Shown here piece after piece: positions 1 through 64,000 of a DNA stretch of 64,000 nt. The stretch's first letter is position 1, and each line of letters opens with the position of its first letter. The stretch comes from Emticicia sp. CRIBPO (GTDB taxonomy: Bacteria > Bacteroidota > Bacteroidia > Cytophagales > Spirosomataceae): NCBI RefSeq assembly GCF_009905725.1, contig NZ_JAAAKV010000009.1, positions 186,001 through 250,000 on the forward strand, given 5' to 3'. Under the pieces are notes generated by a model, which was given only the letters and a program-made list of their open reading frames with translations, was not told where the DNA came from and made no database searches. Made by a program: the position numbers and the translations under genes.

Positions 1-1482
1 GCAGCCAAAAAGAATGGGCAGTCTGCCTATATCGCAGGTGAATACAATTTCTCCAACAGCTATTTCGATTCTCCTCAAAACTTCAAGAGACTCAATATAC
101 TCAGCAAATACAATCAGAAAGTCGGTGACAATTCCTACCTTAACCTGGCTTTTTCGACATTTTACAGCAAATGGAATCACTCAGGGCAAATTCCTGACCG
201 GGCTGTCGAAAACGGCAGTATTTCCCACTACGGTTCTATTGATGACACCGAGGGAGGAGAAACTTCAAGAACGAATGTCAACCTCCAGCTCTTAACGGCT
301 ACCCAAAACGGCCGCTTGCTGAAGAACCAGGTTTTCTACTCCAATTACAATTTTGAGCTATTTTCCAATTTCACGTTCTTCCTGGTTGACCCTGTCAACG
401 GCGATCAGATTAAGCAGTTTGAAAAGAGGAATATTTTCGGATATAACGGAAGCTACTCCATTCCTCATAGCATCGGTGGCAGATCTTCCGAATTTATAAC
501 CGGGATCAATTACCGTTATGATTTTACCAAAGATACCGAGCTGTCCAGAACCCTCAACAGAACAGACCTGCTGGAAGGCATCAAGCTGGGCGACATCAAT
601 GAATCTAACCTGGGACTGTATCTTGAAGAAAACATCACCATCACACCAAAACTAGGCGTGAATGCGGGCCTGCGATATGATGTTTTCCGTAACCGCTACT
701 TCGATAAACTGGCTGATAATGAAGGTAAAGCTTCGGCAGGCATTATTCTGCCCAAACTGAATTTCTACTATACCCCCGGCAAAACCATTCAGTTTTACCT
801 GAATACAGGAAAAAGCTATCATTCAAACGACACCCGTGTGGTGGTGCCTCAGGGTGGAAGAGACATATTACCTGCGGCCTATGGCACAGACCTGGGTCTG
901 AACTGGAAACCTTTCCCAAAATTGTTTATCAATGCAGCTGCCTGGTACCTGTGGCTTGACCAGGAGTTTGTTTATGTCGGAGATGCCGGTGTGGTGGAGC
1001 CCGGCGGAAAAACACGCCGCGAGGGCATAGATTTGTCTGCCAGATATCAGATCACCTCCGCCCTGTTTTTTGATACAGACCTTAACATCACCAGACCCAG
1101 GGCCATAGGAGAAGAAAAAGGAGCTGATTTCATTCCTCTCGCTCCGACATTTACCTCCATCGGCGGACTGACCCTGAAAGGCAAAAAAGGATTCAGCGGC
1201 TCTTTTAGATACAGATTTCTGGGTGACAGGCCTGCCAACGAAGATAAAAGCTTGATCGCTAAAGGCTATTTTGTTTCAGACCTTCAGCTTAACTATGCAG
1301 TGAACCGGTACAACCTCGGCCTTTCCGTCAATAATATTTTTAATACCCAATGGAAAGAAACCCAGTTTGCTACAGAAAGCAGACTGAAAAATGAAACCGA
1401 ACCGGTGGAGGAAATACATTTTACAGCCGGAAGCCCGTTTTTTGCGAGGCTGACATTAATGGTTTATCTCGGCAAAAACTGA
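1..1482 (+). CDS. TonB-dependent receptor, C-terminal part (5' end outside window)
   Basis: The frame is already open at base 1 and runs 493 codons to a TGA stop at 1480-1482, so the start, signal peptide and plug domain lie outside the window. The residues are typical of the outer-membrane beta-barrel of a TonB-dependent receptor: alternating aromatic/polar strands, extracellular loops, repeated GLRYDVF- and NTGKSYHSND-like segments, and a C-terminal strand ending in aromatic/hydrophobic residues (LTLMVYLGKN). The late segment SVNNIFNTQWKE is a common motif in this family before the last strands. The family imports bulky ligands such as siderophores, cobalamin or oligosaccharides using the proton motive force. 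The substrate cannot be told from this fragment. A perfect hairpin follows the stop. Confidence 0.88.
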   Translation, partial: AAKKNGQSAYIAGEYNFSNSYFDSPQNFKRLNILSKYNQKVGDNSYLNLAFSTFYSKWNHSGQIPDRAVENGSISHYGSIDDTEGGETSRTNVNLQLLTATQNGRLLKNQVFYSNYNFELFSNFTFFLVDPVNGDQIKQFEKRNIFGYNGSYSIPHSIGGRSSEFITGINYRYDFTKDTELSRTLNRTDLLEGIKLGDINESNLGLYLEENITITPKLGVNAGLRYDVFRNRYFDKLADNEGKASAGIILPKLNFYYTPGKTIQFYLNTGKSYHSNDTRVVVPQGGRDILPAAYGTDLGLNWKPFPKLFINAAAWYLWLDQEFVYVGDAGVVEPGGKTRREGIDLSARYQITSALFFDTDLNITRPRAIGEEKGADFIPLAPTFTSIGGLTLKGKKGFSGSFRYRFLGDRPANEDKSLIAKGYFVSDLQLNYAVNRYNLGLSVNNIFNTQWKETQFATESRLKNETEPVEEIHFTAGSPFFARLTLMVYLGKN

Positions 1483-1490
1483 CTTTAAAC

Positions 1491-1520
1491 GAATTGATCC
1501 CGCCGGGGCGGGATCAATTC
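1491..1520. terminator. Perfect 14-bp inverted repeat after the TonB receptor
   Basis: Arms GAATTGATCCCGCC and GGCGGGATCAATTC are separated by two bases and begin 9 bases after the receptor stop. No T tract follows on the plus strand. It lies between two converging genes and probably ends transcription in both directions. Confidence 0.6.
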
Positions 1521-1539
1521 ATACAATCAATACAGGAGA

Positions 1540-1647
1540 TCAATCGCCTTTGTTGCCTTTTTTCTCTTTTTTAGCGGCTCTTTTCTCTTTCAGCGACTTG
1601 GTCGCTTCTTTTTTTACTTCCTTTACTGCTCCCTTATCCTTTGACAT
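1540..1647 (-). CDS. Small lysine-rich protein (35 aa)
   Basis: An ATG at 1647-1645 opens 35 codons ending in TGA. The product begins MSKDKGAVKEVKKEAT and ends KKGNKGD. It has 13 lysines and one arginine in 35 residues and no hydrophobic core, so it is probably disordered and basic. Very short Lys/Gly-rich proteins that start MSKDKG are, from memory, common as conserved hypotheticals in Cytophagales, which favours a real gene. Codon use looks normal (mixed AAA/AAG, GAA/GAG). Its role is unknown; binding to nucleic acid or ribosomes is a guess based only on charge. It points toward the receptor gene and shares the 1491-1520 hairpin as a likely terminator. Confidence 0.6.
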   Translation of the reverse strand: MSKDKGAVKEVKKEATKSLKEKRAAKKEKKGNKGD

Positions 1648-1912
1648 GATTTCTAATAATTAATTTTTGAAACAATAATTCTTAATAATACAATTAACGC
1701 GTAATTTTGTAGTGATATTTTTATTTAAATTTTAAAATAAAACCGAAATATTCACAATAAAATTATAAAAATTTAAATATTTTATATTACATTAACATTA
1801 AGATTGATCAATTTTCTAAAAATTTACGTATCTATTCAGATGCTGTATATGTAATTACATCTCAAAGATACGTTAATGATTTTACCATTAAATTAAATCG
1901 ACTATTTATAAA

Positions 1913-2335
1913 ATGCAAAAAGTATTATTAAGTATCGCTTTTTTGTACACAATCACCACAATATCTTGTAGAAGCAAAAAAACAGAAGGAGAAACAAAAG
2001 CACACGTCACTGTTAACGAACCTCAAACCAAGGACTCTACCATCAGGCTTGAAGGCGAATTCTTTGAACCAAACCAGGCCACTCATAAAATTGTTTTTAA
2101 CGGCAACAGCCTATGCTTGTATCACGGATGGGATGCAGATGATGAATATAAAATTTACAGGGGGGAGGTTTCCATTGAAGACAAAAAGGTAACCATATTT
2201 TTCAGAGGAGAAAACCACCCTACACTGGTCCTGAGAATTTCCTCAGACCGCAATAAGAATATTTACTTAAGAGGAGAAGGTACCAGCCCGGGAGGCCGCA
2301 AAGTACATTACAATTTCGTGGGCACTAAATTCTGA
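1913..2335 (+). CDS. Hypothetical lipoprotein (140 aa)
   Basis: The N-terminus MQKVLLSIAFLYTITTISC is a lipoprotein signal peptide with the modified cysteine at residue 19, followed by a charged, Lys/Glu-rich linker (residues 20-45). The mature part is small and beta-rich, with the segments FNGNSLCLYHGWD and KVTIFFRGENHP, and no motif I recognise. The AT-rich region from about 1660 to 1912 separates it from the small lysine-rich gene, and I see no clean TAnnTTTG promoter in it. It stands alone: the next gene converges on it. It is probably an envelope protein of unknown function. Confidence 0.7.
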   Translation: MQKVLLSIAFLYTITTISCRSKKTEGETKAHVTVNEPQTKDSTIRLEGEFFEPNQATHKIVFNGNSLCLYHGWDADDEYKIYRGEVSIEDKKVTIFFRGENHPTLVLRISSDRNKNIYLRGEGTSPGGRKVHYNFVGTKF

Positions 2336-2494
2336 TCACGCCCGATCTGCAACCTGACATTTGAGATCATTTAATCCGGTTATTTCCCTGAGGATATAGC
2401 CTGATTCTTTTTGCATGAGCCCGTTCTTCGTTTTTTAATAGCCAACGGATTTTCTTTCATTTTTATCCTCATTCATGCCTGAAGTGGCGTCAAA

Positions 2495-2523
2495 TAAAAA
2501 AAGACTGCCTTACCAGACAGCCC
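2495..2523 (-). terminator. Probable intrinsic terminator of the BlaI/BlaR1 operon
   Basis: Read on the minus strand, an 8-bp stem containing G-T wobbles (arms at 2516-2523 and 2502-2509, loop of 6) is followed by a run of T (2501-2495). It lies 27 bases past the stop of the M56 peptidase gene. Confidence 0.55.
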
Positions 2524-2549
2524 TTTTCTCTATTTTTCTAATAAACCAT

Positions 2550-4688
2550 TCAATATCCTACGGGTGGCTTTGGCGGAGCCGGAACGGCCCTGGGGCTTGG
2601 AGGTGATGCCACTCTCACTTTTGAAACCGGGGACGGTGCACCCGGAGGGCTAGGAGGTGTTACCATACCTACATGTTCAACAGGAAGTGGAGCACCCGGG
2701 GCCACCGGAGGTACAGGAGGAACAAACCCTACCGATCTGTAATAATTCCTGCCGCCTTTCATGTTCAGGTGTACATTATTTCCGTCTACTTTGATCGTCA
2801 GGTCTTTTTCAGAAAGTCCGGAATATCTCTTGCTCCATTTCTGACTCATCCATCCCCACACTTTGTCATATACCTGCTGTGATTGCGGCTGCAGATCAAT
2901 CAGCAACTTATCTCCTTTCAAACGGATCTCAAAATCACTTTTATCCTTTATCAGACCATCTTTATATAACATCTCTGAAAGTTCGCTCAACTCTTTTTTG
3001 AATTTGGCCTCATCTTCTTTAGCCAGCTTTTCCATGATCTTACCCTTTTCACTCATGATTTTACCCAGACTGTCCATGGGTCTCGAGAATTTTTCCATAG
3101 CACGTCCAAGGCTGTCCATCGGAGACTGCAACCTGTTCATCTTACGCTGAAGAGGAATCATCTCTTCCTGGATTTTGTGCATTTCTTCTTCCGAAGCTCT
3201 CATCTGACGCTGTACTTCCGCTTCGTTTTTCTTCAGTTGTTCAATTTTCTGAGCAATTTCTGCAGGCATTTTTGAATCACGGTACTTCATCTCAAGCTTC
3301 CTGATCTCCAGTGATACTTCCTGCATGTCCAGTGACAACTTCTCTATATTTCTGGCAGGAGCCCCCATTCTCTTTCCTACTTTTTCCATTTCAGAACCGC
3401 TCTTCTCCATTTCTTTACCATATCTTGAACTCATCTGGTCGCCGATCTTTCTCATCTCTTCACCATACTTTTCCATTTCCTTACCCAGGGCCTGCATTTC
3501 TTTTTCAAGCACTTCTATGGTTACGGTATCTCCGGCGGCTTCTGTAAAAGGAAGGCTGGCAACCAGTTTCTCAATCACTGACTTCTGTTCTTTATTTTCA
3601 GCGATTTCTTTACGGCTTTTTATTTCTTCTTTCTTTTTATCTTCTTCTTTTTTGGCGAAGGCAATACCCGCCACCATCACCATCACAAAAGCTACAATGG
3701 CTGTGATATTTCCTGAATAATTGCTTTTCTTTTCGTTAATTCCCACAATTCTTTTGATTCTGTCCATAAAAGTGCTTCTTTTTGCTCCGAAAGCCATCGC
3801 AAACTGAGGCTGGTGCCTGTAGCTCGCCACTTGCGTCAGGGCTTTGGCCAGGATCAGACGGTCTCCGCAGATTTCCACTGCAAAGTCATCACAACAGTTC
3901 TCTCTTTCGTCACGCACCTTAGCTGAAATGAACCAGGTAGCAGGATGATAGAAAAACAAGATCTCAATAAAACTCTGGAAAATATTGATCAGGTAGTCAT
4001 TGCGTCTGATATGGGCCAGCTCATGGGCCAGTACCGCTTCCAGCTGCCTGGCACTCATGCCTGAGATAATACCCACCGGCAACAGGATCACCGGTTTCAG
4101 CCAACCGATGGTCATCGGTAAAGCTGCACGCACCGATTCCAGCAACTTAACGGTTCTCTTCATGGGCATTTTTTCCATCAGCTCATCCATAATGGCTTGT
4201 ATTTCTTCTCCCACTTCAGTAACCTGTTTTACTTTCAGTCCCTGGGTGTACGAAAATCCGACTACAAGCCTGACCAGCAGGAAACAAGCCCCTACCATCC
4301 AGAAAGTCACAAACATATCCAGGTTGTTGTAAAGAAAAATCTCTGTTTGTTGTAAAAAACTCAGTTTGGCCGGATTGACAAGATTCTGGGCATTTAAGGT
4401 AGTATTGATAAACAATTGCTGTGAGCTGCTCAGTGTACCTGATACCGCTTCTGCCGCCGGCTGATAAATAGCCATGAAAGTAGCCAGGGCAGCGATGGTC
4501 TGGGTAGCGAGGGCACCGATCCCTAACCAGTAACGCGTTCCGGAACGCTTGAAGAAATAAAATAAAACACTGAATGTGAGGACAATCAGGATACCCTGCC
4601 AAACCGAATGAACGATGGTCCACCCTAATGCAGAACGCAGGTTCTCCGGCATCCCGATTTCTGAAATAATTTCTGTTAACTTTTTCAT
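2550..4688 (-). CDS. BlaR1/MecR1-like M56 membrane metallopeptidase with coiled-coil and Pro-rich C-terminus
   Basis: This is the membrane sensor-protease of a BlaI/BlaR1-type pair. The N-terminal 340 residues hold several transmembrane helices (about 24-45, 52-72, 120-142, 322-344) and the M56 zinc site HELAH at residues 222-226. In BlaR1, signal-dependent activation leads to loss of the BlaI repressor. There is no C-terminal penicillin-binding domain. Instead residues about 390-560 form a long charged coiled coil with repeated EMEKxGxEM-type units, and the last 55 residues are a proline-rich tail (VPPVPPVAPGAP). The ligand is therefore not expected to be a beta-lactam by homology. It lies 40 bases downstream of the repressor gene, in one operon. 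At 712 residues it is longer than typical BlaR1 (about 600). Confidence 0.87.
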   Translation of the reverse strand: MKKLTEIISEIGMPENLRSALGWTIVHSVWQGILIVLTFSVLFYFFKRSGTRYWLGIGALATQTIAALATFMAIYQPAAEAVSGTLSSSQQLFINTTLNAQNLVNPAKLSFLQQTEIFLYNNLDMFVTFWMVGACFLLVRLVVGFSYTQGLKVKQVTEVGEEIQAIMDELMEKMPMKRTVKLLESVRAALPMTIGWLKPVILLPVGIISGMSARQLEAVLAHELAHIRRNDYLINIFQSFIEILFFYHPATWFISAKVRDERENCCDDFAVEICGDRLILAKALTQVASYRHQPQFAMAFGAKRSTFMDRIKRIVGINEKKSNYSGNITAIVAFVMVMVAGIAFAKKEEDKKKEEIKSRKEIAENKEQKSVIEKLVASLPFTEAAGDTVTIEVLEKEMQALGKEMEKYGEEMRKIGDQMSSRYGKEMEKSGSEMEKVGKRMGAPARNIEKLSLDMQEVSLEIRKLEMKYRDSKMPAEIAQKIEQLKKNEAEVQRQMRASEEEMHKIQEEMIPLQRKMNRLQSPMDSLGRAMEKFSRPMDSLGKIMSEKGKIMEKLAKEDEAKFKKELSELSEMLYKDGLIKDKSDFEIRLKGDKLLIDLQPQSQQVYDKVWGWMSQKWSKRYSGLSEKDLTIKVDGNNVHLNMKGGRNYYRSVGFVPPVPPVAPGAPLPVEHVGMVTPPSPPGAPSPVSKVRVASPPSPRAVPAPPKPPVGY

Positions 4689-4728
4689 AATTTGTAATAG
4701 CTAAAATTTAAAGATTAATATACAGGTT

Positions 4729-5112
4729 TTACTTGTTTTCAATACTCTCGATCAGCTTCTTGATTTCCTCAAGCTCATCTTTACTGACGGTCTGATTACC
4801 CAAAGTCTGCATGACCAGCTTCATCGCCGAGCCCCTGAATGTGGCATCCACAAACTTCCCTAACAAAAACTGCTGGGTCTGCTCCTCTTCAACCAAAGCA
4901 GTATACCAGTGCACTCTTCCGTCTTCCAACCTCGACACGATGTTCTTTTCCAGCATGATTTGCATCAATTTAAGCGTGGTGGTATATCCCACGTCCTTTG
5001 TTTTTGACAATTCATCATTCACCTGCCGAACCGTTGCCTTACCTAATTGCCATAACACCTGAAGTATTTCAAGTTCAGAGTCTGTTGGCTTTATTTCTGA
5101 ATAATTTTTCAT
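4729..5112 (-). CDS. BlaI/MecI/CopY-family transcriptional repressor
   Basis: This 127-residue winged-helix repressor has the family hallmarks ELEILQVLWQLGKATVRQV (helix-turn-helix start) and TTLKLMQIMLEKNIV (recognition helix and wing). The C-terminal half (FVDATFRGSAMKLVMQTL) is the dimerisation region that holds the protease-sensitive site in BlaI. I use the ATG at 5112; the codon before it, TTG, could extend the protein by one residue. It is the first gene of the operon with the M56 peptidase. Three palindromes of the form TACGAA-N4-TTCGTA surround its own promoter, so it is very probably autoregulated. Confidence 0.92.
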   Translation of the reverse strand: MKNYSEIKPTDSELEILQVLWQLGKATVRQVNDELSKTKDVGYTTTLKLMQIMLEKNIVSRLEDGRVHWYTALVEEEQTQQFLLGKFVDATFRGSAMKLVMQTLGNQTVSKDELEEIKKLIESIENK

Positions 5113-5147
5113 CAATTTTATTTATCTACTCTTTCGCAGAAATCCTC

Positions 5148-5222
5148 TACGAATAATTTCGTAACAAATATAATACGAATGATTTCGTAATTCCAAATTT
5201 TTATTACGAAAATTTTCGTAAT
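5148..5222 (-). promoter_or_regulatory. Three tandem operators TACGAA-N4-TTCGTA
   Basis: Three copies of the palindrome TACGAA-N4-TTCGTA lie at 5148-5163 (centre TAAT), 5174-5189 (TGAT) and 5205-5220 (AATT). The third extends to a perfect 20-bp palindrome at 5203-5222. Spacing between copies is 26 and 31 bp. The middle copy sits between the -33 and -7 elements, the first covers the expected start point, and the third is upstream of -33. This is the layout of a repressor operator and fits the adjacent BlaI-family gene. Confidence 0.85.
5165..5197 (-). promoter_or_regulatory. Promoter of the BlaI/BlaR1 operon
   Basis: On the minus strand TTTG (5197-5194) and TATATTTG (5172-5165) are separated by 21 bp, matching the Bacteroidota consensus TTTG-N19-21-TAnnTTTG. 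The repressor ATG begins 53 bases downstream. Confidence 0.75.
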
Positions 5223-5324
5223 GGCCGGATTATTTTTTATTCCGCCATCAAATCCCGGAAATTTCGGCTATTTTAATTCTTAATATTTTTTAGTTTTTAG
5301 GCCCCGAATCCATATTTTTCTATT

Positions 5325-5332
5325 TAATTTTG
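5325..5332 (+). promoter_or_regulatory. Candidate -7 element for the fucosidase-nagA operon
   Basis: TAATTTTG matches TAnnTTTG and lies 22 bases before the fucosidase ATG. The -33 region has only a weak TTTAG at about 5296. Confidence 0.45.
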
Positions 5333-5354
5333 GCGAAAACTCAACCTGATTTAT

Positions 5355-6674
5355 ATGAAAAAAATATTTCTCCTTTTATTTGTCTGTGCTGCAGCTTTCG
5401 GACAATCCGGCTACACCCCCACCCCGGAAAACATCAAAGCCAGGGAGTGGTTTAAAGAAGCTAAATTTGGTTTGTTCATCCACTGGGGAGTGTCCAGCAG
5501 CCTAGGGCACGGCGAATGGGTGATGAACAACCGTAACATTAAAGTAGAAGATTATACCCGCCTGAAGAATGCTTTTTATCCGCATAGCTTCAATGCCAAA
5601 GCCTGGGTTGACATGGCCAAAGGAGCCGGGATGAAATACATCACCCTCATTTCAAGACACCATGATAGCTTCAGCAACTGGGACACGAAGCAATCCGATT
5701 GGAAAATCACCAATACGCCTTACCAGAAAGATATCGTCAAACAGCTTGCGGACGAATGTCACAAGCAGGGCATTAAACTGTTCCTTTACTATTCACTGCT
5801 CGACTGGTACAGATCAGACTACCAGTATGAAACCGGACGCACCGGCAAAGGCACAGGAAGAACACAGAAATCGGACTGGGAATCTTATGTCAGATTCATG
5901 AAAGCCCAGTTGACAGAACTATTGACCAATTACGGAGAAATCGCAGGAATCTGGTTTGACGGCCACTGGGACCAGCTTGACAACGATCATGACAAAGAAA
6001 GCGTTTCGAAAGTCAACTGGCACTATGATGAAATATACAGCCTGATCCATAAGCTGCAGCCACAGGCCCTGATCGGCAACAACCACCACCTGATGCCCAT
6101 CGCCGGTGAAGACTTCCAGATGTTTGAAAAGGACCTTCCGGGAGCTAATTCTTCAGGGTTCGGCGGGCAAGGTGTTTCAGAACTTCCGCTTGAAACCTGC
6201 GAAACCATCAGCGGAGCATGGGGATACAATATCACAGACAGGAATTACAAGTCGACAAAAGAACTGCTTCAATATCTTATCAAAGCCTCGGGATTCGGAG
6301 CCAACTTCCTGCTTAACGTCGGCCCTATGCCTGACGGACAGATTCAACCTGAATTTACCGAACGCCTGGAAGCCATGGGTACCTGGCTGAAAAAATACGG
6401 AAGTACTATTTATGGCACTCAAAAAGGTTTTATGAGACCTACCAGCGACATAGCCGTCACCCAGAAAGGCAATAAGGTATTCCTGCACCTGCTTAATCAA
6501 AAACCGGATCTTGCTCTGACTATTCCATACAGTATTAAAACCGCCAAAACTTTTGACGGGCAAAAACCGGTAAAGTTTGAGAAATCAGGCATTAAAAACT
6601 ACTATATTTTTGACCTTAAGGATGTTACCTTTAACGACACAGACACCATTATAGAACTGGAAATTAACCCTTGA
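5355..6674 (+). CDS. Alpha-L-fucosidase, glycoside hydrolase family 29
   Basis: Hydrolyses terminal alpha-L-fucose from glycans with retention of configuration. A type I signal peptide (MKKIFLLLFVCAAAFGQ) places it in the periplasm or outside. GH29 hallmarks are visible: GLFIHWGVSS (His43-Trp-Gly), RHHDSFSNWDT (His102-His-Asp) and IWFDGHWD, where Asp202 is the expected nucleophile. The segment FLLNVGPMPDG, typical of the end of the GH29 barrel, follows, then a short C-terminal beta domain. At 439 residues it is of normal length for a compact GH29. The nagA gene starts one base after its stop, so fucose release and GlcNAc-6-P use are probably co-expressed, as expected for feeding on fucosylated N-acetylglucosamine glycans. 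Confidence 0.93.
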   Translation: MKKIFLLLFVCAAAFGQSGYTPTPENIKAREWFKEAKFGLFIHWGVSSSLGHGEWVMNNRNIKVEDYTRLKNAFYPHSFNAKAWVDMAKGAGMKYITLISRHHDSFSNWDTKQSDWKITNTPYQKDIVKQLADECHKQGIKLFLYYSLLDWYRSDYQYETGRTGKGTGRTQKSDWESYVRFMKAQLTELLTNYGEIAGIWFDGHWDQLDNDHDKESVSKVNWHYDEIYSLIHKLQPQALIGNNHHLMPIAGEDFQMFEKDLPGANSSGFGGQGVSELPLETCETISGAWGYNITDRNYKSTKELLQYLIKASGFGANFLLNVGPMPDGQIQPEFTERLEAMGTWLKKYGSTIYGTQKGFMRPTSDIAVTQKGNKVFLHLLNQKPDLALTIPYSIKTAKTFDGQKPVKFEKSGIKNYYIFDLKDVTFNDTDTIIELEINP

Positions 6675-6675
6675 A

Positions 6676-7779
6676 ATGACAAAGAAAATCAATGCGGCCA
6701 AAGTCTATACCAACGGCCAGGTAAAAAATAACCAGGAAATTACGGTTTCCGAAGGTAAAATCGTCGCCATCAAAGCAGCCGAAAACGATGCGATATTCGA
6801 TTACGCGAACCTTGCCCCGGGTTTGTTCGACACCCACATCAATGGTGGCGAAAGGTTGTATTTCACACAAAACCCCAATGAAGAATGTATCAGGGACATT
6901 GTAGAGTCTTCGCAAAAATGCGGCACCGGTTATGTCTTGCCCGCCCTGATTACCTCTTCGGCAGAAAACATATTCAAAGGTATTGAGGCGATTAAAAGCT
7001 ATATGGCCAGATATCCTGACTCAGGACTGGCCGGAATGCACCTGGAAGGGCCTTTTCTGAACGTCAAAAAAAGAGGTGCCCATCTCGAAAAATACATTCA
7101 GAAGCCTGCCAATGACTTCATCGAAGAAATCATCAGACATGGAAAAGACGTCATCAGGATCATCACCATAGCCCCTGAGAACTTCACAGATGAACAGGTC
7201 AAAATATTACTTGACTCAGGGATCAATGTTTCGGCAGGGCATTCCAATGCGACCTTGAAAGAGGCCCAGCATGGATTTGATCTCGGGATAAAGCTCGTCA
7301 CCCACCTTTACAATGCCATGTCGGCCTTCACGCATCGTGAACCGGGTCTCATCGGAGCCAGTCTTTCTGCTCAGGATGTCTATGCCCCCATCATCCTGGA
7401 TGGTGTTCATTGCGACTTTGAAGCCGCCAGAATTGCTTATAAATGCAAAAAGGACAAGTTGTTCCTCATTTCAGATGCCCTGTTTGTCAACAAAAAAGTA
7501 CAGTCATTCAAATGGGAGGAGTTTGATGCCTACCTGGGTGACAACCAATACAGGAACACCGACGGTAACCTGGCCGGGGCTACCATCTCACTGGCAGACG
7601 GCGTAGTCAATGCAGTCAGGGAATTGGGCGTGAGTATTAGCGAAGCCATAGAAATGGCAACCCTGAGACCTGCACAGGCCTTAAAAATGGACCATCTGAT
7701 GGGCAAGGTAGAAGCGGGCTATCCGGCCCAGTTTACGGTATTCAATGATGATCTTTCTGAATTCAAATACATAAATTGA
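6676..7779 (+). CDS. nagA: N-acetylglucosamine-6-phosphate deacetylase
   Basis: A cytoplasmic amidohydrolase of 367 residues that converts GlcNAc-6-phosphate to glucosamine-6-phosphate plus acetate. Visible landmarks are FDTHINGG near the N-terminus (His-X-Asn rather than HxH), HLEGPF (metal-ligand Glu124), SAGHSNAT (His189), THLYNAMS (His210) and LISDAL (catalytic Asp267). The H-x-N pattern resembles the single-metal enzymes of the E. coli type. The ATG starts one base after the fucosidase TGA, so translation is probably coupled. No nagB or kinase is in the window, so the sugar phosphate must come from elsewhere. Confidence 0.93.
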   Translation: MTKKINAAKVYTNGQVKNNQEITVSEGKIVAIKAAENDAIFDYANLAPGLFDTHINGGERLYFTQNPNEECIRDIVESSQKCGTGYVLPALITSSAENIFKGIEAIKSYMARYPDSGLAGMHLEGPFLNVKKRGAHLEKYIQKPANDFIEEIIRHGKDVIRIITIAPENFTDEQVKILLDSGINVSAGHSNATLKEAQHGFDLGIKLVTHLYNAMSAFTHREPGLIGASLSAQDVYAPIILDGVHCDFEAARIAYKCKKDKLFLISDALFVNKKVQSFKWEEFDAYLGDNQYRNTDGNLAGATISLADGVVNAVRELGVSISEAIEMATLRPAQALKMDHLMGKVEAGYPAQFTVFNDDLSEFKYIN

Positions 7780-7877
7780 TTTATTTTTCAGAATATTTTG
7801 AAAATACAATCCAGTCAAAATTTATATTTATTTCAAATAGTTCATTTATTATAAAATTTACTGATAAAATTAAACAT

Positions 7878-8156
7878 ATGATAAATTCAATAAAATCAGA
7901 TAAAAACCTCAAGCTGGATCATCCGATATTGAAAGGCCTGCAGGCTGACTACTGGGGTGACTGGGAGGGAGCACATAACATAGCCCAGTCGAAAGAAGGG
8001 CATCCTGATTATGACCGGCTCCACGCCTACCTTCATCGCAAGGAAGGCGACGCTTTCAATGCCAGGTACTGGTATAGCCGCTGCAAACTACCTGTTCCGA
8101 AAGAGAGCCTGGAGGAGGAATGGGAGCAGCTGGTTCTGAAGTATGCACAAAAATAA
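7878..8156 (+). CDS. Small conserved hypothetical protein (92 aa)
   Basis: A soluble 92-residue protein with the segments QADYWGDWEGAHNIAQ, HAYLHRKEGD and NARYWYSRCKLPVP. I recall similar HAYLHRKEGD-xx-NARYWY proteins as widespread conserved hypotheticals in several phyla, with no known function. I chose the ATG at 7878; the frame stays open upstream to a TTG at 7776, but the upstream residues are low-complexity and AT-rich. It lies 98 bases after nagA and is followed at once by a hairpin, so it probably ends this transcription unit. Aromatic and charged helices suggest a TPR-like helical fold, which is inference. Confidence 0.75.
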   Translation: MINSIKSDKNLKLDHPILKGLQADYWGDWEGAHNIAQSKEGHPDYDRLHAYLHRKEGDAFNARYWYSRCKLPVPKESLEEEWEQLVLKYAQK

Positions 8157-8158
8157 AA

Positions 8159-8176
8159 CCCCGACATAGGTCGGGG
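8159..8176. terminator. Hairpin between converging genes
   Basis: CCCCGAC and GTCGGGG with loop ATAG, two bases after the stop of the small gene and 40 bases past the end of alanine dehydrogenase. It is a short GC-rich stem without a strong T tract. Confidence 0.6.
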
Positions 8177-8215
8177 CTCTATAATATGTACAATATAACG
8201 TTTAGGGAAATATAC

Positions 8216-9331
8216 TTAAACCAAAAAATCTTCAATCTCCTGCAATGGCAGCCCGAACGCATCGGCTACTCCTTTATAAACCACGGCTCCGTTGATCACG
8301 TTTAGCCCTCTTTTTAATTCTATATTATCATTACAGGCATTTTTCCATCCTTTGTTGGCCAGTTGTACCACATAAGGAAGTGTTGCATTGGTCAACGCCA
8401 CAGTCGATGTGTAAGGCACAGCACCCGGCATATTCGCCACACAGTAATGCACCACATCATCAATCACAAAAGTAGGATCTTCATGCGTAGTCGGCCTGCA
8501 GGTTTCGATACATCCTCCCTGATCTACCGCCACGTCTACAATCACCGTACCCGGCTTCATGATCTTCAGCATTTCTCTTGTCACCAGGTTCGGGGCTTTG
8601 GTTCCCGGAATCAGCACCGCTCCGATAATAAGATCCGCCTCTTTAATGGCTTCTCTGATGTTATAGGCGTTTGACATAATGGTGGTCACGTTTGCCGGCA
8701 TGATGTCAGACAAATACCTCAGACGAGGCAGACTTACATCCATGATCACAACCCTTGCTCCTAATCCCGCAGCCATTTTAGCGGCCTGGGTCCCTACAAC
8801 ACCCCCTCCGATGATCAGGACTTTACCAGCCGGAACACCCGGAACACCACCTAACAATACCCCTTTACCTTTCTGCGGCTTTTCCAGGTATTTAGCTCCT
8901 TCCTGGATGGCCATTCTGCCGGCTACTTCCGACATCGGCACTAATAAAGGAAGTGATTTATCATCCTTTTCCACTGTTTCGTAAGCCAGACAAACCGAAC
9001 CATTTTCAAGCATGGCGTTGGTCAGGGGCTCAGAGGAAGCAAAGTGAAAGTAAGTGAACAGCAGCTGATCTTTCTTAATAAGTTTATATTCCGGTTCAAC
9101 AGGTTCTTTAACCTTGACAATCATATCTGCAATCTCGTAAATCTCTTCAATGGTTGAAAGAATTACCGCTCCCGCCTCTATGTACTCAGCATCGTCAAAT
9201 CCGCTGTTGAAACCGGCATTTTGCTGAATATAAACTTTATGATTGTGTTTAAGTAACTCTAAGACACCGGCAGGTGTCAGAGCTACCCGATTCTCGTTAT
9301 TTTTTATTTCCTTTGGTACTCCAACGACCAT
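8216..9331 (-). CDS. ald: Alanine dehydrogenase
   Basis: NAD-dependent enzyme interconverting L-alanine and pyruvate plus ammonia. The 371-residue product starts MVVGVPKEIKNNENRVALTP, the family signature, with the substrate-binding lysine and histidine in VKVKEP and FTYFHFAS. The Rossmann fingerprint is IIGGGVVGTQAAKMA, followed by a conserved MDVSLPRLR segment. VDVAVDQGGC and MPGAVPYTSTVALTNATL complete the family pattern, with normal length. It is divergent from an Lrp/AsnC-type regulator 200 bases away, the usual arrangement for amino-acid-responsive control. Confidence 0.96.
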   Translation of the reverse strand: MVVGVPKEIKNNENRVALTPAGVLELLKHNHKVYIQQNAGFNSGFDDAEYIEAGAVILSTIEEIYEIADMIVKVKEPVEPEYKLIKKDQLLFTYFHFASSEPLTNAMLENGSVCLAYETVEKDDKSLPLLVPMSEVAGRMAIQEGAKYLEKPQKGKGVLLGGVPGVPAGKVLIIGGGVVGTQAAKMAAGLGARVVIMDVSLPRLRYLSDIMPANVTTIMSNAYNIREAIKEADLIIGAVLIPGTKAPNLVTREMLKIMKPGTVIVDVAVDQGGCIETCRPTTHEDPTFVIDDVVHYCVANMPGAVPYTSTVALTNATLPYVVQLANKGWKNACNDNIELKRGLNVINGAVVYKGVADAFGLPLQEIEDFLV

Positions 9332-9355
9332 ATGTATTTTATTGAGAAGTGTAAT

Positions 9356-9371
9356 TACGACCAGAGTCGTA
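9356..9371. promoter_or_regulatory. Candidate operator TACGAC-CAGA-GTCGTA upstream of ald
   Basis: A 6-4-6 inverted repeat within a pair of direct repeats AAGTGTAATT (9347-9356 and 9376-9385). It is downstream of the likely ald -7 element, so a bound regulator would block transcription. The adjacent Lrp-type protein is the natural candidate. Confidence 0.5.
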
Positions 9372-9392
9372 CTTAAAGTGTAATTGAGGCAA

Positions 9393-9400
9393 CAAAGTTA
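9393..9400 (-). promoter_or_regulatory. Candidate -7 element of ald
   Basis: TAACTTTG on the minus strand matches TAnnTTTG, 61 bases upstream of the ald ATG. No clear -33 element was found. Confidence 0.45.
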
Positions 9401-9531
9401 GCCACAAGCGAATATTTTTATACTATTTTTAAATAAATAAGAAAAAAATAAAAGAAATATAAAAATTAACAAAAAATATTTCGTTTATTAGAAATGATAT
9501 TCAATCAATAAAGATATTTTTTCTTATCACT

Positions 9532-9990
9532 ATGAAGATAGACGAAACAGACAAAAAAATACTGGGACTTCTTCAGCAAAATGCCCAATACACGTATAAG
9601 GAAATTGCCCAGAAAATCAACTTATCACTCACTCCTGTTCACGACAGAATCAAAAGACTTGAAAATGAAGGAGTAATAGAGCGATACGTCACTCTGCTGA
9701 ATAAAAAGAAGCTGGGCAAAAGTCTGACCGTCTATTGCCAGGTGACGCTGATCAGACAAACGAAAGAGGTATCTTCAGAATTCGACAAAGCCATATTGCT
9801 GCTCCCTGAAGTGATCGAATGCAATTTCGTATCCGGCAGTTTCGATTACCTCCTCAAACTCATCGTACCGGACATGGATGCCTACCACCAGTTTCACCAG
9901 CAGAAACTCTCCATCATAACCGGGGTATCCCTGATCAACAGCTTTTTTGTGATGTCGGAAGTGAAGAGTTCTTATGAGATTCCTTTGTAA
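9532..9990 (+). CDS. Lrp/AsnC-family transcriptional regulator
   Basis: A 152-residue regulator that starts KIDETDKKILGLLQQNAQ, the classic Lrp N-terminus. The helix-turn-helix follows (YTYKEIAQKINLSLTPVHDRIKRLENEGVI as two helices, about residues 20-50) and then a RAM ligand-binding/oligomerisation domain (about 65-145) with FDYLLKLIVPDMDAYHQF. Such proteins form octamers and sense amino acids. It is divergent from alanine dehydrogenase and probably controls it. The ligand cannot be read from the sequence. Confidence 0.93.
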   Translation: MKIDETDKKILGLLQQNAQYTYKEIAQKINLSLTPVHDRIKRLENEGVIERYVTLLNKKKLGKSLTVYCQVTLIRQTKEVSSEFDKAILLLPEVIECNFVSGSFDYLLKLIVPDMDAYHQFHQQKLSIITGVSLINSFFVMSEVKSSYEIPL

Positions 9991-10111
9991 CTTAGTAAGT
10001 AGCCACCAATCTTTTTTATCCGCTAAAGACGATAGTCGCATCAATCAAACCCTCTTAACACAGCAAATTCCTTCAAAAGAATTTCATTATTTAAATCCGG
10101 CATTATATAAT

Positions 10112-10129
10112 TGTGGTTTAAACACCACA
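10112..10129. promoter_or_regulatory. Inverted repeat abutting the DUF3800 start codon
   Basis: Arms TGTGGT and ACCACA with a 6-base centre end two bases before the ATG. It could be an operator or an RNA hairpin that covers the ribosome-binding site. Confidence 0.4.
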
Positions 10130-10131
10130 CA

Positions 10132-10881
10132 ATGAAATATTATCTTTTCTTAGATGAAAGCGGTGATCATGGACTTGATCAGATAGACGAGGGATTCCCC
10201 GTTTTTGTTTTATCCGGGGTTCTGTTTTCTCATGAAAGTTACCTCAGTTTCAAGAAGGAATTCGATTCCTTAATTAAGAATTTCTGGAACGACAAGAAAG
10301 TCCTTCTGCATTCCAGAGAACTCCGGAGATGCGAAAAGGAGTTTTCGATTTTACTAAACCTTGAAACGAAAAATAAGTTTTATCAACAGCTGAATTCTCT
10401 TATCAGGGAGTCTGACTATACGATTATCTCTGCCGGGATCAACAAAAAGGCTTATATCAATGAATATGGAAGACTAGCCTCTGATCCCTATGAAATCGCT
10501 CTTTCTTTTGTGATAGAAAGGACAATATTCAAACTCGACAGTATCATGACAGATACTGATAAAAACCTGGAGATCATCATTGAAAAAAGAGGAAAACTGG
10601 AGGACAAGAAACTGGAAGCCCATTTTAATAAATTAATCGCTCATGGCACTGCCTACGTAAAAAGTTCGAGGTTACATTATTACAAGATGAGAATCCACTT
10701 CAGATCTAAACAGGATTATATAAAAGGCCTTCAGCTTTCTGACTTAATCGCATATCCGATAGCAAGATATATATTGGATCAGGACAGGGCTAATCCTGCA
10801 TTCGACATTCTGAAATCAAAAATATACTCGAGCAGCTCAGGAAATTACTGGTACGGATTAAAAATATTCCCTAAAAAGTAA
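10132..10881 (+). CDS. DUF3800 domain protein
   Basis: Starts MKYYLFLDESGDHG, the DUF3800 signature in which Asp and Glu of the LDESGD motif resemble RNase H-fold active-site acids. A later LQLSDLIAYPIARY segment is the conserved C-terminal part of the domain. The family is often found in accessory and defence-related neighbourhoods but its activity is not established. I use the ATG at 10132; a TTG at 10111 would add seven residues, but those codons fall inside an inverted repeat (TGTGGT-N6-ACCACA, 10112-10129) that ends two bases before the ATG. This single gene has no obvious partner and is followed by an imperfect hairpin at about 10881-10913. Confidence 0.82.
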   Translation: MKYYLFLDESGDHGLDQIDEGFPVFVLSGVLFSHESYLSFKKEFDSLIKNFWNDKKVLLHSRELRRCEKEFSILLNLETKNKFYQQLNSLIRESDYTIISAGINKKAYINEYGRLASDPYEIALSFVIERTIFKLDSIMTDTDKNLEIIIEKRGKLEDKKLEAHFNKLIAHGTAYVKSSRLHYYKMRIHFRSKQDYIKGLQLSDLIAYPIARYILDQDRANPAFDILKSKIYSSSSGNYWYGLKIFPKK

Positions 10882-11093
10882 AAGAGTCAAAAGACATAAT
10901 CCTTTGACCCTTTATACCGACCGAGGACACCCCAATCCGACACAAATATACAAATAATAAATCATCATTCAAAAATCAGTAACGAAAGCTATTTTTCTTA
11001 GCAAACAGATTATGAAAATATATAACTACAAATTCTGTAACTCATACAACCATTCCTTAACTTTTCTGCACTTTGTATAAAACCACCTGATAA

Positions 11094-11606
11094 ATGAGCG
11101 AAACCGAACTGATAGACGGTTGCAGGAAACATGATCCGAAATTTCAGCGGCAACTATACGACCGCTACAAAAACGCTATGTACAGTCTCGCTTACAGATT
11201 AGTCGGAGATTTTGAAGATGCTCAGGATGTTTTGCAGGAGGCTTTTATTGAGGTTTTCAGAAATCTCGACAGTTTTAAAGGAGAATCAACCCTGGGGGCC
11301 TGGATAAAGACCATCCTGACCCGCAAAGCCATCAAAAAGTTCAGAAGCAGGATCCGGTTTGAAAAATATGAGGACCTCCCTGAAAACACCCTGATAGAAT
11401 GGGAAACCGGCATGGATGTGGAGATGCTTGAAAAAGCATTGCTCAGCCTACCGGAGGGATTCAGGACCGTGCTGGTTTTGTATGAAATAGAAGGATACAA
11501 ACATACTGAGATTGCTAGAATGCTCGAAATATCAGAGGGAACATCCAAATCACAGCTGTTTTACGCAAAGAAAAAATTAAAGGAGTTAATCGGGCAATTG
11601 AGATGA
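11094..11606 (+). CDS. ECF-type RNA polymerase sigma factor
   Basis: A 170-residue sigma-70 family ECF factor. Region 2 holds KNAMYSLAYRLVGDFEDAQD and VLQEAFIEVFRNLDSF, the canonical -10 recognition helix. Region 4 holds LPEGFRTVLVLYEIEGYKH with the helix-turn-helix HTEIARMLEISEGTSKSQLF. It binds core polymerase and directs it to a dedicated regulon. The downstream gene overlaps its stop by four bases (ATGA) and encodes a single-pass membrane protein, as expected of an anti-sigma factor. It heads an operon running to about 15.2 kb. Confidence 0.95.
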   Translation: MSETELIDGCRKHDPKFQRQLYDRYKNAMYSLAYRLVGDFEDAQDVLQEAFIEVFRNLDSFKGESTLGAWIKTILTRKAIKKFRSRIRFEKYEDLPENTLIEWETGMDVEMLEKALLSLPEGFRTVLVLYEIEGYKHTEIARMLEISEGTSKSQLFYAKKKLKELIGQLR

Positions 11607-12163
11607 AAAAGAAAGACAACACAGACGCTCTCAAAAACCTTCCGGCACACACACCTCCGGAAACGGTTTGGCTGGCGATAGAAAAGACGATTTCAGAAGA
11701 CCGGAATCTGAACAGGCAACTCAAAAAGTTAAAAGAATATACTCCGGAAGAAAACGCCTGGACGAGTATTGAATCCGGATTAAAAACCAAACGTTTTACG
11801 GTTTCGATTCTCTACAAATGGGCTATAGCTGCTTCAGTGGCCGTTTTCTTACTGGCGGGAGGATGGTTATTCAGCCTCAGAAATCAACAAAAGGGCAACC
11901 TGGAGGCTGTTATTGAAAATTATCACAGCGACACGGACGATGCCTTCAGTACACTGGAAGCCTTTTGTGTGAATCAGAACATCGTTTGCTCCGAACCCCG
12001 GTTTACTTCCCTGAAATCTGAGTATGAACGATTGAAAAAAGAAGAACTGGAAGTAAGGGAAAAAGCTGGAGAGTTTAAGTCGGAAACAGACCTGTTAAGA
12101 AAACTCAACGGCATAGAAGAGAAAAAAACGGACGTTTTAAATCAAATGGCTAACTTAATCTGA
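11603..12163 (+). CDS. Probable anti-sigma factor, single-pass membrane protein
   Basis: A 186-residue protein with one transmembrane helix (about residues 73-92, WAIAASVAVFLLAGGWLF). The cytoplasmic N-terminal part carries an internal repeat (HTPPETVWLAIE and YTPEENAWTSIE) and the C-terminal part is a charged helical region rich in Lys/Glu. Its ATG overlaps the sigma-factor stop. Position and topology indicate an anti-sigma factor, but I see no clear ZAS (HxxxCxxC) motif, so the family is not certain. Confidence 0.68.
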   Translation: MKKKDNTDALKNLPAHTPPETVWLAIEKTISEDRNLNRQLKKLKEYTPEENAWTSIESGLKTKRFTVSILYKWAIAASVAVFLLAGGWLFSLRNQQKGNLEAVIENYHSDTDDAFSTLEAFCVNQNIVCSEPRFTSLKSEYERLKKEELEVREKAGEFKSETDLLRKLNGIEEKKTDVLNQMANLI

Positions 12164-12165
12164 TC

Positions 12166-13029
12166 ATGAAAAGCATCTTTTGTTTTATGCTGTTTTTGCT
12201 GGGGATGACGGGCCTTCACGCACAAACCACCCTGCAGGTGGTCACTAAATCCATACAAAATAAAATAAATGCAGACGGATTGAAGAAATTCAGTCTCCTG
12301 GCCGAAGGGGCCGACATAGAGCTATCGGGCTGGAATGAAAAAGAAATTAAAATCACTATTCAGCTGATCACTAAAAACAGTTCAAAAGAAACTGCGGTAG
12401 AAGATCTCAAAGCCATGAAAGTGGTGCAGGAAAAAATCGGGAACACCTACTTCATCAGGAATTACCTCGCAATACAGAAAGGCGACAGTAAACCCACATC
12501 GAATTTTAAGGCAAAATATATCATTTATCTGCCCAAAGATTTATTGCTATCGGTCACCAACAGCTTCGGAGATATCAGAATCAAAGGCATTGATGCAAAT
12601 ATACAGCTCAACACTAAATTTTGTAAGACAGAAATTGCGGCGAGCCACAGCAGCCTTGACCTGGACATGTATTTCGGAGAAATGGATATTCAAAGCCAGC
12701 TCAGGGAAGTCAAAATAAAAGGCGATCATGCCAGGATCATCATGGGTGTTCATCCCGGCTCGCTGGAAGCCAGGCTTACTTCAGGGTATTTCTATTGTGA
12801 ACCTGCGGCCAGCAACCAGTCTTTCCGGATCATCACAGACAAAGGAGAAGTGAAACTGAAACCACAAAACCTGGGTTCGTTTGGCTATATCGTTAGCTCA
12901 GAACACTCTGACCTGAATCTTCCGGAAAACTTCAAAGCAGATAAGAAAAAGAAGAATTACAATATCAATCCGGACAAAACCTCCAAGATCATTATCAACA
13001 TCAATTACGGAATCCTTAACATACAATAA
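12166..13029 (+). CDS. Exported beta-rich protein, DUF4097-like
   Basis: A 287-residue protein with signal peptide MKSIFCFMLFLLGMTGLHAQ. The mature part is a series of short beta repeats (SVTNSFGDIRIKGIDANIQL, then SSLDLDMYFGEMDI, then GEVKLKPQNLGSF), like the putative-adhesin/DUF4097 right-handed beta fold found in sigma/anti-sigma operons. It starts three bases after the anti-sigma stop and is followed two bases later by the next gene, so translation is probably coupled. The function is unknown; it is possibly a periplasmic or surface sensor that feeds the anti-sigma factor. Confidence 0.65.
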   Translation: MKSIFCFMLFLLGMTGLHAQTTLQVVTKSIQNKINADGLKKFSLLAEGADIELSGWNEKEIKITIQLITKNSSKETAVEDLKAMKVVQEKIGNTYFIRNYLAIQKGDSKPTSNFKAKYIIYLPKDLLLSVTNSFGDIRIKGIDANIQLNTKFCKTEIAASHSSLDLDMYFGEMDIQSQLREVKIKGDHARIIMGVHPGSLEARLTSGYFYCEPAASNQSFRIITDKGEVKLKPQNLGSFGYIVSSEHSDLNLPENFKADKKKKNYNINPDKTSKIIININYGILNIQ

Positions 13030-13031
13030 TT

Positions 13032-14342
13032 ATGAAAATATTACTTACTTTCCTCCTGTTTATACAACTCACAGCCACTGCCCAGGATTCCACCTCTATC
13101 AGTTTTAGCACAGAAGCAGTGCAAGAGTTCAAAAAGCAGAATCTGATGGATGAATATGACAGAGCGTTTGGAGGAAATCGCAGAGTAAATAACAGGATAA
13201 AAGTTGGTCTTGTGGATATAGCATATGAGAGATTTCCCGCAAATCTGCCTTATCTTTCAATTGAGCAAAAAATCGGCAAGAAATTTTCTGCGATGCTGGG
13301 CTCTATCATGGTCAACAGAAATCACACGGCATTTCCCATAGGTGATTTGTTCAAGAACGGATTTTCTGTAGAATTCTCTTATGATGCAAATCTGAGGTAT
13401 TACTTCAAATCAAATGAAAAACTATCAGGAGATTACCTCAGCCTTGAATTCAAAGTACTTACCAGGGATTTCCTGAGTGATGGCCTTATTCAGCATCGAA
13501 ACTACCGCTCCTACATCGGTCGACATCAGACCTCTGTCAATTTAGGAAAGCAATTCGGGTCCATTCTGGATATAGGGTTTCAGGCTGGCCTGAAAAATGT
13601 ACTTAAAACAAAGGTTACAGAAGAGGGTTTTACCTATACACACAAAAAAGAAAACATTCAGTTTATTCCATTTATAGGTACTTATTCCAGGATTGGCATC
13701 GGAGCTAATTTCCCCCGCACAAAAAAAGGAAAAGCCGAAAGTTGTGATTTTTTAAACTGTTACAATGAGTTCAATAACCTTTTTAAGATCAATCTGTCCA
13801 ATTCGCTTTACCTCGATCCGTATTATGGCACCGTAAAATTTGACCTGGCTTACGAAAAGAAACTTGGACCGCTACCATTATCATTGGAAGCAAATCTGGT
13901 TGCATCGGCTTTTTCAGAAAAAAAATTCAAAGCTACCGGCAATTACGAAGATTCCGAAGAATTCAAAGGTAAATTTTTCACTTTTTATCCTGAGGAAGAA
14001 CGAAAAAACTACCTCCAGCTGACATCCTCTTTACACTTGAAATACTATTTTCTACAAAACAGATCCATTTTAAAAGGTAAATCTGTAAGTAATCTTTCTG
14101 GAGAGTATTTCGGTGCCTTTTATACTTACAAAATGGGTGGAGAAAACATTTATACAGACTACAGTCCTTACGAGAGATTTTTAAAGGATGCCTTAAAGTC
14201 TAAATCGGGGCTTATGCTGGGCATTCAGAAAAAGATTCTTAAAAATTATTTTTATGACTTCGGTCTGAAATATGACCTAACGAGTAAAGGCTCTGTGTTT
14301 TATAAACTCAGCCAGGAAATCAAGTTTGGTTACGCTTTTTGA
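13032..14342 (+). CDS. Hypothetical exported protein, probable outer-membrane beta-barrel
   Basis: A 436-residue protein with signal peptide MKILLTFLLFIQLTATAQ. The mature part has many amphipathic strands ending in aromatic residues (LRYYFKSNEKL, LHLKYYFLQNRS) and ends in GYAF, a typical terminal barrel strand with C-terminal Phe. I recognise no specific family. It belongs to the sigma-factor operon, two bases after the preceding stop, so it may be the regulon's envelope component. It could also be a periplasmic beta protein; the barrel call is inference from strand pattern and the C-terminal Phe. Confidence 0.6.
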   Translation: MKILLTFLLFIQLTATAQDSTSISFSTEAVQEFKKQNLMDEYDRAFGGNRRVNNRIKVGLVDIAYERFPANLPYLSIEQKIGKKFSAMLGSIMVNRNHTAFPIGDLFKNGFSVEFSYDANLRYYFKSNEKLSGDYLSLEFKVLTRDFLSDGLIQHRNYRSYIGRHQTSVNLGKQFGSILDIGFQAGLKNVLKTKVTEEGFTYTHKKENIQFIPFIGTYSRIGIGANFPRTKKGKAESCDFLNCYNEFNNLFKINLSNSLYLDPYYGTVKFDLAYEKKLGPLPLSLEANLVASAFSEKKFKATGNYEDSEEFKGKFFTFYPEEERKNYLQLTSSLHLKYYFLQNRSILKGKSVSNLSGEYFGAFYTYKMGGENIYTDYSPYERFLKDALKSKSGLMLGIQKKILKNYFYDFGLKYDLTSKGSVFYKLSQEIKFGYAF

Positions 14343-14366
14343 AATAACCTCCAAACTTACACCATC

Positions 14367-15164
14367 ATGTCAACCATAAAAAGATTCATCAAACAGAATA
14401 CCCATAATCCTGTATTCAAAGCCCTGGCGGGCTTCGGAATCTCTATCAACAGACTGTATGAAAACCGGAATCATGACATCATGAGCAATGGAGAATGGAC
14501 CGTACTGAAGAAAATAGCACAGATCCACCCCGCAGTAATTATCGACGGCGGAGCCAATAACGGGGAGTATTCCCTAGCGATTAACGACCTTGCTCCTGAA
14601 TGTAAAGTGTACGCTTTTGAGCCTGTCGAAATCACTTATCAAAAACTTTTCAGTGTGATAAAAGACAGGCAGAATATTTACCCTGTCAACAAAGGACTTT
14701 ATAAAGAGAATTGCGGAAAAGAAATCAACATCTATCCTTCTTATGCCCATTCATCCCTGTATGTGGTAAAGGGGGTCTCCTATATTGCTCAACAAAAAAC
14801 GACCATACAGCTTGTCTCCGGGGATAGTTTTCTGACTGATCACAACATCGAAAAAGTCGATCTGCTCAAAATTGACATTGAAGGGGCTGAATATGATGCA
14901 TTGCTCGGTTTTAAACAAAGTATCGCGTCCGGAAAAATAAAGGCTATCCAGTTTGAATACGGATACATCAACATCTCAACCCGGAAACTTCTGATTGATT
15001 TCTACGAATTCCTGGAGTCTCATGGCTACATCCTGGGTAAAATCTATCCCAAATCTGTAGAATTCAGAAAATACGAATTGATCCACGAAGACTTCATCGG
15101 GCCGAACTTCATCGCTGTCAGAAAATCAGAAAAAAACCTGATTAAACTCCTGCAAAAACCCTGA
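14367..15164 (+). CDS. FkbM-family SAM-dependent methyltransferase
   Basis: A 265-residue cytoplasmic methyltransferase. The SAM-binding glycine motif is IIDGGANNGEYSLA and the acidic loop follows at YAFEPVE. The FkbM hallmark VDLLKIDIEGAEYDALLGF is present, then a C-terminal strand region. The family O-methylates sugars, polyketides and other small molecules; the acceptor is unknown here. It is 24 bases after the probable barrel gene and precedes a strong terminator, so it is the last gene of the ECF-sigma operon. Confidence 0.88.
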   Translation: MSTIKRFIKQNTHNPVFKALAGFGISINRLYENRNHDIMSNGEWTVLKKIAQIHPAVIIDGGANNGEYSLAINDLAPECKVYAFEPVEITYQKLFSVIKDRQNIYPVNKGLYKENCGKEINIYPSYAHSSLYVVKGVSYIAQQKTTIQLVSGDSFLTDHNIEKVDLLKIDIEGAEYDALLGFKQSIASGKIKAIQFEYGYINISTRKLLIDFYEFLESHGYILGKIYPKSVEFRKYELIHEDFIGPNFIAVRKSEKNLIKLLQKP

Positions 15165-15169
15165 AACAA

Positions 15170-15204
15170 AAAAGGGAGAATGAAACCAATCCATTCTCCC
15201 TTTT
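15170..15204 (+). terminator. Intrinsic terminator of the ECF-sigma operon
   Basis: A 13-bp stem (AAAAGGGAGAATG with CATTCTCCCTTTT) and a 9-base loop, six bases after the methyltransferase stop and ending in T. Its sequence also reads as a terminator on the other strand. Confidence 0.82.
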
Positions 15205-15301
15205 ACACTCAGAAAAATCATATAATCAAAAGAAAAGCCTGAAATGTGATTTCAGTTTCGCGGTCATTCTTTTTCCATTTTCCTTCGACCCTTTCTCCTT
15301 C

Positions 15302-17755
15302 TCAATTATAACAATCCAGTCCCAACCAATCATAGTCCTGATCAATCGGCTGGCCGTCAGGAGCTATGAAGAAGTTGTCCGGAGCGAATGTTCCGGGATT
15401 TTCTTCGAAGCGTTTGATCAGCAATAAAGTCTGGCTGCCAAAACCTTTGGAAGCAAATAAATTCAAAGTAGAAAGTCTCTTGATCTCTTCAATCGCATAC
15501 ATCGTATTGGCTTTTACCTCCACAGAAGCATTGGGCGTCTGATTCAGCTTTATCAGTTCCGACAGGTACATCATCGCGACAACCCTTCTGATCTGACCGT
15601 GGTAACTGTTGGAATAAACCGCTTTGTCTTTCCACAAAGCCGAAGTAAGTTTATCAAGCACCTCTGAGAAAGAAATCAGAGCCGTGTTGTATACCTGCTG
15701 ACCGGATAACCTCGAAGCCCTCTCAGGATTCAGGATAAGACTCAAAGTCAGCTGGGCTGAAGCCTCAACAGGCCCCAGCGGATCAAAACTCAAGCCCGTA
15801 TGACGTTTGAAAACCTCACGGGCATTGGCTCCGTATCTGAATGCCCTCGGCGGAATCAGCGTCAGCACCTTAGGCGGCACGGCCAGAAACTCCGGTCTGA
15901 GTGTTTTCATCAGAACATCCAGTGACCGTATCTGTTCTTCAGCATTAGCGGGCTGATAGATCACCTGCGGATCTCCTTTTACCGCAAAAGTATAATAAGC
16001 CCCGCCTAAAACCTTTGCTGCCGCCTGTGTTTGAAAACGGTGAAACATGTACATCGGCACCAACACTTCTTCCAGGTTAGCCATTGGGGTACCTGCCGGT
16101 ATTTTCGATTCATTAAAATTAGCCAGGGCCACTTTCCTGATTTCCATCACCCTGCTCAGTTCACCCACCGGGTCAGAGCCATTGTCCCACAAGTGTGTTT
16201 GCGGGTGCACAGAGCCATCCGGACGGGCATCCTGGTCTGTCAAAAACACCAAACCTTTTCTGTGCATATTCTGCACTATCTTCTCCAGTTCTTCTTTTTC
16301 ATTCGCTGAAGCAGGAAAATCCTGGTATCCCCATTGAATCGAAGTTTTGTCGTATTCTCCGATGCCCATACTGTAGGCATTCGACAAGTCTATTTTACCA
16401 TCTTTAAGAGCTACCAAAGGGTGGGGATAATCCATCACCGAAGCTCTTCCGTGAATACTTGCGATATAATTATGAGGTAAACCCAAAGTATGACCGATTT
16501 CATGAGCTGACAATTGTTTCAGCCTATCCAGAGACATCTGAGTCAGTTCAGGCTGATCTTTCCCTGTGGAGAAATCCCCGGTAAGCCCCTGGGCAATCAG
16601 GTAATCCTGACGAACCCTCAGTGAGCCCAGTGTTACTTTTCCTTTCAGGATTTCACCGGTACGGGGATCGATGATACTGGCCCCGTAAGACCAGCCACGT
16701 GTACTCCTGTGTACCCACTGGACGAGGTTATACCGCACATCCATCGGATCTGCATCCGGAGGCAGCATTTTTACCTGGAAAGCGTTTTTGTACCCAGCCG
16801 CTTCAAAGGCCTGGTTCCACCAGGTAGCCCCTTCAAATAAAGCCGAGCGGATAGGCTCAGGCACCCCTGAATCCAGGTAATACACGATGGGTTCAACCGG
16901 CTCACTGACCATTGAATTCGGGTCTTTCTTACTTAATCTGTGTCTTGATACAAACTTTTTGACAATCGGCTGGTCTATAGAACTTGAATAATCATAAAAC
17001 TCAATCCCTCCATACCCGATCCTCGGATCAAAAACCCTCGGTTTGAAACCTGCATCAGGTAATTTAACAAAAGAATGGTGCTGGTGCATGGTCACATGCT
17101 CAGGTGTCGGCACCACCGATCTCAGATATGGCCCGGGCTTGGTTCCGGTAAGGGTGATCACCGCCTGAAACTCTGTATTCTTAGGAAATGACTTACACAT
17201 TTCGGCATAAATGCCCGATTTGCCCGCGTCAAAATTATAAGTCCCTTGTTTGGCACCTGCAATGTCATCAATCGCTCCCACAGCATCTCTGAGCAGGAAA
17301 GGAGTCAGATCAACCAGGAATTTACCATTGGACTGAGCCAGGATTTCAAAACCAAAATGGATGGATTTGGCAAATGATTCTTCAACGGCCTTTTTCTCTA
17401 AAGGATCATTGCTGATAGCCCTGTAATAGTAATTAGGCTCGAGAAGCATCAGTTTATTTCCCAGGCGTTCAAATTTCACCACATGCTCATTCCCCAAACG
17501 GCCTCTGTCAAGTCCGATGTCGTTAGAACCGATCCCCTGGGCAAGGCTTGTAAAATACAGGAACTCTTCGCCTGTTTTTTCTACTTCAAGGTAGACTTTA
17601 CCCTTGTTTTCGTTCCAGTAGAAAGTAAAATAACCGGGCACTTTTTTAGCGTCTTTGATAATAGCATCATAATCCTGTGCGGAAACGCTGATCAATGTAA
17701 ATACCTGCAAAAAAACAAAAAGGAGTAGTTTGCTGAAAGGTTTAAAATTTGTCAT
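15302..17755 (-). CDS. Exported zinc-dependent metalloprotease with DUF5117/DUF5118-type N-terminus
   Basis: An 817-residue protein with an N-terminal signal peptide (KLLLFVFLQVFTLISVSAQ). The metzincin zinc site is AHEIGHTLGLPHN, with His418, Glu419, His422 and His428. The first 400 residues, with YFTFYWNENKGKVYLEVE and RPRVFDPRIGYGG-like segments, match the N-terminal domains usual for this Bacteroidota family (zinc-dependent metalloprotease with DUF4953-type catalytic core). It is probably periplasmic or surface-exposed; substrates are unknown. It precedes the DUF1684 lipoprotein-like gene by transcription order reversed: both are on the minus strand, 35 bases apart, so they may be co-transcribed. 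Confidence 0.88.
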   Translation of the reverse strand: MTNFKPFSKLLLFVFLQVFTLISVSAQDYDAIIKDAKKVPGYFTFYWNENKGKVYLEVEKTGEEFLYFTSLAQGIGSNDIGLDRGRLGNEHVVKFERLGNKLMLLEPNYYYRAISNDPLEKKAVEESFAKSIHFGFEILAQSNGKFLVDLTPFLLRDAVGAIDDIAGAKQGTYNFDAGKSGIYAEMCKSFPKNTEFQAVITLTGTKPGPYLRSVVPTPEHVTMHQHHSFVKLPDAGFKPRVFDPRIGYGGIEFYDYSSSIDQPIVKKFVSRHRLSKKDPNSMVSEPVEPIVYYLDSGVPEPIRSALFEGATWWNQAFEAAGYKNAFQVKMLPPDADPMDVRYNLVQWVHRSTRGWSYGASIIDPRTGEILKGKVTLGSLRVRQDYLIAQGLTGDFSTGKDQPELTQMSLDRLKQLSAHEIGHTLGLPHNYIASIHGRASVMDYPHPLVALKDGKIDLSNAYSMGIGEYDKTSIQWGYQDFPASANEKEELEKIVQNMHRKGLVFLTDQDARPDGSVHPQTHLWDNGSDPVGELSRVMEIRKVALANFNESKIPAGTPMANLEEVLVPMYMFHRFQTQAAAKVLGGAYYTFAVKGDPQVIYQPANAEEQIRSLDVLMKTLRPEFLAVPPKVLTLIPPRAFRYGANAREVFKRHTGLSFDPLGPVEASAQLTLSLILNPERASRLSGQQVYNTALISFSEVLDKLTSALWKDKAVYSNSYHGQIRRVVAMMYLSELIKLNQTPNASVEVKANTMYAIEEIKRLSTLNLFASKGFGSQTLLLIKRFEENPGTFAPDNFFIAPDGQPIDQDYDWLGLDCYN

Positions 17756-17790
17756 TCATTATATAAGTTTAGACGGTTGAGAAGCTATTC

Positions 17791-18384
17791 TTAGTGTTTG
17801 AAATCCTTTTCCCCGGCATTTACGGCCATAGGCATCAGATTTTCTCTAGGAGGTATCGGGCAGATGTACTTTTCATTGTAAGCACAGTAAAAATTATGAG
17901 CCTTGTTAAAGTCTATGGTTACTTTTCCGCCTAAAAGCTCTTTCTTGTTTATATTGATGTATCTGCCGCCACCATAAGTTTCGGTACCGTTAGACTGGTC
18001 CCGGAAAGGAAGCAACAAAGTTTCTCCTTCTTCAAACAAAAGAAGTTTTACCTCTTTTCCATCCTTGGTAAAGGTGGCTTCTCCGGCCATTTTGAGCTTT
18101 TGAGTGGTAGAGTCGGTCATCATCAGCTCAAACTCCTTACCATCTTTTACTTCTTTAAAGTCTGCCTCAATTTTCCATTGCTCTGCTGGCTCAAAAAAAC
18201 TAAAATCAGGATCACTTTTCAGATTCCTCAGCGGGGAGTCCTCCATGGTCTGGAGATTGGATTGGTAACTTTCCCTGTCTTTCAAAGTGGCGGTGTTAAA
18301 ATCCTCCTTTGTGTTAAGCGAGTAAAAGATACTGACGGCCAGGGCGATAAAAATAAAGGCGAGAATAAATTTGTTTTTGAACAT
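17791..18384 (-). CDS. DUF1684 domain protein
   Basis: A 197-residue protein with a single N-terminal hydrophobic segment (FILAFIFIALAVSIFYSL), a signal anchor or uncleaved signal. The DUF1684 pattern is clear: NLKSDPDFSFFEP, then TYGGGRYININ, then TIDFNKAHNFYCAYNE with YICPIPPREN near the C-terminus. The family is common in Bacteroidota and Actinobacteria and has no assigned activity. It sits upstream of the metalloprotease gene on the same strand with a 35-base gap. Confidence 0.88.
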   Translation of the reverse strand: MFKNKFILAFIFIALAVSIFYSLNTKEDFNTATLKDRESYQSNLQTMEDSPLRNLKSDPDFSFFEPAEQWKIEADFKEVKDGKEFELMMTDSTTQKLKMAGEATFTKDGKEVKLLLFEEGETLLLPFRDQSNGTETYGGGRYININKKELLGGKVTIDFNKAHNFYCAYNEKYICPIPPRENLMPMAVNAGEKDFKH

Positions 18385-18481
18385 GCTTGTCGATAAAAAG
18401 TACTTGCGAAAATAAAAATAAAACCCCGTAAAATTTGTATAAAATCAGATAAACTGTGTGATTTGCACAAAAAACAGATTT

Positions 18482-19072
18482 ATGTTTACCGGAATCATCG
18501 AAGATTTGGCCAAAGTAACCGCCATGCATCATCAGCAAAGCAATATTACCTTCACTTTTGAAGCGAAAATAGGACAGGAACTTAAAATTGATCAGAGTGT
18601 CAGCCATAACGGCGTCTGCCTTACGGTAGAGTCTGTCAACGGCAACAGCTACACCGTAACAGCCATCGGCGAAACATTAAAAAAGACCAACCTGGGTGAT
18701 TTAAAAAACGGGGACGTGGTCAACCTGGAGCGTTGTATGCCGGCAGGAGGGCGTTTTGACGGGCATATTGTGCAGGGGCATGTAGACCAGACCGGAATAT
18801 GCACCGCCATCGAAGATCAGAACGGCAGCTGGCTCATCACTTTCGAACACGACACCCATCAGGGCAATATAACGGTAGAAAAAGGCTCGATTTGTGTCAA
18901 CGGCGTAAGTCTCACAGTGGTGAATTCGACTGACAATACCTTTTCTGTAGCGATCATTCCTTATACCTGGGACCACACCGGTTTTCATACCCTTAAAGTA
19001 GGTTCGGTGGTCAATCTTGAGTTTGATATCCTGGGAAAATACATCCAGAAGATACTGGCGAAAAGAAACTAA
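18482..19072 (+). CDS. ribE: Riboflavin synthase, alpha chain
   Basis: Catalyses dismutation of two 6,7-dimethyl-8-ribityllumazine molecules to riboflavin. The product starts MFTGIIEDLAKV, the invariant N-terminus of the family, which fixes the start at 18482 rather than an in-frame ATG 24 bases earlier. The two tandem lumazine-binding barrels are visible: SHNGVCLTVESV with GDVVNLERCMPAGGRFDGH in the first, and SICVNGVSLTVVN with GSVVNLEFDILGKYI in the second. The 196-residue length is typical. The gene stands alone; no other rib gene is nearby. Confidence 0.96.
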   Translation: MFTGIIEDLAKVTAMHHQQSNITFTFEAKIGQELKIDQSVSHNGVCLTVESVNGNSYTVTAIGETLKKTNLGDLKNGDVVNLERCMPAGGRFDGHIVQGHVDQTGICTAIEDQNGSWLITFEHDTHQGNITVEKGSICVNGVSLTVVNSTDNTFSVAIIPYTWDHTGFHTLKVGSVVNLEFDILGKYIQKILAKRN

Positions 19073-19253
19073 ATCATAATTTCTGTGACCACAAACAGGG
19101 GAAGGTGCTTCTGTTTCAGCGGTTTAACCGGACCATTTTGATTCTGATGGATAATTGGCATGGTTTGATACAATATATCTACCATTAAAATTGTTTTTTA
19201 TTTCAAAATGGAATTACTTTGTTACTTCAGATCAAAAACGCTAGCAATATACA

Positions 19254-20042
19254 ATGCCTAAATTCAGTACTAATTCTAAAACAGACATTCTGATTCACCT
19301 TGGGATTCTGGTAGCCACAGCCCTGATCCTCTTTTTTGCATTTTTCTTTTTGTATTTACCCTGGTCTACCAACCACGGCCAGTCTATTTCTGTGCCCAGC
19401 CTGAAAGGATTAAGTCTTGAAGAAGCCGAGGATTTGCTTGATAAAAACGATCTGGATTATGAAATAAGCGACAGTACTTTTGTTTCAGGTCTTAAGCCGA
19501 TGAGTATCCTGTCCCACTATCCAAAAGCCAATGCCAACGTCAAAGAAGGCAGAAAAATATACCTGACTGTTGTTTCAGCACAAGCCCCGCTGGTAAAAGT
19601 ACCCAACATCATCGGCCGTTCTACCTCAAGTGCTAAAAACCAGTTGCTGAGCTCGGGTCTGATTACCGATAAAGTAGAGCTCATCCCTGCGTTGGAAGAA
19701 AACACGGTTTTGAAGCTTAAAATAGGAGAAAGAGAGATCAATGTAGGAGAAGATATTCCGAAAGGATCAAAAGTAACCCTGGTAGTGGGTGACGGATACG
19801 GTAACCAGAGAATCGACGTCCCTAACCTGGTGGGCATGAATTATGACGAAGCTGACATCTATGCTTCCGGCCTGGGATTGCTGATCGGAAATGTCATTTA
19901 TGACCCTACTTCCGACAAGCCTGCAGGTACGGTGATCCGTCAAAAACCGGAGTCTGGTGTGGAAAACAAAATAAAAGTCGGAGAATCTGTCAATATATGG
20001 GTCTCGGGCAGCGGCTCTGATGCCGGCGACGGTGGAAGATAA
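19254..20042 (+). CDS. PASTA-domain membrane protein
   Basis: A 262-residue protein with a short cytoplasmic tail, one transmembrane helix (about residues 12-34) and three PASTA repeats outside: SVPSLKGLSLEEAEDLLDKN, then VPNIIGRSTSSAKNQLLSSG, then VPNLVGMNYDEADIYASGLG. PASTA domains bind muropeptides or peptidoglycan in Ser/Thr kinases and PBPs, but no kinase or transpeptidase domain is fused here. Such stand-alone PASTA proteins are common in Bacteroidota, and a role at the cell wall is inferred. A rhodanese gene follows 35 bases later. Confidence 0.9.
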   Translation: MPKFSTNSKTDILIHLGILVATALILFFAFFFLYLPWSTNHGQSISVPSLKGLSLEEAEDLLDKNDLDYEISDSTFVSGLKPMSILSHYPKANANVKEGRKIYLTVVSAQAPLVKVPNIIGRSTSSAKNQLLSSGLITDKVELIPALEENTVLKLKIGEREINVGEDIPKGSKVTLVVGDGYGNQRIDVPNLVGMNYDEADIYASGLGLLIGNVIYDPTSDKPAGTVIRQKPESGVENKIKVGESVNIWVSGSGSDAGDGGR

Positions 20043-20077
20043 TTTGAAACTTAATAAAATTTATATTTTCTAAAAAA

Positions 20078-20389
20078 ATGAACACTAATTTCGACATCAC
20101 AGCCGAAGAGTTAAGAGATCTAATTGAAGGAGAAGAAGACATCGTTCTATTCGATGTCAGAAATCCTGATGAGTTCCAGGAAGATAACCTGGGTGGAATC
20201 CTTGTGCCACTCGGTGACATTGCTGACAGTCTCGAAGAGTTTGAGCCTTACAAAGGCCAGGACATTTACATCCATTGCAGAAGTGGTGCAAGAAGCGGCC
20301 GTGCGAAAGAATATTTAATTTCACAGGGTTACGACAAGGTACACAATGTACTGGGTGGTATTATGGCCTATAGATCATTGGAAGATTAA
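20078..20389 (+). CDS. Single-domain rhodanese-like protein
   Basis: A 103-residue cytoplasmic rhodanese domain. LFDVRNPDEFQEDNLGG is the N-terminal substrate-binding signature. The active-site loop is YIHCRSGARSGRA, with the persulfide-carrying cysteine in HCRSGAR. The last part (NVLGGIMAYRS) is standard for single-domain sulfurtransferases. Known roles are sulfur transfer and sometimes cyanide detoxification; the specific partner is unknown. Probably co-transcribed with the PASTA gene. Confidence 0.93.
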   Translation: MNTNFDITAEELRDLIEGEEDIVLFDVRNPDEFQEDNLGGILVPLGDIADSLEEFEPYKGQDIYIHCRSGARSGRAKEYLISQGYDKVHNVLGGIMAYRSLED

Positions 20390-20394
20390 TTTTT

Positions 20395-20454
20395 AATGTA
20401 GGCCCGTGCTTCGAGGCACGGGCCTACATTAAATAGCGGGCAAGCCCGCTATTT
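20395..20454. terminator. Two adjacent perfect hairpins between converging genes
   Basis: The first has a 15-bp stem (20395-20409 with 20416-20430, loop TTCGAG). The second has an 11-bp stem (20431-20441 with 20444-20454, loop AA), extendable to 13 bp by borrowing TT from the first arm. They end rhodanese transcription and reach the stop codon of dtd. Confidence 0.72.
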
Positions 20455-20905
20455 AAATTTTGTTTTTAGAATCAATGATGATCGTCACGGGGCCATCATT
20501 GAGCAACGCTACCTTCATATCCGCCCCGAACTCTCCTGATTGTATTTCTTTACCTGTTTCTTCTTTTAATTTTTCTTTCATTGCTTCATAAAGAGGAATG
20601 GCCAGTCCGGGTTTTGCAGCTTCGATAAAAGAAGGTCTGTTTCCTTTTTTGGTAGAAGCATGTAAGGTAAACTGCGAAATAATCAGGATATCTCCATCTA
20701 CTGCTTTCAGGTCCAGATTCATCTTGTCGTCAGCATCTGAAAACACCCTCAGTCCGGCAATCTTTTTAGAAAGCCACTCCACATCTTCCGCCGTATCATC
20801 CTGGTGAACTCCCAGTAAAATCAAAAAGCCGAGGCCTATAGACCCTTTAATATTCCCGTCGATGGTGACAGAAGCCTCTGTTACACGCTGAATAACCGCA
20901 ATCAT
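20453..20905 (-). CDS. dtd: D-aminoacyl-tRNA deacylase
   Basis: Removes D-amino acids (and glycine from mischarged tRNA-Ala), protecting translation. The 150-residue product has MIAVIQRVTEASVTIDG at the start, the catalytic SQFTLHAST segment and NDGPVTIIID, the D-chiral-selective GP cis-proline motif NxGPxT. Its start codon overlaps the stop of mgtE (ATGA) on the minus strand, so the two form an operon. Normal length and start. Confidence 0.96.
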   Translation of the reverse strand: MIAVIQRVTEASVTIDGNIKGSIGLGFLILLGVHQDDTAEDVEWLSKKIAGLRVFSDADDKMNLDLKAVDGDILIISQFTLHASTKKGNRPSFIEAAKPGLAIPLYEAMKEKLKEETGKEIQSGEFGADMKVALLNDGPVTIIIDSKNKI

Positions 20906-22257
20906 AAATGCAATAATAAATAAGCAATAAAGAAGTAAGTACTGATGCCGATGAGGTCATTGGCGGTGGTGATGAAAGGTCCGGAGGCTATTGCCGGATT
21001 AATGCCCATTTTATCCAGTATTAAAGGAGTGATGGTTCCCATGAATGAAGCCAGTAAAACGACAGACAACAAAGAAATACACACCACCCAGAACAACTGG
21101 GGCTGCCCTACAATATAAACATACGAGCCTGCCAGCACACCGATGATAATGCCGTTGATCAAGGCTACCAGTAAAATTTTAGAGAGACGTTCACCAAGAC
21201 TCATGGTCAATCCTGAACGCTCCGCCAGCGACTGTACAATAAGCGAAGAGGTCTGAATACCTACGTTCCCGCCCGTAGACCCCATAATGGGGATAAACAT
21301 AGCCAGGGCACCTACTTTGCTCAGAATTCCTTCAAAACTACTGATGACCGAGGCTGCCAGAAGGCTGCCGATGGCTCCGATCACCAGCCAGGGTATACGT
21401 GCCTTGGCTAAAACCCACACTGAGTCATCTTCCTCCGCCTCACCCGTGATACCGGCCATCACCTGGATGTCTTCCTCCGCTTTTTCCGTAATAAAATCGA
21501 CCACGTCATCAATGGTGATCCTGCCGAGTAATCTTCCGAGTGAATTTACCACCGGAATGGCTTCAAGGTCATAACGCTGCATGAGGTCTGCCACTTCCGC
21601 ACCCGACTTGGTGGTGTCTACAAATACAATATCGTCTTCAAAAATATTCTCTACTTTGGTATTTTTTCTGGCCAGTACGATCTGCTTCAAAGAAACAATC
21701 CCTTTCAGCCTTTGCTCTTCATCTACCACGTAGACGGCATATACTTTATCTACATTCTCAGCCTGCAGCCTGATTTCTTCCACACACTCACTCACGGTCT
21801 GGGTGGTAAATACTTTTACCAGCTCTTTCTGCATCAGACCTCCGGCTACATCTTCAGGATAATGCATCAGGTCGATGATAAATCTGGCCTGTTCCCTGTC
21901 TTCTAATAAAGCAATGACTTTCTCACGGATCACGATGGACTGTTCGTTCAGTAAATCCACCGCATCATCAGAATCAAAGAGGTTTACATATTTGGCAATT
22001 TCTTCGACGGTAAATTGTTCTTTAATGAAACGCTTCCGGTCATCCGAATCTATATTGGATAAAACCTCTGCTCCTTTTTCGGTTTCGAGCAACTGAAAAA
22101 GAGTGTGTGCTTCAGGGCCGTTGAGTTCAAACAAGAGACTGGCTATATCGGGAGGATACAAATCATCAAGTTCTGAGTTCAAAAAAACAAGATCGTTTTT
22201 TGAAACCGCCTCCTCTATTTTTTCAAGATAATCCTTGGTGAGTTCAAACGTTGCCAT
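20902..22257 (-). CDS. mgtE: Magnesium transporter MgtE
   Basis: A Mg2+ channel of the inner membrane. The N-terminal superhelical domain (residues about 1-125) is followed by a CBS pair (about 130-250) with VYVVDEEQRLKGIVSLKQ and PVVNSLGRLLGRITIDDVVD. The C-terminal half has five transmembrane helices, including the conserved FIPIMGSTGGNVGIQTSSL selectivity/pore region and ASGPFITTANDLIGISTYF. I use the ATG at 22257 (MATFELTKDY, 451 residues, normal for MgtE); an upstream ATG would add 20 hydrophobic residues with no family match. Operon with dtd. Confidence 0.95.
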   Translation of the reverse strand: MATFELTKDYLEKIEEAVSKNDLVFLNSELDDLYPPDIASLLFELNGPEAHTLFQLLETEKGAEVLSNIDSDDRKRFIKEQFTVEEIAKYVNLFDSDDAVDLLNEQSIVIREKVIALLEDREQARFIIDLMHYPEDVAGGLMQKELVKVFTTQTVSECVEEIRLQAENVDKVYAVYVVDEEQRLKGIVSLKQIVLARKNTKVENIFEDDIVFVDTTKSGAEVADLMQRYDLEAIPVVNSLGRLLGRITIDDVVDFITEKAEEDIQVMAGITGEAEEDDSVWVLAKARIPWLVIGAIGSLLAASVISSFEGILSKVGALAMFIPIMGSTGGNVGIQTSSLIVQSLAERSGLTMSLGERLSKILLVALINGIIIGVLAGSYVYIVGQPQLFWVVCISLLSVVLLASFMGTITPLILDKMGINPAIASGPFITTANDLIGISTYFFIAYLLLHL

Positions 22258-22382
22258 GTTCAGAACCTTTAAAATGTTATAAAATGCAAATTTGGTCAAT
22301 AAACATAAGTAAATCAACTTTAACCCACTAAATGATTAAATAATAATATAACCTTAAAAGATTTAAAAAGCGAAAATAAGGG

Positions 22383-23141
22383 TCAGTTTCCGGAGGCAGG
22401 GCCGGCTTTGAATTTATACAGATACGGAGCTTTATTGGCCGCCCCGGTATACAGTTTTTCCACCCTTTCGAGAATACCGAGATTAAGCATTTTACGCTGG
22501 AAATTATTACGGCGGAAAGGTGTATTTAAAATGGTCTCATAAAGACTCTGAAGCTCGTTCATGGTGAAGGTTTCGGAAAGGAGATTGAAGCCTACGAGCT
22601 TATGGTCCAGCATCAATTGTAGCGTTTCGAGGGCTTTTTCAGCAATTTCCCGGTGATCAAAACCCATTTCGGGCAGCTGTCTCACATCACACCACTCGTA
22701 CATTTCTGAGAAACGGTCCGTCACCGGTTTGATGACAGAAAAGTCAACAAGTGCGTAATATCCGACGGAGACATATCTTTTCAGTAACCAGCTGAAATCG
22801 GCCACGTCGAGATCGTTATTCTCCAGGAATTTCTTCATGGTATCGATCGTAGCCCTCCCCGCATCTCCAAAAACCCGGAACTGCTCCAGGTAAATATCCG
22901 TGAGGCTTGTCCGCTCTCTCAAAACCCTTTGTGCAGCCTCATCGACGCCCTCCGTCTGTGCCACCAGGCCTCCCGGTAAAGTCCAAAAATCATACTTACG
23001 GGGCTTGAGCAATAATACTTTCAACTGGTGATCATGAAAACCGAATATAACACAATCGACAGACAACTGGGGAATATACATTTCTCCACCCAGCCTGGCA
23101 TCCATTGATGATACATTAAAAAGTTCTCCTGTAATTTCCAT
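22383..23141 (-). CDS. NrtR/AraR-like Nudix-fold transcriptional regulator
   Basis: About 252 residues. The N-terminal domain has the Nudix fold start (SVDCVIFGFHDHQLKVLLL) and a Nudix-box region GGLVAQTEGVDEAAQRVLRE. Compared with GX5EX7REUXEEXGU, the REXXEE core reads RVXXER and the final Gly is Ser, so metal-binding glutamates are missing. The C-terminal part (NTPFRRNNFQRKMLNLGILE) is the winged helix of the NrtR family, in which catalytically dead Nudix domains sense sugars or NAD metabolites. Bacteroidota members include the arabinose regulator AraR. A start at 23174 is also possible. It is divergent from the ThuA/dehydrogenase fusion gene, with a palindrome in between. Confidence 0.85.
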   Translation of the reverse strand: MEITGELFNVSSMDARLGGEMYIPQLSVDCVIFGFHDHQLKVLLLKPRKYDFWTLPGGLVAQTEGVDEAAQRVLRERTSLTDIYLEQFRVFGDAGRATIDTMKKFLENNDLDVADFSWLLKRYVSVGYYALVDFSVIKPVTDRFSEMYEWCDVRQLPEMGFDHREIAEKALETLQLMLDHKLVGFNLLSETFTMNELQSLYETILNTPFRRNNFQRKMLNLGILERVEKLYTGAANKAPYLYKFKAGPASGN

Positions 23142-23204
23142 GTTGAATAAATAGGTTTCGGGCAAAAATAACAAAATAATTTGGACGGCGGAAAAAAAGC
23201 AATT

Positions 23205-23231
23205 ATTATTGTCTCACATTAAGACAATAAT
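23205..23231. promoter_or_regulatory. 27-bp inverted repeat, candidate operator of the Nudix regulator
   Basis: Perfect 10-bp arms (ATTATTGTCT and AGACAATAAT) with a 7-base centre. It lies 64 bases before the regulator ATG and 58 bases before the fusion gene ATG, well placed to control both. Confidence 0.65.
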
Positions 23232-23288
23232 ATTACTGATCTTATTTTTTTTGACATTATTACAATTTTAACCAACGTATTAAAAGGG

Positions 23289-26200
23289 ATGAAGAAAATT
23301 TTCGATTTTACATTTAAAAAACCGGTCAAATCCCTCCTGATGGTTCTGGGATTGATGGTTTCAGGGCTTGCCCCCTCCTATGCCCAGGCACCTCCTGCCA
23401 AAAGGGTCCTGGTGTTCAGCAAAACAGCAGCTTTTCGTCATGCCTCTATTGAAGCCGGCAAGGTGGCTTTCACTAAAATGGGTCAGCAAAAAGGCTTTGC
23501 GGTAGACCTTACAGAAGACGCCGCCAAGTTTAACACCGACAACCTGAAACGCTACCAGGCGGTTATTTTCCTCAATACAACGGGTGATGTTCTGAATGCA
23601 GAGCAGCAGGTTGATTTTGAGCGTTACATTCAGGCCGGTGGTGGCTATGTGGGAATACATGCCGCTACAGACACAGAATATGGCTGGCCATGGTACGGCA
23701 AACTGGCAGGAGCTTATTTCCTGGATCACCCTATGCCGGATAATGTACAAAAAGGCAAGTATATCGTAACCATGAAAAACCACTGGGCTACCAAGGGAAT
23801 GCCTGATGAGTTTGAAAGAAAAGATGAATTTTACAGCTTCAAACAAATCAATCCGGACATCAATGTCCTGTTGAAAATAGACGAGAAATCCTATCGCGGC
23901 GGAAGCAACGGCGACAACCATCCGATGAGCTGGTACCAGGATTTTGACGGAGGAAGATCATTCTATACAGCCATGGGGCACACTGACGAAACTTTCTCTG
24001 AACCTTTATTCCTTGATCACATCTATGCGGGTTTAAACTATGCCATGGGTGGAGATAAGCCCAAAGCACTGGATTACAGCAAAGCGAGACCTGAAGAAAA
24101 CAGGTTTACAAAAGTAGTGCTGGAAGAAAAACTGAACGAACCTATGGAACTTACCCTGCTTCCTGACGGACGCGTCCTGTTCATAGAACGCCACGGAGCG
24201 GTAAGAACCTATAACACAAAAACAAAACAATTAAAAACAATTGCCAATCTGCCTGTCAGTACCAAATACAAAGACAAGGAAGGCAAGGTGTCAGAAGGAG
24301 AAGATGGTCTGATGGGTTTGGGAAAAGACCCGGATTTTGCCAAAAACAACTGGATTTATCTTTATTATTCAAATCCGGGGGAAGAAGCCAAGAATATCCT
24401 GTCCAGGTTTGACCTGAAAGGTGACAACCTGGTGATGGAATCTCAAAAAGTATTGCTTGAAATCCCGGTTCAGAGAGAACAATGCTGCCACACAGGCGGC
24501 TCTATTGCCTGGGATAAGGCTGGTAATCTTTACCTTTCGACGGGTGACAACACCAACCCTCATGGTTCAAACGGGTTCAGTCCGAGTGACGAACGACCTG
24601 GCCGCTCTGCCTGGGATGCTCAGAAATCATCCGCCAACACCAATGACCTCCGCGGAAAAATCATCCGTATCAAACCTCTGGCTGACGGTACCTACAGCAT
24701 TCCTGAAGGCAATTTATTCCCCAAAGGCACGCCTATGACCCGTCCGGAGATTTATACCATGGGGCACCGTAACCCGTTCAGAATCTCAGTAGATAAGAAA
24801 ACCGGTTTTGTATACTGGGGTGAAGTGGGTCCTGACGGAAGCAAACCTGCAGACGACCGTGGCCCGGCGGGTCACGATGAAGTAGGGCAAGCCCGAAAAG
24901 CGGGCAACTTCGGATGGCCTCATTTTGTAGGAGACAACAAAGCCTACAACAAATTTGATTTCACAACCAATAAGTCGGGTGAAAAATGGGATGTTAACGC
25001 ACCGAGCAATACTTCGCCCAACAACACGGGTCTTAAAGTATTACCTCCGGCTCAGAAAGCCTTTATATGGTACCCATATGGAGAGTCTCCTGAGTTTCCG
25101 CTGGTGGGTAGCGGCGGACGTAATGCCATGGCAGGTCCTGTTTTCTACAGCGAAGACTTCAAAACTGCCGCCAGGGCATTTCCTAAATATTACGAAGGCA
25201 AGCTACTGATCTATGAATGGATGCGTGGATGGATCATGGCGGTGACTATGGACAAAGACGGCAACTACACTTCAATGGAGCGTTTTATGCCAAGCTATAA
25301 ATTCAGCAACCCCATGGACATGGAGTTTGCTGACAATGGAGATCTTTATATGCTGGAATACGGCTCCGGCTGGTTTACAGCCAACGATGATGCCCGTTTG
25401 ATCAGAATTGAATTCAATGGTGGCAACAGAAAACCAAACATCCAGTTGACGGCTGACAAGATGGGCGGTGCGATTCCGTTTAAAGTCAACCTGAGCTCAA
25501 AAGGAACTGCAGATCCTGATGGGGATGCTTTGAAATACTCCTGGAAGGTTACTTCTAAAAACGGTTTTGTGAAAGTGCTCAATACCCCTGACGCGTCTCT
25601 GACCCTTACCAAAGCAGGAATATACAAAGCTACTTTGACTGTCAATGACGGAAAAGGTGAAATCAACAGCCAGTCAATCGAAATATCTGCGGGTAATGAA
25701 CCGCCTGTTCTGGCCTTTGACCTTCCTAAAAGCAACAAGACATTCTTCTTCCCGAACAAGTCTTTTGATTATGAAGTAAAAGTCAATGACAAGGAAGACG
25801 GCAGCCTGTCCAACGGCAAGATTTCTGCTGAGCAGGTTTCTGTCAACATAGATTTCCTTCCTGAAGGATTTGATAAAATTGCGATTGCACAAGGCCACAG
25901 ATCGGCGGATGCTTCTGCCGGATTTGCCAAAGGCAAAAAACTGATCGAAGCCAGTGACTGCAGGGCTTGTCACAGCGTAGATAAGAAATCTATCGGGCCA
26001 AGCTATATCCAGGTGGCTCAGAAATACAAAGGCGACGCAGGTGCGTTGGAAAGACTCAGCAAAAAAGTTATTTCCGGCGGTAGCGGCGTCTGGGGTGAAA
26101 CAGCCATGGCGGGGCACCCGCAGCTTACTGCCAGCGAAGCCGGTGACATGATCAAATACGTACTGAGTCTGGCCGACGAAAAAGCTAAAGTGAGCTCATT

Positions 26201-27041
26201 GCCGGTCAAAGGCTCTTTCACTACCAAGGTTCCGGCAACAGATAAAGGACAGGGTGTTTATATCCTGAGGGCTTCTTATGAAGACCAGGGAGCCAACGGC
26301 ATTCCTCCTTTGGTGTCTGAACAAACATTTACCCTGCGTAACTCCAAAATGAGCCCGCATAAATTTGACAAATTCGAATCGGTTTCTAAAATGTCATTTG
26401 GCGGTAACGAACTGGCTATTCCAGGAAAATCAGGCTCATATATGGTTTTAAACCAGGTAGATCTGACAGGCATAAAACAGCTGGTGATGGGTGTTGCCGC
26501 ACCTAAACCACAGTTGAATGCCCAGGGAGGAAACATTGAATTCCGGATAGACTCCCCTACCGGGAAATTGCTCGGCGAGTCAGGATTTATACCGCCTGTG
26601 GAAGAAATGAATTTTGCAGGAAAACCGGCCGTTATCAATATTGCCCCTACTGAAGGTGTTCACGATGTTTACCTGGTATATCAAAATCCAAAATCAGAAG
26701 GCCAGACCCTGATGGTCGTGATGGGAATTGAATTTAAAGCAACAGTGGAAGACGAAGCCAAACCGGAAATTAAGGCTGCTGCCGCACCGGGATATGAGGA
26801 ATACGCCGGTAAATACAAAATGGAAGGCCTTCCTTTCGAATTTATTGACGTGACGACAAAGGATGGCAAACTCTTTATTGATGCAGGAGGACAAGGCGGA
26901 GAGGTCAAACCCACCTCAATTGCCGACCAGTTTGATGCCAGCGGAAAAGCCACGGTCGTTTTTATCAGAGATGAAAAAAGCAAAGTAGCCAAAATCAAGG
27001 TATTGGTGATGGGTTCAGATTATCAGGGAGTAAAACAATAA
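23289..27041 (+). CDS. ThuA - PQQ sugar dehydrogenase - PKD - cytochrome c - carbohydrate-binding fusion (1250 aa)
   Basis: Exported multidomain protein. Order: signal peptide (1-33); ThuA domain (about 38-255, VLVFSKTAAFRHASIEAG start); glucose/sorbosone-dehydrogenase propeller (about 275-715) with CCHTGG at Cys399-Cys400-His401, whose histidine aligns with the catalytic base of PQQ glucose dehydrogenases; PKD domain (about 725-805, DPDGDALKYSW); class I cytochrome c (heme site CRACH, 891-895, probable ligand Met940); a CBM6-like region (about 990-1155) and a final DUF3471-like tail (about 1160-1250, YAGKY...DGKLFID). I infer periplasmic sugar oxidation with electrons passed directly to the fused heme. 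It is divergent from the Nudix regulator. A paralogue is at 47,627. Confidence 0.88.
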   Translation: MKKIFDFTFKKPVKSLLMVLGLMVSGLAPSYAQAPPAKRVLVFSKTAAFRHASIEAGKVAFTKMGQQKGFAVDLTEDAAKFNTDNLKRYQAVIFLNTTGDVLNAEQQVDFERYIQAGGGYVGIHAATDTEYGWPWYGKLAGAYFLDHPMPDNVQKGKYIVTMKNHWATKGMPDEFERKDEFYSFKQINPDINVLLKIDEKSYRGGSNGDNHPMSWYQDFDGGRSFYTAMGHTDETFSEPLFLDHIYAGLNYAMGGDKPKALDYSKARPEENRFTKVVLEEKLNEPMELTLLPDGRVLFIERHGAVRTYNTKTKQLKTIANLPVSTKYKDKEGKVSEGEDGLMGLGKDPDFAKNNWIYLYYSNPGEEAKNILSRFDLKGDNLVMESQKVLLEIPVQREQCCHTGGSIAWDKAGNLYLSTGDNTNPHGSNGFSPSDERPGRSAWDAQKSSANTNDLRGKIIRIKPLADGTYSIPEGNLFPKGTPMTRPEIYTMGHRNPFRISVDKKTGFVYWGEVGPDGSKPADDRGPAGHDEVGQARKAGNFGWPHFVGDNKAYNKFDFTTNKSGEKWDVNAPSNTSPNNTGLKVLPPAQKAFIWYPYGESPEFPLVGSGGRNAMAGPVFYSEDFKTAARAFPKYYEGKLLIYEWMRGWIMAVTMDKDGNYTSMERFMPSYKFSNPMDMEFADNGDLYMLEYGSGWFTANDDARLIRIEFNGGNRKPNIQLTADKMGGAIPFKVNLSSKGTADPDGDALKYSWKVTSKNGFVKVLNTPDASLTLTKAGIYKATLTVNDGKGEINSQSIEISAGNEPPVLAFDLPKSNKTFFFPNKSFDYEVKVNDKEDGSLSNGKISAEQVSVNIDFLPEGFDKIAIAQGHRSADASAGFAKGKKLIEASDCRACHSVDKKSIGPSYIQVAQKYKGDAGALERLSKKVISGGSGVWGETAMAGHPQLTASEAGDMIKYVLSLADEKAKVSSLPVKGSFTTKVPATDKGQGVYILRASYEDQGANGIPPLVSEQTFTLRNSKMSPHKFDKFESVSKMSFGGNELAIPGKSGSYMVLNQVDLTGIKQLVMGVAAPKPQLNAQGGNIEFRIDSPTGKLLGESGFIPPVEEMNFAGKPAVINIAPTEGVHDVYLVYQNPKSEGQTLMVVMGIEFKATVEDEAKPEIKAAAAPGYEEYAGKYKMEGLPFEFIDVTTKDGKLFIDAGGQGGEVKPTSIADQFDASGKATVVFIRDEKSKVAKIKVLVMGSDYQGVKQ

Positions 27042-27051
27042 TAAACCAGGG

Positions 27052-27080
27052 GAGTTTGCGACGGCAAACTCTCTTTTTTT
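27052..27080 (+). terminator. Intrinsic terminator after the first fusion gene
   Basis: An 8-bp stem (GAGTTTGC with GCAAACTC, loop GACG) then a run of T. It ends 12 bases before the next start codon, so the isomerase gene depends on read-through or on this RNA segment being conditional. Confidence 0.75.
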
Positions 27081-27092
27081 CTACTATCAGCA

Positions 27093-28103
27093 ATGAAAAA
27101 CAAAGAAGAAATATTCGCAGAAAACGGGTTAAACCGTCGTGATTTCCTGGGACAAATTGGTATGGCCGCAGCTGCCACGTTGATTTCCCCATCTCTTTTT
27201 GCCCAACCTAAACCATGGTTTGAGATTTCCCTGGCAGAATTCTCACTTGCAGGCTCATTATATGGCGGCAAACTCAAAAATATGGACTTCCCGGCTAAGG
27301 CTAAAAATGACTTTGGTATCAGTGCCGTAGAGTACGTCTCAGGATTCTGGAATGGTAAATCACAGGATCAGGCTTATCTTAACGAGCTTAAACAGAGAAC
27401 GGGAGACCTGGGCGTCAGGAATGTCCTGATCATGGTGGACGGCGAAGGCGACCTGGGAGCCAGTGATGCAGCCAAAAGGCTGAAGGCTGTAGAAAACCAT
27501 TACAAATGGGTGGATGCTGCCAAATTCCTGGGATGCCATGCCATCCGCGTGAACATGGAAGGTGACGGAACTCCCGAAGACATCCTGAAACAAGGGGTGG
27601 AAGGCTATGGTAAGCTGGTTGAATACGGTAAAAAAACAGGTATCTCAGTGATCATCGAAAATCATATTTCGGTGTCTACCAACCCTGACTGGCTGGCCAG
27701 GCTACTGAAAGAGGTCAACAGCCCTTATGCGGGCAGCTTACCTGATTTCGGAAATTTCACAGAAAGGGAAAAACCAAAGACCATGACGCTGGAAGGCTTT
27801 ATGAGTGCGAAAATCCTGAATGATTATGATAAATATGAAGGTACCCGCAAATTGATGCCGTATGCAAAAGGCGTGAGTGCCAAAACCCATACTTTCGACG
27901 AAAAAGGAAATTGTACCGATGTTGATTTCAATAAAATGATGCCTATTGTTAAAAAAGGAATCACGAAAAACTTCAAAGGATTTATCGGCATTGAATATGA
28001 AGGAGGTTTCATGAAAATGATGGGAGCCAAAGGCGACTATCTGTCTGAAGATGACGGCATCAAAGCCACCAAAGCATTGCTTGAAAAAGCTCAGGCTTTG
28101 TAA
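27093..28103 (+). CDS. Tat-exported sugar phosphate isomerase/epimerase-type TIM barrel
   Basis: A 336-residue AP-endonuclease-2/xylose-isomerase-like TIM barrel. The N-terminus carries a twin-arginine signal (LNRRDFLGQIGMAAAATL, Arg15-Arg16) ending near LFAQ, so the folded, probably metal-loaded enzyme is exported to the periplasm. Barrel motifs include GISVIIENHISVSTNP (metal-ligand Glu), LPDFGNF (Asp), and FIGIEYEGG (Glu) at the end. It lies 51 bases downstream of the oxidase fusion. An isomerase acting on a sugar or keto-sugar in the periplasm fits the neighbourhood, but the substrate is unknown. Confidence 0.87.
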   Translation: MKNKEEIFAENGLNRRDFLGQIGMAAAATLISPSLFAQPKPWFEISLAEFSLAGSLYGGKLKNMDFPAKAKNDFGISAVEYVSGFWNGKSQDQAYLNELKQRTGDLGVRNVLIMVDGEGDLGASDAAKRLKAVENHYKWVDAAKFLGCHAIRVNMEGDGTPEDILKQGVEGYGKLVEYGKKTGISVIIENHISVSTNPDWLARLLKEVNSPYAGSLPDFGNFTEREKPKTMTLEGFMSAKILNDYDKYEGTRKLMPYAKGVSAKTHTFDEKGNCTDVDFNKMMPIVKKGITKNFKGFIGIEYEGGFMKMMGAKGDYLSEDDGIKATKALLEKAQAL

Positions 28104-28125
28104 AAATTAAAATCCTGTATAAAAC

Positions 28126-28160
28126 AAAAGACCTGGTCCGTTACGAACCAGGTCTTTTTT
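28126..28160. terminator. Bidirectional terminator between two isomerase genes
   Basis: A 12-bp stem (AAAAGACCTGGT with ACCAGGTCTTTT) and a 9-base loop with T tracts on both strands, located between the stops of two converging genes. Confidence 0.85.
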
Positions 28161-28176
28161 ATTGAACTTAAAAGTC

Positions 28177-29229
28177 TTAAATTCCCAGAACTTTACGATT
28201 GACTGCTTCATCAGCACCTGTAGCCGCGAAATCATCAAAAGCTCTTGTAGCTACTTGAATGATGTGGCTTTCGATAAACGGTGCTCCTTCGGCTGCTCCC
28301 TGCTCAGACGACTTGATGCAACATTCCCACTCTAAAACGGCCCAGCTGTCGTAATCATACTGAGATAGTTTAGAGAAGATGGCACCGAAATCTACCTGGC
28401 CGTCACCCAATGATCTGAAACGTCCGGCACGGTTTGCCCATCCGGCATAACCGCTGTAAACACCTTGTTTTCCTGTCGGGTTAAACTCGGCATCTTTAAC
28501 GTGGAATGCTTTGATCCTGTCATGATAGAGGTCGATAAAGGCAAGATAATCAAGACTCTGCAACACAAAATGTGACGGGTCATAATTGATGTTGGCACGT
28601 GAGTGTCCACCAAGATAATCTACGAACATTTCGAAAGTGGTACCGTCATAAAGGTCTTCTCCCGGGTGCAATTCGTAACAGTAGTCTACGCCATTGTTGT
28701 CGAACTCGTCCAGGATAGGCTTCCATCTCGAGGCCAGTTCTTTGAATGCCGTTTCGATCAAACCTGCAGGTCTTTGTGGCCACGGATATAAAAACGGCCA
28801 GGCCAATGCTCCTGAGAAACCAACATGAGAGCTGAGTCCGAGATTTTTAGAGGCTTTTGCAGCATATAAAAGCTGATTTTTTGCCCATTCTCTTCTTGCT
28901 GGCTCATTTTTATGTACCTCTGCCGGAGCAAAAGCATCATACATGGTATCATAAGCCGGATGTGATGCGATCAACTGCCCCTGAAGGTGAGTTGACAACT
29001 CGGTAATTTCCAGGCCTTTGTCTGCCAGTTTACCTTTCAGTTCATCACAATAAGTTTTAGATTCGGCCGCTTGCTTCAGGTCGATCACCCTGCCGTCCCA
29101 AGTCGGTAACTGGATACCTTTGTAACCCAGATCCGCCATATAGTCGGCAATTGTATCCAAAGAATTAAACGGGGCCTCATCACCCAGAAACTGAGCTAAA
29201 AATATACCTGGTCCTTTTATTGTTTTCAT
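28177..29229 (-). CDS. Sugar phosphate isomerase/epimerase-type TIM barrel
   Basis: A 350-residue TIM-barrel protein without a signal peptide, so cytoplasmic. Metal-site segments follow the family order: ELHPGEDLYDG (Glu), INYDPSHFVLQSLDY (Asp and His), KAFHVKDAEF (His), LGDGQVDF and VLEWECC (Glu). Family members interconvert ketoses or remove a sugar phosphate. Last gene of a minus-strand series led by two Gfo/Idh/MocA oxidoreductases, with which it presumably forms a pathway. The substrate is unknown. Confidence 0.9.
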   Translation of the reverse strand: MKTIKGPGIFLAQFLGDEAPFNSLDTIADYMADLGYKGIQLPTWDGRVIDLKQAAESKTYCDELKGKLADKGLEITELSTHLQGQLIASHPAYDTMYDAFAPAEVHKNEPARREWAKNQLLYAAKASKNLGLSSHVGFSGALAWPFLYPWPQRPAGLIETAFKELASRWKPILDEFDNNGVDYCYELHPGEDLYDGTTFEMFVDYLGGHSRANINYDPSHFVLQSLDYLAFIDLYHDRIKAFHVKDAEFNPTGKQGVYSGYAGWANRAGRFRSLGDGQVDFGAIFSKLSQYDYDSWAVLEWECCIKSSEQGAAEGAPFIESHIIQVATRAFDDFAATGADEAVNRKVLGI

Positions 29230-29343
29230 TTGTTATTATTTAAGATTGAGTGATTTGTGTTGACCCATCATTACAAGTACCATAATGCATTAAACTCCAA
29301 ATTCACACTGAATTTATATTCACACCACTTTAAAACCGAGACG

Positions 29344-29682
29344 TTACAATCTGTAAATTTCAAGTAACCCTACATCAGGATTGTCGTTAAACTCTAAAAT
29401 CGTCTCTTTGTTTCTTATCAAAATATTGGCAAGCTCAGAATTCGGCAAGTTGCCTGTTCTGACCCAAATTACTTTGGGAGGATAGCCCATTAAAAGATAT
29501 AGTTTTTCAAAATCGTCATCCTGTGTAATTACGGTCAGGCCATTTTCTTTACAATATCTCCATATCTGATTATCGCTTGCTTCAAAGAGGTCAACTTCCT
29601 TTACTGTCAAACAAAATTCAAATTCTGTTTTAAGTAGATTCACGACCCTGTGTGAAATATTTTGATCAAAGAGAAGCTTCAT
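29344..29682 (-). CDS. DUF5615 PIN-like protein, probable toxin
   Basis: A 112-residue PIN-like protein starting MKLLFDQNISHRVVNLL, with acidic pairs at Asp6 and in TVITQDDDFEKL, and the usual VIWVRTGN strand. The family is the RNase-like partner of DUF433 antitoxins. Its ATG overlaps the stop of the DUF433 gene by four bases, the standard antitoxin-first arrangement. The module is small and sits between sugar-metabolism genes. It could be an intact toxin-antitoxin pair, though activity for DUF5615/DUF433 pairs is poorly tested. Confidence 0.82.
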   Translation of the reverse strand: MKLLFDQNISHRVVNLLKTEFEFCLTVKEVDLFEASDNQIWRYCKENGLTVITQDDDFEKLYLLMGYPPKVIWVRTGNLPNSELANILIRNKETILEFNDNPDVGLLEIYRL

Positions 29683-29906
29683 GCAGCAACAAACTGAGTC
29701 CTTTGCTCTCTTGCAGCGGCAAACGCCAATACCGCCAGAATGTCGTCTTGTGTTAACTCCGGATAATCCTCTAAAATATCATCAAAAGACATACCGGTAG
29801 CCAACCAGCCAAGAACATCTCCAACGGTTATTCGCATTCCACGGATACAAGGCTTACCACTCCGTTTTCCCGGGTCAATAGTTATTATATTTTTGTAATC
29901 GATCAT
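29679..29906 (-). CDS. DUF433 protein, probable antitoxin
   Basis: A 75-residue protein with the DUF433 signature ITIDPGKRSGKPCIRGMRI and VGDVLGWLATGMSFDDIL, which form a helix-turn-helix-like region, then EDYPELTQDDILAVLAFA. I use the ATG at 29906 (MIDYKN); an upstream ATG at 29930 would add eight residues. The DUF433 family is the DNA-binding antitoxin of the PIN-like DUF5615 proteins. Overlaps the toxin gene start (ATGA). Confidence 0.85.
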   Translation of the reverse strand: MIDYKNIITIDPGKRSGKPCIRGMRITVGDVLGWLATGMSFDDILEDYPELTQDDILAVLAFAAAREQRTQFVAA

Positions 29907-29967
29907 GCCTATCATTTTTATTCTAAACAAATTTAATCATTTTAGCATTCAATCACTAATTACCTAT

Positions 29968-31113
29968 TTACACCGTAACCCAGCCCTGCTTCTTATTACT
30001 TTCGAGAATTCTCTCACAAATCAGCAATTCGCGATATCCGTCAGCAAAGGTCGGAAACTTCGGATTTTCAGGTTGTTTACCGGCCTCTACAGCGGCATAT
30101 ACTTCTTTGAACAATTGTTTTGAAGTATCTCCGAAACCTTCGTTGTGCCCGCCAGGATAAGTGATCAGAGAACGAACCTCTTCATGCACCAGTGAAGGGT
30201 CACGGATCAGCATGGAGTTAGCTCCGTCACGTTGTCCGATCCAGATTTCGTTAGGGGCTTCAGAGTTCCAGGCCAATGTCTTTTTAGAACCTGCAATTTC
30301 TACTTTCAATTGATTTTTTCTACCGGCAGCCACTTGTGACACAGTTACAGAACCACGGTTACCATTGTCAAACCTCAGCAAAACGTTCGCGTGATCTTCC
30401 GTATTGATAGGCACATCCGCGTAGTCTTCCGGCTGAAGCATTTTACCTGAATAAGTTTCAAGCGGCTTCAAAGGTTTCTTACGGATTTTGTGAACTGTAT
30501 TGAAATCGGCCATCACTTCTACAGTCTTAAGGCCCGTTACATATTCAATAAGGTCAAGCAAGTGAGATCCGATGTCTGCAATGGCTCTTGAATCACCCGA
30601 CTTGTCCGGTTCAAGACGCCAGTTGTAATCTGTCTCATAATATAGCCAGTCCTGAAGATAGGAACCGATGATCGAGTAAACATCTCCCAATTCACCTTTT
30701 TCCTGCATGATCTTCATCTGTCTTACCAACGGATAATATCTCAGGTTAAAGTGAACGGCATTTACCAGGCCCGTTTCTTTGGCAAGGGCTACCAATTCTT
30801 CAGCTTCATGAAGGTCCTTAGCCAATGGTTTTTCGCATACCACGTGTTTCCCGGCCAGTAAAACGGCCTTCGATTGTGAATAATGCAGGAAGTTAGGGGT
30901 ACAAATATGCACACAGGCTATATCTTCCATCGCCAGCAGCTGCTCAAAAGTACAAGGTCTTTCGATACCCAACTGAGCCGCTTTGGCAGTAGCCAGTTCG
31001 ATATTTACTTCGCACAAAGCCACTACTTCGATATTAGGAAGTCTCCTGAGTGCTTCGATATGGGCTGGCCCGATAAAACCCGTGCCCACAACTCCAACTT
31101 TAATTTTTGACAT
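29968..31113 (-). CDS. Gfo/Idh/MocA-family oxidoreductase
   Basis: A 381-residue NAD(P)-dependent sugar oxidoreductase. Rossmann fingerprint GVVGTGFIGPAHIEAL near the N-terminus, the conserved CEKPLAKDLHEAEEL (Lys of the EKP catalytic motif), and AIADIGSHLLDLIEYVTGL with the catalytic Asp/His pair. I use the ATG at 31113 (MSKIKVGVVG); an upstream ATG at 31158 would add 15 residues with no family match. Found downstream of a second enzyme of the same family. Probable oxidation or reduction of a keto- or deoxy-sugar in the cytoplasm. Confidence 0.92.
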   Translation of the reverse strand: MSKIKVGVVGTGFIGPAHIEALRRLPNIEVVALCEVNIELATAKAAQLGIERPCTFEQLLAMEDIACVHICTPNFLHYSQSKAVLLAGKHVVCEKPLAKDLHEAEELVALAKETGLVNAVHFNLRYYPLVRQMKIMQEKGELGDVYSIIGSYLQDWLYYETDYNWRLEPDKSGDSRAIADIGSHLLDLIEYVTGLKTVEVMADFNTVHKIRKKPLKPLETYSGKMLQPEDYADVPINTEDHANVLLRFDNGNRGSVTVSQVAAGRKNQLKVEIAGSKKTLAWNSEAPNEIWIGQRDGANSMLIRDPSLVHEEVRSLITYPGGHNEGFGDTSKQLFKEVYAAVEAGKQPENPKFPTFADGYRELLICERILESNKKQGWVTV

Positions 31114-31193
31114 TTTTGATTTAAGAGGTTTGAGGTTATTGAAAAACGCTCTGACCATTCTGACCAGATCTCAACAACAAATTGATACTTATA

Positions 31194-32402
31194 TTAAATT
31201 TCGAATTTTGTCCATTTGGTTTCAGAGTCAGCAGATTTAAGCACAGTCTGGATAAAGCCCATGCCTCTCAACCCGTCATCAACACCTGGGAAATCGTGAA
31301 TTTCAGGATTGTAGCCTGTAGAAATCGTATGTTCATTGCCCAGGTTTCCGGTAGCTGTGGCGTTGCCTTCATCACCCCATTTGGCACGAAGAGCAAAAGC
31401 AAAGTTCCGGTAGATATTGGCAAATGTTTCTACATAACCCTCCGGGTGTCCGGCCGGCTGGCGGGTATGTGCCTGAGCATGTGCAGACAGGTTACCGACT
31501 CCGGTTCTGATAATTCTTGAGCCGTTTTCCTGGTTGGTCAGTTCCAGTGTGTTAGGTTCCATCTGACGCCATTTAAGCCCGCCGGTTTCACCATAAATCC
31601 TGATATTAAGGTCATTTTCCTCACCGTTGCAAATCTGGCTGTCGTGCAATACGCCTTTGGCTCCGTTATCGAACCTCAAAAGGATATTGGCATCATCATC
31701 CAGCTGACGGCCTTCCACAAAAATGGTCAGATCAGCACATAATTCAGTGATTTTCAATCCTGTAATATATTCAGCAAGGTTCTCCGCGTGGGTTCCGATG
31801 TCTCCTACCCCGCCTGCAGCACCACATCTGGCCGGATCGGTTCTCCATGAGGCCTGTTTCTGCCCGGTGGCTTCCACCAGCTGAGACAGCCATCCCTGAG
31901 GATATTCCACGATTACTTTTCTTATTTTTCCGATAGCCCCTGATCTTACCAGGTGCCTGGCTTCTTTCACCATCGGATAAGCGGTATAATTATGAGTCAG
32001 TGCAAACAGCAGTCCTGAAGATTCAATAATAGGCTTAAGGGCCTTGGCTTCTTCCATCGTCAGCGTAATGGGTTTATCCATCACGAGGTGGAATCCGTTT
32101 TCCAGTACAAACTTGGCAGCAGGAAAATGGACGTGGTTCGGCGTAACAATAGAAACGAAATCCATCCTGACTCCTTCAGGAAGTTCCTTTTCTTTCAATA
32201 CCATTTCTTCATATGAGCCATAAACCCTGTCGGCAGGAAGATACAGGGCCTCACCAGTGGCTTTTGATTTTGCAGGATCAGAACTAAATGCTCCACAAAC
32301 CAGCTCGATTTCTCCATCCAGAGCCGCACCGCGACGGTGAACCGCTCCAATAAAAGCCTCGAGGCTTCCACCGATCATCCCCATTCTAATTTTTCTATGC
32401 AT
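31194..32402 (-). CDS. Gfo/Idh/MocA-family oxidoreductase
   Basis: A 402-residue member of the same superfamily, only distantly like its neighbour. Rossmann segment MGMIGGSLEAFIGAVHRR, the motif VMDKPITLTMEEA (Lys of the EKP-like motif, here DKP) and GGVGDIGTHAENLAEYITGL with the catalytic Asp and His. This subfamily, with a longer N-terminal segment and a GHPEGYVETFANIY motif, is common beside sugar isomerases and MFS carriers in Bacteroidota. I use the ATG at 32402. It is probably the first gene of the minus-strand operon and is divergent from the MFS gene. Confidence 0.92.
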   Translation of the reverse strand: MHRKIRMGMIGGSLEAFIGAVHRRGAALDGEIELVCGAFSSDPAKSKATGEALYLPADRVYGSYEEMVLKEKELPEGVRMDFVSIVTPNHVHFPAAKFVLENGFHLVMDKPITLTMEEAKALKPIIESSGLLFALTHNYTAYPMVKEARHLVRSGAIGKIRKVIVEYPQGWLSQLVEATGQKQASWRTDPARCGAAGGVGDIGTHAENLAEYITGLKITELCADLTIFVEGRQLDDDANILLRFDNGAKGVLHDSQICNGEENDLNIRIYGETGGLKWRQMEPNTLELTNQENGSRIIRTGVGNLSAHAQAHTRQPAGHPEGYVETFANIYRNFAFALRAKWGDEGNATATGNLGNEHTISTGYNPEIHDFPGVDDGLRGMGFIQTVLKSADSETKWTKFEI

Positions 32403-32600
32403 AAGTGTAATTTGAAGGTTGAACAATTAACATTCTGGCTGCAATTTAAACAATTTTGCGAATTTCGATAAAACAAATTATCATTTATCAACTTCACAAA
32501 AGTGTAATTACTACAATTAATAAAATTTCTTTTTCACGGATACAAAAAAAATGTATTTTTACGCAGTTTTAAAAATTTCAACCCTAAAAAATTAATACTT

Positions 32601-33815
32601 ATGGTAAACAAAACCAGACTTTTTAACGCCAGTTGCTTCGCCTTGATTACAACTGCATTGTCTTTCAGTATAAGAGCAGGTATTCTCACACAATTAGGCA
32701 CGGAATTCTCCCTCGACGCGGTTCAGTTAGGTTATATTAATTCAATGGCATTTTTTGGCTTCCCTATAGCTATGGTACTGGGCGGTGCATTTTATAATAC
32801 CGTAGGCCCAAAAACAATTATGCAGCTGGCTTTCATCACCCACGTGATCGGTATAGTACTGACCATTTATGCGGGAGGATTCTGGGGCTTGCTGATTTCT
32901 ACTTTCTTTGTTGGTTTTGGTAATGGCTGTACTGAAGCGGCCTGTAACCCTATGATTGCCGACACCTACTCAGGCTCAACACTCGACAAAATGTTCAACA
33001 GGTTCCATATGTGGTTCCCTGGCGGCATTGTTATCGGAAGTCTTATCTCAAAATTCCTTACAGACTCAGGTTTTTCGTGGCAGATACAAATGTGGGTGAT
33101 CATGATTCCTGCAGTCATTTATGCTTATTTGTTCTACGGACAAAAATTCCCGGACGCCAAAGTAGAAGGGTCTCATTCTACCAGCATGAATTTCAGGGCC
33201 ATGGCCAATCCACTGTTCATTTTTATGTTTTTTGCTATGGCCATCACCGCCATTTCCGAATTCGGACCTCAGCAATGGGTTGGACCGATCATGGCTAACA
33301 GCGGTGCAAAACCTATGTTGATCCTTGCTCTTGTAACAGGTCTTATGGCGGTAGGCAGGTTTTTTGCCGGACCGATTGTTCATAAACTTAACCAGGTAGG
33401 TGTATTATTAGGCTCAGCCATATTTGCCGCTATCGGAATCTACCTGATGAGCCAGGCAACAGGCCCGCTGGTATATGTGGCAGCCGTATTCTTCGCCATT
33501 GGTGTTTGCTACTTCTGGCCAACCATGTTAGGCTTTGTGGCTGAAAAAACACCTTTAACAGGTGCTTTAGGTCTGTCACTGGTAGGTGGTATGGGGATGC
33601 TTTCCACCGCTATTTTCCAACCGTTTATCGGTGGATGGATAGAAAACGCAAAAGTAGAGCAAACAGCTTTAGGAAAAACGGGAACAGAAATGGAACTTGC
33701 TGCAGGCCAGTCTGTTTTAGAGATCATGGTGGCTTTCCCGGCTATTCTTATCGTGTTGTTTACGATTTTGTATTTCTGGCAAAAAAATTCCAAAAGTCAG
33801 GTTTCTCATGCATAA
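32601..33815 (+). CDS. MFS transporter, probable sugar carrier
   Basis: A 404-residue inner-membrane protein with 12 predicted helices. Motif A-like residues lie between TM2 and TM3 (GGAFYNTVGPKTIMQL), and the N-terminus begins TRLFNASCFALITTALSFSI. The FFVGFGNGCTEAACNPMIAD segment is typical of MFS sugar carriers of the FucP/NucP group found beside Gfo/Idh/MocA genes. It is divergent from the oxidoreductase operon and shares a 198-base promoter region. The substrate is presumably the compound handled by that operon. A strong terminator follows. Confidence 0.87.
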   Translation: MVNKTRLFNASCFALITTALSFSIRAGILTQLGTEFSLDAVQLGYINSMAFFGFPIAMVLGGAFYNTVGPKTIMQLAFITHVIGIVLTIYAGGFWGLLISTFFVGFGNGCTEAACNPMIADTYSGSTLDKMFNRFHMWFPGGIVIGSLISKFLTDSGFSWQIQMWVIMIPAVIYAYLFYGQKFPDAKVEGSHSTSMNFRAMANPLFIFMFFAMAITAISEFGPQQWVGPIMANSGAKPMLILALVTGLMAVGRFFAGPIVHKLNQVGVLLGSAIFAAIGIYLMSQATGPLVYVAAVFFAIGVCYFWPTMLGFVAEKTPLTGALGLSLVGGMGMLSTAIFQPFIGGWIENAKVEQTALGKTGTEMELAAGQSVLEIMVAFPAILIVLFTILYFWQKNSKSQVSHA

Positions 33816-33838
33816 TTGCTGATAATTTTTGATATTTG

Positions 33839-33875
33839 CAAAGCCGTTCAATAAACTGAACGGCTTTGTTTTTTT
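33839..33875 (+). terminator. Intrinsic terminator of the MFS gene
   Basis: A 12-bp stem (CAAAGCCGTTCA with TGAACGGCTTTG, loop ATAAAC) followed by seven T. The T tract ends at the very base before the coaX start codon. Confidence 0.85.
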
Positions 33876-34595
33876 ATGAATGCAGCCATTGATTTCGGGA
33901 ATACATTAGCCAAGATCGGTTTTTTTGAAGGAGATGACCTGATCTCAACAGCCAGGGGCCTCAGGCCTGAAGAGCTTTTTGATTTGCTTGAAAAAGAAAA
34001 TCCGGAACGCCTGATTATCTCCTCGGTGACCAAAAGCACGGACGAACTGAAAGAATTATTCTTAAAATTTCATAAAAAAATCATCCTCGATCCTGAAACC
34101 CCGCTTCCTGTCGTGAACGGATACGGCACCCCGAAAACACTCGGATACGACAGAATTGCAGGGGCTGTCGGGGCTTTTGCCAGGTTTCCTGGCCAAAATT
34201 GCCTGATAATCGATATGGGCACAGCCATCAAGTACGATTTCATAGATGCCGAAGGCGTATTCAGAGGAGGGATCATATCCCCAGGAAAACAAATGCGGTT
34301 CAAGGCACTGCATACTTTTACCCAGAAATTGCCGTTAATTGATTCAGACGAAATTCCCGAACTCCTAGGTACCTCTACAGAAACCTGCATTCAAAGTGGT
34401 GTGATCAATGGAATCATTGCGGAAATCAACGGAATTATAGCCCGATACAACGAAAAGGCAGATATTAACGTCTTAATTTGTGGAGGAGACGCTAAATTCT
34501 TTGAAAGTCAAATAAAATCAACGAAATTTGCGACTCCAAATTTAGTTTTAGAAGGATTGAACAGAATATTAAATCATAATGTCAAAAGTAAGTAG
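33876..34595 (+). CDS. coaX: Type III pantothenate kinase
   Basis: Catalyses the first step of coenzyme A synthesis. The 239-residue product has the ASKHA phosphate-binding motif AIDFGNTLAKIG at the N-terminus, GYDRIAGAVGAF (conserved DR), LIIDMGTAIKYDFID (second phosphate motif and catalytic Asp) and FRGGIISPGKQMRF. The family is normally 240-260 residues, so this is complete. The ATG follows immediately after the T tract of the MFS terminator, leaving no room for its own leader downstream of the hairpin. The next gene overlaps its 3' end by 17 bases. Confidence 0.93.
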   Translation: MNAAIDFGNTLAKIGFFEGDDLISTARGLRPEELFDLLEKENPERLIISSVTKSTDELKELFLKFHKKIILDPETPLPVVNGYGTPKTLGYDRIAGAVGAFARFPGQNCLIIDMGTAIKYDFIDAEGVFRGGIISPGKQMRFKALHTFTQKLPLIDSDEIPELLGTSTETCIQSGVINGIIAEINGIIARYNEKADINVLICGGDAKFFESQIKSTKFATPNLVLEGLNRILNHNVKSK

Positions 34596-35868
34596 CGTTT
34601 TTATCAGCCTGATTTTTACAATTTATTCAAGTGTTTGTTTAGCTCAGGGGCAGGGGAATACGCCTTATTCTGCATTTGGCATCGGTGAGCTGGCCGATGA
34701 AACAGTCGCTTCCCAGGATATGATGGGAGGAACAGGGGTTTCATTCGGAAACAGTTTTTACGTCAATCAGCTCAACCCGGCTCTTGTTGTTAAAAACAGG
34801 ATGATCGGAGGCTTCAAATATGTAGCTTTCCAGGTAGGCCTCAAAGGCAATCTCCGTAATATTTCCTATCAGGATAAAATCCAGCAGGGATTCGGCATGA
34901 ACCTTAACAACCTGACCATGGCTTTTCCTTTATTGCCTAAATGGGCCATGTCATTCTCAGTAAGACCTTACAGTATCGTAGAACATAATTCTGTATTCAC
35001 CAAGACGGTTGTAGGAAGCACCGAAAAAGTGACTTATCAGTATAATAATTCAGGTGGTATATCAAGATTCTCCTATATCAATTCATTTCAGCCGTTTAAG
35101 GGGCTGTTTGTGGGTATTGAGGGTAATTACAACTTCGGAACTATTTACAAAGATACCACTTCTTACCTGAATTCATCTGCGACTATCAACCGCTATACTT
35201 CAAGATATTCGCTTACCGGCAAAAGCGTGAAAGCCGGTATCGCTTACCAGCAAAAACTTTCTAAAAAATGGCAGCTTAACGTAGGTGGAACTTACGAAAT
35301 AAGCAGCACACTTTCAGGCAAGCACCTGAGACACTACAGCGTTCTGGCTGATGCAGGCAACGGCCCGACCATCATACAGGCTCCTGACACGCTTTCTCTG
35401 AGAGACATCAGCACAGCTATTCCGGCTAAATATAAAGTCGGTGTGAGCCTTGAAAGTCCCTTCCACTGGGTCTTCGCGGTGGACTACGGCGTTACGCAGT
35501 GGGACGGTATAAAAAAACTGGATGTCATCTCAAGCCAGTTGCTTCATAATGCCCAGGAAATCAACGCCGGAATTGAATGGTTGCCCAACTCAAATTCGAC
35601 CAAATATTTCAACCAGGTATTCTACAGGGTAGGTTTTCATCAGGCTGAAACCCCTTATGTGATCAATAAAACCAGGATCATGGACAGAAGCTTCAGCTTT
35701 GGCATGTCAGTCCCTATGGGCTTCAGAAACCCAAGTTATGTTGACCTGGGTCTTTCAATAGGTCAGAGAGGGGTGAATTCAAATGGCCTGATCCAGGAAA
35801 ATTACTTTAAAGTCAGTGCAAGCTTCTCGTTGTTGAGTGCCTGGTTTATCAAGCCGATTATCGATTAA
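34579..35868 (+). CDS. Exported protein of the coaX-lptC cluster, probable outer-membrane beta-barrel
   Basis: A 429-residue protein with signal peptide (SVFISLIFTIYSSVCLAQ) and a start region NTPYSAFGIGELADET that is a common opening in Bacteroidota outer-membrane barrels of unknown role. The body is rich in amphipathic strands (FRNPSYVDLGLSIGQRG) and ends near LSAWFIKPIID. Its ATG lies within coaX, and lptC starts at its last base, so the three genes are probably one transcription unit. The link to lptC suggests an envelope function, but none is established. Confidence 0.72.
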   Translation: MSKVSSVFISLIFTIYSSVCLAQGQGNTPYSAFGIGELADETVASQDMMGGTGVSFGNSFYVNQLNPALVVKNRMIGGFKYVAFQVGLKGNLRNISYQDKIQQGFGMNLNNLTMAFPLLPKWAMSFSVRPYSIVEHNSVFTKTVVGSTEKVTYQYNNSGGISRFSYINSFQPFKGLFVGIEGNYNFGTIYKDTTSYLNSSATINRYTSRYSLTGKSVKAGIAYQQKLSKKWQLNVGGTYEISSTLSGKHLRHYSVLADAGNGPTIIQAPDTLSLRDISTAIPAKYKVGVSLESPFHWVFAVDYGVTQWDGIKKLDVISSQLLHNAQEINAGIEWLPNSNSTKYFNQVFYRVGFHQAETPYVINKTRIMDRSFSFGMSVPMGFRNPSYVDLGLSIGQRGVNSNGLIQENYFKVSASFSLLSAWFIKPIID

Positions 35869-36431
35869 TGAAATTCCTTCGTCTTCTTTTATTACTGAGC
35901 GTTCTTTCTGCTCCTGTCTTGTTTTCCTGTGAAGATAAAAAGAAGGAAGAGAAAGCCGTTCATTATAACGGGCCGGTGATGACTGTCGACAACCTGAGCA
36001 TAGCTTACAGCGACTCAGGAAGGGTTACGGTCAAGATGTCTACGGCAAAACAGCTTAAGATGCAAAATGAAGACGAAATCTATCCGAAGGCGGTATACAT
36101 TAACTTTATAGATAAAGCCGGAGTAGAATATTCCTCTCTCAGGGGCGATTCCGGCAGCTTTTCAAAAGTAAATAACCTGTACACCCTCCGTGGTAACGTA
36201 TTCTTTTTTAACAGGACCCTGCAGCAAAGCCTGGCCACAGAAGAGTTATTCTGGAATCCGCTGACCAAGAAAATCTATTCTAACCAAAAGGTGAAAATCA
36301 AGACTCCGAAAGACAATCTTGTGGCGATGGGTATGGAGGCCAACCAGGACTTTTCGAAATACAGCATCAAAAAGCCCAAAGGTACATTTATGGTGGATTC
36401 ACTCAGAAGTGAGCCGGATACTACTCTTTAG
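35868..36431 (+). CDS. lptC: LPS export protein LptC
   Basis: A 187-residue periplasmic protein with a lipoprotein-type signal (LLLLSVLSAPVLFSC, Cys21). The LptC/OstA-like jellyroll follows: YNGPVMTVDNLSIAYSDSG, then YPKAVYINFIDKAGVEYSSL, RGDSGSFSKVNNLYTLRGNV and LFWNPLTKKIYSNQKVKI. LptC passes lipid A-core from the LptBFG transporter to LptA across the periplasm. Its start overlaps the end of the outer-membrane protein gene by one base. Its 3' end overlaps the 3' end of a converging cytochrome gene by 11 bases. Confidence 0.88.
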   Translation: MKFLRLLLLLSVLSAPVLFSCEDKKKEEKAVHYNGPVMTVDNLSIAYSDSGRVTVKMSTAKQLKMQNEDEIYPKAVYINFIDKAGVEYSSLRGDSGSFSKVNNLYTLRGNVFFFNRTLQQSLATEELFWNPLTKKIYSNQKVKIKTPKDNLVAMGMEANQDFSKYSIKKPKGTFMVDSLRSEPDTTL

Positions 36432-36837
36432 TTTTACATTCTCCCAAAGTTTTCTTCACCGAGCTGACCTCGGTAATTTCCTTTGAGTTGCCCCATTTGG
36501 TATAAATGTAGGTAGTCAGTTCAGCAATATCAAGCTCGTATAGTTGCTTATTGCCCGGCATGGGTTGATTGTAGACTTTCCCGTTTACCTTTATTTCTCC
36601 GGACATCCCGTTTCTGATGAGACAGATGACGAGTTCTTTATTATTCAGAAAATCAGACCCGGCCAGGGGCGGATACAAGTCCTTTAACCCGCTTCCGTCT
36701 GCCTGATGGCAGTTGGAGCAGTGTTTCAGATAATGCTGTTCGCCATTGACCAGGTATTGTTCATATTTAATCTCTTCGGATGATCCGCAGGAAGCTAATA
36801 AAACCCCTGAAAATATCACACACAAACTTTTCTTCAT
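36421..36837 (-). CDS. c-type cytochrome lipoprotein
   Basis: A 138-residue class I cytochrome c. Lipoprotein signal (MKKSLCVIFSGVLLASC, Cys17) and heme-binding CSNCH (Cys40-Cys43-His44), with QPMPGNKQL supplying the axial methionine. Exposed on the periplasmic side as an electron carrier. Its start codon overlaps the stop of the SCO gene by one base, so the two are translationally coupled, and the set probably serves cytochrome oxidase assembly or electron supply. Confidence 0.9.
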   Translation of the reverse strand: MKKSLCVIFSGVLLASCGSSEEIKYEQYLVNGEQHYLKHCSNCHQADGSGLKDLYPPLAGSDFLNNKELVICLIRNGMSGEIKVNGKVYNQPMPGNKQLYELDIAELTTYIYTKWGNSKEITEVSSVKKTLGECKTKE

Positions 36838-37466
36838 CAGGGTTGTTCGCTTAACAGCAATTGTATATCCTTTATCAGTTTGGTCACCTCTTCCTCTTTC
36901 GTGCCGTCATACATGCCTCTGACGTGCCTTTGTTTATCTGTCAGGATAAATGCTCCGCTGTGTACAAAACCGCCCTCTTCCTTCGCCGCTGAGTCTTCCA
37001 TGGCTGATACCATGTAAAACTTCTGGGCTATTTCGTAGATGTCGTCCTGTTCACCCGTCACAAACTGCCACATGTTGCCTTTAATACCCAACCTGTCCCT
37101 GTAGGCTTTTAGAACCTGTACAGAGTCGTGCCGCGGGTCAATGGTATGAGACAGAATGCCTACCTGAGGATTGTCTTTAAACTTCTCATACACCCTCAGC
37201 ATCTGGGTTTTCATCACCGGGCAGATGGTCGGGCAGGAAGTAAAAAAGAAATCAGAAATGTATATCTTGTCTTTATAGGCCTCGTTTGTGATTGTATCAT
37301 TATCCTGGTTCACAAACTTGAAATCACGGATGGTATGAAACACGGTGTCTCCGTTTTCTCCCACTTGTTTGTTGCCCAGGTAAGGTAATTTACGCTGGCT
37401 GTCGGAACAGGAAAAAGCGGCTAACGCTATCAAAAAAACAAAAATGAACTGTATATTCTTTATCAT
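36837..37466 (-). CDS. SCO family copper chaperone
   Basis: A 209-residue lipoprotein (signal ends at Cys20, AAFSC) of the SCO1/SenC/PrrC thioredoxin-like family. The copper-binding site is FFTSCPTICPVM (Cys78-x3-Cys82), with the third ligand expected at the histidine of FVHSGAFIL. SCO proteins deliver copper to the CuA site of cytochrome oxidase. It lies between a small lipoprotein gene (6-base gap) and a cytochrome c gene (1-base overlap), consistent with a respiratory operon. Confidence 0.93.
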   Translation of the reverse strand: MIKNIQFIFVFLIALAAFSCSDSQRKLPYLGNKQVGENGDTVFHTIRDFKFVNQDNDTITNEAYKDKIYISDFFFTSCPTICPVMKTQMLRVYEKFKDNPQVGILSHTIDPRHDSVQVLKAYRDRLGIKGNMWQFVTGEQDDIYEIAQKFYMVSAMEDSAAKEEGGFVHSGAFILTDKQRHVRGMYDGTKEEEVTKLIKDIQLLLSEQP

Positions 37467-37472
37467 GATCGC

Positions 37473-37886
37473 TTACTTGGGAGACTCCGTAAATTTCCTG
37501 GCAGCGTCAATAGACTCTTCCGTTTCTTTTTTGATCTTTTCAATCTGCTCTTTAAGCGATTTGTAGATCTTCAGTTTTTCCTCTTTATCCTGCACTTCGT
37601 TTAACGCTTTTCCGTAATCTTCCATCCAGGTATACATTTCATCCTCAGATTTCTGAAGTTTCTGAGCCAGGTCATTGGCTTGGTTCTTCAATGAATCCGA
37701 AGCGGTTTCCACACTGCTGAGCAGGTCCTTCTTGATGTTCCCGATTTTCATCGATTGCGGCATTACCTTATCATGTCCTTCTCTTAATACCTTGTCAATT
37801 TCTTCGATTTCCTTTTCTGTTTTGTTTTCACAGGAAACCAAAGCGACCAATAGAAATAATGCGACCAAACCTTTAACTATGTTCAT
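37473..37886 (-). CDS. Hypothetical coiled-coil lipoprotein (137 aa)
   Basis: Lipoprotein signal (VKGLVALFLLVALVSC, Cys19) followed by a nearly all-helical, charged mature part (EKEIEEIDKVLREGHDKV and LKIYKSLKEQIEKIKKE). I recognise only the general resemblance to Bacteroidota proteins annotated as viral A-type inclusion-like. The gene is 14 bases after recN and 6 bases before the SCO gene, so probably co-transcribed with both. Function unknown. Confidence 0.7.
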   Translation of the reverse strand: MNIVKGLVALFLLVALVSCENKTEKEIEEIDKVLREGHDKVMPQSMKIGNIKKDLLSSVETASDSLKNQANDLAQKLQKSEDEMYTWMEDYGKALNEVQDKEEKLKIYKSLKEQIEKIKKETEESIDAARKFTESPK

Positions 37887-37900
37887 ATATCTGACTTTTT

Positions 37901-39559
37901 TTAATTAATAATTCCCAGCATTTCAATCGCACTCTGTATGGCACTGTCACTCGGGCTTTCGCCTCCGATCATCTTCGCAATTTCCAGAATGCGTTCATTA
38001 TCATTCAGTTTCTTCATTTTACTGACCGTCCTCACTTCCGAATTGTCCTTATAGACATAGAAGTGTGAATCTCCGCGGCCGGCAATCTGGTGCAGGTGCG
38101 TAATGGCCAGTACCTGCAGGTTTTTAGCCATGTCTTTCATCATTTTACCGACTTTGATAGAAACCTGACCGGAGATCCCGGTGTCAATCTCATCAAAAAT
38201 AAGGGTAGGCAACACCCGCTTACCCGCCAGAATGTATTTAATGGCCAGCATCAGCCTTGAAAACTCCCCTCCCGAGGCTACCTCTTTCAAAGATTTCGGA
38301 GCAACGCCCTTATTGGCACTGAACTCGAATTTTATCTCGTCTATCCCTTCCGCACCCGGCTCCTTGATTGAATGGCTGATTTTCAAAGCCGCATCCGGAA
38401 TGCCCAGATCTACCAGAAGGCTGACAATCTCTTTTTCCAGCTGCGGCAAAACGGCCTTTCTGCCTTCAGAAATCTTCCGGGCAATATCCAGGGTCTGTTC
38501 GTAAGCTTCTGCTTTCTGTTTCTCAAGGCCGGATAACTTCTCTGAAAGATTCAGGACATTTTCCACCTTGATTTTCAACTCCTCTCTTATTCCAATCAAT
38601 TCGGCATTGCTTCTGACCGCATGTTTCTGATGAAGTCTGAACAACAGGTTCAAGCGATCTTTCAGGAAAATCACCTGTTCGTCATTCACTTCAATTTTGC
38701 CTTCCATCTTTTCGATTTCCTCAGAAACGTCCTGCAACTCTATGAGTGAATTCTGCAATCTCTCCTTCAGCACACGATAGCTGTCTGCATACTGGACAAT
38801 AGGGTTCAGAGCCACAGACGAATCTTTCAACATCGATATGATAGACAAATCCGGATTATTGAGATAGTCGTAAGTCAGTTTCAGTTTCTGTTTTACTTCT
38901 TCGGCGTGTTCCAGGATGGTGAGTTCTTCCTCCAGCAACTCCTGCTCGTCTGCAACGAGATTAGCAGACACCAGTTCCTCATATAAAAAACTATTGTAAT
39001 CAAATTCTTTTTTCAGCAGGCCCGACTCTTCCAGCAACTGATTGTAAGCCTTTTCAGCTTTTTTGAATTTACTGTAAGACTCTTTATATCCTGAAAGTTG
39101 CTGCTGGTTCTGAAGATAAAAATCAATGATCTGCAACTGGTAGGCATTGGAGCCCAGCATCATGGTGTCATGCTGAGAGTGGATGTCCATCAGCAGGCTT
39201 CCGAGTGATTTCAGGGTTTCCAGGTTAACAGGCGTGTCATTGATAAAGGCCCGTGATTTTCCGGCAGGGGATATTTCCCTCCGGATCAGGCTGACGGGCT
39301 CGTAGTCAAGCTCCTCAGCTTCAAAAAAAGGTTTAAGATCAAGTCCGCCGAGGTCAAAAGTGCCTTCAATCACACATTTCTCTTCTTCGTCAAAAAGGGC
39401 TTTGACATCGGCCCTGTTACCCATCAGCAAGCCCAGAGCCCCAAGCATGATAGATTTACCGGCTCCTGTTTCTCCTGTAATAATGCTCAGTCCCGGATCG
39501 GGATTAATTTCCAGATGTTTTATTAAGGCGTAATTTTTAATCAGGAGATGTGTCAGCAT
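37901..39559 (-). CDS. recN: DNA repair protein RecN
   Basis: A 552-residue SMC-like ATPase for double-strand-break repair. Walker A is ITGETGAGKSIMLGALGLL near residue 31-38, followed by the conserved SRAFINDTPVNL. The centre is a long coiled coil (residues about 150-370). The C-terminal ATPase half has GGEFSRLMLAIKYIL (ABC signature) and LIFDEIDTGISGQVS (Walker B). Starts MLTHLLIKNYALIKHLEINP, the standard N-terminus. It heads a minus-strand operon with a lipoprotein, SCO and cytochrome c. Confidence 0.97.
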   Translation of the reverse strand: MLTHLLIKNYALIKHLEINPDPGLSIITGETGAGKSIMLGALGLLMGNRADVKALFDEEEKCVIEGTFDLGGLDLKPFFEAEELDYEPVSLIRREISPAGKSRAFINDTPVNLETLKSLGSLLMDIHSQHDTMMLGSNAYQLQIIDFYLQNQQQLSGYKESYSKFKKAEKAYNQLLEESGLLKKEFDYNSFLYEELVSANLVADEQELLEEELTILEHAEEVKQKLKLTYDYLNNPDLSIISMLKDSSVALNPIVQYADSYRVLKERLQNSLIELQDVSEEIEKMEGKIEVNDEQVIFLKDRLNLLFRLHQKHAVRSNAELIGIREELKIKVENVLNLSEKLSGLEKQKAEAYEQTLDIARKISEGRKAVLPQLEKEIVSLLVDLGIPDAALKISHSIKEPGAEGIDEIKFEFSANKGVAPKSLKEVASGGEFSRLMLAIKYILAGKRVLPTLIFDEIDTGISGQVSIKVGKMMKDMAKNLQVLAITHLHQIAGRGDSHFYVYKDNSEVRTVSKMKKLNDNERILEIAKMIGGESPSDSAIQSAIEMLGIIN

Positions 39560-39581
39560 TCGGCAAAGTGAAAGTTTTTCC

Positions 39582-39613
39582 CAAATTTAGACATACATTT
39601 TCCATTAAACAAA
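39582..39613 (-). promoter_or_regulatory. Promoter of the recN operon
   Basis: On the minus strand TTTG (39613-39610) and TAAATTTG (39589-39582) are separated by 20 bp, a full match to TTTG-N19-21-TAnnTTTG. The recN ATG is 22 bases downstream. Confidence 0.8.
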
Positions 39614-39639
39614 AAAAGCATCGCTCAATGTGGCGATGC
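39611..39639 (-). terminator. Intrinsic terminator of the PorE-like gene
   Basis: Minus-strand stem GCATCGC with GCGATGC and an 8-base loop, followed by seven T (39617-39611). It lies 58 bases past the OmpA-family stop. Its T tract touches the -33 element of recN. Confidence 0.72.
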
Positions 39640-39697
39640 AATTTTTAACAATAAACCTTAACCCTAAAAAATATGAATTACTAAACTAAAGATCTGA

Positions 39698-42022
39698 TTA
39701 CTTTTTATCATTATGACTGATTACCTCTCTGGCCGTCATGATTTTGAACTCTGTTCTGCGGTTTTGCTGGTGCATTTTTTCAGAACATTTCACATCATCG
39801 GTACACTCATTGACAAGCTCGGACTCTCCGTAACCCCTGGCCACCAGACTGTCTTCTGAAATCCCCTTCATCATCAGGTAAAGCACCACTTCATCAGCCC
39901 TGTCCTGCGAAAGTTTCATATTAAAATCACTTTCAGAACGGCTGTCGGTATGTGACAATATTTCAATCCGGATCTGAGGATATTTTTTCATGAGCGGTAT
40001 CAGCCTCTCATCCAGCTCCTTACGGGCGTCCGCCCTGATTTCCGTCTTGCCGTAATCATAATAGATGTTTTCAAGTTTAAATATATCTCCCTCAGCAATC
40101 ATGCCCAGGTTCTGCTCGTAGGTAACCCCTTTTGACGACTGTTTTACTTTGCCGATCTCCTCCGTGTTGGGCAGGTAGCTTTCCCTGACGGCTTTCACCA
40201 GGTACTTTCCTTCTTTTTCGGGCTGAAATACATATTTTCCGTCAATACCTGTAATCACCATTTCAGTACTCTGGTCCTGCTGATTTTCGAGCGTAACGGT
40301 GGCTCCCGCAATGGGTTGCTGATCCACTTCAGACACCACCAATCCCCTGATCAATGGTTTTTTAGACTGATTCAGATACATTTTAATATTCGTCTGGCTT
40401 TTTAATGAGGTCGAAAACGTACCATAGTTAATACTGTTGGCATCGTATCCGTCTCTGAAAGCCCTGAATTCGAAATCAGAGCCCGTTTCAAGGCAAATGC
40501 TTACCTTACCGTCCGAATCGGAGTAATAAACCTGGTGATTTACCCCGTTTCTGACCATCCTGACTTCAGCATCCTTCAAAGGGTTTTTCGTCTTTTCATC
40601 ATAAACATAGACGTTCAGCTCTTTACAACCCTTTATAAATGAATAGATATTATCATCTGCATAACCTCTCTTACGGTTCGAGCTGAAGTATCCGGACTTC
40701 CTGTCTCCTTTGGTGATCAAACCGAAATCATCTTTTGCTGAATTGATCGGAGCCCCCAGGTTTTCTGCTTCTCCAAAAGGCCGGCCGTCTCTGAATTCCA
40801 GGTAAAAAATATCAAGCCCGCCCAGTCCCGGATGACCGTCAGAAGCAAAATAAAGGTTGCCATACTCATCTACAAACGGGAACATCTCATTCCCTTCCGT
40901 GTTGACTTCTCTTCCCAGGTTGGCCGGCAAAGTCCAGTTGCCGTTTTTGTATTCGGAAACATAGATATCTGTGCCACCGTACCCTCCTTTCATATCCGAC
41001 ACAAAGTACAGCTTACGGTTATCAGGTGTCAAAGCCGGATGCCCGCAGGAATATTCGTCTGAATTAAAAGGCAGTTCAGACACATTCGTCCATTTCTTAT
41101 CTTTCTTAACAGCAGTATAAAGCTTCAGCATGTTGACGCCGGAGCTGCTTTTTCCTGTTTTGCCCTTGTTGTAATTGTTACGGGTAAAAATGATCTTTTT
41201 GTAATCTTTGTAAAAAGTAACCGGACCCTCATGGTATTTTGAATTCAGGCTTTTGCTGAATTCTTCAATCACAGGCTCTGAAGACTCGCCGGCATCCTGC
41301 CCCGAACTTTCCTTATCGCTGCCCAAGGTTTTTCCGCTGCTGCCGAGTGAAGCCACCTGGTTTTTCATCTCTATGCGATTTTCACGGTTCAGCGTGGCCG
41401 TATCTGAAAACAGGAACAAATCCAGAAAAGGCGTCTGGTTCTGCATAAATACCCTTTTGATCGCCCCGGATTCATCTCTGGAAGAGACAAAAACCAACCC
41501 GCCCTCATAATACATCGGGCTGAAATCCGCCTGCCTGGAGTTGATCGGAAACACATAATTAACCTGGTAAAGCGAAGAATCACGGTAAAAACCTGAATTA
41601 TCCATGTAGGCTACAGTAAACTTTCTGCCTCTCAGGTCTTCCTTTTGCTGTTCACCGTATTTGCTGTAATATTTCTGAGAGTCTTTGTATTTGCCGTTGT
41701 TAGCCAAAGCCTGGGCATAGTAAAGCAATTGCTCACTGTCCAGCTTACCCTCATATTTTTTAAAAAGTTCTTTATAAATCCGTTCGGCATTTCTTGAATC
41801 CTGCAGTTTTCTGTAGCTAAAGGCCAGTTTGGTGAGGGCTTCTTTATGCAGGTCGCCGTCAGGTTCGGCATTACTGATAAACGCCTCAAAATTCCTGACG
41901 GCTTCCACATAGGACATTTCTTCGAAAGCACGGTTTCCGGCCTTAAACTTGCCCGTTTGGGCCATTAAACCGGAATTTATCAGGGTGATCAGCACAATTA
42001 GCCCAATTAATTTCTTGATCAT
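39698..42022 (-). CDS. PorE-like TPR - WD40-like propeller - CRD - OmpA protein
   Basis: A 774-residue envelope protein with signal peptide (LIGLIVLITLINSGLMAQ). Order: TPR repeats (about 25-150, EMSYVEAVRNFEAFI and LAFSYRKLQDSRNAERIY); a PD40/WD40-like propeller (about 165-470) with YFVSDMKGGYGGTDIYVSE and YFASDGHPGLGGLDIFYLE; a carboxypeptidase-regulatory-like domain (about 545-630); and an OmpA C-terminal peptidoglycan-binding domain (about 655-770, ILSHTDSRSESDFN). This is the architecture of PorE, an envelope-anchoring component linked to the type IX secretion system, though Bacteroidota carry several paralogues with it, so the T9SS role is inferred. Unlike PorE it has no lipoprotein cysteine. 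Confidence 0.85.
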   Translation of the reverse strand: MIKKLIGLIVLITLINSGLMAQTGKFKAGNRAFEEMSYVEAVRNFEAFISNAEPDGDLHKEALTKLAFSYRKLQDSRNAERIYKELFKKYEGKLDSEQLLYYAQALANNGKYKDSQKYYSKYGEQQKEDLRGRKFTVAYMDNSGFYRDSSLYQVNYVFPINSRQADFSPMYYEGGLVFVSSRDESGAIKRVFMQNQTPFLDLFLFSDTATLNRENRIEMKNQVASLGSSGKTLGSDKESSGQDAGESSEPVIEEFSKSLNSKYHEGPVTFYKDYKKIIFTRNNYNKGKTGKSSSGVNMLKLYTAVKKDKKWTNVSELPFNSDEYSCGHPALTPDNRKLYFVSDMKGGYGGTDIYVSEYKNGNWTLPANLGREVNTEGNEMFPFVDEYGNLYFASDGHPGLGGLDIFYLEFRDGRPFGEAENLGAPINSAKDDFGLITKGDRKSGYFSSNRKRGYADDNIYSFIKGCKELNVYVYDEKTKNPLKDAEVRMVRNGVNHQVYYSDSDGKVSICLETGSDFEFRAFRDGYDANSINYGTFSTSLKSQTNIKMYLNQSKKPLIRGLVVSEVDQQPIAGATVTLENQQDQSTEMVITGIDGKYVFQPEKEGKYLVKAVRESYLPNTEEIGKVKQSSKGVTYEQNLGMIAEGDIFKLENIYYDYGKTEIRADARKELDERLIPLMKKYPQIRIEILSHTDSRSESDFNMKLSQDRADEVVLYLMMKGISEDSLVARGYGESELVNECTDDVKCSEKMHQQNRRTEFKIMTAREVISHNDKK

Positions 42023-42235
42023 GGACTTCTATATTTATTTTATTATTAGGAAAACCGGCTCTGTGGCCAAAAAATACAAATCAAAAGCCGTGCCATGTTT
42101 TCGTTTTTCAAACTATAAATACATCAAAATGAGCCCATTCCGGGGCTTATCTTCAGAAAAGGCAATTTACCTGTGTCCGATGGGAGAATAAATTACGGGA
42201 GGGTAAGGTCTGACTGACGACACCGGGTCTGCAGC

Positions 42236-43552
42236 TTATTGCAGTTCCACTTTTAAAACGGACAAAGTCTTTTCTGAGATCCTGCAGCGGTCGTCAATCC
42301 TCTGTCCCACCAGCCAGACTATCCCTGACTGGTCGCAGAGCACATATTGTTTATTTTTATCAAAAGAATCTATCTTGTGATCAATGAGGTAATCCGATAC
42401 TTTTTTGTTTCCTTTCATTCCGAAAGGTCTGAAGACATCCCCGGTCTTCCAAACCCTCAGCACCAACGGGAATTCCAGTTTATCCACATCAAGAAATGCC
42501 TTTTCCTTCTCTTTCAGTTCACTGGCTTCAGGCAGACGGCTCAGCTGCTCTAACTGCAGTTTTCCATGGACAAAAACCACTTCATGATCCTGCCCGGAGA
42601 TTACTATTTCTTCTGACAAGCGGGTACTTTGCGGGCTTAACAACCACGACGCTCTCCCCGCCTCCAGTACATATCCTGCAGATTGAAAGATTTTGCCCGG
42701 ACCTGCATGAAGTATATCATTTACCTGTGCATAATTAAATCCGTAAGGTTTGAGAAACTCTTCCAGCAGCAAAGCATGCCCTGTAAAAGCTTTTAATTTC
42801 AGGCTGTCTATCTCAACACTCTCCCCTTTTTTACTGATCACATCAGCTTCAAAGACGGCCAGTCTTTCCTCAAAAATTCCGGCAAGATCCTGAAATCTGC
42901 TGATGTTCCTGGCGACAGTCTCTTCCAGCGAAGGATTGATTTCCTTCAACACCGGAATCACTTCATGCCTGATTTTATTTCTCTGATAATCAACCGTTTG
43001 ATTAGAGACATCTTCCCGCCATTGTATATGATTAAGTGCCACATAATGAGCCAGTTCTCCAGACCCCGCAAACATAAGCGGCCTGATAATATGGCCTTGT
43101 TTAGCGGGAATGGACCTTAGCCCTTTCGGCCCCGTGCCTTTTGTGATATTTAAAAACAAGGTCTCAACAGCATCATTAAGATGGTGAGCCGTGGCAATGT
43201 AATCGCAGGACAAATGCTGTCTCAGCTCTTCAAACCAGGCATAGCGAAGGTCCCTGGCGATCATCTGTGTGGACACGCCTTTCGCTTCAGCTTCTTTTTT
43301 GGTCTCAAACCTTTTTACAAAAAAAGGGATGGTTTTCTCCTCGCAATACTGCCTCACAAAAGCCTCATCACCATCAGAATCAAGTGGTCTCAACTGAAAA
43401 TTGCAATGGGCCACAACAAAATTAAACCCTGCCCGGAAAAACAAGTCTAACATCAGCATAGAGTCTTTGCCACCGCTCACCGCCAAAAGGATTTTCTGGT
43501 GACTTTCAAACAAAGATCTGTCGTTAATGTATGTTAAAAAACTTTGAAGCAT
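42236..43552 (-). CDS. tilS: tRNA(Ile)-lysidine synthetase
   Basis: Modifies C34 of tRNA-Ile(CAU) to lysidine so that it reads AUA. The 438-residue product has the PP-loop ATPase motif AVSGGKDSMLML (SGGxDS, residues 28-33), the conserved TAHHLNDAVETLFLNITKGTGPKGL segment in two parts, and a C-terminal domain with FRPFGMKGNKKVSDYLID. Length and domains are complete. A TAAATTTG -7 element (43577-43584, minus) lies 25 bases upstream. Divergent from the OstA-like gene. Confidence 0.96.
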   Translation of the reverse strand: MLQSFLTYINDRSLFESHQKILLAVSGGKDSMLMLDLFFRAGFNFVVAHCNFQLRPLDSDGDEAFVRQYCEEKTIPFFVKRFETKKEAEAKGVSTQMIARDLRYAWFEELRQHLSCDYIATAHHLNDAVETLFLNITKGTGPKGLRSIPAKQGHIIRPLMFAGSGELAHYVALNHIQWREDVSNQTVDYQRNKIRHEVIPVLKEINPSLEETVARNISRFQDLAGIFEERLAVFEADVISKKGESVEIDSLKLKAFTGHALLLEEFLKPYGFNYAQVNDILHAGPGKIFQSAGYVLEAGRASWLLSPQSTRLSEEIVISGQDHEVVFVHGKLQLEQLSRLPEASELKEKEKAFLDVDKLEFPLVLRVWKTGDVFRPFGMKGNKKVSDYLIDHKIDSFDKNKQYVLCDQSGIVWLVGQRIDDRCRISEKTLSVLKVELQ

Positions 43553-43576
43553 TTCCGGTTAAAAACAATTGTAAAG

Positions 43577-43584
43577 CAAATTTA
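43577..43584 (-). promoter_or_regulatory. Candidate -7 element of tilS
   Basis: TAAATTTG on the minus strand matches TAnnTTTG, 24 bases before the tilS ATG. No convincing -33 element. Confidence 0.5.
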
Positions 43585-43599
43585 CACTAATTTTACGTC

Positions 43600-45246
43600 A
43601 TGAATAGCAACAATTGTTCTGTCATAAAAAAATACAGAATTCATTTTATCCTGATCTGCTTTGCTTTGGCAAACCTGACCGGAGGCTTTCAGGCGTTTGG
43701 ACAAAAACCCCTGAATCCGCCGAAAGACCTTGGTCCGCAATCGCAGGTAGAACTGCTTAATACGGACAGTCTTAATGCAGATGAAATCAATCATACAAGG
43801 ACATTCTACCGTAACGTGATTTTCAGGCACAGGGGTGTTTTGTTAGGTTGCCAGATGGCTGTCCAGAATACGCTGACGAATGTGATCGAAGCCTACGGCA
43901 AGATCATTATCAACCAGGGAGATAGCCTGACCATCACCGGTGATACCCTATTTTATGAAGGCAATACCCGTCTGGCCAGGATTTATGGAAAAAGTGTGGT
44001 GCTGAGAGATAAAAAAGTGACCTTGAGGACCACCAAAATGAATTATAACCTGAACAACAGCCAGGTTTACTACCCTGTTTACGGCACGATTATGCAGGAT
44101 TCAAGCAAACTGAGCAGTAATGAAGGGTACTATAACTCAAGAACGAAATTATTCAAATATTACGGCGATGTTGAAATCCTGAACAAAGACTTCCTGATCT
44201 GTACGGATTCGCTGGATTACGACTCCAATACCAAGCTGGCGTATTTCAATTCGCCTACGGTCATCAAAAGTAAAGACGGAGACCTGAAGGCCAACCGGGG
44301 CACTTACAACATCAAAACCAAGAAATCTGTTTTCCAAGGCAGGGCGATGGTCGTTAACGAATCATATACCCTCGAAGCGGACACCCTGAATTTCGACAAT
44401 CAGACGGAGTCGGGACTTGCTTTAGGCAATGTCGTCTTTCATTCTTTTGAAGACAGTGTCAAAATCCTGGGCAACAAAGGGGAGCGGTTCGGGGACATCG
44501 GGATGACAAAGATAATGGGCTCAGCGGTGGTTGAGCAGATTACAGGGAGGGACACCCTTTATATGTCTGCCGATACCTTGTATGCCTATGAACTGAAAGA
44601 TTCTTTAGCCTCTGCCCCTAAAACCGGGGCGAAGAAAAATGATAAAAAGAAAGAGATCAAAGACCTGATTGCCAAAGGGAACGTCAAGGTATTCAGAAAC
44701 GACTTCCAGAGTATCAGCGATTCGCTGACCTATAAAGTTACAGATTCAATGATTGTTTTCACCTCCGACCCGGTTTTGTGGAGCAAGGAAAACCAGCTGG
44801 AGGCAGACACCATCAGGATATACCTTAAAAACAACAGGCTGAGTTCTATGAAACTCTTCGTCAATAGTTTTGTGGTGGCTGTAGACACCGTCAGGAATTT
44901 TAACCAGATCAAAGGGCGGGACATTGAGGCTCTTTTTGATGACCAGTCGGCCCTTCACCTGATCAATGTGGAAGGAAACGGCGAGAGCATCTATTTTGCC
45001 CTGGATGATAAAAATAAGATGATCGGTCTCAACAGGGTGGAGTGCAGCAAGATGCGGCTTCGCTTCAGAGACAGGAAAGTAAAACAAATCAGTTTTTTGG
45101 GAAATCCTGAGTCAAAATTAATCCCTCCGAAAGAAATTGGAACAAATGAATCAAAACTCGATGATTTCACCTGGAAAATTGACCAGAAGCCGAATAAAAA
45201 AATGGTATTAGGATCAAGATCCGATTATTTCAATACTCAAATGTGA
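43600..45246 (+). CDS. OstA-like LPS-transport protein
   Basis: A 548-residue protein with signal peptide (FILICFALANLTGGFQAFG). The body is an LptA/OstA-type beta-jellyroll with repeated strands of the form GDTLFYEGNTRLARIYG, GYYNSRTKLFKYYGDVEIL and DYDSNTKLAYFNSPTVI. In Bacteroidota a large OstA-like protein takes the LptA role in moving LPS through the periplasm, so it is probably the partner of the LptC encoded at 35,868. Divergent from tilS, 47 bases apart. A long low-complexity KKNDKKKEIKDL loop lies near residue 350. Confidence 0.83.
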   Translation: MNSNNCSVIKKYRIHFILICFALANLTGGFQAFGQKPLNPPKDLGPQSQVELLNTDSLNADEINHTRTFYRNVIFRHRGVLLGCQMAVQNTLTNVIEAYGKIIINQGDSLTITGDTLFYEGNTRLARIYGKSVVLRDKKVTLRTTKMNYNLNNSQVYYPVYGTIMQDSSKLSSNEGYYNSRTKLFKYYGDVEILNKDFLICTDSLDYDSNTKLAYFNSPTVIKSKDGDLKANRGTYNIKTKKSVFQGRAMVVNESYTLEADTLNFDNQTESGLALGNVVFHSFEDSVKILGNKGERFGDIGMTKIMGSAVVEQITGRDTLYMSADTLYAYELKDSLASAPKTGAKKNDKKKEIKDLIAKGNVKVFRNDFQSISDSLTYKVTDSMIVFTSDPVLWSKENQLEADTIRIYLKNNRLSSMKLFVNSFVVAVDTVRNFNQIKGRDIEALFDDQSALHLINVEGNGESIYFALDDKNKMIGLNRVECSKMRLRFRDRKVKQISFLGNPESKLIPPKEIGTNESKLDDFTWKIDQKPNKKMVLGSRSDYFNTQM

Positions 45247-45326
45247 GTCTTTTTTGATACCGTAAAATAAAAAAGCATATTTTTTTCAAATATTTTACAA
45301 CCTTTTGCAGAAAAAGAGCGTATATA

Positions 45327-45359
45327 ATTGTAAATACTAAAAATTATTGTATATTTTTG
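45327..45359 (+). promoter_or_regulatory. Promoter of the T9SS cargo gene
   Basis: ATTG (45327-45330), one base off TTTG, is followed after 21 bp by TATTTTTG (45352-45359). The ATG is 50 bases further on. Confidence 0.62.
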
Positions 45360-45409
45360 TTATTATTTTTACAATTAAAGTTTTTGCATGATCTAAAAGT
45401 TTACCAAGG

Positions 45410-45994
45410 ATGACATCTGCTCTAAAAAAAATAGCGATAGCCCTTATGCTCCTTACTTCGGTTGGAGGGTATACTTATGCACAAAACTCTACTGCAAAAT
45501 CAAGATTGGACATCGGTAAAACACCTAAGAAAACCAATCTGAACACTACCCCTGTCAACTCCCTGATCATCAAGCCGAACAGCAAAGAAATCAAGCTGAA
45601 CAAATCGCAGGCTGTCAATCAGTTCTACAGGGACTTGCTGATGAACCAAAACAATGCCGCTGCTTCTGACAAATCAAACCCTGCCGTTAACCTGGTGGCG
45701 GAAACTTCTTCAGATAAGTTTTTCAAAAACGAAAAACTGGTGGTGAATAACATTTATCCCAATCCTGCCAACGACCAGGCTTTTGTGGATTACAAAGTAT
45801 CAGGAAAATTCAAAACCGCCAACATTACCTTCTATAACCTGCTCGGTGTACAGGTGGCTGATTATGAACTCGATAAGAATGATGAAAGACTCAGATTACA
45901 GACTGCAAGCTGGGATCCGGGCATTTACATGTATCAGCTTATCATTGACGGCAAAAAAATCGCCACTAAAAAGCTTCTGGTCAGACGCAACTAA
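45410..45994 (+). CDS. Small exported protein with a type IX secretion sorting domain
   Basis: A 194-residue protein with a signal peptide (IAIALMLLTSVGGYTYAQ). The last 80 residues are a type A sorting domain: VVNNIYPNPANDQAFVDY, then FYNLLGVQVADYEL, ending with GIYMYQLIIDGKKIATKKLLVRRN split as the final strands. Such domains route proteins through the type IX system to the cell surface. The remaining mature part (about residues 27-115) is short, basic and shows no domain, so this looks like a small surface protein or anchored peptide of unknown role. Confidence 0.87.
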   Translation: MTSALKKIAIALMLLTSVGGYTYAQNSTAKSRLDIGKTPKKTNLNTTPVNSLIIKPNSKEIKLNKSQAVNQFYRDLLMNQNNAAASDKSNPAVNLVAETSSDKFFKNEKLVVNNIYPNPANDQAFVDYKVSGKFKTANITFYNLLGVQVADYELDKNDERLRLQTASWDPGIYMYQLIIDGKKIATKKLLVRRN

Positions 45995-46117
45995 TGCCTG
46001 TTTTTTTATGCTCCCGTCCGGCAATTACCACCTTAATATTTATTAATAATCTTACAGCCGGTAATTTAATTGCCTCTTACACGTTATGATTGAAAAGCTT
46101 TTTATTAATTTTGTTTC

Positions 46118-47017
46118 ATGAATTTAAAGAACTTCCCGAAATACCTTGTTGTATTGTTAGCCGTGTTGAGCATCAGTTGCTCCAAAAAGTTTTCCAGACT
46201 TCAAAAAAACGGCACCCTGGACGAAAAATACAAAGCTGCGATTGAGTATTATAACAAAGCTGATTATTACAAAGCGGGTATTCTGCTGGAAGAAATCTCT
46301 CCACTCCTCAAAGGGGACAGTACTGCAGAAAAAGCACAATTTTACAATGCTTACTGCAACTACTACCAGGGACAGTACCAGATGAGTTCTTACCTTTTCA
46401 AGACATTTTATGCCACCTATAATAACAGCCCTTTTGCGGAAGAAGCTTATTATATGAATGCCTATTCCATGTTTAAAGACTCACCTCAGTATAACCTGGA
46501 CCAGACTTCAACGCTGACGGCCATTGATGCCCTGCAGACCTTTATCAATACCTATCCTACCAGCAAATATGCCGAAAGTTGTAACAAAGACCTGAAAGAT
46601 CTTCGTTTCAGACTGGAGCAGAAAGCTTACGAGAAGGCCAAGCTTTATTACAAAACCCGTCAGCCTTCTTACGGTGGCCTGCCGAACTACAAAGCAGCCG
46701 TGGTAACGATTGACAACTTCAGAAGAGATTTTCCGGATTCGAAATACAACGAAGAACTGGCTTACATCCAGCTTGTTTCCCAACACGAATATGCCGACCT
46801 GAGTGTTTTCAGAAAGCAGAAAGAGCGTTATGACCTGGTGGTGAAATTGTATGAAGGCTTTATTGACAAATACCCGAAAAGCCAGTACAGCAAAGAAGTC
46901 GTAAGGATTTTTGACCAGACACAGAAGTCGCTTGACAACGTGGCGAAAATCGAAAAAGAGATAGAAGAATTTAAAGTGAAGGCTCAAAACGAAAAAAATA
47001 CAGAGAAATCACAATAG
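46118..47017 (+). CDS. bamD: Outer membrane assembly lipoprotein BamD
   Basis: A 299-residue lipoprotein (signal ends at Cys21, LAVLSISC) with TPR-like helical repeats: AAIEYYNKADYYKAGILLEE, SPFAEEAYYMNAYSMFKD and YPTSKYAESCNKDLKDLRF. The BamD/YfiO segment that follows (FRRDFPDSKYNEELAYIQL) is the conserved one. It is part of the Bam complex that folds barrel proteins into the outer membrane. Followed 76 bases later by rpoZ, a conserved pairing in Bacteroidota. A TAATTTTG at 46106-46113 sits very close to the ATG and may not be its promoter. Confidence 0.93.
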   Translation: MNLKNFPKYLVVLLAVLSISCSKKFSRLQKNGTLDEKYKAAIEYYNKADYYKAGILLEEISPLLKGDSTAEKAQFYNAYCNYYQGQYQMSSYLFKTFYATYNNSPFAEEAYYMNAYSMFKDSPQYNLDQTSTLTAIDALQTFINTYPTSKYAESCNKDLKDLRFRLEQKAYEKAKLYYKTRQPSYGGLPNYKAAVVTIDNFRRDFPDSKYNEELAYIQLVSQHEYADLSVFRKQKERYDLVVKLYEGFIDKYPKSQYSKEVVRIFDQTQKSLDNVAKIEKEIEEFKVKAQNEKNTEKSQ

Positions 47018-47055
47018 AAATTGAGATTGATCGACTAAGATTCAATATTTTGTGC

Positions 47056-47063
47056 TATTTTTG
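47056..47063 (+). promoter_or_regulatory. Candidate -7 element of rpoZ
   Basis: TATTTTTG matches TAnnTTTG, 30 bases before the rpoZ ATG, but there is no TTTG at the expected upstream distance. Confidence 0.45.
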
Positions 47064-47093
47064 CAAATTGATTATTAAATAAGGAATAAAGAT

Positions 47094-47408
47094 ATGGCAG
47101 TTAACGCATCTATCGTAACAAGAGACACCGATGTAATTGCATCAAAAACAGGTAATATCTATGAATCTGTTTTTATCGTTTCAAAAAGAGCCCAGCAACT
47201 GGCGATTAAAACCAAGGAAGAATTAACTCAGAAACTTAGCGAATTTGCTTCAAGTGTTGACAACCTGGAAGAAATTTTTGAAAACAGAGAGCAAATCGAA
47301 ATCTCTAAGTTTTATGAGCGTCAACCTAAACCAACCAGCGTTTCCCTGGATGAATTCCTTGATGACCAACTGGTTTTCAGATACAAAGAAACTGAAGAGA
47401 CTATTTGA
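47094..47408 (+). CDS. rpoZ: RNA polymerase omega subunit, Rpb6-like
   Basis: A 104-residue protein of the Bacteroidota-type omega (Rpb6 superfamily). Segments: SIVTRDTDVIASKTGNIYES, VFIVSKRAQQLAIKTKEEL and the acidic C-terminal YERQPKPTSVSLDEFLDDQL. Stabilises the beta' subunit of RNA polymerase. Follows bamD, and a strong terminator follows it. In many Bacteroidota coaBC (dfp) comes next; here it is replaced by the second fusion gene. Confidence 0.92.
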   Translation: MAVNASIVTRDTDVIASKTGNIYESVFIVSKRAQQLAIKTKEELTQKLSEFASSVDNLEEIFENREQIEISKFYERQPKPTSVSLDEFLDDQLVFRYKETEETI

Positions 47409-47429
47409 TTTCTCTCCCGATATTACATT

Positions 47430-47456
47430 AAAAGCCGGCTTCTGCCGGCTTTTTTT
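47430..47456 (+). terminator. Intrinsic terminator of rpoZ
   Basis: A 10-bp stem (AAAAGCCGGC with GCCGGCTTTT, loop TTCT), then T to 47456; 21 bases after the rpoZ stop. Confidence 0.9.
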
Positions 47457-47595
47457 ATGCCTGAAAATTACTTTATGTTACCGGGCAGCCCATCTTATAT
47501 ATCTTAAGGCTTACTTTCCGCAGATTCTGAAATTACCTCATCAATAAATTAACTGATAAATCGATTTCTCTTCCTGATAATTGTCATTTTTACAT

Positions 47596-47603
47596 TATAT
47601 TTG
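47596..47603 (+). promoter_or_regulatory. Candidate -7 element of the second fusion gene
   Basis: TATATTTG matches TAnnTTTG and lies 23 bases before the ATG. No clear -33 element. The 27-bp palindrome found in front of the first copy is absent here. Confidence 0.45.
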
Positions 47604-47626
47604 CCCCTCTATCAGATATATGAAAA

Positions 47627-50600
47627 ATGACAAAAAAAACTTATCTTATCCTATTATTTAGCATTCTGACGCTGGCTGGCTTTGCCCAGACCAAAAACGT
47701 CATGGTTTTCTCAAAAACCGCCGGTTTCAGACACTCTTCTATCAAAGAAGGAAGGGAATTTCTGACAGACCTGGGCAAAAAAGAGGGCTTCACCGTTTAT
47801 CTGACCGAAAACAGTGACGACTTCACAGAAGAAAAATTAAAAAAATACAACCTTGTCATTTTCCTGAATACCACAGGAGATGTACTTGAACCGGCCCAAC
47901 AGGCTGACTTTGAAAGGTACATCCAGGCCGGAGGGGGTTACATGGGTATCCATGCAGCTTCCGACACCGAGTACAACTGGCCGTGGTACAATGACCTGAT
48001 GGGAGGTTACTTTGCCAGCCACCCCGGCAGGAACGTCTCCAATGTACAGAACGGAAAAATGATCGTCCTGGACAAAACTCACCCTTCAACCGCCCACATG
48101 CCGGATGAATTCGAGCGTAAAGATGAGTTTTATGATTTCAAATCATTGAAAACCGACCTGCTTAAATTCCTGATCAAAGTGGATGAAAACTCCTATAAAG
48201 AAGGAAAAATGGGTGATTTCCACCCGATGTCATGGTACCATGAATTTGACGGCGGAAAGGCGTTCTATACCAATTACGGCCATACTCCTGAAACCTTCAA
48301 AGAGCCGTTGATGGTTAAACACTTCCTGGAAGGCATCAAATGGGCGATGGCCGCTAAACTGGATTATTCGAAAGCCAAAAGCAAGAGAGCCCCTGAAGAA
48401 AACAGGTTTATCAAAACCAACCTGGTAAAAAACCTGGACGAACCGACCGAAATGGCGGTTATGCCTAATGGCAAAGTCATCCTCGTGGAGAGAAAAGGAG
48501 CAGTAAAAATATGGAACCCGGCTACCGGAAAGACCAAAGTGGCTGCCCAGCTGAATGTGTATCAGAAATTCGAATATGGACTGATGGGGGTAAACATTGA
48601 CCCTCAGTTCGAAAAAAACAACTGGGTATACCTGTTCTATTCTCCTCAAACCGAAGAACACAAAGACCAGTTCCTCTCAAGATTTGTATATGATCAGAAA
48701 CTTGACACCCTTTTGCTTTCTACCGAAAAAGTGATCCTGAGATTCCCGGCCAAAAGAGTGGAATGCTGCCATACCGGTGGCTCTATCGACTGGGACAGCA
48801 AAGGAAATCTTTTCCTTTCGACCGGGGACGACACCAACCCGTTTGCCTCTGACGGCTATTCTCCAACCGACTTCGGTAAAGGCCGCGAAGGCTGGGATGC
48901 CCTTCGTTCATCAGGTAACACCAATGACCTGAGAGGAAAAATATTGAGGATCACGCCTACTCCGGAAGGTGGCTACACCATTCCTGCAGGCAATTTATTT
49001 CCTGTCGGAACACCGAAAACAAAACCTGAAATTTACGTGATGGGTAACAGGAACCCTTACCGTATTGCTGTAGATAAAAAAACAGACTATTTATACTGGG
49101 GTGATATAGGGCCGGATGCCGGAAAACCAAACCCTGAGCGTGGTCCTGAAGGTTATGTGGAATTTAACCAGGCCCGCAAAGCCGGTAATTACGGATGGCC
49201 GTTGTTTGTAGGAAATAACTTCGCCTACAATGCCTATGATTTCGAGAAAAAAGTATCGGGGCCTAAACCTGATCCTTTAAAGCCGATCAACAATTCACCG
49301 AACAATACCGGCTTAACAGAGCTTCCTCCTACCCAGAGACCGATGATCTGGTATAGCTACGGCGAATCAAAAGAATTCCCTCTGCTGGGCAAAGGAGGCT
49401 GCAACCCTATGGGCGGCCCGGTTTACAACAGCGAGGAATACAGCAATTCACCCAATAAATTCCCTAACTATTTTGACGGCAAATTCTTTGCTTACGAATG
49501 GATGAGAGACTGGATTATCCTGGTAAGCATGGATAAGGACGGCAATTATACCGGTATGGAAAAATTCATGCCGTCTACCAAATTCTACCACCCGATGGAC
49601 ATGAGCTTCAGTAAAGACGGGGTTTTGTATGTACTTGAATACGGGATGAACTGGTTTGCCCAGAATGAAGAAGCCATGCTTTCGAAAATAGAGTACAACC
49701 CCGGTAACCGCAAACCGATCGTTAAAGCTACTTCAAATGTGACTGCAGGGGCTGCTCCGTTTACTGTTAAATTCAGCTCTGCCGGAACCATTGATCATGA
49801 TGGAGATGCCATCACTTATAACTGGAACTTCGGCAAGGGAGTACCTGCTTCCAAACTGCCTAACCCAACCGTCACTTTTGCCAAACCCGGTGAATATAAC
49901 GTGGTGCTGACGGTGAAAGACAAATTGGGCAACACTGCCACCGAAAGCCTGAAAATCAAAGTCGGCAATGCCGTTCCGGCGGTTGATATTGCTGTCAAAG
50001 GTAACAAGACTTTCTTCCTTGACGATAAAATTGATTATGAAGTAAAAGTAAATGATAAAGAAGACGGAAGCCTGGTAAAAGGCATCAGTCCTGAGGATGT
50101 CGTCGTGAGCATCAACTACCTTGAAGGTTTTGACAAAACAGTCATTGAACAAGGCCACAAAGAAAATACCGGGTTTGTAGCCGGAAAAAGACAGATTGAG
50201 CTGAGCGACTGTCTGGCTTGTCACTCTGCCGATAAGAAATCCATCGGGCCATCTTTTAAGGATATTGCCGGAAAGTACAGGAAGAATGCTCAGAATATAC
50301 AATTGCTGACCACTAAGATCATCAATGGCGGCGGCGGTGTATGGGGCGAACAAGCCATGGCAGCTCACCCTCAGCACAGCATATCTGACGCCAAAGACAT
50401 GGCCGATTATATCCTGTCAATCAACGACACCAAAAAGGTTTCAAAACCAACCAAAGGTGAATATGCTGCGGTAGATCACAAAGCAAAAAAAGACGGTGCG
50501 TACCTGATTCAGGCTACTTATACGGACAAAGGCGGAAAAGAAATCGGACCGATCACCAATTCCAAAGTAGTAGCTTTGAGAAGTCCTTCGATCAGAGCTT

Positions 50601-50965
50601 CGGCTTATGATGAAGCGGATAAAACAGCCAAGTTTACGGTACCGAACATCGGCGAACTGCTGACAGCCAATGACGGAGGTTTCGCTAAATACAGTGCCAT
50701 TGACCTGACCGGAATCAGCAAGATCAGCATTGGAGCGATGGGCCAGAAAGGCCAGACTGCGGGGGGCACTATTGAGGTAAGATACGGATCGAAAACCGGC
50801 AAGTTGCTAGGAACTCTCAACATAGATGAGGCTTCCATGAAGGCTTCTGAGATCAACATCAAAGAAACCACGCCTCAGCCGCTTGACCTTTACCTGATAT
50901 TCAAAAACCCTGCTGCTGAAGGAAAACCGTTGTATGGTATCAGCAACATAGAATTTAAGAAATAA
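47627..50965 (+). CDS. ThuA - PQQ sugar dehydrogenase - PKD - cytochrome c - carbohydrate-binding fusion (1112 aa), second copy
   Basis: Paralogue of the gene at 23,289, with the same order: signal peptide (MTKKTYLILLFSILTLAGFAQ), ThuA domain (about 24-245), sugar dehydrogenase propeller (about 260-690) with CCHTGG at Cys380-Cys381-His382, PKD domain (about 705-785, DHDGDAITYNWN), heme site CLACH at 862-866, and a CBM6-like C-terminus (about 955-1112). It lacks the DUF3471-like tail of the first copy and is 138 residues shorter. A more likely TATATTTG promoter lies upstream. It is not linked to isomerase or transporter genes, so it may act on a different sugar with shared downstream enzymes. 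The ATG at 47,627 is preceded by an out-of-frame ATG at 47,620. Confidence 0.88.
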   Translation: MTKKTYLILLFSILTLAGFAQTKNVMVFSKTAGFRHSSIKEGREFLTDLGKKEGFTVYLTENSDDFTEEKLKKYNLVIFLNTTGDVLEPAQQADFERYIQAGGGYMGIHAASDTEYNWPWYNDLMGGYFASHPGRNVSNVQNGKMIVLDKTHPSTAHMPDEFERKDEFYDFKSLKTDLLKFLIKVDENSYKEGKMGDFHPMSWYHEFDGGKAFYTNYGHTPETFKEPLMVKHFLEGIKWAMAAKLDYSKAKSKRAPEENRFIKTNLVKNLDEPTEMAVMPNGKVILVERKGAVKIWNPATGKTKVAAQLNVYQKFEYGLMGVNIDPQFEKNNWVYLFYSPQTEEHKDQFLSRFVYDQKLDTLLLSTEKVILRFPAKRVECCHTGGSIDWDSKGNLFLSTGDDTNPFASDGYSPTDFGKGREGWDALRSSGNTNDLRGKILRITPTPEGGYTIPAGNLFPVGTPKTKPEIYVMGNRNPYRIAVDKKTDYLYWGDIGPDAGKPNPERGPEGYVEFNQARKAGNYGWPLFVGNNFAYNAYDFEKKVSGPKPDPLKPINNSPNNTGLTELPPTQRPMIWYSYGESKEFPLLGKGGCNPMGGPVYNSEEYSNSPNKFPNYFDGKFFAYEWMRDWIILVSMDKDGNYTGMEKFMPSTKFYHPMDMSFSKDGVLYVLEYGMNWFAQNEEAMLSKIEYNPGNRKPIVKATSNVTAGAAPFTVKFSSAGTIDHDGDAITYNWNFGKGVPASKLPNPTVTFAKPGEYNVVLTVKDKLGNTATESLKIKVGNAVPAVDIAVKGNKTFFLDDKIDYEVKVNDKEDGSLVKGISPEDVVVSINYLEGFDKTVIEQGHKENTGFVAGKRQIELSDCLACHSADKKSIGPSFKDIAGKYRKNAQNIQLLTTKIINGGGGVWGEQAMAAHPQHSISDAKDMADYILSINDTKKVSKPTKGEYAAVDHKAKKDGAYLIQATYTDKGGKEIGPITNSKVVALRSPSIRASAYDEADKTAKFTVPNIGELLTANDGGFAKYSAIDLTGISKISIGAMGQKGQTAGGTIEVRYGSKTGKLLGTLNIDEASMKASEINIKETTPQPLDLYLIFKNPAAEGKPLYGISNIEFKK

Positions 50966-50982
50966 AATATTTCGATTATATG

Positions 50983-51016
50983 AAAGCCTCGCGTATATTT
51001 ACGCGAGGCTTTTTTT
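50983..51016 (+). terminator. Intrinsic terminator of the second fusion gene
   Basis: A 12-bp perfect stem (AAAGCCTCGCGT with ACGCGAGGCTTT, loop ATATTT) followed by T to 51016, 18 bases after the stop. Confidence 0.9.
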
Positions 51017-51041
51017 GTATCCATAACTTTTATAAAACCAC

Positions 51042-51989
51042 ATGAACCGTATCCGGCAATTTTTCCGTGAGAGCTTAGATCTCAGTATAGCAGAGGCCAA
51101 ATCTGCGATGGTACTTTTCGCTTTTATTTTCCTTATTTTAACGGTTACCCTGACGGCTAGCTGGTTTTTTGACAAAAAAGCCGGCGAAGTGATCATTACT
51201 GAATTCGGAGAGACCGCCTTACCCGAAAAGGAAGAAAGAAAACCCTATTTTAAAAGGGACAATTACCCGGAAAGCCGGAAGATACCGGTCAGACATTTCG
51301 CTTTTGACCCCAACCAGGCTTCTGAATCTGATTTGCTGACGCTGGGCATTGCTAAACCGCAGGTGAGAATGATCGTCAACTACCGGAAGAAAAACGGAAA
51401 GTTCAGGTTCAAAGAAGACCTGAACAGGATTTATGGTTTCCAGCCGGAGGTTTACGCGGCCCTGGAAAATTATATTCAATTGCCTTCCAGATCAGTAACA
51501 AAACCGGGATCAAAACCTGAATTCTCGGCAAAACCTGAACCTTACCAGGAAAGCCAGAAACCGGGTTTTACCCCCAGGGTTTTCAGTAAGGAAATCAGTA
51601 AATTCGATATCAACACGGCAGACACGACCCAACTCAAAATGCTCAAAGGCATTGGTTCGGTACTCTCGTCCAGGATCATTAAATTCAGGGATATGCTCGG
51701 AGGATTCACCGGCACAGACCAGGTGGCAGAAACCTACGGGGTGAGCCCTGAAGCGATGGAAGAGATCAGGAAATACACTTTTGTAAAGGCACCGGTCAAT
51801 AAAATCAAAATCAATTCTGTAAGTCCTGAAAAATTCAGGCATCCTTATCTCAAAGGGTACCTGGCTAAAACCATCATCAATTACCGGAAACAACACGGCA
51901 GGTTCAATTCCATAGCAGACCTGCGGAATATTCAGACCCTGGACGAGGCAGTAATTACAAAACTGGAGCCTTACCTCGAATTTGACTGA
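51042..51989 (+). CDS. Helix-hairpin-helix (ComEA-like) membrane protein
   Basis: A 315-residue protein with one N-terminal transmembrane helix (about residues 22-44, SAMVLFAFIFLILTVTLTAS) and three ComEA-type helix-hairpin-helix repeats outside: FDPNQASESDLLTLGIAKPQ, FDINTADTTQLKMLKGIGSV and INSVSPEKFRHPYLKGYLAK. The HhH motif binds DNA backbone, so this may be a membrane-bound competence-type DNA receptor, or a general DNA-binding protein of the ComEA family. The Pro/Lys-rich linker (residues about 150-185) separates repeats 1 and 2. No comEC is nearby. Confidence 0.84.
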   Translation: MNRIRQFFRESLDLSIAEAKSAMVLFAFIFLILTVTLTASWFFDKKAGEVIITEFGETALPEKEERKPYFKRDNYPESRKIPVRHFAFDPNQASESDLLTLGIAKPQVRMIVNYRKKNGKFRFKEDLNRIYGFQPEVYAALENYIQLPSRSVTKPGSKPEFSAKPEPYQESQKPGFTPRVFSKEISKFDINTADTTQLKMLKGIGSVLSSRIIKFRDMLGGFTGTDQVAETYGVSPEAMEEIRKYTFVKAPVNKIKINSVSPEKFRHPYLKGYLAKTIINYRKQHGRFNSIADLRNIQTLDEAVITKLEPYLEFD

Positions 51990-52091
51990 TTTTTTAACCC
52001 CAGCCTGAGTATTTTACGGGTTTTAGTCTTAAATTTATGATTCCCACACTCAGACATCATCCCAAACATTTATTTGACCAGATTAAACGAT

Positions 52092-53960
52092 ATGAAAAAA
52101 CTCTTTATCAGCCTTATGACCCTTACTGCAACGGTTTCCGGTGCGTGGGCCCAGTCATTTAATAATTTCCCCGTCACCACCCAGAAACCCCCTTTACATG
52201 GCAAAAACTGGATGGCAATTACCGGAAAACCGCTTGCAGCGACTGCCGGAGCGATGATTTTCAGTAAGGGCGGCAACGCCATCGACGCCTCCTGTGCCAT
52301 GCTGGCCGCCACCTGTACCATGTGGGACGTACTCAGCTGGGGAGGCGAAACCCAGGCCCTGATCTACAACCCGAAAACTAAAAAAGTGATCGCGATCAAT
52401 GCCATGGGCGTGGCCCCGACAGGAGCTACGGTAGAATTCTACAAGAACAAAGGCATGAAATATCCGCCTGAATATGGTCCGCTGGCAGCTACCACACCGG
52501 GCACACCCGGTGGTTTGCTTACCATGCTGGCTGAATACGGCACCATGAGCCTCAAAGAAGTACTGGCACCTGCCATGCAGCTGGCCGAAGGCTATCCGAT
52601 TGAAGCCCAGACCGCCAACGCCATGGAGCAGGGCAAAAGAAGAATAAAAGAATGGCCTTATTCAAAAAAGGTGTTCCTGCCGCACCTTGGCGAGAAAAGA
52701 GAGGCTCCTTCAGCCGGAGAGATTTTTGTTCAGAAAGACCTGCTGGCTACGCTTCAGAAAATGGTGGACGCCGAGCAGGATGCCTTGAAAAAAGGCAAAA
52801 CACGTAAGGATGCGATCTATGCTGCCTATGACCGTTTTTATAAAGGGGATATCGCCAAAGAAATTGCCAGAGGAACCCAGGAACAGGGTGGCCTGATCAC
52901 GGAAAAAGACATGGCTGAATGGAAAGTCAAAATCGAAGAACCGATGATGACCACTTACAGAGGGATAGAGGTTTATAAAATGCAGCAATGGACCCAGGGC
53001 CCCGTGATGTTGCAAACCCTGAATATGCTGGAAAACTTTGACCTGAAAAGCATGGGATACAACTCAACAAGGTACATCCATACCCTTTATCAGACCATGA
53101 ACCTGGCCTTTGCAGACCGTGATTTCTATTACGGTGACCCGGCTTTTGCCCCTGAAGAACCCATGAAAGGTCTGTTATCAAAAGAATATGCAAAAGAAAG
53201 GATCAAAAATATCAATTGGGTGGTGAATGACTCGCTTGTCCGCCCGGGCGACCCCTACCCTTTCGAAGGCAAACTCAATCCTTACCTGGACATCCTGAAC
53301 AAATGGGAAAACACCAAAGCCTCTGCCAACAGACACGATCAGAATGGCCCGAATGATAAATATATGGAAGACTTTACGGCCGGAACCACCTCTGTGGAAG
53401 CCACGGATAAAGAAGGCTGGGTAGTTTCCATTACCCCGAGTGGCGGATGGTTACCGGCTTGTATTGCAGGCAACACCGGCGTGGGATTAAGTCAAAGAAT
53501 GCAGTCGTTTGTGCTGGATGCCAACGAAAACCCTTTCAACGTGCTGGAACCAGGCAAAAGACCGAGGGTGACCCTGACGCCAAGCATGGCTTTGAAAGAC
53601 GGCAAACCCTACATCTCCTTTGCCAAGCAGGCGGGTGATGAACAGGATCAGTTGTTACTGCAATTCTTTCTGAATATGGTAGAATTCGGCATGACCGTGC
53701 AGGAAGCTACCGAGGCACCAAGCTTCAAGACCCTACAGATGTATGGCAGTTTCGGAGCACACGAAAAGACCCGCGGCGGGCTGATTCTCAACAATGCCAT
53801 GCCACCGTGGTCAAGAAAAGAATTATCAAGAATGGGCTATAAACTATCATACCAGGAACGCACAAGCGGACCGATCAACGCCATCTACTTCGACTGGATT
53901 CACGGTACTTTCTGGGGTGGGTCCAGTAACCACGGGGAAGATTACGGGATTGGCTGGTAA
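52092..53960 (+). CDS. Exported gamma-glutamyltransferase family protein
   Basis: A 622-residue Ntn-hydrolase precursor. Signal peptide MKKLFISLMTLTATVSGAWAQ; I use the ATG at 52092 rather than one 18 bases earlier, because it starts the signal cleanly. The large subunit has ATAGAMIFSKGGNAIDA and GGETQALIYNPKT. Autocleavage is expected before the catalytic Thr432 in TAGTTSVEATDKEG, and the small subunit includes TPSGGWLPACIAGNTGVG and RPRVTLTPSMAL. Members hydrolyse or transfer gamma-glutamyl groups from glutathione-like substrates in the periplasm. The usual oxyanion glycine pair is present. Followed by an M24 peptidase gene 115 bases later. Confidence 0.92.
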   Translation: MKKLFISLMTLTATVSGAWAQSFNNFPVTTQKPPLHGKNWMAITGKPLAATAGAMIFSKGGNAIDASCAMLAATCTMWDVLSWGGETQALIYNPKTKKVIAINAMGVAPTGATVEFYKNKGMKYPPEYGPLAATTPGTPGGLLTMLAEYGTMSLKEVLAPAMQLAEGYPIEAQTANAMEQGKRRIKEWPYSKKVFLPHLGEKREAPSAGEIFVQKDLLATLQKMVDAEQDALKKGKTRKDAIYAAYDRFYKGDIAKEIARGTQEQGGLITEKDMAEWKVKIEEPMMTTYRGIEVYKMQQWTQGPVMLQTLNMLENFDLKSMGYNSTRYIHTLYQTMNLAFADRDFYYGDPAFAPEEPMKGLLSKEYAKERIKNINWVVNDSLVRPGDPYPFEGKLNPYLDILNKWENTKASANRHDQNGPNDKYMEDFTAGTTSVEATDKEGWVVSITPSGGWLPACIAGNTGVGLSQRMQSFVLDANENPFNVLEPGKRPRVTLTPSMALKDGKPYISFAKQAGDEQDQLLLQFFLNMVEFGMTVQEATEAPSFKTLQMYGSFGAHEKTRGGLILNNAMPPWSRKELSRMGYKLSYQERTSGPINAIYFDWIHGTFWGGSSNHGEDYGIGW

Positions 53961-53977
53961 ATATTCCCTCTGAAGTT

Positions 53978-54043
53978 CACCATTAAGACGGAAAGGACAC
54001 AAAGGCGTTGATAAAACTAAATGTCCTCCATGTCTTGATGGTG
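53978..54043. repeat. Long imperfect stem-loop between the GGT and M24 genes
   Basis: Arms CACCATTAAGAC and GTCTTGATGGTG (one G-T pair) enclose a second inner pair GGACA/TGTCC. The whole region can fold as one 66-base hairpin. Related interspersed CACCA(T/C)AAAGAC repeats occur in other Bacteroidota from memory. Confidence 0.5.
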
Positions 54044-54074
54044 ATTACATACATCATCAACAACCTGAACTTAA

Positions 54075-55397
54075 ATGAAGAAACTGCGTATTTTATTCTT
54101 GCTTTTATTGGTTTCAGAGCTCAGTGCTCAGACTTACCCGGTGATTCTCCCTGAAAAGAAAAGGGCTGAAGTGATCGACGATATCCTGGAAGACCGCATG
54201 ACGAACCTGCTCCCGAAACTCATGCGGAAAGAAGGCATAGACATGTGGATCATTATTTCAAGGGAATATAACGAAGATCCGGTCATGAAAACGATGTTGC
54301 CGTCAGTCTGGCTGTCGGCCCGCCGTAGGACTATTTTTGTATTCTTTGATAACGGGCAGGCTGTAGAAAGACTGGCCATTGCCCGGTATGACGTCGGGAA
54401 CCTCCTCAAAGGCGAGTGGGACCTCAATACTTATCCCGACCAATGGGACGCCTTGGTTAAAACCATTGCCCAGAAAAAACCTAAGAAAATTGGGCTCGAT
54501 TTCTCTAAAAACTATGGTCATGCCGACGGCCTCACCTACACAGAGCATGGTGAGCTGATGAAAAAACTCCCTGAAGCAGAAAAAGCAAAGGTGGTTTCAG
54601 CAGAAAACCTGGCGGTGGGCTGGCTGGAGACCCGCACCGAAAAAGAAGTGGTCCTGTATGAAATGCTCGGGAAGATATCACACAGCATCATCGACGAAGC
54701 ATTCTCTGAAAAAGTAATACAACCGGGTGTCACCACCACTGATGACGTGGTTTGGTGGCTGAGACAAAAAGTGACGGACCTGGGACTGGAAACCTGGTTT
54801 CATCCGACGGTAGATGTGCAGCGGTTTGACCCTGAAAACTTTGACCACCTCCGCACCTTCTCCAAAAAACCGGATAAACAGGTGATCATTCCCGGCGACC
54901 TGCTGCACTGTGATTTTGGCATCTCCTATTTAAGGCTCAACACCGACCATCAGCAGCTGGCTTATGTCCTGAAACCGGATGAAAAGGAAATCCCGGCCTA
55001 TCTGACCGGGGCCATGAAAGAAGGCAACCGCCTGCAGGAAATCCTGACTGAAAACTTCAAAACCGGCATGAGTGGCAACCAGATACTGGCCAATGCCCTG
55101 GCACAAAGCAAGAAAGAGAACATCAACGGCACCATTTATACCCACCCGATCGGGCTGCACGGCCATGCCGCAGGACCAACCATCGGCATGTGGGACAACC
55201 AGGGCAAGACGATCGGCCCGGGAGACTACCCGCTGCTGCCCAACACGGCCTATTCTATAGAACTGAATGCCGCTACCCGCATAGAAGAATGGAAAAAGAC
55301 CATCAGGATCATGCTGGAAGAAAACGGGTATTTTGACGGGCAGAGTTTCAGGTACATTGATGGGAGGCAGAAGGCGATTTTGAAGATACCCAGGTGA
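54075..55397 (+). CDS. Exported M24-family metallopeptidase (Xaa-Pro aminopeptidase-like)
   Basis: A 440-residue protein with signal peptide (LRILFLLLLVSELSAQ). N-terminal creatinase-like domain (about 30-160, MRKEGIDMWIIISREYNEDP) and a pita-bread catalytic domain (about 175-430) with metal-ligand segments DLLHCDFGISYLRL, HPIGLHGHAAGPTIGM, and YSIELNAATR. Members hydrolyse Xaa-Pro dipeptides, but other members are only M24-like; the family cleaves N-terminal residues before proline. Located after the gamma-glutamyltransferase; both may serve periplasmic peptide recycling. Confidence 0.9.
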   Translation: MKKLRILFLLLLVSELSAQTYPVILPEKKRAEVIDDILEDRMTNLLPKLMRKEGIDMWIIISREYNEDPVMKTMLPSVWLSARRRTIFVFFDNGQAVERLAIARYDVGNLLKGEWDLNTYPDQWDALVKTIAQKKPKKIGLDFSKNYGHADGLTYTEHGELMKKLPEAEKAKVVSAENLAVGWLETRTEKEVVLYEMLGKISHSIIDEAFSEKVIQPGVTTTDDVVWWLRQKVTDLGLETWFHPTVDVQRFDPENFDHLRTFSKKPDKQVIIPGDLLHCDFGISYLRLNTDHQQLAYVLKPDEKEIPAYLTGAMKEGNRLQEILTENFKTGMSGNQILANALAQSKKENINGTIYTHPIGLHGHAAGPTIGMWDNQGKTIGPGDYPLLPNTAYSIELNAATRIEEWKKTIRIMLEENGYFDGQSFRYIDGRQKAILKIPR

Positions 55398-55628
55398 GGT
55401 TTTGGGAGCTATAAGCTTCCTTATTTCCCTACTCGTTTGCAGAAGGAGAAATGGATGTTAAAGCAAAAGCTCCTTATGGCAAAAAAGATCAATGAAAGGA
55501 TAAATTACCACTAAAGAACCCTTTAAAATAAATAAAAGAGCAGAAGCAGGCGGAGAAATTACGGACAAGCACTATTTAAAATGAAAATTATTATTAAATT
55601 CGTTATAAATATTCAACCCCGTATAACC

Positions 55629-56744
55629 ATGAAAATTCTCTTTTCTTTTATCCTTTTGTTCTCCGGCCTCCTGATTGGTCTGCCAACCAGGGCAGAGGAT
55701 TTTAAAACACTTGAGATCGGTTCCAAAGCCCCTGATTTTTCGCTGAAGGGGACCGACAACAAAACCTACTCGCTGGCCAGTTTCAGCAAGTCCGACATCC
55801 TCGTGATCATTTTTACCTGTAACCACTGCCCTACCGCCCAGGCCTATGAAGACCGGATCAAAGACTTTACGAGTCAGTATAAAAGTAAAGGGGTGCAATT
55901 GGTAGCCATCAGCCCGAATTCAGATGCGGCGGTGAGGTTTGATGAGCTGGGCTATACCGACCTGAGCGACAGTTTTGAAGAAATGCAGATCAGAAGCAAA
56001 GACAAGGCTTATAACTTCCCGTATCTGTATGACGGTGATACACAGGCTGTGGCTGAAAAATATGGTCCTGTTACCACCCCACAGGCCTTTGTATTTGACA
56101 AAAGCCGCATCCTGAGATATGTGGGCAGGATTGATGATGACGAACACATCGGCAGAGCCAAAAAATTTGACCTGAAAGAAGCAGTAGACCAGATGCTGGC
56201 AGGCCAGGCGGTTAAAACTCCGGAAACCAAAGTCTTCGGTTGCTCTGTCAAGTGGAAATCTAAAATGGAATGGAAAAAACAGGAAGTGGAAAGCTGGAAA
56301 AAAGAAGCTGTCAGTCTTGAACAGGCAGACATTCCAAAAATCAAAGAACTGATCAAAAACGGCTCCGGCAACTATCGCCTGATCAACTTCTGGGCTACCT
56401 GGTGTGGCCCCTGCGTGACGGAATTCAGTTCACTGGTAGAATCAGACCGGATGTACAGAGGCCGTGAATTTGAATTTATCACGGTCACCCTCGATGCAAA
56501 AGTCTCTCACGATAAGGCCCTTAATTTCCTTAAAAAGAAATACGCGTCCAATAAAAATTACATCTTCGGAGACGAGAACAAATATGAGCTGATAGAGGCC
56601 GTGGACCCGAAGTGGCAGGGGGCCTTACCTTACACCATCCTGGTATCTCCGCAGGGAGAAATCGTCTTCAGGCAGATGGGTATTATCGAGCCGCTAAAGC
56701 TTCGCAAGGCGATTGTGGAGAAGATCGGCAGGTATTACCCCTGA
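55629..56744 (+). CDS. Tandem thioredoxin-fold protein (AhpC/TSA-like plus TlpA-like)
   Basis: A 371-residue exported protein (signal ILFSFILLFSGLLIGLPTRA). The N-terminal redoxin domain (about 25-195) has TCNHCPTAQ with Cys64-x2-Cys67, and the C-terminal TlpA-like domain (about 225-371) has NFWATWCGPCVTEF with Cys259-x2-Cys262. The two CxxC sites are different in context: the first resembles thioredoxin-like peroxidases/reductases, the second a typical cytochrome-maturation TlpA. I use the ATG at 55629, since it starts the signal peptide, rather than an ATG 48 bases earlier. A periplasmic disulfide-handling role is inferred. Confidence 0.9.
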   Translation: MKILFSFILLFSGLLIGLPTRAEDFKTLEIGSKAPDFSLKGTDNKTYSLASFSKSDILVIIFTCNHCPTAQAYEDRIKDFTSQYKSKGVQLVAISPNSDAAVRFDELGYTDLSDSFEEMQIRSKDKAYNFPYLYDGDTQAVAEKYGPVTTPQAFVFDKSRILRYVGRIDDDEHIGRAKKFDLKEAVDQMLAGQAVKTPETKVFGCSVKWKSKMEWKKQEVESWKKEAVSLEQADIPKIKELIKNGSGNYRLINFWATWCGPCVTEFSSLVESDRMYRGREFEFITVTLDAKVSHDKALNFLKKKYASNKNYIFGDENKYELIEAVDPKWQGALPYTILVSPQGEIVFRQMGIIEPLKLRKAIVEKIGRYYP

Positions 56745-56791
56745 AATCCGGTCAGACCTTTGGGAAGCACTTACGATAAAGTACAGAATAT

Positions 56792-57358
56792 ATGAAATTT
56801 GAAATTCTGCTGCTGATGCTATGCACCTTTACCATTTCGGCACAAAACAGGATTAGTTTCGACAGCAACTGCCTGAACAGAAACTCTGTCCTGTTTACTG
56901 AGGCTATGATGGACCTGAAGGGAGAGCCGTTTATCAAAAAACTACTGAAAAGTGAGGAAGAAATCCTGATGTTCTGCCGGGTTGATTCCCTGGGGTATCT
57001 CAGGGAAATGGTCAGGATGATGCCGCCGGAAAAGCCCATCCCGGAAAACATCAAGAAAGAAATAACCGCTTACCTGTTCAGCCGTAAAATACCTTTTTAC
57101 ATCTGTTACACCAAGCCGGCCGACATGGGCGAAAAGGAGGCGGTAGTGCTGATTACGAAGGAGCTGTTCCGCCAGAACGACTCCCTGCACCTGATGAATG
57201 TAGGTTTCCCGGGTGATCTGATGAAATTCTACAACCCAGCACCGGGAACACCCAATACCTTAGAAGCCAGGTTCGAATATCTTAAAGGAGAAATGAGAAA
57301 AGTCAGAATGACGCCGGTTTTAAGAAACTGGAAGCAGGCGGTCAGGTTGAATTTCTGA
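56792..57358 (+). CDS. Hypothetical exported protein (188 aa)
   Basis: Signal peptide MKFEILLLMLCTFTISAQ, then a mature part with the segments KSEEEILMFCRVDSLGYLRE and ENIKKEITAYLFSRKIPFYI. This pattern, including a two-cysteine middle, is not one I can assign. It follows the tandem thioredoxin gene by 47 bases and may share its transcript. The stop codon lies inside a hairpin (57337-57363). Function unknown. Confidence 0.6.
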   Translation: MKFEILLLMLCTFTISAQNRISFDSNCLNRNSVLFTEAMMDLKGEPFIKKLLKSEEEILMFCRVDSLGYLREMVRMMPPEKPIPENIKKEITAYLFSRKIPFYICYTKPADMGEKEAVVLITKELFRQNDSLHLMNVGFPGDLMKFYNPAPGTPNTLEARFEYLKGEMRKVRMTPVLRNWKQAVRLNF

Positions 57359-57363
57359 CCGCC
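57337..57363 (+). terminator. Hairpin spanning the stop codon of the last gene of the unit
   Basis: GGCGGTCAG and CTGACCGCC with a 9-base loop, overlapping the TGA at 57356-57358. A moderate T-rich stretch follows (57371-57381). Confidence 0.5.
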
Positions 57364-57381
57364 GGGGTTGGTGTTTTTATT

Positions 57382-58050
57382 GACAGGATTTCAGGATGGG
57401 CGGGATGAAGCAAACCACGGCGGAGCAACAGATAAATGCTTCTGATTTGCAAATGCCCCCCGAAGTGGATCATCCCGACCGGGTAGCGATGACAAGCCTA
57501 GAGATCAGCCGGATTTGGAAGTGAATCTACGAAGAGTAAATGCCAGGGGAGATACCTACCGCAACAATTCTCACAATAGAAAATCTGATATATGTAGTAG
57601 TGATCAGAAAGATTGAAGTAGAGACCGGAATAACTGAACGAGAGACCGGAATAATTGAACGAGAGACCGGAATAACTGAAGTAGCGACCAGAATAATTGA
57701 ACGAGAGACCGGAATAACTGAAGTAGCAACCAGAATAATTGAACGGGAGACCAGAATAACTGAAGTAGCGACCAGAATAATTGAACGGGAGACCGGAATA
57801 ACTGAAGTAGCGACCGGAATAATTGAACGAGAGACCAGAATAATTGAACGAGAGACCGGAATAACTGAAGTAGCGACCGGAATAATTGAACGAGAGACCG
57901 GAATAACTGAAGTAGCGACCAGAATAATTGAACGAGAGACCAGAATAATTGAACGAGAGACCAGAATAATTGAACGGGAGACCAGAATAATTGAACGGGA
58001 GATCAGAAGTTCTGACTTTTTATGGACAGGATTTCAGGATGGACAGGATG
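57382..58050 (+). repeat. 26-bp direct repeat flanking the minisatellite
   Basis: GACAGGATTTCAGGATGGGC at 57382-57401 continues to 57407, and a near copy (24 of 26 bases identical) lies at 58025-58050. Everything between, including the 21-bp repeat array, is enclosed by the pair. Confidence 0.6.
57615..58013 (+). repeat. 21-bp tandem array (19 units) with 42-bp higher-order unit
   Basis: Nineteen 21-bp units start GAACGAGAGACCGGAATAAT or GAAGTAGCGACCAGAATAAT and end ATT or ACT. Units ending ACT are followed by the GAAGTAGC type in six of seven cases, giving a 42-bp unit repeated six times (from 57657, 57699, 57741, 57783, 57846 and 57888), with five single GAACG units in between. The length keeps a plus-strand frame open (57540-58103, repeat ERETGIT-EVATRII). 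There are no spacers, so it is not a CRISPR array. I do not annotate the frame as a gene. Confidence 0.85.
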
Positions 58051-58103
58051 CGGTCGGAGACCGGGGGACGCCGTCCGGTGCGTCGGAGACGCTGGACAGC
58101 TGA

Positions 58104-58619
58104 GCGGGACAAACTAATCTTTAAGCGATCGAAACGCCGGAGAGCGGTTGTTACCATATTTCTGCGGTCACCCGCTATATATGTCAGTGCTGTCAACATA
58201 TCTGTGCATTCACCCACTATATATGTCCGTGTAGCCATCATAACTACAATTAAAATCAGTTCTTCTGAATTTAAGAATATCTTCGATGAAATAGCGGCAA
58301 TGTATTTCAAACCCTGAAATAATTATCTTCTAAAAACTATACGAATTGTGGACGGGGTGGTCTCCGACATATCAAGACCTTCAAGTAATTTCAAATTAGC
58401 GTTAGTTGTTAATTCTGGTGTAATTGGAGTTCAATTACCCAACTGTCATCGCAAAATCAAAACACACCCATCCCCTTCCCCGTATTTTGTACACGTAAAC
58501 TGTTGAAGTCTGTATCCTCTTCTTTACAGGGCAAGCGTAATATTACTACGGAAATATGAGTTTCGTATTAACCGAATGCCAGTCGGATCTTTACTCCTTT
58601 CTGACCCCAGAAATGAGCT
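58104..58619. other. Gene-poor stretch between the repeats and the XRE gene
   Basis: No convincing gene. It contains a degenerate direct repeat TCACCC-CTATATATGTC-GTG at 58168-58189 and 58210-58231, 42 bases apart, and otherwise low-complexity sequence. Nothing else supported. Confidence 0.6.
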
Positions 58620-58847
58620 TTATTTCAATAATGCTACAATCTTATTATGGTCTAATTCGAGAACAAGAAGAATATTAAGAAGATATGACAGCTTAAGGCT
58701 CAGTTTCCCGGATTCAATTTTTTGATAAGTTGATTGTTTAATTTTTAGACAATAGGCTACATATTCCTGCGAATAGCCTTTAGATTCTCTTTCTTGTTTA
58801 ATTTGTGCTAAAATCATCCGGACTTTTTTGTTGGTTTCTTCGTGCAT
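58620..58847 (-). CDS. Small XRE-family helix-turn-helix protein (75 aa)
   Basis: A single HTH_3 domain: RMILAQIKQERESKGYSQEY, then VAYCLKIKQSTYQKIESGKL and a C-terminal LSYLLNILLVLELDHNK. The YSQEYVAYCLKIKQSTYQKIE spread is the classic second and third helices of the XRE fold. At 75 residues it has no sensory domain. It is divergent from the giant surface gene 191 bases away, and inverted repeats lie in between, so it may repress that gene or itself. Confidence 0.85.
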   Translation of the reverse strand: MHEETNKKVRMILAQIKQERESKGYSQEYVAYCLKIKQSTYQKIESGKLSLKLSYLLNILLVLELDHNKIVALLK

Positions 58848-58901
58848 CTAATGGTAAGGTTTAAGCTTCAAAAAAAAACTACGTATATTATTCCAAAACA
58901 G

Positions 58902-58990
58902 AATGATCTTTATCATTGTTTTCTTGAATTTTCCTTTCGGAGATGTAATATTCGTATACAATTTAAAATCAAGGCATGGGGCATACGAAT
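58902..58990. promoter_or_regulatory. Inverted repeats in the divergent region between the XRE and giant genes
   Basis: A perfect 6-4-6 repeat AATGAT-CTTT-ATCATT lies at 58902-58917, and a 10-bp pair ATTCGTATAC/GCATACGAAT (one mismatch) at 58950-58959 and 58981-58990. These are candidate operators for the small XRE protein. Confidence 0.4.
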
Positions 58991-59038
58991 TGCATTAGTT
59001 CAAATACTTTGCCAGTTTAACCTTTTCACATTTTTTTT

Positions 59039-62000
59039 ATGGTAAAATTTTACCGGGTCATTGCCATGGCTGTCATTATAGCCGGCATGCTTGGCAACGC
59101 TGTTGCCAGAAAGCATGAAATAATAGAGAAAATTAGTAATAAAGAGTCCGGAACATCTGTAAAGCCGCTTCCAAAGCCGATACTATTTGGTAGCATTGAA
59201 AAAATTTACAAATCTGACTCTGTCGGAGGGCAGGTGGTGCCTTACAGACTAATCAAACCTGATTATACTTTGTACAAACTCATGGAATTCGATCCTGTAA
59301 AGTTCTCAATGTCCTTAAAGAGTGATTCTGTTATCATAGGAAAAGAATTTGAAATCAGCATTGAAGCCGAATACCTGGAAGTCCATGCGATGAGCATGTT
59401 TACCTTCGAGGGATCGAACGCTTTTACCTTAAACATCCTCTTCCCTAAGGGTTTTATACAAACTGGGGGGACATATTCTCCTTATATAAAAGGCTCGGTG
59501 AGCAGAACAGACCTTCGTAAAACTTATACTATTAAAGGATATTTTGAAGGAGACCCTGGAGAAGAAGGCTTTAAACTTCTAAGGTCTCATGCCCAGGCCG
59601 ACCAGACAAGTATATATGTATTAAAATCAGAACTTTACCTTAGATCAGAATATAGAACAATAACAGAGCCTCAATCCGGAAAAAGAACATCATTCTCTGT
59701 TTTAAAGGAATCAAAACTTTCAAAATCCATTAATGTTTCAGAAAAAACAGTTGCTTTTTCAAATAACTGGTGTGGAACCCCCACAGCGGTCGTTGGCTCA
59801 ACTACCAGCTCGCAGTCCTTTTGTGGTCAGATTGTCTTATACGTAGAGAACTGTCCTAATCAATATTATGATATCCAGTGGAGCATTGATGGTTCCATCA
59901 GTCCCTCAAAAACATTTACTCAAACTTCCTCCACCGCCGCAAGGTGCATCAAGAGAGCCGACAATTGTGTTGGAGATTATTCCTCAACGCTCACCTATTC
60001 AAAAATACCGGACCCCAACGCACCTACCATCAGTTCTTCCATATCTCCGATAAATGTTTGTAACAGCATTACCCTTTCAGCTTCCGGCTGCTCAGGAACC
60101 GTCAACTGGTCAAACGGTTCTACAGGAAGCTCGATTACTGTCAGTTCGAGTAATACTTATTATGCCACTTGCACAAATAGCAGCTGTGGAATTACAAGTG
60201 GCTCCAGTAATACTATCACGGTACAGATGGCCGCATCACCCTCTGCTCCTACTATTTCAGGGCCAGATGCAATCTGTGGCGGAGCTTTTATTGTCGGAAC
60301 CTTAACAGCTTCTGGTTGCAGCGGAACAGTCACATGGTACAAAGCCGGCCCTGACCCCTTTACCGCCACCGGAACTACTGTTACAGGACCTCCCGGACAT
60401 TATACAGCCTATTGCAGTCATAACAGTTGTTCAAATTTAACAAGTGGCGGTTCCACTCATACAATATACTCTATCCCAGCCCCGAGCCAGGTCAATGCTG
60501 GTCCTGACGTTTATATTTGTGACGGGCAGACAACGTCTCTTAATCAGAATGTTTCAGGGTGCAGTGGAGGAACAATAGAATGGAGACAAAATGGCAATGC
60601 GGTTCCCAACCCCGGAAGTGTGGGACAAGGAACTTATACCGCTTTCTGTTCTAATAATTGTGGATTTACAGTAGACGATAAATACATCGGCTCAAGCGGC
60701 TCCGCTCCGTCATCCGTAAGTATTAATGGAAATCTATCTATTTGTGGTAACTATACTACCAATCTGTCTTACTCAGGATGTTCAAACGGAACAGTAACCT
60801 GGTTTAAAAACAACAGTGTCATTGCTAATGGAGATAACGCCGCTGCAGGCGTCTACAGGGTGGTTTGCCAAAATGCCTGCGGGTCTGTAGCAGATGAAAA
60901 AACCGTCAGTAACTCAGGGAACTGCTTTGATTTCCAGATAAGTTCTTCTCAGGGCAATTGCAGTAACGTGGTCAGTTTAGGTAGTTCAGGATGCCCTTCA
61001 GGAGGAGCAATTACATGGAGTTCTGATGCCAACTTTGCCAACACTATTTCTTCAACCCATACCATAACTGCAAATACTTATTTGTGGGGACGCTGCGTAC
61101 ATGGCCCTAACACCACGGTACAAATCACAGGACCATTTACTTATGTTTCACCAACATCTGTTCCCGACATTTCCAATGTCACAGTTTCCGGAGGGACACT
61201 GGTATCCGGCAGCAATCCTAATTACAAGTTCATTGAAGCTTGTGTGGGTGCTCAGATTACCTTAGGAGGGGCCAGCTGCTCATCCGGATATATTGAATGG
61301 AGTAGCGGCAACACCGTCACAGTAAACAATACCTCAGGCATTAATTATTATACCATGTGCCGCAGCAACACCAAACCTGAATGCGTAACGACCAACTCCA
61401 ATTATATCATCATTACAGGAAAAACAACACCCAATGTTCCCACAGTAACAAGTTCTAAGAATACCATATGTGTTGGAGAGTCCGTTACGTTAACTGCTGC
61501 GGCCTGCGGCACCGGATCTATTTCATGGGCTCCGGGCGGGGCCACCACCCAAAGTATTACGGTGAGTCCGGTTACCCAGACCACTTACACTGCCACTTGC
61601 ACCAATGGAGTTTGTACCGTCTCTTCAAATAAAACCATCAATACCGTTGCATCTCCAACTACGACAGCTCTGACCTCCGCTATTTGCGAGGGGGACACAC
61701 TTTTCCTGAAAAAATCGGCAACAATAGCCGGAGAGACGTATACCTGGACAAAAGGGGGAGTATCAGTCCCTGCCATCATACCCAATGCTGCCGCACACAA
61801 CAGCGGTGTTTACACCCTCAACATAAATAACGGTGTGTGTACGGTAACCAGCACAGCTACCATGACTGTAAACCATCTTCCGGTGCTTACAGGAGCAGGA
61901 ATAGGGTGTGACGGAGGAATTACCTATGTGGCATCAGCTGGTTCTATCGCTAAAGCCGAACTGATCCTGAACGGGGTCGTGCAGGCAACTCACTATTATA

Positions 62001-64000
62001 CGACATCCAGCCCCTTCCCCGGGTCTGTTTCTTTTGGAGTCTACACCAATCCGGGCGTTTATTACATTAAAACACAAAATGCAGGACTATGTACTTCCAC
62101 CGCTGTTGTAAGCGTTGGAACTATTGCTCCCACTGTGAGCATCACCGGTGTGCCCATCAATTCAACCAGTGTATGTACAGGAACCAATGTTCAGATTTCC
62201 GGCTCTTCATGTGCCAGTGGTTACAGTTTTAAATGGTCTGATGGAGTAACCACGAATCCCAGAACGCTGTCAAGTTCCTCACAAATAACCTATAACCTGA
62301 AAGGCAGGTGCGTAAGAGACTGTAATGTCAACCAATATGCTGAGTCAGCAAACCTAATCGTGACTTTTATTTACGTAGCTCCTCCTGCCGGCACTGTCAA
62401 TAAAACAATCTGCCTTAGCGAAAGTGTCACGCTCGACGGCTCCTGCGGCTCCAACACCATCAAATGGTACCAGGCCTCAAACAACCAGGAGGTTGCAACG
62501 ATAGTTTCTCCAGCCGCCACTACACAATATTATGCCAAGTGTATTTACAGCTCAGGCCCGTCATGCCAAAGCGTTAATAGCTCAAACATTACGGTAACCG
62601 TAAACAGCCGACCAACTGTTACTGCTACTTCTAACTTTGTTGCGGCAACAACCGGGAGTGCCTGTCCTACCAACAATGGTTACCCCAAAGTAGGTCAGGC
62701 ACTGAATTTAACAGGTTCATGTAGCAGTGGAACACCACAATGGACCGGCCCTAATGGCTTTGTATCCAGTGCCATGAATCCCGTTATTACTTCAGCAGGC
62801 CTAAATAATTCTGGTCAGTACACATTAACCTGTACGAGTTCACAGGGTTGCTCGACTACAGCTTCGACACCAGTTACTGTTTATCCCGTATGTGCCATTA
62901 CCTTCACCACCACGATCGTACCTTGTGTGGCGGGAACATCATCAATAGTAGCCAAAGTGTGTAACCGTACTACCGGACTTGTTGTTCAATACAAACTCGA
63001 AAAGAAAAGTCCTGAAAACGTTTACTCTCAATATACTGCTTATACTACCGTTACCCCGAATGCCAGTGGCGAATTTACTATACCTTTACTCCCTGAAGGT
63101 ATTTACAGAGTCACCATCAAAGAAAAAATGGCTGCAGAAGACCCCAATGCCCAGGATTGTATTTCTTCCCCAGGTAATGATATAGAAATCATATGCCCTT
63201 GTCAGAATGTGGGAACCATCAGTTATGATCGCTGGGAAGGCATTCCCGGAGTAGCGATTCCGAATCTGACTGAAAATCACGCGTACAAGCTGGCTCCGAC
63301 AGCTTCTCTCATTCTTACTAACGGGTTTGAAGGGCCGGCAAATATTGCCGATGCTTACGGAGCAAGAATCAGGGGATACATATGCCCTCCGGTTACCGGT
63401 ACTTACTATTTCTGGGTGGCAGGAGATGATCACTCAGAACTTTGGCTAAGCACAGATGATGACCGGCAAAATAAACAGATGATTGCTTTCCACAGAGGCT
63501 GGACCCCTTCCCGTCAATATGAAGTCTATGGAACGCAGAAATCTGCCGGCATTGTTCTTACAGCCAACACGAAATACTACATTGAAGCCCTTCTGAAAGA
63601 CGATGGCGGAGGAGACAACTTGTCTGTAAGCTGGCAAGTGCCGGGTCAGACATGGACCCAACTACCTATTCCATCCAATTTCCTTTCGCCTTTTTGCGAA
63701 CTGGCTCCTTACACCAATCTGACAAGCAACATCAGGCTGGCGAATGATCCGGTAACTATTCAGGTTACAGGGGGTTCGGCAGCTACTCCCATTTATGAGT
63801 GGCTGATCGGGACAGAAGTGGTGGGTACAGGAAACAGTATAACTGTTTCTCCCCAGTTTACTACCACCTATAAAATAAGGTGTCTGAATTGCATCAATTG
63901 TGCAGACGGAACGATTACTATTCCGGGAGTAGTAGCGTGTACCAAAATTTCAGCCAAAAATGCCGGGGAAGGAAACGCTCTTTATGTCGAAAATAACTTA
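59039..64000 (+). CDS. Giant cysteine-rich Ig-like/PA14 surface protein, 5' part
   Basis: The ATG at 59039 (MVKFYRVIAMAVIIAGMLGNAVA, signal peptide) opens a frame with no stop through the last base of the window, 1654 codons. Residues about 24-240 form an unassigned N-terminal region. From about 242 to 1330 follow about a dozen Ig-like repeats, each with a cysteine pair in patterns such as ICGGAFIVGTLTASGCSGTV and ICVGESVTLTAAACGTGSIS and ending in YTATC-type strands. A PA14 carbohydrate-binding domain follows (about 1392-1550, SYDRWEGIPG and WVAGDDHSELWLS), then another Ig-like domain starts. Such proteins are adhesins or type IX-secreted glycan-binding proteins of gliding Bacteroidota. The C-terminus, where a sorting domain would be, is outside the window. 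Confidence 0.87.
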   Translation, partial: MVKFYRVIAMAVIIAGMLGNAVARKHEIIEKISNKESGTSVKPLPKPILFGSIEKIYKSDSVGGQVVPYRLIKPDYTLYKLMEFDPVKFSMSLKSDSVIIGKEFEISIEAEYLEVHAMSMFTFEGSNAFTLNILFPKGFIQTGGTYSPYIKGSVSRTDLRKTYTIKGYFEGDPGEEGFKLLRSHAQADQTSIYVLKSELYLRSEYRTITEPQSGKRTSFSVLKESKLSKSINVSEKTVAFSNNWCGTPTAVVGSTTSSQSFCGQIVLYVENCPNQYYDIQWSIDGSISPSKTFTQTSSTAARCIKRADNCVGDYSSTLTYSKIPDPNAPTISSSISPINVCNSITLSASGCSGTVNWSNGSTGSSITVSSSNTYYATCTNSSCGITSGSSNTITVQMAASPSAPTISGPDAICGGAFIVGTLTASGCSGTVTWYKAGPDPFTATGTTVTGPPGHYTAYCSHNSCSNLTSGGSTHTIYSIPAPSQVNAGPDVYICDGQTTSLNQNVSGCSGGTIEWRQNGNAVPNPGSVGQGTYTAFCSNNCGFTVDDKYIGSSGSAPSSVSINGNLSICGNYTTNLSYSGCSNGTVTWFKNNSVIANGDNAAAGVYRVVCQNACGSVADEKTVSNSGNCFDFQISSSQGNCSNVVSLGSSGCPSGGAITWSSDANFANTISSTHTITANTYLWGRCVHGPNTTVQITGPFTYVSPTSVPDISNVTVSGGTLVSGSNPNYKFIEACVGAQITLGGASCSSGYIEWSSGNTVTVNNTSGINYYTMCRSNTKPECVTTNSNYIIITGKTTPNVPTVTSSKNTICVGESVTLTAAACGTGSISWAPGGATTQSITVSPVTQTTYTATCTNGVCTVSSNKTINTVASPTTTALTSAICEGDTLFLKKSATIAGETYTWTKGGVSVPAIIPNAAAHNSGVYTLNINNGVCTVTSTATMTVNHLPVLTGAGIGCDGGITYVASAGSIAKAELILNGVVQATHYYTTSSPFPGSVSFGVYTNPGVYYIKTQNAGLCTSTAVVSVGTIAPTVSITGVPINSTSVCTGTNVQISGSSCASGYSFKWSDGVTTNPRTLSSSSQITYNLKGRCVRDCNVNQYAESANLIVTFIYVAPPAGTVNKTICLSESVTLDGSCGSNTIKWYQASNNQEVATIVSPAATTQYYAKCIYSSGPSCQSVNSSNITVTVNSRPTVTATSNFVAATTGSACPTNNGYPKVGQALNLTGSCSSGTPQWTGPNGFVSSAMNPVITSAGLNNSGQYTLTCTSSQGCSTTASTPVTVYPVCAITFTTTIVPCVAGTSSIVAKVCNRTTGLVVQYKLEKKSPENVYSQYTAYTTVTPNASGEFTIPLLPEGIYRVTIKEKMAAEDPNAQDCISSPGNDIEIICPCQNVGTISYDRWEGIPGVAIPNLTENHAYKLAPTASLILTNGFEGPANIADAYGARIRGYICPPVTGTYYFWVAGDDHSELWLSTDDDRQNKQMIAFHRGWTPSRQYEVYGTQKSAGIVLTANTKYYIEALLKDDGGGDNLSVSWQVPGQTWTQLPIPSNFLSPFCELAPYTNLTSNIRLANDPVTIQVTGGSAATPIYEWLIGTEVVGTGNSITVSPQFTTTYKIRCLNCINCADGTITIPGVVACTKISAKNAGEGNALYVENNL

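Follow-up and report, generated by a model that had tools for sequence, protein, structure and literature searches.

As judged by sequence comparison, the interval 22383-33815 of the window (the whole stretch of 64,000 nucleotides that was analysed) is the meeting point of two separate, widely conserved gene sets, hereafter modules A and B. Module A (28177-33815) holds an MFS carrier, two Gfo/Idh/MocA enzymes (GfoB, GfoA) and a TIM barrel (TIM2), module B (22383-28103) a Nudix regulator, a fusion protein and a Tat-exported TIM barrel (TIM1), and their transcription is convergent. All seven genes of the original prediction, and its palindrome, lie where it had placed them; what is not supported is its view of the seven as a single conserved system, module A being found beside a fusion of the window's type in none of the 40 named fusion loci (10 of which have less than 5 kb on one side). 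Cooperation of the two modules is likely. The reading that we prefer, tentatively and with somewhat less than even confidence, is that a non-hydrolytic glycoside pathway ends in the cytoplasm with module A, and that module B, as one exported oxidation unit among several that can replace each other, feeds it. The features of module A are:

28177-29229, minus strand: TIM2, orthologue of 2-hydroxy-3-keto-glucal hydratase (8RO4, 585 bits, E 6.3e-175, residues 1-350, full length)
29344-29682, minus strand: DUF5615 (PIN-like) gene, accessory insert between TIM2 and GfoA (112.8 bits, cut-off 23.8)
29968-31158, minus strand: GfoA, Gfo/Idh/MocA oxidoreductase (Pfam; best solved relatives 4h3v and 6a3f)
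31194-32426, minus strand: GfoB, probable 3-ketoglucose reductase (likeness to the hydratase's immediate Gfo neighbour)
32601-33815, plus strand: MFS carrier (91.4 bits, cut-off 33.4)

The gene at 28177-29229 had been called a cytoplasmic isomerase, which is the wrong name: it matches over its full length the solved hydratase 8RO4, which we take to be AtHYD itself, and this match is far closer than that to inosose dehydratase (52 bits against a cut-off of 290), a candidate that was rejected. GfoB is 45-50% identical to the hydratase-adjacent Gfo in all five plasmid loci opened, and is probably a 3-ketoglucose reductase. With TIM2 and GfoB so identified by homology, module A fits the last steps, inside the cell, of a non-hydrolytic 3-keto-glycoside pathway, and the predicted 3-keto-sugar character of the cytoplasmic half is supported at the sequence level. 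The closest solved relatives of GfoA are 4h3v (161 bits) and 6a3f (156 bits, from the levoglucosan dehydrogenase set). GfoA recurs in 118 of the 121 family genomes (E 1e-100) and TIM2 in 117 (E 1e-60); all four genes of the module occur together in 29 of 40 family loci, and a DUF5615 gene occupies the same gap between TIM2 and GfoA in 2 of 40.

In Bacteroidota, Gfo/Idh/MocA and TIM-barrel enzymes serve for 3-keto glycosides, BT2156-2160 of Bacteroides being a glycoside 3-dehydrogenase system. Our enzymes differ from it: GfoA (48.6 bits against 650 and 36.8 against 750) and GfoB (25.4 against 750) score far below the NCBIfam cut-offs and were rejected as BT_2158/BT_2159 enzymes. The levoglucosan pathway LgdA-LgdB1-LgdB2-LgdC, which runs through oxidation, elimination, hydration and reduction in the available parts of PMC7676230 and PMC10066097, also combines a pair of Gfo enzymes with a pair of TIM barrels; here, however, GfoA is far under the LgdA cut-off (179.3 bits against 650, hence its rejection as that enzyme), one TIM barrel is exported, and the carrier is of the MFS and not the ABC type. 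GfoB was likewise considered as a levoglucosan dehydrogenase and rejected by model comparison. With the GlycDH-AtOGE-AtHYD-Gfo glycoside operon of Agrobacterium, as set out in the available part of PMC10628242, module A shares a hydratase of the 8RO4 kind and a GfoB that matches the Gfo beside such hydratases, but no GMC or extra TIM genes like those of the plasmid examples lie nearby; their place is taken here by the exported ThuA-propeller-cytochrome fusion and the Tat TIM barrel. Searches of the window and 60 loci from the family (E 1e-8) found no likeness to the two GMC genes, the subunit-3 and the extra TIM genes of the plasmid loci near module A or the fusion. In Croceicoccus the hydratase-Gfo pair has as neighbours gluconate 2-dehydrogenase subunit 3, a GMC oxidoreductase and MFS carriers; 4.6 kb upstream there is a ThuA gene.

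Module B comprises the following features:

22383-23174, minus strand: Nudix-type (NrtR/AraR-like) transcription regulator (NUDIX, NrtR_WHD and AraR_C above Pfam cut-off)
23206-23230, no strand: operator palindrome TTATTGTCT-N7-AGACAATAA (pattern search of the window)
23289-27041, plus strand: exported fusion protein, 1250 aa (Pfam domains; signal peptide read by eye)
23403-24044, plus strand: ThuA domain (PF06283), residues 39-252 (253.6 bits, cut-off 33.4; structural match 4jqs)
24132-25403, plus strand: GSDH-type propeller, residues 282 to about 705 (142.6 bits, cut-off 25)
25428-25682, plus strand: PKD domain, residues 714-798 (PKD_4, 29.8 bits, cut-off 27)
25926-26171, plus strand: c-type cytochrome domain, residues 880-961 (39.4 bits, cut-off 21.3)
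26424-26690, plus strand: CBM6-like region, residues 1046-1134 (26.5 bits, under the cut-off of 28.9)
26784-27002, plus strand: DUF3471-like C-terminal region, residues 1166-1238 (20.8 bits, under the cut-off of 29.3)
27093-28103, plus strand: TIM1, Tat-exported AP_endonuc_2 TIM barrel, part of module B in Runella and here (69.4 bits, cut-off 31.1)

The fusion had been predicted to carry five domains; ThuA, GSDH, PKD and cytochrome c exceed their curated Pfam cut-offs and CBM6 does not, while the GSDH (PF07995) match covers residues 282-562, that is, model positions 1-237 of 332 only. Homology also gives the haem ligands, CxxCH at 891-895 and Met940 being invariant in all 37 aligned rows (the window, three paralogues from the same genome, one of which, L209, is without ThuA, and 33 named loci out of 40; L017, L026, L037, L040, L043, L044 and L047 were excluded because they are near-duplicates, incomplete or broken). 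Fusion homologues occur in 118 of the 121 sampled family genomes (E 1e-200), often several in each, with at most five candidates scored per genome. At the DUF3471-like position, 8 of 22 fusion tails match a small secreted protein that is encoded next door in relatives, and these eight drive the hhalign probability of 99 between the tails and that family; the window's own tail is not among the hmmsearch matches listed for it. A text search over titles and the starts of abstracts yielded no paper pointing to a ThuA-PQQ fusion.

The best structural matches of the propeller are soluble PQQ glucose and aldose dehydrogenases (7cdy, 1cq1, 2ism, 3a9g), and HHIP is also among those of the fusion. The catalytic residues His401, Arg494 and Asn495, which correspond to His144, Arg228 and Asn229 in sGDH numbering, are kept in 37 of 37 rows; next to His401 lies a near-invariant vicinal pair, Cys399-Cys400. 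The sGDH residues Lys377, Arg406 (which we take to be a PQQ-carboxylate residue) and Arg408 align with Met645, Asn674 and Met676, and Met, Asn and Met hold these places in 37, 34 and 35 of the 37 rows, one row having Arg at the Arg406 place. The available part of PMC6881789 names His144 as catalytic in sGDH, and Lys377 and Arg408 as PQQ-carboxylate residues. PqqC was found in 0 of 121 family genomes (a search without a positive-control genome) and, above cut-off, in 0 of 296 phylum genomes (23 weak matches; no genome with a true PqqC as control), and PqqE gave no match above cut-off in this genome. PQQ, the predicted cofactor, is thus doubtful: the kept catalytic residues speak for it, the loss of all three carboxylate residues and the failure to find a synthesis gene, in searches without positive control, against it. 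The same losses, the PqqC and PqqE results and the HHIP match would suit a propeller that does without PQQ and is, like HHIP, a domain for binding or one with an altered cofactor, with the chemistry in ThuA or the haem. We regard this as distinctly unlikely given the invariant catalytic residues; in addition, according to the available text of PMC6881789, the AA12 enzyme CcPDH binds PQQ without Lys377 and Arg408, and external PQQ can be taken up by bacteria that do not make it. CcPDH, described there as a fungal PQQ pyranose dehydrogenase of three domains, one of them a cytochrome b, also joins a PQQ-type propeller to a haem domain in one chain (PMC6881789, available part). The fusion differs from this description in having haem c and not b, additional ThuA and PKD domains and other cofactor residues.

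Characterised members of the propeller fold oxidise C1. The fusion might then be a C1 aldose dehydrogenase that makes aldonolactones, handled next by an MFS carrier and a short-chain dehydrogenase (SDR) with no tie to 3-keto sugars, as its closest solved folds are soluble glucose/aldose dehydrogenases and an SDR and an MFS gene lie between the Nudix gene and the fusion in 4 of 40 loci (L029, L031, L044 and L045; by clustering, Pfam having been run on two SDRs and one MFS of these clusters). We consider this rather unlikely, both genes being absent from the window's cluster; the substrate-contacting Gln76, Gln168, Tyr343 and Trp346 of sGDH are also not kept, though neither does CcPDH have them in the available part of PMC6881789.

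TIM1 starts 51 bp past the end of the fusion. An RR motif at residues 15-16, carried also by three Runella homologues, is consistent with the predicted Tat export, and it is kept together with Glu189, Asp218, His266 and Glu301 in all four sequences. The best solved relative is 4ovx, an entry without a named function, and at E 1e-5 TIM1 resembles none of the remaining TIM genes of L187, L188 and L191, which are putative eliminases. Among the loci examined, only those of Runella and of this genome have the Tat TIM barrel after the fusion. A structure model from the four sequences was poor (mean pLDDT 45.2) and was not used.

Upstream of the fusion, a divergent Nudix gene is no more than 7 kb away in 36 of the 40 named loci, and no more than 500 bp away in 23; the remaining four loci are truncated by a contig end. 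Like NrtR/AraR regulators, the protein combines Nudix and winged-helix domains with a palindromic operator at the promoter; against the NtrR equivalog model it scores 95 bits (cut-off 400). With up to three mismatches the palindrome matches twice in the window (one exact, one with three) against 0.06 expected by chance, and ATTGTCT-N7-AGACAAT with at most one mismatch occurs in 29 of 44 homologous intergenic regions, the window included, against 0 of 880 shuffled regions (61 sequences were reduced to 44 by their first 60 bases). By sequence comparison, the palindrome is a conserved operator that goes with the fusion. None was found at module A with up to two mismatches, so that common control of both modules was rejected, and genome-wide, at up to three mismatches, there is no excess of operator-like sites (42 against 52 in the control). 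An operator with one mismatch precedes another RR-signal TIM barrel in the same genome.

The window contains a further fusion:

47627-50965, plus strand: FUS2, second ThuA-GSDH-cytochrome-type fusion (ThuA and GSDH above cut-off)

FUS2 lies about 16 kb from GfoA and is 52% identical to the fusion of module B; like the DUF5615 gene and the DUF3471-like region, it was absent from the original prediction. Module A has fusions of the FUS2 type beside it in other genera. In 21 of 118 genomes (the window's genome among them; eight genera, counting its own) a related fusion is found no more than 20 kb from GfoA, against about 1.1 expected if fusions were placed uniformly on 6 Mb and genomes were independent. 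The count is taken among the fusion places listed and can miss links, such as the one in G034, where about 17 kb separate GfoA from a FUS2-type gene. In the twenty other linked genomes the fusions are 52-55% identical to the window's, and nine were compared directly with FUS2. The 21 genomes include near relatives, nine of them from genus g32, and may reflect a single inherited arrangement; the excess favours a functional link between the modules. A FUS2-type neighbour is also present in 9 of 40 GfoA-centred loci (40 genomes out of the 118 that have a match), but 21 of 118 is the count to use because some of these loci (L160-L162, L165 and others) were picked after the linkage was known. The neighbourhood comparison proposed by the original prediction thus came out divided: related fusions do lie near the 3-keto-sugar half in other genera as well, whereas the window's own type is present in 0 of the 40 GfoA-centred loci, and module A genes lie beside it in 0 of 20 further fusion-centred loci, a partly overlapping set.

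Modules A and B could also be accidental neighbours, a Runella-type Nudix-fusion-TIM cassette with its own substrate having landed between TIM2 and mgtE. The window's fusion is 76-77% identical to those of Runella and 66-69% to those of four congeners (genomes matched to named Lacihabitans loci), whose fusions form a clade without it (support 0.980, or 1.000 with L045); its grouping with Runella in the tree is weak (0.653) and rests more on identity (the root is meaningless, and the row own_C4_fusion, with branch length 6.7, was disregarded). Seven congeners keep GfoA and TIM2, five of them the whole of module A, and none has a fusion closer than about 9 kb; other genes, interpreted as PII, AmtB and a porin-like protein, occupy the TIM2-mgtE gap in a genome of g20 and in one of g22; and in Runella G063 the cassette is far from the hydratase (0.6 against 6.4 Mb on one 6.8-Mb contig). 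Convergent transcription and the lack of a common operator point the same way. Chance is nevertheless on the unlikely side, as related fusions near module A in other genera exceed random placement.

Under the preferred reading, in which module B feeds module A, we infer the substrate, the oxidised carbon, the cofactor, the MFS cargo and the reaction of TIM1 along the following lines. The propeller of the Nudix-controlled fusion would act outside the inner membrane, oxidise a sugar or glycoside there and pass the electrons through the fusion's own haem c to the respiratory chain, and TIM1, presumably a metal enzyme, would act on the product. Module B would in this way supply module A, its neighbour in this lineage: the MFS carrier would import either a 3-keto sugar or the 2-hydroxy-3-keto-glycal that elimination makes from it; TIM2 would hydrate the latter to a 3-keto sugar, and GfoB, perhaps with GfoA, would use NAD(P)H to reduce this to the ordinary sugar. 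One might speculate further that the pathway spans the envelope, with a self-wired ThuA-propeller-cytochrome c protein in place of the flavin-type GMC 3-dehydrogenase that is usual, and with a cofactor site that has Cys399-Cys400 instead of the known PQQ-carboxylate residues; the Tat TIM barrel would carry out the elimination outside, and TIM2 and GfoB would hydrate and reduce inside. We hold this to be quite improbable.

If such fusions do feed the hydratase-reductase module, a common group among environmental bacteria would use oxidation to open glycosides and would supply its respiration with electrons at that first step. The module provides a testable context for ThuA domains, and the altered cofactor site raises the question of the propeller's ligand. 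The same genome has six Gluconate_2-dh3 genes, possible rival dehydrogenases, as well as two further loci of related make-up, one with a fusion and an apparently exported Gfo (L207) and one with the order TIM-Gfo-ThuA/DUF7133/azurin-MFS (L208).

The genes of the putative sugar-oxidation system were all found where the original prediction had placed them. They are genuine and more than a random assortment, and the cluster drawn from them is the local meeting of two conserved modules, A and B, which lie in the window with neighbouring features as follows.

22383-28103: module B, comprising a Nudix regulator, the exported fusion and a Tat TIM barrel (TIM1)
23206-23230: palindrome between the Nudix gene and the fusion
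23289-27041 (+): the fusion, ThuA, GSDH propeller, PKD and cytochrome c, 1250 aa
28177-33815: module A, comprising an MFS carrier, GfoB and GfoA (Gfo/Idh/MocA) and TIM2 (hydratase-type TIM barrel)
29344-29682: DUF5615 gene inside the cluster, in the TIM2-GfoA gap
47627-50965: FUS2, a second ThuA-GSDH-type fusion, 1112 aa, about 16 kb from GfoA

The gene-neighbourhood check does not support the idea that the seven predicted genes form one conserved cluster. Module A genes surround the fusion in none of the 40 named fusion loci (10 of which have less than 5 kb on one side) and in none of 20 further fusion-centred loci (genomes partly shared with the first 40), and a window-type fusion occurs in none of 40 GfoA-centred loci, sampled from the 118 family (Spirosomataceae) genomes with a GfoA match. 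Within each module, MFS, GfoB and TIM2 are all found around GfoA in 29 of the 40 GfoA-centred loci (4 have TIM2 without MFS and GfoB, 7 none of the three). The Nudix gene lies divergently within 7 kb upstream of the fusion in 36 of the 40 named fusion loci, and is present in 20/20 of the further set; in the four loci without a Nudix call (L026, L027, L028 and L037) the fusion match starts less than 2.3 kb from a contig end. The fusion has the Tat TIM barrel nearby in 3 of the 40, all Runella, and in 3 of the 20. At the TIM2-mgtE gap, which module B occupies in the window, two genomes of different genera, neither that of the window, have genes read as PII, AmtB and porin-like. The window fusion shares 76-77% identity with Runella fusions (L166-L168 and the family-genome search) and 66-69% with those of four congeners, which fall in a different clade of the tree.

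Module A is very probably the final part of a 3-keto-sugar route: homology assigns it to the hydration and reduction of 3-keto sugars, which bears out the predicted nature of the cytoplasmic part. The assignment draws on the end-to-end alignment of TIM2 with 8RO4 (named 2-hydroxy-3-keto-glucal hydratase), on the Gfo neighbours and on known chemistry. The Agrobacterium study (PMC10628242) reports that, of two 'sugar phosphate isomerases', one acts as the eliminase, and gives preliminary evidence that the second hydrates 2-hydroxy-3-keto-glucal, after which a Gfo enzyme reduces 3-ketoglucose; the levoglucosan route (PMC7676230) proceeds by these same reactions, using a pair of Gfo and a pair of TIM enzymes. 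TIM2 homologues were found in 310 of 72,556 plasmid records (E 1e-60), and a Gfo enzyme, to which GfoB is 45-50% identical, adjoins the hydratase in all five plasmid loci examined. In a Croceicoccus plasmid block, the hydratase-Gfo pair is followed by gluconate 2-dehydrogenase subunit 3, a GMC oxidoreductase and MFS carriers, with a ThuA gene 4.6 kb upstream; the carriers are of ABC rather than MFS type in Phyllobacterium, Azospirillum and Klebsiella plasmid loci. Phaeobacter, Pantoea, Pseudosulfitobacter and Paracoccus account for 189 of the 310 plasmids. A small extra gene is frequent in the TIM2-GfoA gap: DUF5615 in the window and 2/40 loci, and, in 10/41 loci, a member of a different family (cluster 10, about 130 aa) in the gap or close to it.

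The exported fusion protein is widespread, and our literature search found no study of a ThuA-propeller fusion. Of its predicted domains, ThuA, GSDH, PKD and cytochrome c scored above the Pfam cut-offs and CBM6 fell under its own, as did a DUF3471-like region at the C-terminus of the 1250-residue protein. Residues 28-1150 were modelled (mean pLDDT 77.5, pTM 0.60), and the best structural matches were soluble PQQ glucose and aldose dehydrogenases, followed by HHIP and ThuA-like proteins. Aligned with soluble PQQ glucose dehydrogenase (sGDH), the fusion retains His144, Arg228 and Asn229, whereas Lys377, Arg406 and Arg408 are replaced by Met, Asn and Met. The pattern extends over 37 aligned rows: the three retained residues are present in every row, and the replacements are Met645 (37/37), Asn674 (34/37, Arg in one row) and Met676 (35/37). 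A GSDH protein elsewhere in the same genome (L053) retains Arg406 and Arg408 but not Lys377. The fungal enzyme CcPDH binds PQQ through other residues, without Lys377 or Arg408 (PMC6881789). PQQ may therefore still be the cofactor of the fusion. Cys399 and Cys400, immediately before the catalytic His, are each present in 36 of the 37 rows. Methanol dehydrogenase has a vicinal disulfide over its PQQ, a parallel that is only suggestive. PqqC had no match in 121 family genomes, and in 296 genomes of the phylum there were 23 weak matches and none above cut-off, both searches having been run without a PqqC-positive control genome; PqqE gave two weak matches in this genome, none above cut-off.

Judged across the Nudix-fusion gaps, the palindrome is conserved in the manner of an operator: 29 of 44 gaps hold ATTGTCT-N7-AGACAAT with one mismatch or none, 40 hold it with three or fewer, and 0/880 shuffled gaps reach the one-mismatch level. 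The exact 8-8 core, allowing spacers of 5-9 bases, is found nowhere else in the genome than at module B; sites with up to three mismatches show no excess genome-wide (42 versus 52 in a reversed-pattern control, per strand). Two sites in this genome have one mismatch. The first is next to a putative second Nudix regulator gene, in the company of genes for a PD40 protein and a Gfo enzyme with an RR signal (L204). The second separates an RR-signal TIM barrel from a 213-aa gene that matches no Pfam family (L205); together with the barrel it precedes, this site occupies 4260-5226. No Nudix gene was recognised by eye in the 11 kb of sequence at L205, a possible distant target of a Nudix regulator. 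A two-mismatch site separates a third Nudix gene from a ThuA gene, after which comes a gene for a small secreted protein (L206, genes at 4864-7005). In relatives this set of genes flanks the fusion; at L206 there is none. In the window and 40 loci, no operator with up to two mismatches was found at module A; three such matches lay away from it, and shuffled loci gave eight.

Do the two modules nevertheless act together? Joint presence says little, because TIM2 (117/121), GfoA (118/121) and fusion homologues (118/121) are each near-universal in the family. In favour of a link, a fusion lies within 20 kb of GfoA in at least 21 of 118 genomes, this one included, from 8 genera, versus about 1.1 expected. 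The other 20 linked fusions are 52-55% identical to the window fusion, and the nine compared directly are closer to FUS2. One additional linked fusion, beyond those 21 genomes, is in G034, which shares the gene order OstA-BamD-FUS2-HhH with the window; FUS2 was not found in four congeners (L210-L213), within up to 20 kb on that side. Also in favour, no gene similar to the plasmid-type GMC, subunit-3 or extra TIM genes was found near either module (61 sequences, E 1e-8), and two other loci of this genome combine comparable parts. At L207 (7152-12024) the gene after a ThuA-GSDH-cytochrome-CBM6 fusion encodes a Gfo enzyme that appears to be exported and whose top NCBIfam match is glycoside 3-dehydrogenase BT_2158 (145 of 750 bits), and L208 (5047-11980) is an apparent operon of TIM barrel, Gfo, a ThuA/DUF7133/azurin protein (1218 aa) and an MFS-like gene, so classed by eye. 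Against a link, the proximity may be one inherited arrangement, as nine of the 21 belong to genus g32; no fusion is near module A in the loci of seven congeners, module B is distant from the hydratase gene in Runella, and in the window the modules are convergent and share no operator. On balance, that modules A and B work together is the better bet.

Further along the window, a 21-bp tandem repeat of 19.2 copies (57605-58008) lies within an open frame of 187 codons.
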